The notes beneath the pieces were generated by a model. That model saw nothing but the letters and a program-made list of their open reading frames with translations, ran no database searches and had not been told where the DNA came from. Of a stretch of DNA of 33,258 bases, positions 1 through 33,258 are shown piece after piece. How positions within the stretch are numbered: the stretch's first letter is position 1; each line of letters opens with the position of its first letter. This DNA is from Flavipsychrobacter sp. (GTDB lineage: Bacteria > Bacteroidota > Bacteroidia > Chitinophagales > Chitinophagaceae): positions 947-34,204 of the forward strand of contig JANINW010000062.1 of NCBI GenBank assembly GCA_024508935.1, given 5' to 3'. Position numbers and translations under genes: made by a program.

Positions 1-971
1 ATTTAAGTAATGCTATAGATTCTCTTATCCGCGTTACAAGCCCGCGATTTTTCAACGGCGTAATCCTCATCTCAAAAAATAGCAAGCCTGTGTACAGGAA
101 AAGCTATGGGTACAGTGATTTAACTAAAAAAACGCTCCTGAAGCTCGATAACCAGTTTCTAATAGGCTCCATTAGTAAGCAGTTTACTGCTACTTTGGTA
201 CTACAGGAAATGGAAGCCGGGCGCATACAAGCTGACCAAACTATCCGCTATTATTTGCCCGATTTCAAACAACGATGGGCGGATTCCGTAACCGTGCAGC
301 AGTTATTAAATCATACATCAGGCATTACCGATTGGAACAAAAGCCTGGCCCATCAACCCGGCGACAGGTTTGCGTATTCCAATATCAACTATGCAATACT
401 GGGCAGGATCGTTGAAAAAACTTCCGGCAAAACCTATGCAGTACTTACAGCAGATTTGTTCAAACACTGTAAAATGAGTTCCTCCACAGTTCCACCCGGC
501 ACCGGCAGAAAGAGTAATACTAAAAAATTGGTAAAAGGGCATGCTGAAACAGACAATGTGAAATATGAGGAGGAGAATATATTAGATCTGCTGGATTCGC
601 CAGTGATGGGCGTACCTGCCGGTGGCATGATCTCTACAGCCGGCGACCTCAATACATGGATGTACTGTTTGCATAATGGAAAACTTTTGGCGGATAGCAC
701 TTACCAAATAATGATCAGCCATTCTGTTGTGCGGCCACATAGGTGGGGAGTGCTTAAATATGGAGATGGTATACAGGTAGACAGCCTGGATGGTATATTG
801 GAGCTAAGTATGAGCGGCTATGTACCCGGGTTTATTTCAACGATGATCTATTATCCAAAAACAAAAGTTAGCATGGTAGTGCTTGAAAACATATCGCCTT
901 CATCTTCAGATATGAACCGGGCATTTTACTTTCATGACCAGGTCAGGAAAATTGTCCGTGCCTCATTTTAA
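1..971 (+). CDS. Serine hydrolase of the beta-lactamase/class C fold, 5' end cut by the window
   Basis: The open frame runs from nt 3 with no stop, so the gene starts outside the window. The GTG at nt 90 is internal, because the residues before it (FFNGVILISKNSKPVYRKSY) are the usual N-terminal strand of this family. Two active-site motifs are seen: SISK (the SxxK nucleophile and general base) and YSN (YxN). The third motif, normally H-[ST]-G before a PGF turn, reads MSGYVPGF, so the His is missing. Family members are periplasmic or secreted esterases, peptidases or D-aminopeptidases with a penicillin-binding fold; the substrate cannot be told from sequence. The gene lies outside the integrated element on its left and ends 42 nt before a leftward terminator. 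I am sure of the fold and not of the activity. Confidence 0.9.
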   Translation, partial: LSNAIDSLIRVTSPRFFNGVILISKNSKPVYRKSYGYSDLTKKTLLKLDNQFLIGSISKQFTATLVLQEMEAGRIQADQTIRYYLPDFKQRWADSVTVQQLLNHTSGITDWNKSLAHQPGDRFAYSNINYAILGRIVEKTSGKTYAVLTADLFKHCKMSSSTVPPGTGRKSNTKKLVKGHAETDNVKYEEENILDLLDSPVMGVPAGGMISTAGDLNTWMYCLHNGKLLADSTYQIMISHSVVRPHRWGVLKYGDGIQVDSLDGILELSMSGYVPGFISTMIYYPKTKVSMVVLENISPSSSDMNRAFYFHDQVRKIVRASF

Positions 972-1013
972 TCTTGATCAAAAAAATATTTGAAGCATAT
1001 CCTACGAACAAAA

Positions 1014-1045
1014 AAGCCCAATCTTTCGATTGAGCTTTTCTTTTT
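1014..1045 (-). terminator. Intrinsic terminator, probably the original one of tRNA-Pro
   Basis: The stem AAGCCCAATC (1014-1023) pairs with GATTGAGCTT (1028-1037) around a TTTC loop. The single non-Watson-Crick position is C.A on the plus strand but G.U in a minus-strand transcript, and a run of A follows on the left (T-run in the minus transcript). It therefore works leftward. It lies directly beyond the tRNA-Pro 3'-end fragment, as expected for the terminator of the uninterrupted tRNA gene before insertion. Confidence 0.75.
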
Positions 1046-1075
1046 TGTGTCGGGAAGACAGGATTCGAACCTGCG
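1043..1075. repeat. attR-like direct repeat (tRNA-Pro 3' end), distal end of the element
   Basis: These 33 nt are identical to 11160-11192. The copy contains the T arm and 3' acceptor strand of tRNA-Pro but no anticodon arm, so it is not a tRNA gene. The matching end inside the complete tRNA-Pro and the adjacent integrase make this the attachment core left after site-specific insertion. Confidence 0.88.
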
Positions 1076-1168
1076 CCAATCCGCGGGTCTGTAAACCATC
1101 TTCTAAACCAATATTTATAAGGCTCATTCAGCAATATTCTCGAGGACAAATATAGTAAATTAATTGTC

Positions 1169-1188
1169 TGGACTACCCATTGGACTAC
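1169..1188. repeat. Paired TGGACTAC direct repeats, left end
   Basis: TGGACTAC occurs at 1169-1176 and again at 1181-1188, starts 12 nt apart. The same octamer pair with the same 12-nt period lies at the right end (10996-11015). Position just inside both attachment cores suggests arm-type sites for the integrase or a directionality factor; that role is inferred. Confidence 0.7.
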
Positions 1189-1191
1189 TTC

Positions 1192-3090
1192 TCAACTACG
1201 TACATATTTTCTAAATGCTGTGACAATCTGAAATATAAAATATGCAATGACTATACGATTGAGGGCATCTACAAAATAGATTATACCAGGAGAACTTCTA
1301 ACGTCTACAATTCTATCTAAAATGTGAGCAGGATTTAGTAATTGTGGGTATATGTATAACCGCCCATAGAATATTTCAGAAAGGCTCAATCTGACATCCC
1401 TTAAAGATGTTGCAAATTTATCATGGGCTAGCTTAGTCGACGTAAGTAATGCAATCGGTATATACAGGATAAAATTTGAGATCAAAGATAACCAGGTCGC
1501 TTTCCACCAATTTTGCCCATAATCATTTGTTTGACCCAACCACAAAATAAATCTATCCTTATAGTTATATTTTTCCGCCGACGTGATATATTGCGCGTAA
1601 TACCACATTTCTCTCCTTTGAAACTCTAAAGCTAATGGTCGGTCGCCTTGCTTTTCCATCGCAAGCTTTAATTGCCGATAAACTTCTCGATTATTAAGTG
1701 TAAAGTCTAATCTTGTCTCCTCAGTCATTCCTTTTTTCCTTTTTATCTTAGCTATATCCAAAACCCCAAGTTTTTCGTTTGGGAACCACTTGCATTTGGA
1801 TGTTGAGATTTCAGAAACAATTGAATTAGTTATAATAACTCTGTCAAACGATGCAAAATCTGTTTGAAAGAACTGGGTATCACCTAGATTGGTCGCATGT
1901 ACAAACATTTCGCTTGAACTCATTGTCAACTTCTCGCCTTCTGAAATTAAGTCTAACATTTTAGGTTGTTCAATTTGAATTGGAACAGCAATCATTCTTC
2001 TGCTTCTGACCTTAGCATTATGCACAACAAACCACGTTGTAAATGACGCTCTTACGTTTGAAAATACTATTTGCGCTCTATTTAGGAAATTGGTGATTTC
2101 GATCTTGTTAAACCACATATTCTCGAACACGAAATCGGCATTGGCATTAAAATTGGACAATTCCAAAAGACCTACGTCAATATTTCTAAATACTATATTC
2201 CCTTTTAATGTAGGACTTGCGTTAACTCTAATAGAATGTACAATTGGTTTCAATTCGAAAGTATCCTTAACATCAATATCTGCAAAGAAACCATTGCTAA
2301 AATTGCAGTTTGCGATATAAAAACTCTTTATAGTATTCGGCGATGTACCACGACTTCTAAAAGTCACAAAAAAGTTATCTCTATATTCGCCCCCACTTAA
2401 CGAAAGAAATCCCCCGATATCGTTGTTAAAGAAACGTGACTCCTTGTGATAGACGCCGTCAATTAAAAGAAGAGAACCAGAAAACATAGAATTCTCGATT
2501 TCTATGCGCTTTTTAAACTCATTACTGGCGAGAAGCAAGTTATTAATTTTTGAATCATCTATTGAAAAGTTGCAATCGAATGTATTTTTCTTGAGGTCAA
2601 ATTGCTTACCAATTTCAATCAGTTGGAAACCGCAAAAGCTTTTAATAGTTGAATTTTCAACAGAGAGCTTACCGTTTGGAACTTCAATTTTAATAAAATC
2701 TAACCCAAGGTCAAATTGACAATTGCTTAACACTAAGTTGTCCAATACTTTCCCTTCACGAAAAAAAACAGCACCGCGATGAATACATTGGCCAAAGAAA
2801 ATTGAATATGAATGCCTAACAGGTGCTATTCTGCTACCAGTAACATCAAAATTGCTGAACGATACGGTCTTTTCAAAAATACAGTCAATAAATTTTATTC
2901 CAGAATGAAAATCTAATTCACTAAATATTACCTCATCTTGAAAAATACAGTTTTTGAAAGTTAGCCAATCCTTGTTATAGTCTTCTCCTCGAAAAACAAC
3001 TTGGTCGGCAACTACCAAACCCGTTATTTCCTCGGAAGAGGTGTGGCCTTTTACCAAAGGCAGAAGATAGTCAACAAACTTGGTTACCAT
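1192..3090 (-). CDS. Pentapeptide-like beta-helix protein with C-terminal membrane anchor
   Basis: The protein has 632 residues. Residues about 20-440 are a long series of short strands with repeating hydrophobic/Cys-Phe spacing (for example FKNCIFQDEVIFSELDF), typical of degenerate pentapeptide or right-handed beta-helix repeats. A helical linker follows (EVYRQLKLAMEKQGDRPLAL), resembling the C-terminal region of membrane-bound pentapeptide proteins. Two membrane segments come at about 531-552 and 602-627, separated by some 50 residues with no K+-channel filter motif. The start ATG at 3090 begins directly with the first repeats, and no signal peptide is seen, so the helix is probably cytoplasmic. 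It is island cargo next to the left attachment site, transcribed alone. The function is unknown; an effector that damages or gates the membrane is one guess. The gene call is firm. Confidence 0.85.
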   Translation of the reverse strand: MVTKFVDYLLPLVKGHTSSEEITGLVVADQVVFRGEDYNKDWLTFKNCIFQDEVIFSELDFHSGIKFIDCIFEKTVSFSNFDVTGSRIAPVRHSYSIFFGQCIHRGAVFFREGKVLDNLVLSNCQFDLGLDFIKIEVPNGKLSVENSTIKSFCGFQLIEIGKQFDLKKNTFDCNFSIDDSKINNLLLASNEFKKRIEIENSMFSGSLLLIDGVYHKESRFFNNDIGGFLSLSGGEYRDNFFVTFRSRGTSPNTIKSFYIANCNFSNGFFADIDVKDTFELKPIVHSIRVNASPTLKGNIVFRNIDVGLLELSNFNANADFVFENMWFNKIEITNFLNRAQIVFSNVRASFTTWFVVHNAKVRSRRMIAVPIQIEQPKMLDLISEGEKLTMSSSEMFVHATNLGDTQFFQTDFASFDRVIITNSIVSEISTSKCKWFPNEKLGVLDIAKIKRKKGMTEETRLDFTLNNREVYRQLKLAMEKQGDRPLALEFQRREMWYYAQYITSAEKYNYKDRFILWLGQTNDYGQNWWKATWLSLISNFILYIPIALLTSTKLAHDKFATSLRDVRLSLSEIFYGRLYIYPQLLNPAHILDRIVDVRSSPGIIYFVDALNRIVIAYFIFQIVTAFRKYVRS

Positions 3091-3222
3091 ACTTTAAAAT
3101 ACAAAAAACAAACAAAAGCAAGCCTTAAAGCGGAATGACTGTAATGTAATGAAAGGAATGTAGCTGCGAGTGCTAATGGCTGGGGTGGCCTGGGAGCGAA
3201 TGCGAAGGGACACACAGTGAGA

Positions 3223-3370
3223 GCCTTTTTAGAGGCATTATTGTACTCAATAATAAGCGTGGCGCTGTGCCAATAAAAAGGCTTGAACGCAGCCTATTAG
3301 CTACGCAGGCGAGCACTAACAATAAGCAGCGGGTGGATGTAGTAATCTGCTGTTAGCCTTGTGCCTAGCC
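3223..3370. other. Densely folded non-coding block between cargo genes (in the 3091-3573 gap)
   Basis: The 483-nt gap holds no credible ORF but many inverted repeats. GCCTTTTTA (3223-3231) pairs with TAAAAAGGC (3274-3282) and encloses ATTATTG/CAATAAT (3237-3243/3248-3254, 4-nt loop). AGGCT/AGCCT (3279-3283/3291-3295) competes with the outer stem. A second domain nests GCAC/GTGC (3313-3316/3361-3364), TAAC/GTTA (3317-3320/3352-3355) and AGCAG/CTGCT (3325-3329/3347-3351), with a flanking GGC/GCC. It could be an RNA, a folded single-stranded recombination site or an origin; nothing decides between these. Confidence 0.55.
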
Positions 3371-3573
3371 ACAGTTTACTACAGACACAGGAGCTGCGAC
3401 GAATGAGGGCAAATGACTTGCAAATATTGTGACAGACTGCGATAGCACCCTTTAGGGCATTACTTCTCCTTTACTACCATTTTAAAGACATTAGATACAG
3501 TAAAGGTGTAGTAATGGTCTGGCGGAATATTTGCTCATGCAGCCCGAATGAGACCTTTTAACCTGCATCAAAA

Positions 3574-4314
3574 CTATTTCCAATTAGGATAATCTATTAG
3601 ATGGATTAATTCTTCTAATGCAATCCGCAAGTCATCTTTTATGTTGTTTAAATCGGTCTGACGTGCAATATAGCGTCTATTATGAGCACTTAAATCTCCC
3701 ATTTTTTTCAAATTCGGCAAACTACTCTTTGCATTTCGCCCCACATTCCATGTATTTTCTGCCTTAAATAAATCTATTAAATCACTCAAGTAATAAAAGT
3801 TGCCACTATTATTTTTGACCTTGGACGAAATGCCATGCTTCTCAAAAGTTTCAATAATTAAAACCTCAAGCAATTTCCGAGTCATTACACTGCATGCGTC
3901 GTACAACCCTTGGTCATAGCAAACAGCGGCTTGGGTTGCTATTGCTTTTAAATACCCTCTTGTGTTGTCGAATAATTCTGCAGGAAAATAACTATTGCTA
4001 GGGATTATGACCTTGGGTGCATTTACAATATTATCAATTGCAGCTTTTTTATTACGCTCCAAATGATAAAGTCCTTTTTGGATTATAAATTTGGGAGGTT
4101 TGTTTTTCAGTATCTTTGAATTGATTGAAAGGTACTGTGGTATATTGCTATATTTTTTGATTTTGAGTTCATCAAAGCACTCGTCTATGTCCTTAGCTTT
4201 TATCCCTTGATTCCCCTTAACCACAGTCAGATAATAAACAAAGAAATCAACTTTGCTACCAGCCGGTAGAGAATCAAAATCTTTTACCGTTGAAATAAAA
4301 TGCTCTAAACTCAT
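3574..4314 (-). CDS. DUF4145-like protein, second gene of a coupled pair
   Basis: The protein has 246 residues. Residues about 1-90 (SLEHFISTVKDF, then VDFFVYYLTVVKG) form a winged-helix-like helical domain that also occurs twice in the upstream protein. Residues about 125-240 resemble DUF4145: a helix with Y-x2-GLYDACSVMTRKLLEV, a pair of hydrophobic helices, then LKKMGDLSAHNRR and a final helix EELIHLIDY. DUF4145-type domains are small helical bundles often found in restriction and other defence loci; no catalytic residues are known to me. Its ATG overlaps the TGA of the zinc ribbon gene (ATGA, 4311-4314), so the two are translationally coupled and probably form a complex. The gene is certain and its role is not known. 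Confidence 0.85.
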   Translation of the reverse strand: MSLEHFISTVKDFDSLPAGSKVDFFVYYLTVVKGNQGIKAKDIDECFDELKIKKYSNIPQYLSINSKILKNKPPKFIIQKGLYHLERNKKAAIDNIVNAPKVIIPSNSYFPAELFDNTRGYLKAIATQAAVCYDQGLYDACSVMTRKLLEVLIIETFEKHGISSKVKNNSGNFYYLSDLIDLFKAENTWNVGRNAKSSLPNLKKMGDLSAHNRRYIARQTDLNNIKDDLRIALEELIHLIDYPNWK

Positions 4315-5504
4315 TTAGCTATCTTTTTATTCCAAGCTTTAATTTGATTATTTCCTATTATTGTAGTTCTAATTCCGGCACTTTTTATTTCAATCCATCC
4401 CGTTCGGCTAGCAGTATTTCTAACAGTCTGAGGCAGATTTTCCGACACCCTTAAATCAAGGACATCGTAACAAGTGTAAATATGATTGAATGTAATCTCT
4501 GTTATTCCTAAAGTCTCCTGTAGATAAAACACAAAAAGTAAATTCCGTTCTTGATCACTTTTCGGTGAATATCTGGCTAAAAACGATTCTAGGCTTTCTT
4601 TCCCGCTTGGTTCAAAATCTATATTGGTTAATCTCTTCAAACCTTTTCCTCCATTGGAAGCTCTTTTAGGTGTAACATTTTTGTCTTCATCGGTATTGTT
4701 GTCTTTTTTACCTTTAGATGTAGTTCTTTGTCTAGGAGTTGCACTGCTAGTCCTTCCTATAATTTCCTTTGCTTTATCTATGCCAGCACCTAAAATCGAA
4801 AACTCATCAGTCAAAGGATTAATATAACCGCCTTGTACTGCTCTATTCATATACATGGTCAAATTCTTTCGTGTAGATTTGTCGTATCTACCCGACTCCT
4901 TATACCTGTTCACAATATCCTCGCGAGTAAATGTATCTTGACCAAAATTAGAGGCGTAGAAGGCATAAACAACAATCCATTCTGCTTCCGAACTTGGTAG
5001 GTTTTTAATTGCTACAGCTTTTAACGTTTGGAATTGTTGGTTTTTTTCAGAAGGTGCAGTGGACGTCGAATTCTGCGGGGAATCGTTTGCGACTCCGTTT
5101 ATAACTTCTGCCTCTTGAACACTATTAATATTCTCATCTAATTGATTTATATCGCCGCTGCTTGAACCATTCCCTAATAAATTCACACTAGGCATTCCCT
5201 TTTTACTTAGGTAGGCATCTCTCAAAATATTGGACAAATCTTTTCCAACGGCATCACTAAAAGTTGCTTCAATAATTCTGTCATTTACAGTCTCATGTAG
5301 CCTGAAGGTGTTTGTATTTTGTTGTGCAGCAGTTTTCGCTTGTTCGCTTTTGGGGGTTCCACAATTAATACAGCCTACATAATCTTTTTCCAATAAGGCT
5401 CCACATTCTTTGCATTTAAATTGAGATAGGCACCCACCACAGAAGTATCCAACGGCTGGTAACGGCTTGGAGCAATTTGAGCAAAATTGTTGGCTTGTGT
5501 CCAT
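4311..5504 (-). CDS. Double zinc ribbon protein with two copies of the shared helical domain
   Basis: The protein has 397 residues. The N-terminus carries four zinc-binding CxxC knuckles (CSNC, CGGC, CKEC, CINC) within residues 8-50, a double zinc ribbon. A low-complexity polar linker follows. Residues about 170-250 (AEWIVVYAFYASNFG, EDIVNRYKESG) and about 305-395 (SLESFLARY, LLFVFYLQETLG) are two copies of a winged-helix-like domain also found at the N-terminus of the downstream protein. A Lys/Asp-rich linker lies between them. The gene is the first of a two-gene unit, coupled by an ATGA overlap. It starts about 520 nt from the divergent promoter of the non-coding RNA at 6061. I do not recognise the family; nucleic-acid binding is an inference from the ribbons and winged-helix-like parts. 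Confidence 0.85.
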   Translation of the reverse strand: MDTSQQFCSNCSKPLPAVGYFCGGCLSQFKCKECGALLEKDYVGCINCGTPKSEQAKTAAQQNTNTFRLHETVNDRIIEATFSDAVGKDLSNILRDAYLSKKGMPSVNLLGNGSSSGDINQLDENINSVQEAEVINGVANDSPQNSTSTAPSEKNQQFQTLKAVAIKNLPSSEAEWIVVYAFYASNFGQDTFTREDIVNRYKESGRYDKSTRKNLTMYMNRAVQGGYINPLTDEFSILGAGIDKAKEIIGRTSSATPRQRTTSKGKKDNNTDEDKNVTPKRASNGGKGLKRLTNIDFEPSGKESLESFLARYSPKSDQERNLLFVFYLQETLGITEITFNHIYTCYDVLDLRVSENLPQTVRNTASRTGWIEIKSAGIRTTIIGNNQIKAWNKKIAK

Positions 5505-6022
5505 TGTAATATTTATTAGTCGTAAGTATATGTAAAATACAAGATGAAAATAACTTCTTTACTACGTATAAAATCTGTAGTTCAATGTTGACCATCAGGT
5601 CACAACAACTACTAACAATACTTCTTATTTCATTACTACTATTAAAGACAATGTAAATTTACAGGTTGGTACGATTTTTAACAACCGTTTTTAAACGGTT
5701 GACTTTTCAAGATTTTTTTCTATAAATCTATGTGTAGGGGGATGACATCATCACGACTATCGTATAGGAGGGTATGAAATGGGGTCCCTTCGTCTCTCAT
5801 ATACGTACAACTTACTAACCCATCTAAATTTCACGGCTTAGAATTCAGCAATAACCTTTTTAGTTAAAGCTATTAAATTTATTATGCTGTACATAATCAC
5901 CCAAGTTATAAAAATGAGCTATAAACCCTGCCATGATTACATGGTGCTGTAAATTACTGTTACGTAACCGTCTGGTGAGTAACCTAACAGGTTAAACTAT
6001 TATAAGCAGCAACAAATATATT
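5505..6022. other. Long intergenic leader, no gene seen
   Basis: There is no credible ORF. CAACCGTTT (5682-5690) and AAACGGTTG (5693-5701) form a perfect 9-bp hairpin with a 2-nt loop and T-rich flanks. It could terminate or shape a transcript, or be a dyad operator. The 11-mer TGGTGAGTAAC occurs at 5973-5983 and again at 6110-6120. AACCT/AGGTT forms a short dyad near 5981-5993. The segment separates the divergent zinc ribbon gene and the 6061 RNA, so it probably holds the promoter of the former, which I could not place. Confidence 0.4.
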
Positions 6023-6054
6023 TTTGGAAATTTAATTGTTATTATATATATTTG
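6023..6054 (+). promoter_or_regulatory. Bacteroidota-type promoter of the 6061 RNA
   Basis: TTTG at 6023-6026 and TATATTTG at 6047-6054 match the -33 TTTG and -7 TAnnTTTG elements used by the primary sigma factor of this phylum. The gap of 20 nt is typical. The start would be at about 6060-6062. No ORF follows for the next 500 nt on this strand. Confidence 0.68.
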
Positions 6055-6060
6055 CCATAT

Positions 6061-6562
6061 AACAGTATCTCTCCTTGGTATCAAAGGTAATACGCCAAAT
6101 GCGTTCGAATGGTGAGTAACTGGAAACAGATCAACCCCATTCTAGAAGTCGGGTAGTAAGTGCGGCCTTGTAATAATAGGTAACCATAGCGCCCAGGTTC
6201 CCCGATCGTTACCGAAACAGTTTTTATAATAAGATTATCACTGGTTAGCATGTGCCTACAGTTATAGCAGATGTTATAGGGCTGAAGAAAGTTGAAGTTA
6301 ACCAGAGTTATTGTTGGAGGAGTCCTCAATAACGTAAGGCTTAAAACGAGGTAATCGAAACGTAAGAATAATAGGTTGAACTATTCAACAGGTAGAGTAA
6401 AACCCTATAGGGGACTTGTTATGCTTAATAGAGATGATATTTGCGCCTACCTACAGAGGTAATATACTGGCAATTTTTTTATCTAGTCAGTTTAGTCAGA
6501 ACCTATATAGAGTTACTGACTGACCAATAATAAAACAACCCCAATATAGGGGTTGTTTTTTT
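6061..6562 (+). ncRNA. Putative structured non-coding RNA of about 500 nt
   Basis: The unit has a promoter (6023-6054), no plus-strand ORF, and a strong terminator (6532-6562). In between are many perfect stems: ACGC/GCGT (6092-6104), GGTAAC/GTTACC (6179-6184/6208-6213), CTGGTTA/TAACCAG (6241-6247/6299-6305) and GTTATTG/CAATAAC (6307-6313/6327-6333). Further on are GTTGAA/TTCAAC (6375-6380/6384-6389), the palindrome CCCTATAGGG (6403-6412), TACCT/AGGTA (6448-6452/6457-6461) and AGTCAGT/ACTGACT (6485-6491/6515-6521). CTGGTTA/TAACCAG encloses CCTA/TAGG. It does not match any RNA family I can recall (not RNase P, tmRNA or a complete group II intron: no domain V). Its neighbours are the zinc ribbon/DUF4145 pair (divergent) and DUF5131 (convergent). 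The direction follows the promoter and terminator; the function is unknown. Confidence 0.6.
6532..6562. terminator. Strong bidirectional terminator
   Basis: AAAACAACCCC (6532-6542) pairs perfectly with GGGGTTGTTTT (6549-6559) over an AATATA loop, followed by more T on the plus strand. It ends the rightward 6061 RNA. The leading A residues also give a U tail to the leftward DUF5131 transcript, whose stop is at 6564. Confidence 0.88.
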
Positions 6563-6563
6563 G

Positions 6564-7376
6564 CTATTGAGGCTCAGCCACCTGAGGAAACTCTCTTATT
6601 TGAAGTGATTGAGGAAATCTCTGGAAGTCATCACCATGAAGGTTACTAATGAATTCAGTCTTGGAAACAAAGGAGCCTATACCCTGTTTAGCAAGGTGAG
6701 TACCCATCTGCTTTACAAACACCTTAGCAGAACTATGACCTTGAATGTCATGCACTGCTTTTTCTATCCAATCTACTTTACAAGGCCTAAATATGTACTT
6801 ACCTGTTAAGTTTCCACTTTCACCACCGAAAATCACCCAATCCATCTTTTGAATAGGATAGCTACTATCTGCTGACATGCTCAAAAAATCAACTTCTTCC
6901 AAAAGAGGTTCTGCACTGATAAATCTCAATTTGGCAGGTATATTGGCCAAAGTCTCAACTCTATGAAAGTTCTTCTGATTCTCAACAGTAACCCCTAACC
7001 ATACGTTCTCATATCCACTACCCCAATCTGTTGGTAAACAGTGCTTAATTCTCTCAGGCCTTTTAGTGAGTATTTGCCAAGTATGCTGAGGGGTTTTCTT
7101 TATAACCTCCCAGGCATCTTCTCTCCAGCCATCTGCTTCTTCAATAAAAAAATCGCTCATGCTACAAGTGAAAATCATTCTCCCTTCCTGATCATACAAA
7201 GGTTTATGAAAATACTCATCGCTTGTCCGTCTGACTAAAGAACCATCTTTACCATCCTTCTCTAAAATTCTATGCATATAACAGTATTTACAGCCTTCTG
7301 ATACTTTTTTGCAACCGATCCAAAAATTATGGGTATCGGTGGTCCATTGTATTTTACTGTTCTCCATTTTGATCAT
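6564..7376 (-). CDS. Phage Gp37/Gp68-type (DUF5131) three-Cys protein
   Basis: The protein has 270 residues. It begins IQWTTDTHNFWIGC and has the family's CX6CX2C cluster (Cys22, Cys29, Cys32: GCKKVSEGCKYCYMHR), which resembles an iron-sulfur or metal-binding site of radical-SAM-like proteins. Other family signatures are FTCSMSDFF, TKRPERI, NVWLGVTVENQ, RFISAEPLLE and VIFGGESG. These match the Gp37/Gp68 family found on phages and islands; the biochemical reaction is not established. The usual three-Cys-motif partner (TcmP) gene is absent here. The frame overlaps the ATPase gene upstream; starting at the second ATG (7367) shortens the overlap from 23 to 14 nt, and I cannot decide between them. 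Translation is probably coupled to the ATPase. Confidence 0.9.
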   Translation of the reverse strand: MIKMENSKIQWTTDTHNFWIGCKKVSEGCKYCYMHRILEKDGKDGSLVRRTSDEYFHKPLYDQEGRMIFTCSMSDFFIEEADGWREDAWEVIKKTPQHTWQILTKRPERIKHCLPTDWGSGYENVWLGVTVENQKNFHRVETLANIPAKLRFISAEPLLEEVDFLSMSADSSYPIQKMDWVIFGGESGNLTGKYIFRPCKVDWIEKAVHDIQGHSSAKVFVKQMGTHLAKQGIGSFVSKTEFISNLHGDDFQRFPQSLQIREFPQVAEPQ

Positions 7377-8376
7377 TTTTAGTTGTTATTGATTTGTTTT
7401 GATCTGGACAGTCAGTTTGATTATCTGGTATTTGACTGGCCGTCTTCTTCCTTTTTTCGATAAACCATGATTTGCATGGCACTTTCTTTCCAGGATATTT
7501 TCCGATTAGCTGCTTTATAGCATCTTCATAAGATTTACCCTGTTTCATTTGCGCCATTTCAGCCAACCAAAATGTTTCATCGAATTTTGCCTTTCCCTGT
7601 GCCAAATAAGGGCCTTTGACAATATCCCTGCGATGTTTAAAGATTAAATGCTTATCATCTAGTTCCAGTACACGGGTCGTCCCTTTGTCTTTTCTACTTA
7701 ATCCGTTAGCTTTTACAACGGTTAGTAGTCTTTCATTTTCATCGTTGCCGTTTCTCAGTTCTATTACTGCCCTGCACTTTGCCTCAAAGGACTGGGAACC
7801 ATTCACCTTATTTTTATCTGGGCTATGATGTTCCGAATGCTTAACATTGTGGTGTAAAAGCAGAATGGCACAATTATACTTGTTTGCCAGTTCACTTAGC
7901 TTTTTAAGATTGTTCCTTACATCAGGAGCATTGTTCAGGTTACCGGAGAATGTATCCGCCCATCCATCTATAACAATTAGATCAAACTTATCGGCTGTTA
8001 ATAAGGATTCCAATTTTGTAGGCATATCTTCATTGTCAAAAGAGAACGATAGGGCCTCGAGTTTATCACCTATTCCTAAACCTTTTACTTGTTTTCCTAA
8101 CACCGCTCTTGTACTTATCTCATCGTCTTCGGTTGCTACATAACAGACCTTTGCCTGACTGGTATGTAATGACGACCCTAAAAACGTCTTTTTATTATCT
8201 GCTACACTTAATGCTAGTTGACGCGCCAACGTAGATTTACCACAATCGGAGGGCCCTACTAAAGCCGATATATTGTTTTTAGGAATTAACCCCTCTACCA
8301 GCCATAAGTCAGACTGCATCGGTGCCGAAAGTGCAAGTAATTCCTTTACTGTATGAGTTTTGAATTTATTACTCAT
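7354..8376 (-). CDS. RepA-like AAA/RecA-fold ATPase
   Basis: I choose the ATG at 8376 (340 residues, MSNKFKTHTVKELLAL), preceded by an A/T-rich leader, over an in-frame ATG at 8472 whose extra 32 residues look non-coding. Walker A is GPSDCGKST (about residue 42). Walker B is FDLIVIDGWAD, followed by AILLLHHNVK and a NKVNGSQSFEAKCRAVIEL segment. This is the pattern of RepA/AAA_25 hexameric helicase-type ATPases encoded by plasmids and integrative elements. The C-terminal 80 residues are Lys-rich and may bind DNA. It is likely the replication or maintenance ATPase of the element, expressed with the overlapping DUF5131 gene. No primase is nearby. A cluster of palindromes lies directly upstream. 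Confidence 0.88.
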   Translation of the reverse strand: MSNKFKTHTVKELLALSAPMQSDLWLVEGLIPKNNISALVGPSDCGKSTLARQLALSVADNKKTFLGSSLHTSQAKVCYVATEDDEISTRAVLGKQVKGLGIGDKLEALSFSFDNEDMPTKLESLLTADKFDLIVIDGWADTFSGNLNNAPDVRNNLKKLSELANKYNCAILLLHHNVKHSEHHSPDKNKVNGSQSFEAKCRAVIELRNGNDENERLLTVVKANGLSRKDKGTTRVLELDDKHLIFKHRRDIVKGPYLAQGKAKFDETFWLAEMAQMKQGKSYEDAIKQLIGKYPGKKVPCKSWFIEKRKKTASQIPDNQTDCPDQNKSITTKNDQNGEQ

Positions 8377-8420
8377 ATAATTTTTTTTTAAAATGAAAAA
8401 ATAATTTACTACGGCTTCTG

Positions 8421-8573
8421 CATACCCATTGGATATGTTGCGCAATGGCGCAATGATTAATGTACAAGGCATATTAATGCCTGCCGTACTGTACTTGTTT
8501 ATGGGATATACGTAGCTAAACGGTTATGATCCTTTCATAACCTAATACTTACTAAGTTCAGTAGTGCTGAACT
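8421..8573. promoter_or_regulatory. Cluster of short palindromes upstream of the RepA-like gene
   Basis: Within 153 nt there are TTGCGC/GCGCAA (8438-8443/8448-8453), GGCAT/ATGCC (8468-8472/8477-8481), GGTTATG/CATAACC (8522-8528/8536-8542) and AGTTCAG/CTGAACT (8555-8561/8567-8573). All are perfect, with loops of 4-7 nt; CATA/TATG also brackets 8421-8436. The whole 8377-8912 gap has no credible gene. Different arm sequences argue against one repeated operator. A replication origin, transfer origin or folded 5' leader of the ATPase mRNA are possible. Confidence 0.5.
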
Positions 8574-8912
8574 CAGAAATTATGTATGTGTATCTTAGAT
8601 TTGATTTTGTTAGTAACGTGCTTTGTCTTTCGCGCACGACATCAACGATACGGATTGATGAGTTTATTTTAGAACCTCAATAGGTGTGCCAACTAAGTAG
8701 ATTATACCGATATGGCAGGAATTATAATCATGAGTTCAATTTTTGCATATGCAGTATGTGACAGATGACATAACTAATGTCAGTTTTGCACAAAGAAATG
8801 CCCAAAAGGTAGAATTAATTAAATAGAACTGCTTTTTTATCTTTACGTAAATATTTGCTTATAGAGAAAACATAAGTGACATAAATGGTTTTGCATTTCG
8901 CAAACTGTTCCT

Positions 8913-9058
8913 GTATCTGAAAAGTCGAAAAATTCAATGTACTACTGGAAGGTTTAGCAAATGCTCAGGTTACGCCTGGGCGTTGCTTTGCTGAGTAGTA
9001 CAGGGCTTCGACTCCCTCAGATACCAGTGAATGTCAATCGCTCAGGTATCTTTTTTTT
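8913..9058 (+). promoter_or_regulatory. Nested-hairpin leader with overlapping terminator (riboswitch- or attenuator-like)
   Basis: A single long imperfect hairpin is built of perfect helices in nested order. They are GTATCTGA/TCAGATAC (8913-8920/9017-9024), AGTCGAA/TTCGACT (8923-8929/9007-9013), GTACTACT/AGTAGTAC (8939-8946/8994-9001), AGCAA/TTGCT (8956-8960/8983-8987) and TGCTCAGG/CCTGGGCG (8962-8969/8975-8982, two wobbles). The 3' strand of the outer helix overlaps the 5' strand of a terminator, AGATACC/GGTATCT (9019-9025/9045-9051), which is followed by eight T. The two cannot form together, so the leader could switch transcription of the lipoprotein gene that starts 20 nt after the T-run. 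It also has tRNA-like touches (TTCGACT as a T-loop, CCA at 9024-9026). No known riboswitch class is recognised. Confidence 0.65.
9019..9058 (+). terminator. Intrinsic terminator inside the leader of the lipoprotein gene
   Basis: AGATACC (9019-9025) pairs with GGTATCT (9045-9051). AGTGA/TCGCT extends the helix inside, and T at 9051-9058 follows. It stands only 20 nt before the ATG at 9078, so expression of that gene needs read-through or a refolded leader. Confidence 0.8.
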
Positions 9059-9077
9059 AACCAATAAAACCAATAAT

Positions 9078-9434
9078 ATGAAGTACTCTACATTTTTTCT
9101 GGCTTTTCTGCTGCTTACCTCTTGTAAAAAAAATAATGACAATTCATCAGGTATAGGTAATAATGTATCGACTATTGAATATTCTTTAATTAGTAATCAT
9201 AATAATAACTGCTCAGGTTACTATTGGGATGCTGATGGGAAACAACAATCTGTTATTGACATCAGATCGGGATGGGCACAAAAGATCACAGCAAGAAGTG
9301 GGAATACAGCGCATTTCACAATTCAAAGCAATACTTTGGGAGATACCTTAAAGGCTTACATAAAACTAGATGGAAAACTTGTCGCGGCAGATAGTGGACA
9401 TACTTCAGCCAATGTGCAATACACAATTAAATAA
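9078..9434 (+). CDS. Small lipoprotein, possibly MmpS-like fold
   Basis: The start is the ATG at 9078, which gives a signal peptide MKYSTFFLAFLLLTSC with lipobox LTSC and then the Bacteroidota-style KKNNDNSS spacer. The frame is open upstream to 8961, but that stretch is the hairpin leader. The mature protein is about 100 residues with alternating strands (IEYSLISN, AHFTIQSN, LKAYIKLDGKLV, NVQYTIK). This pattern resembles the small immunoglobulin-like MmpS-type lipoproteins common in this phylum; that assignment is by pattern only. It forms a two-gene unit with the membrane protein 18 nt downstream. Expression is probably governed by the terminator in its leader. As island cargo its function is unknown. 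Confidence 0.8.
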   Translation: MKYSTFFLAFLLLTSCKKNNDNSSGIGNNVSTIEYSLISNHNNNCSGYYWDADGKQQSVIDIRSGWAQKITARSGNTAHFTIQSNTLGDTLKAYIKLDGKLVAADSGHTSANVQYTIK

Positions 9435-9452
9435 CTAATAAAATTATACATC

Positions 9453-9635
9453 ATGAGACTTATTGGCTATTTAGCACAAATAGTAGCTACCATATGGATG
9501 GGAATACTAGCATGGAATTGGATAGAACCAGAAAGCTTCCTTCAAGGCTGTGGATGGTTTATTGTATGGGGGCTAGGTTCAGGGCTGGCAAGTATTGTTA
9601 TTGGAATAACAGTTAAAACTCTTGAAGCAGACTAA
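9453..9635 (+). CDS. Small two-helix membrane protein
   Basis: The protein has 60 residues with two hydrophobic segments (LIGYLAQIVATIWMGILAW and FIVWGLGSGLASIVIGITV) separated by a short turn with WIEPESF. It starts with ATG 18 nt after the lipoprotein stop and ends in a charged tail (KTLEAD). Length and layout fit a small integral membrane protein, perhaps an immunity or holin-like protein, but nothing specific is recognised. It is likely co-transcribed with the lipoprotein and ends before a terminator shared with the convergent integrase gene. Confidence 0.65.
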   Translation: MRLIGYLAQIVATIWMGILAWNWIEPESFLQGCGWFIVWGLGSGLASIVIGITVKTLEAD

Positions 9636-9689
9636 GGCATTTGCAACGACCATATAGAAATCTAAAGCCAACTGGTTGCGATAAAATGA

Positions 9690-9722
9690 AAACTCCCCAG
9701 TACAAACCAGGGAGCTTTAATC
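9690..9722. terminator. Probable terminator between convergent genes
   Basis: CTCCC (9693-9697) pairs with GGGAG (9710-9714). A residues stand before the stem and T-rich sequence follows, so it may serve both the rightward small genes and the leftward integrase (stop at 9737). The stem is short. Confidence 0.5.
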
Positions 9723-9736
9723 AAGGGGCTATCTCT

Positions 9737-10960
9737 TTATTGACATCTTTCTAGCTTGGCTTTTAATTCCTGCATATCGGCTTTTATTTTGTTTTCCAAT
9801 ACCTTGGCATATACTTGTGTAGTGCTTAATTTAGTATGCCCCAACATTTTTGATACCGTTTCTATCGGAACACCATTACTTAATGTAATTGTTGTAGCAA
9901 ATGTGTGTCGTGCTAAATGAGTAGTAAGATTCTTACTTATACCTGCAAGCTTCTGTATCGTCTTTAAGGCTTTATTCATCTTCTGATTGGACAATACAGA
10001 TATCAACGGTAATCCTGCTTTACTATTAGGAAGATATTTGCTTATGATATGCTGAGCCCGAGGTAATAGGGGCACTACAAACATCACTTTGGTTTTTTGG
10101 CGAGTCATTCTGATCCAGACAGATTTATCTGAACTGGCAGAGATGTGTTCCCTAGTCAAGGTCTTAACATCGCTGTAAGACAATCCCGTGTAACACTGCA
10201 ATAGAAAAGTATCCTTGACCCGTTCCAGGGATTGTGAAAGTTGTAGGAAAAAAATTTGATGTACTTCTTCCATTGTCAATGCTGACTTTGTTACCGGTGT
10301 AAATTCCAATTGGTATTTTGACATTGGATTGGAAGTTATATACCCTAACCTGATAGCGTAATTAATGATCTTTCGAAGTCTTTGAATCTGCTTATTTGCA
10401 CCGTTTACATGGCATTTCTTTGATGTGGTTAGGTAGCTAAAGAATGACTCACAGAATTTGTAGTTAACTGCACTAAGTTCTATATCTCTTTTATTACTGA
10501 ATAAAGGCACAAATTCCTTTAAATACTTTAGTGTGGTTTTGTAGTTCTTATAACTTCCATAACTATATTTTATTCCTACATTGCTTTCAAAGTGTGTGTT
10601 GTGTTCCTCGGCAGTGGCAATAAGAGTATGAATCTCTTTCAATGATTCTCCCTTATACATTTTACGAATGTTAGCGATTGTAACAATCTCACCGCTGATG
10701 TACAGTTGAGATATTACCTGATTAATTTCGCCCTTAATAATTGTCAGCATATTGTTTACATTATTAACGTCATTACACCTGATAACCCTTTGAGCCTTAT
10801 CATCCCACTTGGTTATATCTATATACTGACCGGATGGAATTTCCATTTTTTCTTTGTTGAGACTTATTCTAATATAAATGGGTGCTTTGTTTTGTTTATT
10901 AATGCGGTATTTCCTTAAATAGAAGGATATATTATATTTTGGAATATTCATTTTATGCAA
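9737..10960 (-). CDS. Tyrosine recombinase/integrase of the element
   Basis: The protein has 407 residues in the usual Bacteroidota layout: an N-terminal arm-DNA-binding domain (NISFYLRKYRI to about 75), a SAM-like core-binding domain (about 120-220) and a catalytic domain. Catalytic residues seen are Lys in TRQKTK (about 289), His348 and Arg351 in HLARH, His375 in LGHTKL and the nucleophile Tyr384 in TTQVYAKV. The Arg-I position in TGLSYSDV is Ser261. The same replacement is known in the CTnDOT integrase IntDOT and relatives, so the enzyme is likely active. The start could also be the ATG at 10951 (MNIPKY). It lies about 200 nt from the intact tRNA-Pro, with the putative arm sites in between, and should catalyse insertion into and excision from that tRNA. 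Confidence 0.95.
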   Translation of the reverse strand: MHKMNIPKYNISFYLRKYRINKQNKAPIYIRISLNKEKMEIPSGQYIDITKWDDKAQRVIRCNDVNNVNNMLTIIKGEINQVISQLYISGEIVTIANIRKMYKGESLKEIHTLIATAEEHNTHFESNVGIKYSYGSYKNYKTTLKYLKEFVPLFSNKRDIELSAVNYKFCESFFSYLTTSKKCHVNGANKQIQRLRKIINYAIRLGYITSNPMSKYQLEFTPVTKSALTMEEVHQIFFLQLSQSLERVKDTFLLQCYTGLSYSDVKTLTREHISASSDKSVWIRMTRQKTKVMFVVPLLPRAQHIISKYLPNSKAGLPLISVLSNQKMNKALKTIQKLAGISKNLTTHLARHTFATTITLSNGVPIETVSKMLGHTKLSTTQVYAKVLENKIKADMQELKAKLERCQ

Positions 10961-10975
10961 TTTTTGAAATTATGA

Positions 10976-11037
10976 GTAGCTGAATGAGTAAAAAATGGAC
11001 TACCGTGTGGACTACAATTGAGGTAGATTTCAGCTAC
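10976..11037. repeat. 8-bp inverted repeat enclosing paired TGGACTAC repeats, right end
   Basis: GTAGCTGA (10976-10983) and TCAGCTAC (11030-11037) are perfect inverted repeats. Between them TGGACTAC occurs at 10996-11003 and 11008-11015, starts 12 nt apart, as at the left end (1169/1181). The location between integrase gene and attachment core fits recombinase or regulator binding sites, possibly with autoregulation of the integrase gene. Confidence 0.68.
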
Positions 11038-11126
11038 TTTTTAGGGTGGGATTACTGACTGAAACCAATAGAAATATATGCTGGAGAAAGCTCTGTAACC
11101 TTTACCAGTAAAGGGTTTTAGGCAAT

Positions 11127-11160
11127 AAAAAAAGCCCAATAGTATTTCTACTACTGGACT
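11127..11160 (-). terminator. Element-borne replacement terminator for tRNA-Pro
   Basis: AGCCCAATAG (11133-11142) and CTACTGGACT (11151-11160) form a 10-bp stem with two wobbles that are G.U only in the minus-strand transcript. The A-run on its left becomes the U tail. It shares AAAAAAGCCCAAT with the terminator at 1014-1045. It belongs to the element and gives the occupied tRNA gene a terminator again. Confidence 0.75.
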
Positions 11161-11192
11161 TTTGTGTCGGGAAGACAGGATTCGAACCTGCG
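11160..11192. repeat. attL-like direct repeat inside tRNA-Pro
   Basis: The 33 nt are identical to 1043-1075. They cover the tRNA-Pro 3' acceptor strand and T arm (11167-11192) plus seven nucleotides beyond. Identity breaks at 11193, inside the tRNA variable region. Confidence 0.88.
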
Positions 11193-11240
11193 ACCCCCTG
11201 GTCCCAAACCAGATGCGCTACCGGCCTGCGCTACTTCCCG
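11167..11240 (-). tRNA. tRNA-Pro(TGG), insertion target
   Basis: The 74-nt cloverleaf has acceptor CGGGAAG/CTTCCCG with discriminator A, a D arm with GCGCAGGCCGGTAGCGC, anticodon stem TCTGG/CCAGG with loop TTTGGGA (anticodon TGG), and T arm CAGG-TTCGAAT-CCTG. CCA is not encoded. It is the intact copy at the right end of the island and is rebuilt exactly by the attachment core. Confidence 0.96.
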
Positions 11241-11285
11241 AACTACACGTTGACAGTTTCCTGTCAATTCCTTTTATATTTTCTG

Positions 11286-11374
11286 CGGTGAGGGCGGGAT
11301 TCGAACCCGCGGTACGCTTTGACACGTACGACAGTTTAGCAAACTGTTGGTTTCGGCCACTCACCCACCTCACC
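11286..11374 (-). tRNA. tRNA-Ser(GCT)
   Basis: The 89-nt class II tRNA has acceptor GGTGAGG/CCTCACC with discriminator G, anticodon stem ACAGT/ACTGT with loop TTGCTAA (anticodon GCT), a long variable arm (CGTACG...CGTACC) and T arm GCGGG-TTCGAAT-CCCGC. It lies 45 nt upstream of tRNA-Pro on the same strand and is probably co-transcribed. The 11375-11608 stretch beyond it shows nothing further. Confidence 0.95.
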
Positions 11375-11608
11375 AGTGGTTTCTACCGCTTTTAGCAAGT
11401 ATCGAGCTTACCACCCCGTGTTTGGGGACTGCAAAGATAGCCGTATTGTGGAAATTTCAAAAGATTTTTTCGCTGCTTTTTTATTCGCCTGAAAGACTTG
11501 CTGGTAAAGGCTTTTCAAACAGTTTATTTTTAATTTTTATACAACATTGGTTTACGAAAACAGCATTTTGTTTTAATAAGGTTCGGTACATATGCTAAAA
11601 AACAAACG

Positions 11609-12643
11609 CTACGCCTTCTTACCTGCAAGTTTTTCAATAGCCTTGCCGAATGCATTTATATCATCAGCAGTTGTATCGAACGAGCACATGAGCCGTGCTT
11701 CGTTGGTCGCTTCTTTCCAGATGTAGAAAGGCAATAATTCCTGCAGAGATTTATTCCACTCGCGCGGCAACGTGGCAAATACTCCATTTGCCTGCACGGG
11801 CTTCGTTATAGTCACCTGCATATACTGGCTTAATGTTTTCTGCAGCAATTGCGCCATTGCATTTGCATGAGATGCCTTTGTACGCCATAATTCGTCCTTT
11901 AGCATGGCCTCAAACTGCGCAGCTATAAACCGCGTTTTAGATGCCAGTTGCATAGACTGCTTATGCTTGTATGCTATCTGTCGCGCAAGTTCTTTATTAA
12001 ACACTACTACAGCTTCTCCAAACATCATTCCTGCCTTAGTACCGCCAAGCGATAATATATCGACCCCGGCGGCTGAACTAATATCTTTTAAAGCAAGGCC
12101 AGACCCGGCTGCAGCATTAAAAAAGCGCGAACCGTCCATATGCAGGTATAGGTCATTCTCATGCGCCAATTCAGCTATTGCTCTTATTTCGCCCGGCGTG
12201 TATACCGTTCCATATTCTGTAGCCTGTGTGATAGATACCAGCTTCGTTTGCGCATAATGCATGTCTCCTTTGCGTATCAAACGCTGCTGTATGGCATCGG
12301 GCGTTAGTTTACCTGTTTCGTCAGATGGCAAAGGAAAAAACCTGCACCCGGTAAAAGTTTCCGGAGCGGCAGATTCGTCGTTATAAATATGAGATATGTC
12401 TGCACATAAAACAGAATTGAATGACTGCGTGGCTGCACTGATGCTCAGTACATTGGCGCCTGTGCCGTTAAAGACGAAAAACACATCGCAATCCGTTTCA
12501 AAAACCTCTCGGAACAAGCGCGTGGTGCGGGCGCTAATTTCATCTGCACCGTAAGAGCGCGCATGTTCAATGTTTGCACGCTGCAAGGCTTCCATCATCT
12601 CCGGTAAAACACCTGCATAGTTATCGCTGGCAAAACTTTTCAT
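11609..12643 (-). CDS. Low-specificity L-threonine aldolase (PLP-dependent)
   Basis: The 344-residue protein has the beta-eliminating lyase/threonine aldolase fold (fold type I). It begins with the family N-terminus MKSFASDNYAGVLPEMMEAL. The substrate/PLP segment is FNGTGANVLSI, the Asp that holds the pyridine ring is in LYLHMDGSRFFNA, and the Schiff-base Lys is in SLGGTKAGMMFGEA. It cleaves L-threonine or allo-threonine to glycine and acetaldehyde in the cytoplasm. It resembles the FASDNYAG-type clade rather than E. coli LtaE. The gene is monocistronic, starts at ATG 12643, and is separated from the upstream peptidase gene by a strong terminator. Confidence 0.93.
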   Translation of the reverse strand: MKSFASDNYAGVLPEMMEALQRANIEHARSYGADEISARTTRLFREVFETDCDVFFVFNGTGANVLSISAATQSFNSVLCADISHIYNDESAAPETFTGCRFFPLPSDETGKLTPDAIQQRLIRKGDMHYAQTKLVSITQATEYGTVYTPGEIRAIAELAHENDLYLHMDGSRFFNAAAGSGLALKDISSAAGVDILSLGGTKAGMMFGEAVVVFNKELARQIAYKHKQSMQLASKTRFIAAQFEAMLKDELWRTKASHANAMAQLLQKTLSQYMQVTITKPVQANGVFATLPREWNKSLQELLPFYIWKEATNEARLMCSFDTTADDINAFGKAIEKLAGKKA

Positions 12644-12689
12644 CTAATATCATTAAAGAAGCAGCAAGATACATCACCTGCCAAACAAA

Positions 12690-12713
12690 AACGCCACCCA
12701 TACGGGTGGCGTT
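12690..12713 (-). terminator. Terminator of the M36 peptidase gene
   Basis: AACGCCACCC (12690-12699) and GGGTGGCGTT (12704-12713) form a perfect 10-bp stem with loop ATAC. The minus-strand transcript continues with TTTTTG. It follows the stop at 12736. Confidence 0.9.
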
Positions 12714-12735
12714 ACAGTCCGATACTTGAATATGT

Positions 12736-15669
12736 TTAGTGATTAACAACCACTTTATTGCTTTGTATGGTTTTTCCTGTCTGGATAGTCAGCAGGTATT
12801 GCCCTGCAGCAAGTGCAGTGGTATTAATGCTGTACTGCTGTACACCATCTGTCATAGGCTGGCTGCTGATAGCCTTGCCGGAAAGATCGTATAAAGTAAT
12901 AGTACCTTTTGACCCTTGCGGAACAACAATAGATATTTTATCGTCAGCAGGGTTAGGATAAACAGTTGCTTTCAATGATGCTATATTGTCTACACCCGCA
13001 GTCCATGCATCATAAATAAAGAAATCATCTACACCGGCCTCTACAGTACCCTGGCCATTATTAGGCAGGGAAGAGCTCATGGCATCGGTAGCAATAAACC
13101 TCATCTGCACTTTGCTGCTGGTAAGGTATTCACTCACTGCAAACACCCTTCTCCTCCATGAATAATCTGATTGATAGCTGCTTTCTACATTTTTCCACAG
13201 CGGGCTGTTTTCTGCATGTATCTGTGTCACCCACATATCACTGCGCGCATTAGAGCCCCTGTCGTTTGAGAACCACCTGTAATATTCTATCACAGGATTA
13301 GCATAGCCTGTCAGATCAAACACAGGCGTCATAACAGTTGTTTTACCACCGTCCACGTCTGCATTGTTTGAACCTGCAGTAATATTCGGAGCGTTTCCTG
13401 TTACCAGGCATTGGCCTGTGCCGGAAGTATGGTCAGCGCCTGTTTGCACCGGTAAAGTATTGTAGAACGATGCAACAGGTACCGCCTGTATCCACTGGCC
13501 ACCGGTAGCATCATCACCAACAACACCGCCAAGGGTCCAGCCGGTAAGTGTTCCTTCAAAATCAGTACCTGTTACCTGGCGCAGGTTTACACCATACTGG
13601 TAAGGAATACCTACCTGTACCGGGTTTGCGCTGCTGCTATAGCCACCGGGGAAACCGAATGAAGAAACCGACAGCGGATCATCGGCAACAAAATAGTAAT
13701 CTACTATTGTAGCAGATGGCTGACCAGGTATTGTAGCACTGAAATTAAAACCACCGTTGTCCGTCATCACTACAGAATCCCATTGTGCAGGAGTGTTAGT
13801 ACGGTTGCGGTAGAACATTTTTAACTGGTGGAAGAAATCAGGTTCGGTAAGCGTAAGTTTTGCATTGATGGTCGTATTCTGGCCACTTTGTTGGTGAGGC
13901 ACTTCAGTATGTGTCAATACTGCATCAGACAACAGGAGTATACCGTGTCTTGCAAAAGCCCTTATGATAGCCTCGAAGTGCGGAGTACCATTGCCCAGGT
14001 TCGCATCATCATCATCATTCATCAATGCAGAGATCAATACATCATGGTATACTTTACCTTCTGTACCTGTAGGCCCATCCGGTGCATCAAAATATGTTTT
14101 AGAGAATATCTGCGTCATTGTATCCAGGCTGCCTATGTTTTGTGCCACATCCCACCATGCACCTGCAATGATCTCTCCGTCGCCATGCACTTCACCAACT
14201 ATGTCTGTAGGATAAACCTTAGGATTACCGTTATAAGTACGGATATTACCACCGCCGGTATAAGCATTCCTGCCTAATATAGGATCGTTAGTAATACTCA
14301 TAGCCCATACGTCCGAACATCCTTCGTTCAGTGCGCCATTGTTCATACCACCGGAGCCGTTTATAAAATTGTAAAACCTGCCGGAAATACCGTGGCCATA
14401 TTCGTGGTACACCACATCTCCTATTTCAGCAAATGAATTACATGAACCACCTGCAGCATAGAAGTTAATTGAACTACCGTTATAGAAAGCATTACAGCTA
14501 CCCGCGACATCTACTACAGTTGGCAGCGGAGCATCTAAAGCGGTAAAGCCTGTGCTGGTAGGGAAGAACTTTTTCATGAAATCATGCACCACATTCACGT
14601 GGTAATATGCATTCACATGCCTGCGTGTAGAAGGGGCTGTTGTAGGGTACAGATAAGTAGTACCGTTGGCTGCAAAAGCCTGACTAAACGATGGTATAGT
14701 ACCTGACGAAGTTACATCACGCACGGTAGACCAGCGGCCATCCAGGTAAAGTGTAGCATTAAGAGAAGGTGTAAGCGCAGGCACTGCCAGTAAACCGGTA
14801 TCATCTGTATAATAAGTATTAGCACCAATAACCACTTTCAGGTTTGGCAAACCTTCTGCAGTAAACACAGGCGGCGTAGCAAGGTTAGTCTTATTTACAT
14901 CTCCTTTTACTTTTAGGTCGAACGCCTCATGAATTTCGTTGGTACGATACAGCAATTCACCATTGGTAGCATCAATATAACCTGTAAAGGCCACCGGGAA
15001 ATTTTCTTTGGTAGTACCGGCTATAGTGAATGGCCATGCAGGGTGCAGGCTGTATTTGCCGTTGGAAGGTACCGGGAACCATACCCAGTCATTCCCGATG
15101 GTCTTATTGGTTACATTCAGTGCGGTAAGATCATCGGTCATAGCTTTAGTACGCATAGCGTCTGCCTGGCTCAGGCCGGCTGTAACGCCTGCAGCAGGTG
15201 TACCATAACTATTCATTTTTATCCTGACCAGTTTACCGTCAGGAGTAAAACGGAATTGCAGCGATGAGAAAACAACTTTACGCCCGTTTATTTCATGGTT
15301 GAAATAAACATATTGCGCGTGTGATGCAGCCACAATATTTACCTGTTTCCATTCAGATGCATCCACACCTAAATTTCTTAACTGGTTATTTAAACAATAC
15401 TGTACTTTTTCTGTAATGCTATTACCTGGTACTGCTACTGCTTTACCATATATATCATTAAAGCTGCCATCCAGTTTATCCGCGCTCAGCTTCCAGCCCG
15501 GGAAAAGGTTTTGCAGTCTTTCCCTGGTAGCCAGGATAGCACTGTTATCAACCGGCTTCAAAAACCTGTAATCGCTGAACACAGAGTATTCATACGCATG
15601 ATCATACTGCTGGGCTATAGCAGGTGAGAATGACGCTGCCAGCCCTAAAGCCAAAAGGAGTTTTTTCAT
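12736..15669 (-). CDS. Secreted M36 (fungalysin-type) zinc metallopeptidase with T9SS sorting domain
   Basis: The protein has 977 residues. Residues 1-20 are a signal peptide (MKKLLLALGLAASFSPAIAQ). An FTP/propeptide region follows (to about 250), then the M36 catalytic domain with zinc site HEYGH (about residue 420; VVYHEYGHGISGRFYN) and the downstream glutamate motif GALNEGCSDVWAM. The middle part, about 600-890, is a beta-sandwich/MAM-like region (TDFEGTLTGWTLGG, then VDDFFIYDAW). The last about 80 residues (VYPNPADDKISI to KVVVNH) are a type A C-terminal sorting domain, so it is exported by the type IX system and attached at or released from the surface. It is an extracellular protein degrader, transcribed alone. 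Confidence 0.95.
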   Translation of the reverse strand: MKKLLLALGLAASFSPAIAQQYDHAYEYSVFSDYRFLKPVDNSAILATRERLQNLFPGWKLSADKLDGSFNDIYGKAVAVPGNSITEKVQYCLNNQLRNLGVDASEWKQVNIVAASHAQYVYFNHEINGRKVVFSSLQFRFTPDGKLVRIKMNSYGTPAAGVTAGLSQADAMRTKAMTDDLTALNVTNKTIGNDWVWFPVPSNGKYSLHPAWPFTIAGTTKENFPVAFTGYIDATNGELLYRTNEIHEAFDLKVKGDVNKTNLATPPVFTAEGLPNLKVVIGANTYYTDDTGLLAVPALTPSLNATLYLDGRWSTVRDVTSSGTIPSFSQAFAANGTTYLYPTTAPSTRRHVNAYYHVNVVHDFMKKFFPTSTGFTALDAPLPTVVDVAGSCNAFYNGSSINFYAAGGSCNSFAEIGDVVYHEYGHGISGRFYNFINGSGGMNNGALNEGCSDVWAMSITNDPILGRNAYTGGGNIRTYNGNPKVYPTDIVGEVHGDGEIIAGAWWDVAQNIGSLDTMTQIFSKTYFDAPDGPTGTEGKVYHDVLISALMNDDDDANLGNGTPHFEAIIRAFARHGILLLSDAVLTHTEVPHQQSGQNTTINAKLTLTEPDFFHQLKMFYRNRTNTPAQWDSVVMTDNGGFNFSATIPGQPSATIVDYYFVADDPLSVSSFGFPGGYSSSANPVQVGIPYQYGVNLRQVTGTDFEGTLTGWTLGGVVGDDATGGQWIQAVPVASFYNTLPVQTGADHTSGTGQCLVTGNAPNITAGSNNADVDGGKTTVMTPVFDLTGYANPVIEYYRWFSNDRGSNARSDMWVTQIHAENSPLWKNVESSYQSDYSWRRRVFAVSEYLTSSKVQMRFIATDAMSSSLPNNGQGTVEAGVDDFFIYDAWTAGVDNIASLKATVYPNPADDKISIVVPQGSKGTITLYDLSGKAISSQPMTDGVQQYSINTTALAAGQYLLTIQTGKTIQSNKVVVNH

Positions 15670-15776
15670 TGTTTTAATTATGGTAAAAAATTGTAGCTAC
15701 AAGGGATGTAATTTACTGACTATATGTTTATTATGCTACAATTTTGAGGTAGAATAACAAAAATAAGCGGCCAATT

Positions 15777-15810
15777 CCCGGGCTATGACAATTTGGTGAC
15801 TGAGCCCGGG
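15777..15810. repeat. Palindrome CCCGGGCT/AGCCCGGG
   Basis: A perfect 8-bp inverted repeat (15777-15784 and 15803-15810) with an 18-nt spacer lies between the peptidase gene start and the end of the di-heme operon. It has no T-run of its own. It may back up the adjacent terminator or be an operator for the peptidase gene. Confidence 0.45.
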
Positions 15811-15816
15811 TATAAA

Positions 15817-15838
15817 AAAATCCCTTTACAGGGATTTT
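15817..15838 (-). terminator. Operon terminator overlapping the stop codon
   Basis: AAAATCCC (15817-15824) and GGGATTTT (15831-15838) form an 8-bp stem with loop TTTACA, which contains the TAA stop (15826-15828) of the di-heme gene. The T-run follows to the left in the minus transcript. It ends the four-gene operon. Confidence 0.85.
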
Positions 15839-17199
15839 AAAAATTTCAGCACTGCCTGGCGGTCTGTTTTGCTCAGCTGTACAAATTTTGTTTTAGAGCG
15901 TTCAGCCTCCCCGCCGTGCCACAATATGGCTTCCTCCATTGTGCGGGCACGACCGTCGTGCAGGTAGTATGGTGTACCATTGGTTTTCTCAAACAAGCCA
16001 ATACCCCAAAGCGGTGCGGTACGCCATTCCCGGCCATTGGCCAGGAAATCATTGTAGTTATCGGCCAGCCCTTCTCCCATATCATGCAGTAGCAGGTCTG
16101 TATAAGGCTGAATGCGCTGATTGGAAATAGCAGGAAAAGTGACATCAACACCTGTTTGTACGACCGGTTTATGGCAAGCCGCACAGTTCATCTGTACAAA
16201 TAATTCTTTACCTCTTTTCACCTCTGCATTATTTACATCTCTGCGGGCAGGTACCGCCAGCGAGCGCACATAAAATGCTACCGCATGCAGGATACTATCC
16301 GGCAATTCAGGGTCATCTGCTTTATCGTCCATCTGCAATTGTCCCCAGCTGCTCTCTTTTGTAAAAATGCTGCTGGTGATACCCATATCCTGGTGGTAAG
16401 CGCCGGCTACCTGTGTTATAACAGTTGGCGTATTAGCTTTTAAACCAAAGCGGCCCAATTCTTTTTGTTTACGCTGGGCATTGTACACATAATTGGGGCG
16501 GCCGCTTATGCCATCCCCATCTGCATCTCCTTCATCCGCAAAAGACACGATCGTGCTCTCGGGGATATTTTCCAGCAAGCCCAGTCCGAATACCGGTGGT
16601 GCCAATCTCGGCGATAAAGAGTAGTTACCTGTCATGGCCACATATGCATTCTGCATTGTGTACACAGGCTTTCTCAGCGTCACTTGTGTACCATCCGCAT
16701 AGGTCACTACTTCATCTGTATAGGTTATTTGTATCTGCGCTTCGGGCTGCTTGCCAAAAATGGCTACATCCTGTATCTGTCCGCCATAGCCATCCATACC
16801 AGCAGGGCCACCAAACTCGTTGTTGCCAGATGTGCTTATGCGGAATAATAACGATGAATTGACCGCTCCTGCAGTTGGCGTGCCTTTACCATCATTGTGG
16901 TGGCAGGATATACAGGACACGTTATTGAATACCGGGCCAAGGCCACCGAACATAGGTGCAGGTGCGGTTACAAATGTCTGTTCAAAAGCGGCATCGCCCA
17001 GGTCATGCGCATGCTGGTCATTGGCACTGAGGCCAGCCATAGCATGACTGAATGCTTTTGATGTTTCATCAAAAACCGTAGCCAGGCCACCACTCAGCCT
17101 TTCATCATACCCTTCTTCACTAAATTGTTCTGCTTTGCGGCACATGGTAAATGCAGCAGAAACAAACGCGACACCCAATATCAGTTTTAGCTTTTTCAT
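15826..17199 (-). CDS. Di-heme oxidoreductase family lipoprotein (DHOR, DUF1111-like)
   Basis: The protein has 457 residues. The N-terminus MKKLKLILGVAFVSAAFTMC ends in a lipobox-like AFTMC. Two c-type heme sites are seen, CISCH (VSCISCHHNDGKGTP) and CAACH (MNCAACHKPVVQTG). Family markers include GPVFNNVSC, RLAPPVFGLGLLE, GLKANTPTV, and TAPLWGIGL followed by YYLHDGRARTMEEAILWHGGEA. DHOR proteins are periplasmic or outer-membrane electron-transfer proteins related to MauG-type peroxidases and often accompany imelysins. It is the last gene of the four-gene operon, 26 nt after imelysin. A role in oxidising or reducing iron during uptake is inferred from context. Confidence 0.93.
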   Translation of the reverse strand: MKKLKLILGVAFVSAAFTMCRKAEQFSEEGYDERLSGGLATVFDETSKAFSHAMAGLSANDQHAHDLGDAAFEQTFVTAPAPMFGGLGPVFNNVSCISCHHNDGKGTPTAGAVNSSLLFRISTSGNNEFGGPAGMDGYGGQIQDVAIFGKQPEAQIQITYTDEVVTYADGTQVTLRKPVYTMQNAYVAMTGNYSLSPRLAPPVFGLGLLENIPESTIVSFADEGDADGDGISGRPNYVYNAQRKQKELGRFGLKANTPTVITQVAGAYHQDMGITSSIFTKESSWGQLQMDDKADDPELPDSILHAVAFYVRSLAVPARRDVNNAEVKRGKELFVQMNCAACHKPVVQTGVDVTFPAISNQRIQPYTDLLLHDMGEGLADNYNDFLANGREWRTAPLWGIGLFEKTNGTPYYLHDGRARTMEEAILWHGGEAERSKTKFVQLSKTDRQAVLKFLKSL

Positions 17200-17225
17200 C
17201 CGGCTATACAGGAAATACGATTGTA

Positions 17226-18302
17226 TTAGTCAGTTATGTTTTGAATGATAAATGGTTTCAATTCTTCATCCAGTGTTGTTCTCAATGCAGCCAGGTTATC
17301 CATCACTATCTGCACTTGTGTACGCTGGTTTATTATAGCTACTTCAAAATAGCTGGTAACATTATCGAAAGAGCTGATAGCAGCAGCTATCTGTGATTGT
17401 ATCTTATTATCCAGTGCTTTATTCCTTAGTGCCACCAGCTCATTTATACCTTTACCATCTTCTTTATACTTGCCCATATACACATTCTGCAGGCCAATGA
17501 TATTGTTCTTAAAATCGGCAATAGAGTTACCCGAATAAGGCGACTCAACAATAGCCGGGTCTTTCGCATCAAATGGTTCTTTCATTTTTCCTTCACCTAC
17601 TTCTTCGCAAATAGCGGTTATAGACTCTACTATTGCCAGGTACACTTCCTGCTTCTTTGCATATTTATCGCTTCCGTTGCCGGCTGTTTTTACTTTGTCG
17701 GCAAAGTTTTCAGGTGCGGCAGTCCAGCTAAGATATAATGCGTGGCAAGTAGCTTTAAGATCAGTAGCCAGGCTCATCATATATTTCCTCTGGCGGGCAG
17801 TGATACTTGCAGCCGTACGGTCGCCATGGTTGCCGAACAGGATATATTCTATAGGGTGAAAACCGCGTAATGATAAAGTTGCATTCTGAATATCTGAAAC
17901 CTCCAGCGGGTTGGCGCTTGCCAGCAACGAATCCATTTGCACATAATCGGTAGGCCATGTATCCATATTCGGGTCATAATCATTGTCCTCTACCGGCCCA
18001 AACAGGAACCCTTCACATTGCTCCCATACGGTACGCATATTTTTCCATGCAGTCCGGGCTGTATTCAGGTTTGTTTCAGAGGCATTGGCATTCAATGCAT
18101 CCAGCGAACTGTAGAGGGCTACAGAAGCATCATCCAGGTCTTTATACCCTGCTACCGCTACTTTATTAGTAAAATCTGTAAGCACGGTTTGCTTCAGCGT
18201 AATGAAATCTTCCGTAGTGGTAGTTGAATTATTGTCTTTGTCTTTTTTACAGGCACCTAATAATACGATTACAGATGCGATTGCTAAAATGCTACGTTTC
18301 AT
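17226..18302 (-). CDS. Imelysin (M75-like) lipoprotein
   Basis: The 358-residue protein starts MKRSILAIASVIVLLGAC with a clear lipobox (LGAC) and a KKDKDNN spacer. The imelysin signature GxHxxE is present in LRGFHPIEYILFG. The rest is an all-helical pair of bundles (WKNMRTVWEQCEGFLFGPVED, EEVGEGKMKEPF) as in EfeO, IrpA and ICMP proteins. Imelysins are not known as active peptidases; they bind metal, mainly iron, in the periplasm or at the outer membrane. The gene lies 4 nt downstream of the Rieske gene and 26 nt upstream of the DHOR gene, in one operon, which supports metal capture linked to redox chemistry. Confidence 0.94.
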   Translation of the reverse strand: MKRSILAIASVIVLLGACKKDKDNNSTTTTEDFITLKQTVLTDFTNKVAVAGYKDLDDASVALYSSLDALNANASETNLNTARTAWKNMRTVWEQCEGFLFGPVEDNDYDPNMDTWPTDYVQMDSLLASANPLEVSDIQNATLSLRGFHPIEYILFGNHGDRTAASITARQRKYMMSLATDLKATCHALYLSWTAAPENFADKVKTAGNGSDKYAKKQEVYLAIVESITAICEEVGEGKMKEPFDAKDPAIVESPYSGNSIADFKNNIIGLQNVYMGKYKEDGKGINELVALRNKALDNKIQSQIAAAISSFDNVTSYFEVAIINQRTQVQIVMDNLAALRTTLDEELKPFIIQNITD

Positions 18303-18306
18303 GATC

Positions 18307-18750
18307 CTATTCTTCGTTGTTTAATATTGTTATCAAAACAGATGTTTCGTTTACGGTAGTAGGGTAAGTGGTTAAAGGTATCTCTGCCGGCCCTTTGGTC
18401 ACTGCACCGGTTTTATCAAATTCACTGCCGTGCTGGCTGCAGCGGAAACCCTCGCCCGTAATGGTCAGCTGGTTATCCATATGCGTGCACTTCATCAGCA
18501 GTGCAGTATAAGTACTATCTTCTTCTTTGTGCAGAGCTATATCGTAATAAGTACCTTTTATTCTTACAAATTGCAAGGTGCTTTCTTCAAACAGGCTCAA
18601 TGGTATCTCCGCCTGGTTGTTCTCATTAAGTGTTGTTTTAAACACTTTATTTTTTGCAGCGGCCAGCGCGGGCAAAGCAGAGAACATGCTTCCCGTTGCT
18701 GCCAGCAGGCAAAAACTACAGCTTGCTTTTAAGAACGTACGACGCTGCAT
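18307..18750 (-). CDS. Small secreted Rieske [2Fe-2S] protein
   Basis: The 147-residue protein has an N-terminus (QRRTFLKASCSFCLLAATG) like a Tat signal with twin Arg and a hydrophobic stretch, as expected for a protein exported with its cluster. The Rieske ligands are CTH (MKCTHMDNQL) and CSQH (FRCSQHGSEFD), spaced as in bc-type and ferredoxin-type Rieske domains. It is short and lacks a second domain, so it is an independent electron carrier. The ATG at 18750 starts 1 nt after the stop of the barrel gene, and the next gene follows in 4 nt, so it is co-translated within the operon. It could pass electrons to or from the di-heme protein; this is inferred. Confidence 0.92.
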   Translation of the reverse strand: MQRRTFLKASCSFCLLAATGSMFSALPALAAAKNKVFKTTLNENNQAEIPLSLFEESTLQFVRIKGTYYDIALHKEEDSTYTALLMKCTHMDNQLTITGEGFRCSQHGSEFDKTGAVTKGPAEIPLTTYPTTVNETSVLITILNNEE

Positions 18751-18751
18751 A

Positions 18752-19987
18752 TTAGAAAGAATAGCCTACACCAATGTTCAACAATGAATTATTCTGCCTG
18801 TAAGGGAGTGCGTTCGGCGCGGGGTTAACGATAAGCGCTGAATTCTGCACACCTGTATGCACCAGCCTTACATCGGCCTTAATACATACATTGGGAATAG
18901 GCAAATAGCTGATACCGGCTATTAAATGCGATTGCTTAATGGTACCATCATATATAGCCTCTGGAGGTGCAGGTATAGCAGAATTAAGGTCTATTACTTC
19001 ATAGCGGCCGAAAGTAACCATCTGTCCCAGTTTGGGGTTTATTAGATGGAACCAGTCATACCCCAACTCGCCGTAAGCACCATACATAGTATTAGCCAGG
19101 TTTTTAGCATAGGCGCGGTTTATTTTATCTGCATCGGGCAATGCGATATAGGCCCCGAGTATTTTGGCAGAGAAACCATCCTGTGCAAATTGCACATTGG
19201 CCTCGCCCAGGTAAACAGGCGTACCGAATGCACCGCTGTTCAGGCCAAGGCTATCAGCACCACGTTTGCTCAACCCCGTGCTGCCACCCATGTAGCCCGA
19301 TACCTGGAATTTGAAATGATCCCAGTTATACTGCAGGGCTGCCGTTACCGCAAGGTTGTTGGCCATCGCATTGCTGCCCTCTGCCCTGCCGCCGCGGATG
19401 CCGGTGCCATGTTCAAAACCCTCTGCATTCAGCCCGTTCATTACAGCTATGCTATAGTTAAGAGGTGCATTATTTAAAGAGCCGTAGAACCCTATACCCA
19501 ACTCGCGCCATGTGGCAGGTATAACATAAGTCTCTACCAGCGGGCGTTCTACACCATTGAAGTTTACCGGCAAGTGGTTCTCATTCAGTATACCTATACG
19601 CGGAATGAACAAACCGGCAACGATATACTGTTTAGGATTCAGGTTGAATTTTAAAAAGGCTTGCTCCATAGCTATCTCGCCCTTTTCTTCCATACCGGCT
19701 ACCAGCGCATTTTCAATCTCCATTTCGGAAAAGAATGCAATGCGCGAATTGAACTGGTGGCCTATAAATAATACAGCGCGTTCCAGACTGGCCTTAGACT
19801 GGCCCTGGTTAAAATCGCGCTGGTAATAAGCACTACCGTAACCGGAAATAACTGTTTTACTTTTGGAGATACCTGTATGCAGAGAATCTTCGTTGGTAAG
19901 TATTTGTTGCTGCGCCAGCGTACGAAACTGTGCCTGTGCGCTTATGCCTATAGATAGAATAGCTAATAAAATGATAATCCTTTTCAT
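18752..19987 (-). CDS. Outer-membrane beta-barrel (porin-like) protein, first gene of the operon
   Basis: The 411-residue protein has signal peptide MKRIIILLAILSIGISAQAQ. The body is alternating amphipathic strands of porin type (SGYGSAYYQRDFN, FKFQVSGYMGG, MYGAYGELGYDWF, KADVRLVHTGVQ) and it ends in an aromatic C-terminal residue (LLNIGVGYSF), the usual barrel-assembly signal. It resembles phosphate-selective-porin-like barrels with SRIAFFSEMEIENA near the start. The substrate is not known; next to imelysin, Rieske and DHOR genes, iron or another metal complex is a reasonable guess. The promoter lies in the 129-nt gap to the divergent beta-helix gene; I could not place it exactly. Confidence 0.85.
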   Translation of the reverse strand: MKRIIILLAILSIGISAQAQFRTLAQQQILTNEDSLHTGISKSKTVISGYGSAYYQRDFNQGQSKASLERAVLFIGHQFNSRIAFFSEMEIENALVAGMEEKGEIAMEQAFLKFNLNPKQYIVAGLFIPRIGILNENHLPVNFNGVERPLVETYVIPATWRELGIGFYGSLNNAPLNYSIAVMNGLNAEGFEHGTGIRGGRAEGSNAMANNLAVTAALQYNWDHFKFQVSGYMGGSTGLSKRGADSLGLNSGAFGTPVYLGEANVQFAQDGFSAKILGAYIALPDADKINRAYAKNLANTMYGAYGELGYDWFHLINPKLGQMVTFGRYEVIDLNSAIPAPPEAIYDGTIKQSHLIAGISYLPIPNVCIKADVRLVHTGVQNSALIVNPAPNALPYRQNNSLLNIGVGYSF

Positions 19988-20116
19988 AGAATTTTCTAAA
20001 ATGTCCGCGAAACTATGGGCATAAAAGAACTATCATTATCAAAATCGGGAAAAACTGGAATGCAAAAGAGCTGGCAATTTAAATTATCAATATTTTTATA
20101 GTATATCTTCATAGAG

Positions 20117-21922
20117 ATGAAATACATTACACATAGAGGCGCTATTTTTATTTATATTATCTTATTCTTTATAACAACTAAAACTACTGCACAGGTTGTA
20201 CCACCTGCACGTATTACAGATTGGTCTAAAGCAGGCTTGCAGGATTCTGTGCCGGTTTACAGCAATGTGCTGAATATTATGAACTATGGCGGGGATAATA
20301 CAGGGCTGATACCCAATGACCTGGCTTTCCTGGCAGCCTTGCTGGCATTAAATAACCACGCAGGCACCATATACTTTCCCGCAGGTAATTACCTGTTCAG
20401 TCAAACCATATTGCTGCCTGACAGCACTGTTATAAAAGGAAATGGTAAAGACCAGACCAGGCTACTGTTTGATCTAAATGGCAGCCCGCAAAACATGATC
20501 GATATAAAGGGGATTAAAGGTTCAGCAGTTTGGAATATCAGCCAGCCCGTTTTTAGAAATGATACTGTACTCACTTTATCGAACACAAACAACCTGAATG
20601 CGGGAGATTGGATACAGTTATTCTGCAATGACAATAACCTTATTACTTCTTCATGGGCTAATAATACCGTTGGCCAGGTCCTGCAAGTAAAAAAGATCGC
20701 CGGGAATGATATAACGGTAGACGGCCCCATCCGAAGAAGCTATACAAGCGCTTCAACACCCCAGCTTATAAAGCTTACGCCGGTAAAAGGAGCAGGGATA
20801 GAATGCCTGTATATGGAACGGATAGATAGTACAGCCCAGCAAACTTCCAATATCAGCTTTACAAATGCAGTCTATTGCTGGACGATCGGTATAGAAAGCA
20901 ACCAGGCCAATTTTGCACATATAGAACTCACCCGCTCTGCACACATACTGGTACGCGGCAATTATTTTCACCACGCTCATGGTTACGGTGGCAACGGGCA
21001 GGGTTATGGTGTAGCTGTACAATATACCAGCGGCGACTGCCTTATTGAAAACAATATTTTCGAACACCTGCGCCATTCTATGTTACTGCAGGCAGGTGCC
21101 AACGGAAATGTATTTGGCTACAATTATTCTACAGACCCTTACTGGAACGAACCGCCACTGCCGGTAAATGCTGCCGGTGATGCGGTACTGCACGGAAACT
21201 ATCCTTATCTCAATTTATTTGAAGGCAATATCCTGCAAAATATTGTTGTAGATAATTCGCATGGTATAAACGGCCCCTTCAACACCTTCTTCCGCAATGC
21301 AGCATTATTGTATGGTATTTACCAAAACACCAATCCTCCTACGGACAGTATGAATTATATAGGCAATGAAATAACGAATAATGGACCCTTAATGGGTAAT
21401 TACAGTCTTACCGGAGCAGGTCATTTTGAATACGGCAATAATAAATTGGGTACACTGATACCTGCCAATAGCTTTAACCTGCATGAATATTCTTTATACC
21501 TCGCGCAGCCGCCACGTTTTTGGCAGGCAAATATTCCCTGGCCTAATATAGGTGTACCGTACCCCTTTGATACGGCAAATAACCCTGCCCGTTCCAGATA
21601 CACCACGGTTAAAACTGATTGCACAGCTAACCCTGGCTATACAGGATTGCCTGCTGAAATTGAAGAAGAACCCTATAATAAAGATGTGATGCTGTACCCT
21701 AACCCGGCCAACGAAACCATAACCATATTGCTGTCGGAAAATAGCGTATACAAAAACGGGGAACTGTCTGTTTCAGATATTCAAGGGCAGCCGGTTCTTA
21801 CTGAGCTCGTTTCATCAGTGCAGGTAAAAATCAGGGTCAGCCCATGGCCGCGTGGCATTTATATTATCAGGCTAAACGGGAAAACCGGCAATACCTATAC
21901 CGGAAAGATAGCTTTGCAGTAA
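20117..21922 (+). CDS. Secreted right-handed beta-helix protein (pectate-lyase-like) with T9SS sorting domain
   Basis: The protein has 601 residues. A signal peptide (IFIYIILFFITTKTTA) is followed by a pectate lyase superfamily 3-type start: VYSNVLNIMNYGGDNTGLIP and then GTIYFPAGNYLFSQTILL. A long stretch of parallel beta-helix rungs continues to about 450 (RGNYFHHAHGYGGNGQGYGV, CLIENNIFEHLRHSMLLQAG). The end (VMLYPNPANETITILL to GKIALQ) is a T9SS type A sorting domain. It probably binds or cleaves a polysaccharide outside the cell; no catalytic triad is assignable. It is divergent from the imelysin operon and convergent with the HPP gene, with a gap of only 3 nt. Confidence 0.9.
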   Translation: MKYITHRGAIFIYIILFFITTKTTAQVVPPARITDWSKAGLQDSVPVYSNVLNIMNYGGDNTGLIPNDLAFLAALLALNNHAGTIYFPAGNYLFSQTILLPDSTVIKGNGKDQTRLLFDLNGSPQNMIDIKGIKGSAVWNISQPVFRNDTVLTLSNTNNLNAGDWIQLFCNDNNLITSSWANNTVGQVLQVKKIAGNDITVDGPIRRSYTSASTPQLIKLTPVKGAGIECLYMERIDSTAQQTSNISFTNAVYCWTIGIESNQANFAHIELTRSAHILVRGNYFHHAHGYGGNGQGYGVAVQYTSGDCLIENNIFEHLRHSMLLQAGANGNVFGYNYSTDPYWNEPPLPVNAAGDAVLHGNYPYLNLFEGNILQNIVVDNSHGINGPFNTFFRNAALLYGIYQNTNPPTDSMNYIGNEITNNGPLMGNYSLTGAGHFEYGNNKLGTLIPANSFNLHEYSLYLAQPPRFWQANIPWPNIGVPYPFDTANNPARSRYTTVKTDCTANPGYTGLPAEIEEEPYNKDVMLYPNPANETITILLSENSVYKNGELSVSDIQGQPVLTELVSSVQVKIRVSPWPRGIYIIRLNGKTGNTYTGKIALQ

Positions 21923-21925
21923 GGT

Positions 21926-22507
21926 TTAATTGTATTTACGCTTCCATATTTTATACCACTTGCGGTTTACAGGATAGCTGCGGTGCGATGTGGCATTGTT
22001 AAATACCAAGGCTACCAGCAACAGTATAATGACACCTGAAAGTACGGGACTTAATACGTATATATATCCCAGGCTCTTGATCTTTTCAGAGCCTATATTG
22101 GCAATAAGGGCCGTAGCGCCACCCGGCGGGTGCAGTGTTTTGGTTACCTGCATCAGTACAATGGAGGTTGATACCGCCAACGCACTTGCCAGCCATACTT
22201 CATTAGGTACCACGTAGTGTACCGTAACACCCACCAGCGCTGAAATGACATGTCCTCCTATAAGGTTGCGCGGCTGGGCCAGCGGGCTATTGATAACACC
22301 ATATATAAGAACGGACGATGCGCCGAAAGAACCTATAAGAAACAGGTTGTCATAAGCAGTAAAGTACTTGCTGCTGATAAACCCGATAATACCAATACCG
22401 AAAAACGACCCCAGGAAGGTCCATATATGTTCACGCGTATCTACCAGTGTTTCCTTGTAGAGCACCAACCGGGCCACCCGCATAGTACGTTTTATATGTT
22501 TTTTCAT
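21926..22507 (-). CDS. HPP family integral membrane protein
   Basis: The start is taken as the ATG at 22507 (MKKHIKRTMRVARLVLYKET). An in-frame ATG at 22567 would add 20 residues that do not fit the family. The protein has about 193 residues and four to five membrane helices. Family markers are GSFGASSVLIYG, SPLAQPRNLIGGHVISALVG and the HPP motif itself in TKTLHPPGGATALIAN. Related HPP proteins have been linked to nitrite transport in plastids and cyanobacteria, but the substrate here is unknown. The gene is divergent from the di-heme peroxidase gene, so the 78-nt gap must contain both promoters. Confidence 0.93.
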   Translation of the reverse strand: MKKHIKRTMRVARLVLYKETLVDTREHIWTFLGSFFGIGIIGFISSKYFTAYDNLFLIGSFGASSVLIYGVINSPLAQPRNLIGGHVISALVGVTVHYVVPNEVWLASALAVSTSIVLMQVTKTLHPPGGATALIANIGSEKIKSLGYIYVLSPVLSGVIILLLVALVFNNATSHRSYPVNRKWYKIWKRKYN

Positions 22508-22584
22508 AAAAAGCTTGCGAAAATAGGTATTAAAACGAAGGATTGTGCCGGATGCAGCGTCTAACAATTTACAAACACCTAATT

Positions 22585-23790
22585 ATGCGCATTACAAAAG
22601 TTCCCGGTCTTTGCCTGCTGTCCTGTATCTTGCTTACCTATTCCTGTAAAAAGGAAAAGAATACTCTGTCTCCTGCGCCAGGTACAGACACTACCATGCA
22701 GTATACCGCTGTACAAGCAACCTTTGGAAACAATATAGACCTGAAGCACCTGCAGAACTATGCTTCGCAAACAAGGCCCGGATATATTACCAAAGACAAT
22801 TCGGGCTCCACGCCCATTACAGATGCTGGAGCTACGCTGGGACGCGTACTATTTTATGACAAGAACCTTTCTGTAACCAATACTATTGCCTGCGCAAGCT
22901 GCCATAAACAGGAGTTGGCCTTTGGCGATAACGCTTTACTGAGCCCGGGTGCAAATGGCACTACTGCACGCCACGCCATGCGGCTGGTAAATGCACGCTT
23001 TTCGCAGGAAATGAAATTCTTTTGGGACGAAAGGGCTACAAGCCTGGAAAGCCAGACGACCCAACCTATACAAAACCATAATGAAATGGGTTATAGCGGT
23101 CAAAGCGGTGATAAAAACCTCGATGACCTTATCAACAAACTGGAGCAAATAAATTATTACAAAGAGCTTTTCGCATTTGTATATGGCGATGATAAAATAA
23201 CTGAGGCCCGTTTGCAAAATGCCCTGTCTCAATTTGTGCGCAGCATACAATCTTTCGATTCAAAATTCGATGCAGGGCTAGCCCAGGTCAATAACCTGAA
23301 CCAGGACTTCCCCAATTTTACGGCGCAGGAAAACGCCGGCAAGCGACTATTTTTAGCACCACCTCCCGGCGCACCGGGCGCCACAGTTACAGGTGCAGGC
23401 TGCCAGGCATGTCACAGGGCACCCGAATTTGATATAGATCCCAATACCCGCAACAACGGCATTGTTACAATTGCCGGCAATACCGCAGCAATAGATATTA
23501 CAAATACCCGTGCTCCATCTTTAAGAAACATCGTAAATGCTAATGGCATTGTGAATGGCCCTTTTATGCATGATGGCAGCAAAGCCGACCTGCCCGCTGT
23601 TATCAACCATTATAATCTTATCCCCGTAACACCCGGCAATACCAATCTTGACCCGAGATTAACGCCAGCCGGCCAGCCTCAAAACCTGCAGTTAACCGCA
23701 CAGCAAAAAAATGCGTTGGTAGCATTCCTATCTACATTAGGAGGTATCGATGTTTATACCAATAGCAAATGGTCAAACCCATTCAAATAG
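22585..23790 (+). CDS. Di-heme cytochrome c peroxidase (CcpA/MauG type) lipoprotein
   Basis: I start at ATG 22585, giving signal MRITKVPGLCLLSCILLTYSC with lipobox and a KKEKNT spacer; an in-frame ATG at 22543 lies before it. The protein has 401 residues. Two heme sites are seen, CASCH (IACASCHKQELAFGD) and CQACH (AGCQACHRAPEFD). Family segments are LGRVLFYDKNLS, FFWDERATSLESQ, FVRSIQSFDSKFD, TRAPSLRNI and FMHDGSKADLPAVINHY. Such proteins reduce hydrogen peroxide with electrons from cytochromes in the periplasm, or modify proteins in the MauG branch; which applies here is not decided. The gene is monocistronic with a strong terminator after the stop. Confidence 0.93.
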   Translation: MRITKVPGLCLLSCILLTYSCKKEKNTLSPAPGTDTTMQYTAVQATFGNNIDLKHLQNYASQTRPGYITKDNSGSTPITDAGATLGRVLFYDKNLSVTNTIACASCHKQELAFGDNALLSPGANGTTARHAMRLVNARFSQEMKFFWDERATSLESQTTQPIQNHNEMGYSGQSGDKNLDDLINKLEQINYYKELFAFVYGDDKITEARLQNALSQFVRSIQSFDSKFDAGLAQVNNLNQDFPNFTAQENAGKRLFLAPPPGAPGATVTGAGCQACHRAPEFDIDPNTRNNGIVTIAGNTAAIDITNTRAPSLRNIVNANGIVNGPFMHDGSKADLPAVINHYNLIPVTPGNTNLDPRLTPAGQPQNLQLTAQQKNALVAFLSTLGGIDVYTNSKWSNPFK

Positions 23791-23820
23791 AAAAGAGCCA
23801 TTGAACAATGGCTCTTTTTT
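23791..23820. terminator. Bidirectional terminator between convergent genes
   Basis: AAAAGAGCCATT (23791-23802) and AATGGCTCTTTT (23807-23818) pair perfectly over a GAAC loop, with T-run after and A-run before. It ends the rightward peroxidase gene and can also end the leftward DUF6607 gene (stop at 23866). Confidence 0.93.
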
Positions 23821-23865
23821 CTGCATTTGTCTTTTTGAAACGTTTGTCTATTAAGCAGGGTATTA

Positions 23866-24774
23866 TTATAGGAACTTTGTCAATACTTCTTTCACCTTGC
23901 CCGGCAGTTCGGTGGTGCTTACTTTATTATTGCTCCAGTCTTTCCACAAGGCAGTAAAATAATCTCCCAATATTTTATCATCTACTTTCGATTTAACAGT
24001 TATCTTATCTGTTGCAGATAAGTATTGCTGCCATTGGTCACGCACTACCGTCCAGAAAGCGCCATTCTTTTTCCACCATTTTTTTCCTGTCTCACATTCC
24101 TTATCTTCTACACGGTAATAAGTATTATAGCCTTTTTCCAGGACTATGAGCTTATCGCCCTTATCTGTTCTGAGTATTTTATCATTGTCTTGTTCGTGTA
24201 CATAGCCTTCTGCAGTAAGCATTATGCGGTTACGCCTTTTAAGAATATTATAATCGCTGCGTGTTGTGTACTCGCGGCGGGGTAAAGGGGCATCAGCTGT
24301 GCTTTCCCAAAATATCTTTCCATCGTTTTCCATCCATTGGCTGATTCCCTGGTAGCGCGGCTCATCATTTACCTCCCATACGGTTTGGGTCCATGCTTTT
24401 TTTACAGCAGTAGCAGGAAGTTGCTTTTTATTCCATTCTTTGCTGCCGGCGTATTCATACAACACGGGTGATTCATATAACCATTCCTCGCGCCAGTGTT
24501 TTATGATCATGGTATCGTTTATCAGCAACAAATGCTGCAATACCACTTTCTTATCTGTGTTCTCCAGCGGCAGTACCAGTTCCATGGCATTCATATCTTC
24601 CCGGTCATGGTATTTATACTTTATATCGGGCGAAAAAGTTTCCGCGTATTTATAGTTTACAGAGAAGCAACCGCATAGCTTATCTACATTTTTCTTTCCG
24701 GTAGCATCCTGCGCATAAGTAGCCGTAGTAAACAGTATAGTCGCTATTGCTATTGGAATGTAATTCTTAGTCAT
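23866..24774 (-). CDS. DUF6607 family secreted protein
   Basis: The 302-residue protein has signal peptide MTKNYIPIAIATILFTTATYA. It carries the pattern of the DUF6607 family: DKLCGCFSVNYKYAETFSPD near the start, VVLQHLLLINDTMIIKHWRE, EWLYESPVLYEY, then DAPLPRREYTTRSDYNILKR and EGYVHEQDNDKI. A Cys pair lies early (CGC) and a KCETGKKWWKK-like segment late. The family occurs widely in Bacteroidota and has no established function; a lipocalin- or calycin-like barrel is plausible from the strand pattern but unproven. It is transcribed alone. Confidence 0.85.
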   Translation of the reverse strand: MTKNYIPIAIATILFTTATYAQDATGKKNVDKLCGCFSVNYKYAETFSPDIKYKYHDREDMNAMELVLPLENTDKKVVLQHLLLINDTMIIKHWREEWLYESPVLYEYAGSKEWNKKQLPATAVKKAWTQTVWEVNDEPRYQGISQWMENDGKIFWESTADAPLPRREYTTRSDYNILKRRNRIMLTAEGYVHEQDNDKILRTDKGDKLIVLEKGYNTYYRVEDKECETGKKWWKKNGAFWTVVRDQWQQYLSATDKITVKSKVDDKILGDYFTALWKDWSNNKVSTTELPGKVKEVLTKFL

Positions 24775-24918
24775 TTGTTTTCGTTATTTGTCTTCGTTTA
24801 GGATGGCACAAAACAAGACATTATCATGACATTGGGTTTTCAATTTTGGAAAACAGAATTTTCATTTTCAGGAATTTTAATCTTCCTATAACGCTGCATT
24901 ACATGTATATGACAAATA

Positions 24919-25236
24919 ATGACTGAAACCCAAATACCTTCGGCAAAAGCTATTGAGATGAATAAGATGGTAGCAGAACCGGAAATAGAATTTTGCTTTT
25001 TTAAGGCCATACATGCCGGCAGTAAACTATACTTCTGTGACTTTCACAGGGTTAGCTACCAGGATGGTAGCGTAGAATACAAAGTAACCCTTCAATCTAA
25101 TTGTCACGAAGATATAATTGCAGATATTTGCCCTATACCCGGCAAAGACTGGCAAATAACACAATCGAATATAGTGATACCTCCTGACATCCAATTGCAA
25201 CTGGTAGGCGTAATACAGGATGAACTGGAGAAATAA
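24919..25236 (+). CDS. Hypothetical small cytoplasmic protein
   Basis: The 105-residue protein has no signal peptide or membrane segment. A central alternating-strand region (EIEFCFFKAIHAG, KLYFCDFHRVSY, VEYKVTLQSN) and several acidic residues suggest a small mixed alpha/beta fold. It starts with ATG at 24919, diverges from the DUF6607 gene, and ends 2 nt before the stop of the convergent metallo-beta-lactamase-like gene, so no terminator separates them. I do not recognise the family. Confidence 0.6.
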   Translation: MTETQIPSAKAIEMNKMVAEPEIEFCFFKAIHAGSKLYFCDFHRVSYQDGSVEYKVTLQSNCHEDIIADICPIPGKDWQITQSNIVIPPDIQLQLVGVIQDELEK

Positions 25237-25238
25237 GG

Positions 25239-25967
25239 TTATTTTCTCTCAAGTAATTCAATGGTATAGTAGAGTAAATCTTTAGAACCATAATTGAAAT
25301 GCCCGGGTACGACAATAGCCGCATCGGGAAAGGACCTGAGTACATTTTTTACCGTCTTCGGCCATGCTTTCAAATTTGCATCTTCCGTATAACCCAGGTT
25401 TTGCGCTTTTGCATCCTTCACAAGACAGCCACCGAACAAGACTTTTTCAGCAGGCAGCCACACCACAATATTATCACGGGTATGACCTTCACCCGGGTAT
25501 TTACACAACACCTTTTTGTCGCCAATATTTAACCAAAGCGAATCTTTGAAACCGGATGACGGATGAGCACGCTTATGCTTTTTTGCTTCTTCTAATGTCT
25601 TATCCGAGCAATAAGATGTAAGCCCGGCTTTATTTATAGCATCTATACCGCCCATACGGTCTTGCTGGTGCCAATGCGTTACCACAACTGCTTTTACATC
25701 TGCATGCTGTGTGTTTTTTATCCAGCCCAGCAAACTATCCACTATCCCGGCGCCATCCGGTGCATCTACCAGCAAGGCTTCATTGCCTGCTATATATATA
25801 AGGCCATTGGAAGGAAACTCAAAATTGGAGCAAGTGTAAATGTATGCGCCGGAACCCAGTGACTGTAGTGTAATATATTTGCCTAAATGCGTTAGTTGCT
25901 GCGACTGGCAGAGACCGCTCATTGTGTTGAACAAAAACAGGCATATAATTGATATTGTCCTCAACAT
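25239..25967 (-). CDS. Subclass B1-type metallo-beta-lactamase-like protein with altered zinc motif
   Basis: The 242-residue protein has signal peptide MLRTISIICLFLFNTMSGLC. B1 landmarks are NGLIYIAGNEALLVDAP, the first zinc motif in VVTHWHQQDRMGG, His in GEGHTRDNIVVW, Cys in VLFGGCLVKDAKAQNLGYTEDANL, and the last His in VVPGHFNYG. In B1 enzymes the first motif is HxHxD (as in HAHQDKMGG of NDM); here it is HxHxxD, with one residue inserted before Asp. The nucleotide sequence around 25655-25690 reads this way without ambiguity. The protein is periplasmic. It may hydrolyse beta-lactams weakly, or be a paralogue with another hydrolase role; the zinc-2 site could be changed. Confidence 0.88.
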   Translation of the reverse strand: MLRTISIICLFLFNTMSGLCQSQQLTHLGKYITLQSLGSGAYIYTCSNFEFPSNGLIYIAGNEALLVDAPDGAGIVDSLLGWIKNTQHADVKAVVVTHWHQQDRMGGIDAINKAGLTSYCSDKTLEEAKKHKRAHPSSGFKDSLWLNIGDKKVLCKYPGEGHTRDNIVVWLPAEKVLFGGCLVKDAKAQNLGYTEDANLKAWPKTVKNVLRSFPDAAIVVPGHFNYGSKDLLYYTIELLERK

Positions 25968-26038
25968 AAGTTTTGACTATTGTAATAGTAAAGAATTTAT
26001 CCCCTTGGCAATAATAAGACAAAACTAATAACAATAAA

Positions 26039-26069
26039 ATGCCTCGTTGCGACCGGCACAACGAGGCAT
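26039..26069 (-). terminator. Terminator of the two-component operon
   Basis: ATGCCTCGTTG (26039-26049) and CAACGAGGCAT (26059-26069) form a perfect 11-bp stem with a 9-nt loop. The minus transcript continues TTTTATTG. It follows the stop at 26086. Confidence 0.88.
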
Positions 26070-26085
26070 AACAATAGTTCTAAAT

Positions 26086-27390
26086 TTATCTTTCCAATTG
26101 CCTGCTCATCTCAGGCTGCTTTACCGGAAGTACAATAGTAAATGTGGCGCCTTCATTGGGTTTTCCGTTAGCATAAATATACCCGTTGTGTTTTTCGACT
26201 ATTTTCTTGCAAATGGAAAGACCAATACCGGTCCCTTCAAATTTCTCGAAAGTATGCAGCCGCTTGAATATGACAAATATCTGGTCGGCATACTGATCTT
26301 CAAAGCCTATACCGTTATCTTGTACCGTTATCCTGAAATAGCTCTCATCGTATTTATCATAGCTGATACCGGGGATATACATACCCTTGGTCTTTTCAGC
26401 ATTGATAGTAATTTCCGGCAATTTATTTTCCCCGCTAAACTTCAGCGCGTTGCTTATCAGGTTTTGAAACAATTGTCTTAGCTGCTCTGGAATACCATAT
26501 AATTTGGGCAAAGGCCCGATTTTAAATACCGCCTGTTTCTGCATTTCAGGCATATCTATCTCGTTAAGAATATCATTCACCAGGCCACCCAGGTCTACTT
26601 CGCTGCACACACCCTCATCTGCGGCAGAGCGCGAAAAATTCAGCAGGTTTTTGATCAAGGCCTGCATACGTGTCGACGCTTTTACGATCCTGTCTAAAAA
26701 ATCCTGCCCGCTATCATCCAGCAATCCGCTGTATTTATCCTGCAATATCTTACCAAACAATATGATCTTGCGTATAGGTTCCTGCAGATCGTGCGAGGCC
26801 ACGAAAGCATAGCGCTCCAGTTCCTGGTTGGTAGCCTTCAACTGTGCTATATTTTCTATTAGTTGCTTATTCAGCACATTTACCTTATTCTCCGATATTC
26901 TTTTCTCTTCAATCTCTTTTTCCAGCCGCTTGTTTGCCGCCATCAGTTTTTGTTCCTGTATTAGCAGCTCGTTATTTTTCTTATACAGTTCTACAAACAC
27001 AGCCACCTTTGCCCTCAGCAGTTCAGGATTGATAGGTTTATAGATATATTCTACACCGCCTAACTGGTAACCCTTAAAAATGCTATCGTCTTTATGGTCG
27101 TTAGCAGTGATAAAGATGATAGGTATATGCTTGAGCTTATCCCTGTCATATATCATTGCAGCTGTTTCAAAACCATTCAGGTCGGGCATTTGCACGTCCA
27201 TTAGTATCAGGGTAAAGTCCTGCTCTTTCAACAATATCTTCAGCGCCGACCTGCCGGAGTTTGCTTTTACAATGGTATAGTTATCCTTCTCTAAAATGGT
27301 TTCTATCGAAAAAAGATTATCCTCCCTGTCATCAACTACAAGTAGTTTAATGTTAGGATTGTATATTATGGTTTCATTACTATGAGACAT
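26086..27390 (-). CDS. Receiver-histidine kinase protein
   Basis: The 434-residue protein is cytoplasmic. Residues 13-130 are a receiver domain (acidic pair in VVDDRED, phosphoacceptor Asp65 in LILMDVQMPD, Thr/Lys switch in FITAND and YIYKPI). A coiled coil covers about 135-195. The kinase follows: H-box YAFVASHDLQEPIRK with His200, N-box LFQNLISNALKFS, G1 VQDNGIGFED, F-box ADQIFVIFKRLHTFEKFEG, and G2 EGTGIGLSICKKIVEKHNG. The receiver-first layout makes it a kinase controlled by an incoming phosphoryl group. It lies 15 nt downstream of the giant hybrid kinase and most likely receives phosphate from it. No output domain is present, so the final target lies elsewhere. Confidence 0.95.
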   Translation of the reverse strand: MSHSNETIIYNPNIKLLVVDDREDNLFSIETILEKDNYTIVKANSGRSALKILLKEQDFTLILMDVQMPDLNGFETAAMIYDRDKLKHIPIIFITANDHKDDSIFKGYQLGGVEYIYKPINPELLRAKVAVFVELYKKNNELLIQEQKLMAANKRLEKEIEEKRISENKVNVLNKQLIENIAQLKATNQELERYAFVASHDLQEPIRKIILFGKILQDKYSGLLDDSGQDFLDRIVKASTRMQALIKNLLNFSRSAADEGVCSEVDLGGLVNDILNEIDMPEMQKQAVFKIGPLPKLYGIPEQLRQLFQNLISNALKFSGENKLPEITINAEKTKGMYIPGISYDKYDESYFRITVQDNGIGFEDQYADQIFVIFKRLHTFEKFEGTGIGLSICKKIVEKHNGYIYANGKPNEGATFTIVLPVKQPEMSRQLER

Positions 27391-27405
27391 TTGTAACAGA
27401 GTTCT

Positions 27406-30400
27406 TTAATATTTATACAACCATACGCGCATTAAAGATAACAACTGGTCAATTTTCAATGGCTTGGTTATATAATCAGACGCACCCGCTTCTATACATT
27501 TTTCCCTGTCTCCTTTCATGGCTTTTGCCGTTACTGCTATGATGGGAAGATTAGAGTTTTTATGTTCGCGGCGTATCTTTTGTGTTGTTTCATAACCGTC
27601 CATTTCAGGCATCATTATATCCATCAGCACCATATCTATATTGCTATGGTCGTTCAATATATTAATAGCTTCCTGCCCGCTTTCTGCTGTAATAGTATTG
27701 ATACTGTATTTTTCAAATGCCGTGGTCAGGGCGAAAAGATTACGTACATCATCATCTACCACCAATATATTCTTGGCGGCCAATACATCTTCTTTCAATC
27801 TCAGGTTTTCAATAATCTTTTTCTTTTCTGGTAGCAGGTCCTTATGGTTCAGGTGCAGGTGCATAATAGTTTCTTCCAGCAACAGGTCTATTGAATTCAC
27901 GCTCTTCAGTATCACCCTATTTGCATATTGTTTCAGTTGGGTTTTCTCTTTGTCCGAAAAATCCCTGGCTGAATAAATAATAATTGGCATCATCAGCATC
28001 TTACGCGCTGCGCTTATTTCCATGATAAAATCCAGCCCGCCTATATCCGGCAGCATATAGTCAACTATTACACAATCGTAATTATACTCGTGCATCAACC
28101 TGAGCGCGTCGGTTCCGGTAGCAGCGATAGTAATATCTATCAGGTTGCCGTTATCCAGCATTTTAGCTATTTGCGATGAATCAATTTCATTGTCTTCTAC
28201 CACCAGTACTTTCTTCGGAGTACGCAGATTAAACTCAGCAATATCACTGAACAAAAGTGTTAAAGCATCTGTCTTCAAAGGCTTTAAATGGAAACTACGC
28301 GCACCCCGCTTCATAGCCAGTATACGGTTCTCTTCGCCAGATATAAGATGCACCGGTATATGCCTGAAATTCATATCATTTTTAAACAGATCCAGTATTT
28401 TCCAGCCGCTCGCATCGGGTAGTTTTACATCCAGTGTCACAGCAACGGGCATATATTTGTTTACTAGTTCAAAAACATTACTGAAACCCGTAGCCACCAC
28501 CACTTTCAGGTTATGCTCATGTGCTTTGTCTATCATTATTTTGGCAAAGCGTATATCATCTTCTATCACCAATACTACCTTATCTGTGTTCAGGATATTG
28601 TTGCGGTCATCGCCGGCTTCGTTGATTATCTCATTGAGGCCTTCCATATCTCTTTCGGGCAGCTTGATCGTAGGTACACTTTGTATAGAAAGCTTTTCAT
28701 CGTTTTGTGCCAGTTCATACTCGCTGATGATGAGAGAGCTTTGCTTTTCCTTCTTAAGTATCTCAGCATTGTACTCAATAGGCAGGTATAGGGTAAATGT
28801 ACTTCCGCGTCCTGCTTCGCTTTCCAGTTCTATAGAACCGCCTAACAGGTCGGCCAGGCCACGACTGATAGACAAGCCCAGGCCGGTACCACCGTATTTA
28901 CGGCTGGTAGAACCTTCAGCCTGCTGGAATGCTTCAAATATGATGCTTTGCTTGTCCTTTGAAATACCAATGCCGGTATCCTTTATCTCAAATGCTACTA
29001 CCTGTTTTGCTTTGTCTAAGCTCGGCACATTGCCTTTCCAGGTTTTATTGGCTTCAAATACGCGGAGTTTAACTTCACCCTTATCCGTAAATTTAAAAGC
29101 ATTGGAAAGCAGGTTCTTTAATATCTGGTTCAGGCGCTGTATATCTGTTTCTATTATTTCCGGCAGGGTCTCGTCCAGTTCTATGCTAAAGCGCAGGTTT
29201 TTATTTTCAGACACGTGCTTGAAGGTGGTTTCCACAAATGAAGTGATCTCGTGGAAGCGCACATTGATAAAGTCTGCAGAGATATAACCTGACTCGATCT
29301 TGGAAAGGTCGAGGATATCATTAATAAGCTGTATCAGGTCATCGCCGCAACTGTGAATGGTTTTCGCATAACGTACCTGCTTTTCATTAAGGTTACCCTC
29401 GTGGTTCTCAAAAAGCTGTTGTGCCAATATCAGCAGGGAGTTCAGCGGAGTACGCAGCTCGTGCGACATGTTTGCCAGGAATTCTGATTTGTACTTCGAT
29501 GTAAGCTGCAATTGCTCTGCCTTTTCTTCCAGCGATTTACGGGCTTCTTCTACTTCCTTGTTCTTGTTCTCTACTTCTTCTTTTTGTTTTACCAGCAAGT
29601 GGGCTTTATCCTGTAGCTCTTCATTCGTTATCCTCAATTCATCTGTCAGCGATTGCGATTGTTCCAGCAGGTGCTCTGTTCTTGAGTTGGTCTCGATGGT
29701 ATTCAGCACTATACCGATACTTTCTGTAAGCTGACCCAGGAAGTCTAAGTGTGTTTCACTGAATACTTCAAATGAGCCCAGCTCAATTACCGCTTTGATC
29801 TCTTTTTCAAACAATACCGGCAGCACGATCAAATTCAATGGGGCAGCCTCGCCCAGCCCTGAATTTATTTTCACATAATCAGAAGGAACGTTGGTGAGTA
29901 ATATACGTTCTTTTTCCAAAGCACACTGTCCAACCAGCCCCTCACCCAGTACAAACTGCTTGCTGATATTCAGCTCATCTTTATAAGCGTATGCCGCAAA
30001 TAATTTCAGCATACTGCTTTCAAAATTCTCATCCTGCTCAAGGATGTAGAACATACCATATTGTGCATTTACCACCTGCGCCAGCTCAGACAGGATACGG
30101 CGTGTTACCGTATTCAGGTCTTTTTGTCCCTGCAGCATTTGCGTAAACTTAGCCAGGTTCGATTTCAGCCAGTCCTGCTCCTGGTTACGGAGTGTTGTTT
30201 CTTTCAGGTTGGCGATCATCTGGTTGATGGTATCTTTCAGTTCTTCTACCTCACCTTTCGCATCCACACGTATCATACGGGTAAGGTCACCTTTTGTTAC
30301 GGCAGAAGCCACTTCGGATATGGCGCGCACCTGCGTGGTAAGATTTTCCGCCAGCTGGTTCACGTTCTCTGTCAGGTTCTTCCATATACCCGATGCACCC

Positions 30401-33258
30401 GGCACGTTTGCTTGTCCGCCGAGCCTTCCTTCTACACCTACCTCTCGCGCCACGGTGGTTACCTGGTCGGCAAACACGGCCAGCGTATCTATCATTTCAT
30501 TAATGGTATCTGTTAGCTGCGCTACTTCCCCGCGGGAGCTGATAGATAATTTCTGTTTCAGGTTACCTGTTGCCACCGATGTTACCACTTTGGCAATACC
30601 ACGCACCTGGCCGGTAAGGTTCGATGCCATCATGTTCACAGAATCGGTAAGATCTTTCCAGGTGCCACCCACGCCTTTCACCTCTGCCTGGCCACCCAGT
30701 TTACCCTCTGTACCTACTTCCCGCGCCACACGCGTTACCTCGTAGGCAAAAGAGTTCAGCTGGTCCACCATCGTATTGATGGTATTCTTCAGGTCAAATA
30801 TCTCGCCTTTTACATCAATCGTTACTTTTTTGGAAAGGTCACCGCCCGCAACCGCTTTTGTTACTTCGGCGATATTACGCACCTGCGATGTAAGGTTACC
30901 CGTCATATTATTTACCGAATCGGTAAGATCTTTCCAGGTACCGGCAACACCTGGTACGAAAGCCTGCCCACCCAGCTTACCATCGGTACCTACCTCGCGC
31001 GCCACACGCGTTACCTCTGAGGCAAAGGCGCGCAACTGGTCCACCATGGTATTCAGTGTTTCTTTCAATTGCAATATCTCTCCGCGTACATCCACTGTTA
31101 TTTTACGAGACATATCGCCGTTCGCCACGGCAATGGCCACATCAGCAATGTTACGCACCTGGTCTGTCAGGTTACCAGCCATCTGGTTCACAGAGTCGGT
31201 AAGGTCCTTCCAGGTACCGGCAACACCCGGCACGTGGGCCTGTCCACCAAGCTTACCTTCTGTACCCACCTCGCGCGCCACACGCGTTACTTCCGATGCA
31301 AAGGCTCGCAATTGCTCCACCATCGTATTGATAGTGTTCTTCAATTCGAGGATCTCGCCTTTTACATCCACTTCAATTTTACGGGAAAGGTCTCCATTCG
31401 CTACCGCCGTAGTTACTTCCGCAATATTACGCACCTGGCCCGTAAGGTTCGATGCCATTTTATTTACCGAATCGGTAAGATCTTTCCAGGTACCACCCAC
31501 ACCCGGCACGTCTGCCTGGCCACCCAGCTTACCTTCCGAACCTACTTCACGTGCCACACGCGTTACTTCCGAACCGAAAGAGTTCAACTGGTCCACCATT
31601 GTATTGATGGTATTCTTCAATTCAGATATTTCACCTTTTACATCCACGGTAATTTTACGGGAAAGGTCACCCTTCGCCACCGCAGTCGTCACCTCGGCAA
31701 TGTTACGCACCTGCGCCGTCAGGTTGCTGGCCATTTGGTTCACCGAATCGGTAAGATCTTTCCAGGTACCACCCACGCCCTGCACTTTCGCTTGTCCTCC
31801 CAGCTTACCTTCTGTACCCACTTCCAGTGCCACACGGGTTACTTCTGATGCGAAAGAGTTGAGCTGATCCACCATCGTATTGATGGTCTTTTTCAGGTCA
31901 AGGATCTCGCCCTCTACGTTCACCGTAATTTTTTTTGACAAGTCACCTGTTGCCACGGCCGTTGTTACCTCGGCAATGTTACGCACCTGTGCCGTCAGGT
32001 TGCTGGCCATCTGGTTTACCGAATCGGTAAGGCCCTTCCATACACCACCCACCCCTTTCACTTTCGCCTGTCCCCCCAGTTTACCTTCCGTACCTACTTC
32101 CAGCGCCACACGTGTTACTTCCGATGCAAAAGAGTTCAACTGGTCCACCATCGTATTGATGGTATTCTTCAGCTCAAGAATTTCACCTTTCACATCCACC
32201 GTAATTTTCTTCGAAAGGTCACCTTTCGCCACGGCCGTTGTTACATCGGCAATGTTACGCACCTGCGCCGTCAGGTTACTGGCCATCTGGTTCACACTAT
32301 AAGTAAGATCTTTCCATACGCCACCTACACCTTTTACCGTTGCCTGCCCACCCAGCTTACCTTCGGAACCTACCTCCCGTGCCACACGCGTTACCTCCGA
32401 ACCGAATGAGTTCAGCTGATCCACCATGGTATTGATGGTATTCTTCAGTTCAAGGATCTCTCCCTGTACTGCCACCGTAATTTTCTTTGACAAGTCGCCA
32501 TTTGCCACAGCTGTCGTTACTTCCGCAATATTCCGCACCTGCCCTGTAAGGTTACCAGCCATCTGGTTTACCGAATCGGTAAGGTCTTTCCATACACCAC
32601 CTACGCCTTCCACTGTTGCCTGTCCGCCCAGCTTACCTTCAGAGCCTACCTCGCGCGCCACACGCGTTACTTCCGAACCGAATGAGTTCAATTGGTCCAC
32701 CATCGTATTGATGGTATTTTTCAGTTCCAGTATTTCACCCTGCACATCCACGGTAATCTTTTTCGACAAGTCACCGTTTGCCACCGCCGTTGTTACCTCG
32801 GCAATATTCCGCACCTGTGCCGTCAGGTTACTACCCATCTGGTTCACAGAGTCAGTCAGGTCCTTCCATACACCAGCCACACCTTTTACTTTTGCTTGCC
32901 CGCCCAGCTTACCTTCCGAACCTACCTCGCGCGCCACACGGGTTACCTCGGCAGAGAAAGAGTTCAGCTGGTCCACCATCGTATTGATGGTATTTTTCAA
33001 TTCAGATATCTCGCCTTTTACGTCCACGGTAATCTTACGGGAGAGATCACCCTTCGCCACCGCCGTTGTTACCTCGGCAATATTACGCACCTGGCCTGTA
33101 AGGTTCGATGCCATCTGGTTTACAGAGTCGGTAAGGTCCTTCCAGGTACCGGCCACACCTTTTACCTGCGCCTGGCCACCCAGCTTACCTTCTGTACCTA
33201 CTTCCAGTGCCACACGGGTTACTTCTGAAGAAAAAGAGTTGAGCTGGTCCACCATCGT
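27406..33258 (-). CDS. Giant hybrid histidine kinase: poly-HAMP, GAF, kinase, three receivers (5' end outside window)
   Basis: The reading frame is open to the window edge, so the true start is outside; 1949 residues from the ATG at 33255 are seen. Residues 1-1012 are 11 consecutive 92-residue HAMP units. A GAF domain follows (about 1040-1190; [36 protein letters not shown]), then a coiled coil (about 1190-1255). The kinase has an H-box with His1265 ([15 protein letters not shown]), N-box [15 protein letters not shown], and G boxes DTGIGI and [18 protein letters not shown]. Three receivers have phosphoacceptors Asp1609, Asp1732 and Asp1879. No sensor is seen in the window. Poly-HAMP group III kinases (fungal Nik1 type) sense osmotic or cell-envelope stress; that role here is only by analogy. 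Confidence 0.96.
30220..33255. repeat. Tandem 276-bp repeats encoding HAMP units
   Basis: There are eleven units of exactly 276 bp (92 codons); unit starts fall at 33255, 32979 and so on to the ATG-like codon at 30219, where the GAF part begins. Units share EGKLGGQ and [11 protein letters not shown] cores. Units 1, 5 and 6 are of an ALEVGTEGK type and units 2, 3, 4 and 7 of an AREVGSEGK type. The last unit ([16 protein letters not shown]) is the most diverged. Unit 1 is where the window ends, so more may lie outside. Confidence 0.95.

Follow-up and report, generated by a model that had tools for sequence, protein, structure and literature searches.

A putative family of large structured RNAs in relatives of crAss-like phages and on chromosomal islands of Bacteroidota

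The crAss-like phages form a very abundant phage group. The packaging RNA (pRNA) of phage phi29 is a structured phage RNA linked to packaging genes, the put and EAR antitermination RNAs are structured and lie at the start of a long transcription unit, and HEARO is the omega RNA of IscB. GOLLD and ROOL are described as large structured RNAs of phages and prophages that have no known protein partner or function, form nanocages as homo-oligomeric RNA and often lie near tRNA islands; according to the same text, profiles of GOLLD, ROOL and OLE are included in Rfam (PMC12286853). Here we report the computational analysis of a 33,258-nucleotide (nt) stretch of DNA from Flavipsychrobacter sp. (contig JANINW010000062.1; here called the window), in which positions 6060–6560 probably hold a self-contained, trans-acting structured noncoding RNA gene of a new family found in crAss-like phages and Bacteroidota islands. 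Homology, covarying helices (P1, P2/P3 and P4), a same-strand place upstream of the terminase and promoter boxes in about half of the members were established by computation. As judged from sequence, an RNA family that has no Rfam match is common to uncultivated crAssphage relatives (Crassvirales-related) and chromosomal islands.

The new RNA resembles GOLLD and ROOL in being large, structured, phage-borne and without a known protein partner. It differs from them in having no match in Rfam 15 and in being shorter (about 230–500 nt), and it lies upstream of a terminase gene in the phages or on integrase islands rather than in a tRNA island. Compared with phi29 pRNA, it has no Rfam match, occurs in another phage group and is linked to packaging by gene position only. 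It is larger than the put and EAR RNAs, stands alone with a terminator in the window and, again, lacks an Rfam match. The likeness to HEARO consists of an HNH gene that follows the RNA in two chromosomal loci (L008 and L239); this gene encodes a NUMOD4-HNH_3 protein, not IscB, the RNA has no Rfam match, and the Pfam families found in the window include no HNH gene.

An Rfam search, one of the checks proposed in the initial annotation, gave no family other than tRNA: at gathering score, Rfam 15 returned only tRNAs, elsewhere in the sequence, for the window and 11 phage loci (L106, L082, L109, L115, L118, L196, L172, L149, L189, L170 and L176). At relaxed E-values, L239 gave no match, L008 six weak ones that all miss the RNA core (E at least 0.78), and the window nine around the terminator, likewise weak, the best of which scores 31.4 bits where the gathering score is 60. 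A self-splicing intron was also considered and rejected, given the absence of any Rfam match but tRNA and the intergenic position of the window copy, with its promoter box and terminator. A search of literature titles and the starts of abstracts found no description of the RNA. Fremin and colleagues reportedly catalogued about ten thousand structured RNA candidates of phages and other viruses, and members of the family could be among them.

The initial annotation had described an unannotated structured RNA on a mobile island, some 500 nt long and equipped with a promoter and a terminator of its own. Direct reading, the open reading frame (ORF) list and a terminator scan bore out the promoter, the ORF-less stretch and the 11-base-pair (bp) terminator, and the homologues and their covariation upheld the structured RNA itself. 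The features discussed below are as follows.

1043–11192, no strand: integrative island of 10.15 kb carrying the RNA gene, bounded by perfect 33-bp direct repeats (1043–1075 and 11160–11192)
9737–10960, minus strand: tyrosine integrase of the island (PF00589, PF13102 and PF17293)
6023–6054, plus strand: Bacteroidota-type promoter, TTTG-20-TATATTTG, from the sequence and the excess of TAnnTTTG in members
6060–6560, plus strand: predicted RNA gene of about 500 nt, start inferred from the promoter and end from the terminator
6107–6142, plus strand: helix P1 (6107–6112 with 6137–6142), enclosing a small hairpin; covariation in 19 sequences
6142–6210, plus strand: conserved core; model R1 at 59 bits, and covariation
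6148–6153 with 6201–6206, plus strand: helix P2 of the core, enclosing P3
about 6159–6163 with 6189–6193, plus strand: helix P3 of the core
6166–6180, plus strand: CCUUGUAAUAAUAGG hairpin of the core, within P2
6221–6368, plus strand: long-range helix P4, from the fold of the window alone, covariation in 16 sequences and model R2
6221–6227 with 6362–6368, plus strand: outer P4, seven pairs covarying in 16 sequences
6233–6239 with 6350–6356, plus strand: inner P4, five pairs covarying in 16 sequences
6243–6303, plus strand: arm P5 inside P4 (6243–6249 with 6297–6303), predicted by the minimum-energy fold only
6307–6333, plus strand: extra hairpin of the window copy, predicted by the fold only
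6338–6351, plus strand: conserved block GGCUUAAAACGAGG, from phage sequences and L003
6409–6429, plus strand: 3′ element AGGGGacttgTTATGCTTAAT, with a like element in 29 of 32 members
6532–6559, plus strand: intrinsic terminator, 11-bp stem and T tail, from a sequence scan

The promoter boxes read exactly as TTTG at 6023–6026 and, 20 nt further on, TATATTTG at 6047–6054 (plus strand), the Bacteroidota promoter motif. A generic sigma-70 scan found promoters not in excess in the window (7 against 8.5 expected). The RNA gene is flanked on both sides by genes on the opposite strand, encoding a zinc-ribbon protein (4311–5504, minus) and a DUF5131 protein (6564–7376, minus), the latter matching the PADLOC candidate defence models PDC-M30B and PDC-M41B as well as phrog_2045. 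Between the zinc-ribbon gene and the RNA promoter lies a further 500 nt without a listed ORF (5505–6022); a 1,061-base query including this segment matched nothing in phages or plasmids. Elsewhere in the window, 27406–33255 encodes a very long protein (an ORF of 1,949 amino acids (aa) within the window) with many tandem repeats and, by eye, histidine kinase/response regulator-like parts.

The location on a mobile island is supported by the 33-bp direct repeat at a tRNA-Pro gene and by the tyrosine integrase. The repeat is the 3′ end of tRNA-Pro (11166–11240), which serves as the integration site. The island also carries genes for an AAA_25 ATPase and the DUF5131 protein. The window holds two tRNAs in all, at the island end, and no tRNA island lies beside the RNA.

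The plus strand of the RNA gene folds at −130 kcal/mol (z −2.50; 2 of 100 dinucleotide shuffles as good), and the minus strand gives a z of −1.12 (14 of 100). P4, with its AATAA/GAAAC internal loop, was predicted from the window's own sequence. Among the hairpins listed in the initial annotation, those of P1, P2/P3 and P4 are backed by relatives, and P5 and the extra hairpin remain predictions of the fold alone. Within the conserved block, all 13 phage sequences of alignment A11 have AGGCUnnAnACGG, from which the window differs by an A for the last G, and GTAAGGCTnAAAACGnGG is common to the window and L003. The 3′ element consists of GGGG, 5–9 nt and a URU-like tail; it occurs in 29 of 32 members (absent in L106, L118 and L240), a count made with a loose pattern that was written after seeing examples and has no control. 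A hairpin with a GAAnUAAC-like loop occurs twice in L239, as CCCUGAAAUAACAGGG in P3 and as CCUGAAGUAACAGG downstream, about 130 nt after the core start; its counterpart in the window is 6166–6180. This recurrent module may mediate docking or pairing between RNA copies.

That the locus is instead an unannotated protein gene, sense or antisense, is a reading to which we assign practically no weight. In its favour, the window contains an antisense ORF of 82 aa (6081–6329), and antisense frames are open over the core in many members. Against it, every frame of both strands is closed in at least one of the 32 members examined, and in L003 none stays open over the core; the core also covaries, and coding on either strand was rejected. 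Furthermore, the ORF list holds no sense ORF of at least 60 aa inside the window RNA, and stops interrupt all three sense frames within 6142–6210.

A blastn search with a 566-base query matched 6 of 294 genomes of the window's family, namely the window's own genome, four with matches of 29–42 bases only, and G097, the first homologue, at 67% identity over 252 bases. The G097 copy lies on the minus strand of L003/L008 behind an upstream box (TACCTTTG), on an island distinct from that of the window, which carries VapE-like and PLD-like genes as well as a tyrosine integrase. A pattern scan of genome contigs gave five stretches, of which only L025 is genuine, being the L003 contig (JAJNBJ010000023.1, a Flavipsychrobacter metagenome-assembled genome). 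Searched over 106 loci, a two-sequence profile detected the viral contigs L106 (E 4e-8) and L082 (E 1.3e-5), whose likeness extends beyond the scan pattern; L080 (E 0.022) and L101 were discounted as members. Of the first viral pattern scans, one was empty and one gave 11 stretches, none of which showed likeness beside the pattern itself, and another, with 52 stretches, contained no family member. Three further scans of IMG/VR yielded more members, including the 97-kb contigs L122 and L123; in one IMG/VR scan, all 15 stretches matched model R1, eight of them being its training set and the others close copies.

R1 is a covariance model of a 72-position core built from eight phage sequences, without the window and without L003. 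In a test set of 45 sources (456 kb; the window and 44 of 126 loci, excluding the training loci), its best match was the window (59 bits, E 9.9e-12), followed by L008 (51.7 bits, E 7.4e-10); the third match, of 24 bases (21.8 bits, E 0.037), lies in a locus that a scan for the same pattern had selected. R1 finds the RNA at E 8.3e-11 when run on the genome of the window. The full-length model R2 was trained on 13 phage sequences, nine of them first found as weak R1 matches (E 0.0048 to 0.64), so that their R2 scores are high by construction; the support for these nine is their single strand and a like distance from the terminase. R2 matches L008 at E 0.0032 and the window weakly (6124–6409, 14.7 bits, E 0.054). 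The window contains the P2/P3 core as recognized by the phage-only R1, the long-range helix P4 and the 3′ element.

Blastn with eight family members against GenBank phages found no homologue, the only matches being of 34–40 bases (E 0.3–0.5) and discounted. Eleven named phages related by terminase gave no R2 match and two discounted R1 matches (E 0.56 and 0.74), and the window query matched no plasmid. From the GenBank and named-phage results, the family appears, within the sequences tested, to be restricted to some chromosomes and to phages that have not been cultivated. Of 31 members, 15 carry an exact TAnnTTTG no more than 140 nt ahead of the core, against 2.2 expected, and 16 lack it (L238, where the contig ends, is left out). 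In the same 31 members, a simple downstream scan found a single terminator, that of the window, and misses the terminator-like hairpin and T run seen by eye after the RNA in L118.

Compensatory changes, proposed at the outset as the test of the stems, were found in P1, P2/P3 and P4, with counts of doubly changed cells above those of all shuffles. For P2/P3, in 33 distinct aligned cores drawn from 35 matches in 35 sources, 94.2% of cells are standard pairs (77.0 in shuffles), 13 of 16 pairs show changes on both sides, and 71 cells carry such changes, against 21.5 ± 3.6 in shuffles (0 of 500 as high) and 4–18 in slid controls; the alignment was fitted to the model and leans towards structure, related sequences inflate both-side counts, and the P3 hairpin has no letters in 8–12 of the 33 rows. 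A smaller set of 23 distinct rows, from which L082 5412–5467, a spurious match on the opposite strand (17.8 bits), is left out, gave 39 both-side cells against 11.1 ± 2.8 (0 of 500 as high), with both-side changes in 10 of 16 pairs (2 of 500 shuffles as high). P1 is 96.5% paired in 19 sequences, with 36 both-side changes against a shuffle mean of 11.4; in 16 sequences, outer P4 is 92.0% paired (35 against 9.6) and inner P4 95.0% (18 against 4.2), with 0 of 1,000 shuffles as high in each case and 21–68% pairing in slid controls. The P1 and P4 blocks were placed by hand from anchors (P1 in 19 and P4 in 16 of 27 sequences), which favours structure; the P1 count omits L106, L122, L126 and copies, and the P4 count omits close copies and the unplaceable L106, L118, L149, L172, L174, L176 and L184.

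To place the RNA in phage genomes, we used the best 80 of at least 544 viral terminase relatives, fetched by similarity to the terminases of three RNA-bearing phages. R1 matched 25 of these 80 loci at E 1 or less, and every match is on the terminase strand; six strong matches are contigs already in the collection (two in the training set), and 19 are weaker (E 0.0004 to 0.64). R2 matched 30 of the 80 at E 0.0017 or better, again all on the terminase strand, 21 of them outside the training set under their own locus and several being near copies, and the other 50 gave no R2 match at 0.0017; two further rows were not counted, one being an end fragment of 27 nt (E 0.04) and the other a match on the opposite strand (E 0.54). 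In the 30 loci, the terminase match lies 2.9–8.7 kb downstream of the RNA (median 3,115 nt). Where more than 3.5 kb of upstream sequence is present (43 loci), 28 have the RNA and 15 do not.

The RNA lies at a divergent junction in L118, L106 and L122. The genes that come after it in L118 encode terminase, portal and major head proteins, which match PHROG families for those functions; in L106 an Amidase_2 gene and then the terminase follow, and in L122 the terminase is on the same contig about 3.2 kb further on (locus L135). The L118 terminase matched 159 GenBank phage records, at 32–37% identity among the 40 matches listed; the nearest of these are crAss-like, and some others, from Flavobacterium phages, are not assigned to Crassvirales. 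By eye, the next start codon follows within some bases of the 3′ element in L173, L189 and L196, and a new TAnnTTTG-type promoter-like box follows the RNA in L170, L172 and L184. tRNAs in the L106, L109 and L115 loci are 2–7 kb from the RNA. The L106 terminase (9338–12637, 1,099 aa) has a long insertion relative to that of L118, which looks like an intein.

On chromosomes, with an E-value limit of 0.05, R1 detected the RNA in 11 of the 294 genomes that represent the window's family, spread over 8 of 101 genera, with G266 as the weakest match (E 0.004). An order sample of 328 genomes gave three (G000, G261 and, from another family, G331), and a phylum sample of 395 gave only the genome of the window; the samples overlap and were strictly filtered. 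Pfam confirmed a tyrosine integrase within about 7 kb of the RNA in six of the 11 family loci (the window, L008, L235, L237, L239 and L240); an integrase is unconfirmed in L236, L238, L241, L242 and L243, and L238, L242 and L243 are near contig ends. As far as the contigs reach, the ORF lists, from which some ORFs were compared with a family library, show no neighbour gene common to the chromosomal loci and no recognizable phage structural genes near them. The copies in L235 and L236 run towards genes on the opposite strand. In 2 of the 11 loci, the NUMOD4-HNH_3 endonuclease gene lies directly downstream on the same strand (L008 8796–9359, minus; L239 8416–8964, plus), possibly as a homing gene directed at the RNA locus. 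Type I restriction-modification genes lie near the RNA in L236 (6223–9465), L237 (8199–10727) and L008 (10439–11599, seemingly truncated). The truncated methylase gene beside the L008 RNA was considered as an interrupted, intron-bearing gene, but inspection by eye of three frames of 9300–10460 showed no remainder, and this reading was dropped.

The gene product would likely act as RNA and in trans, since the window copy has a terminator of its own and the genes flanking it lie on the other strand; the terminator-like hairpin of L118 and the new promoter-like boxes after the RNA in L170, L172 and L184 speak for the same. The RNA may be a control RNA of the element, as also proposed in the initial annotation; the phage homologues point to a role wider than the window's element. 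The RNA may, with less than even confidence, serve the phage at or near the late phase, as the phage copy opens a block leading to terminase, portal and, where seen, capsid genes; gene position is what suggests this late role, which is possible rather than probable. That the islands keep a copy to exploit or jam the same phage step is a conjecture that we consider doubtful, these three proposals being given in falling order of likelihood. Against action in trans, the RNA nearly reaches the next start codon in several phages (for example, L196 and L173), as a leader would; the sparse terminators in the scan (1 of 31), the members without an exact TAnnTTTG (16 of 31) and the weak R2 match to the window (E 0.054) likewise tell against our reading, as do the 50 terminase loci and the 11 named phages that gave no convincing match and the single genome found in the phylum sample. 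A serious but fairly improbable alternative is that the RNA acts in cis in the late operon of the phage, as a leader or as a processive antitermination RNA of the put/EAR kind, and that the copies on islands are stray: this would suit the same-strand position ahead of the terminase in 30 of the 80 loci and the start codons close behind the 3′ element in L173, L189 and L196, but it fits poorly with the terminator and the opposite-strand neighbours of the window copy, with the opposite-strand genes ahead of L235 and L236, and with the new promoter-like boxes after the RNA in L170, L172 and L184.

A trans-acting RNA would be compatible with a self-assembling, RNA-only oligomer of the GOLLD/ROOL sort, non-homologous to these, and we regard this special case, which overlaps the preferred reading, as distinctly unlikely. 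The RNA is large, multi-domain and borne by phages and islands, the inspected loci share no constant protein neighbour, and the loop module recurs in L239; GOLLD and ROOL are themselves phage and prophage RNAs that form nanocages (PMC12286853). The new RNA is, however, shorter, has no Rfam match and in the window has no tRNA island beside it. By analogy, it is best read as working like GOLLD and ROOL while lying outside those families. Hairpins formed in single-stranded DNA, as part of a packaging, replication or recombination site, would agree with the nearby terminase, and such sites are common to phages and integrative islands, but promoter boxes precede the element on the RNA strand, the att repeat lies elsewhere, and frequent G–U pairs (21 of 33 at one P2 pair) favour RNA, making a DNA element very unlikely. 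Even less probable is the idea, raised in the initial annotation, that the RNA belongs, together with DUF5131 or the neighbouring protein pair, to a cargo system: adjacency in the window and the PADLOC matches of DUF5131 speak for it, but the other loci inspected (L008, L235–L243 as far as contigs reach, and the phages) have, judging from the ORFs that were scanned, other neighbours, so the RNA is hardly a component of either.

The novelty is the RNA family; the genre, large phage RNAs of unknown function, already has GOLLD and ROOL. Our analysis adds a large structured RNA family, without an Rfam match, in crAss-like phage relatives and mobile islands of Bacteroidota. In one scenario, which we think unlikely as a whole, the large RNA ahead of the late genes would serve a step of the crAss-like phage, such as late gene control, packaging or assembly, and the islands would have captured it to parasitize or block the phage. 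The occurrence of one RNA in both phages and islands makes it testable whether islands take up phage RNAs, beyond proteins and packaging sites, to exploit or block phages. If the capture reading is true, the RNA would be an RNA-level counterpart of phage satellites.
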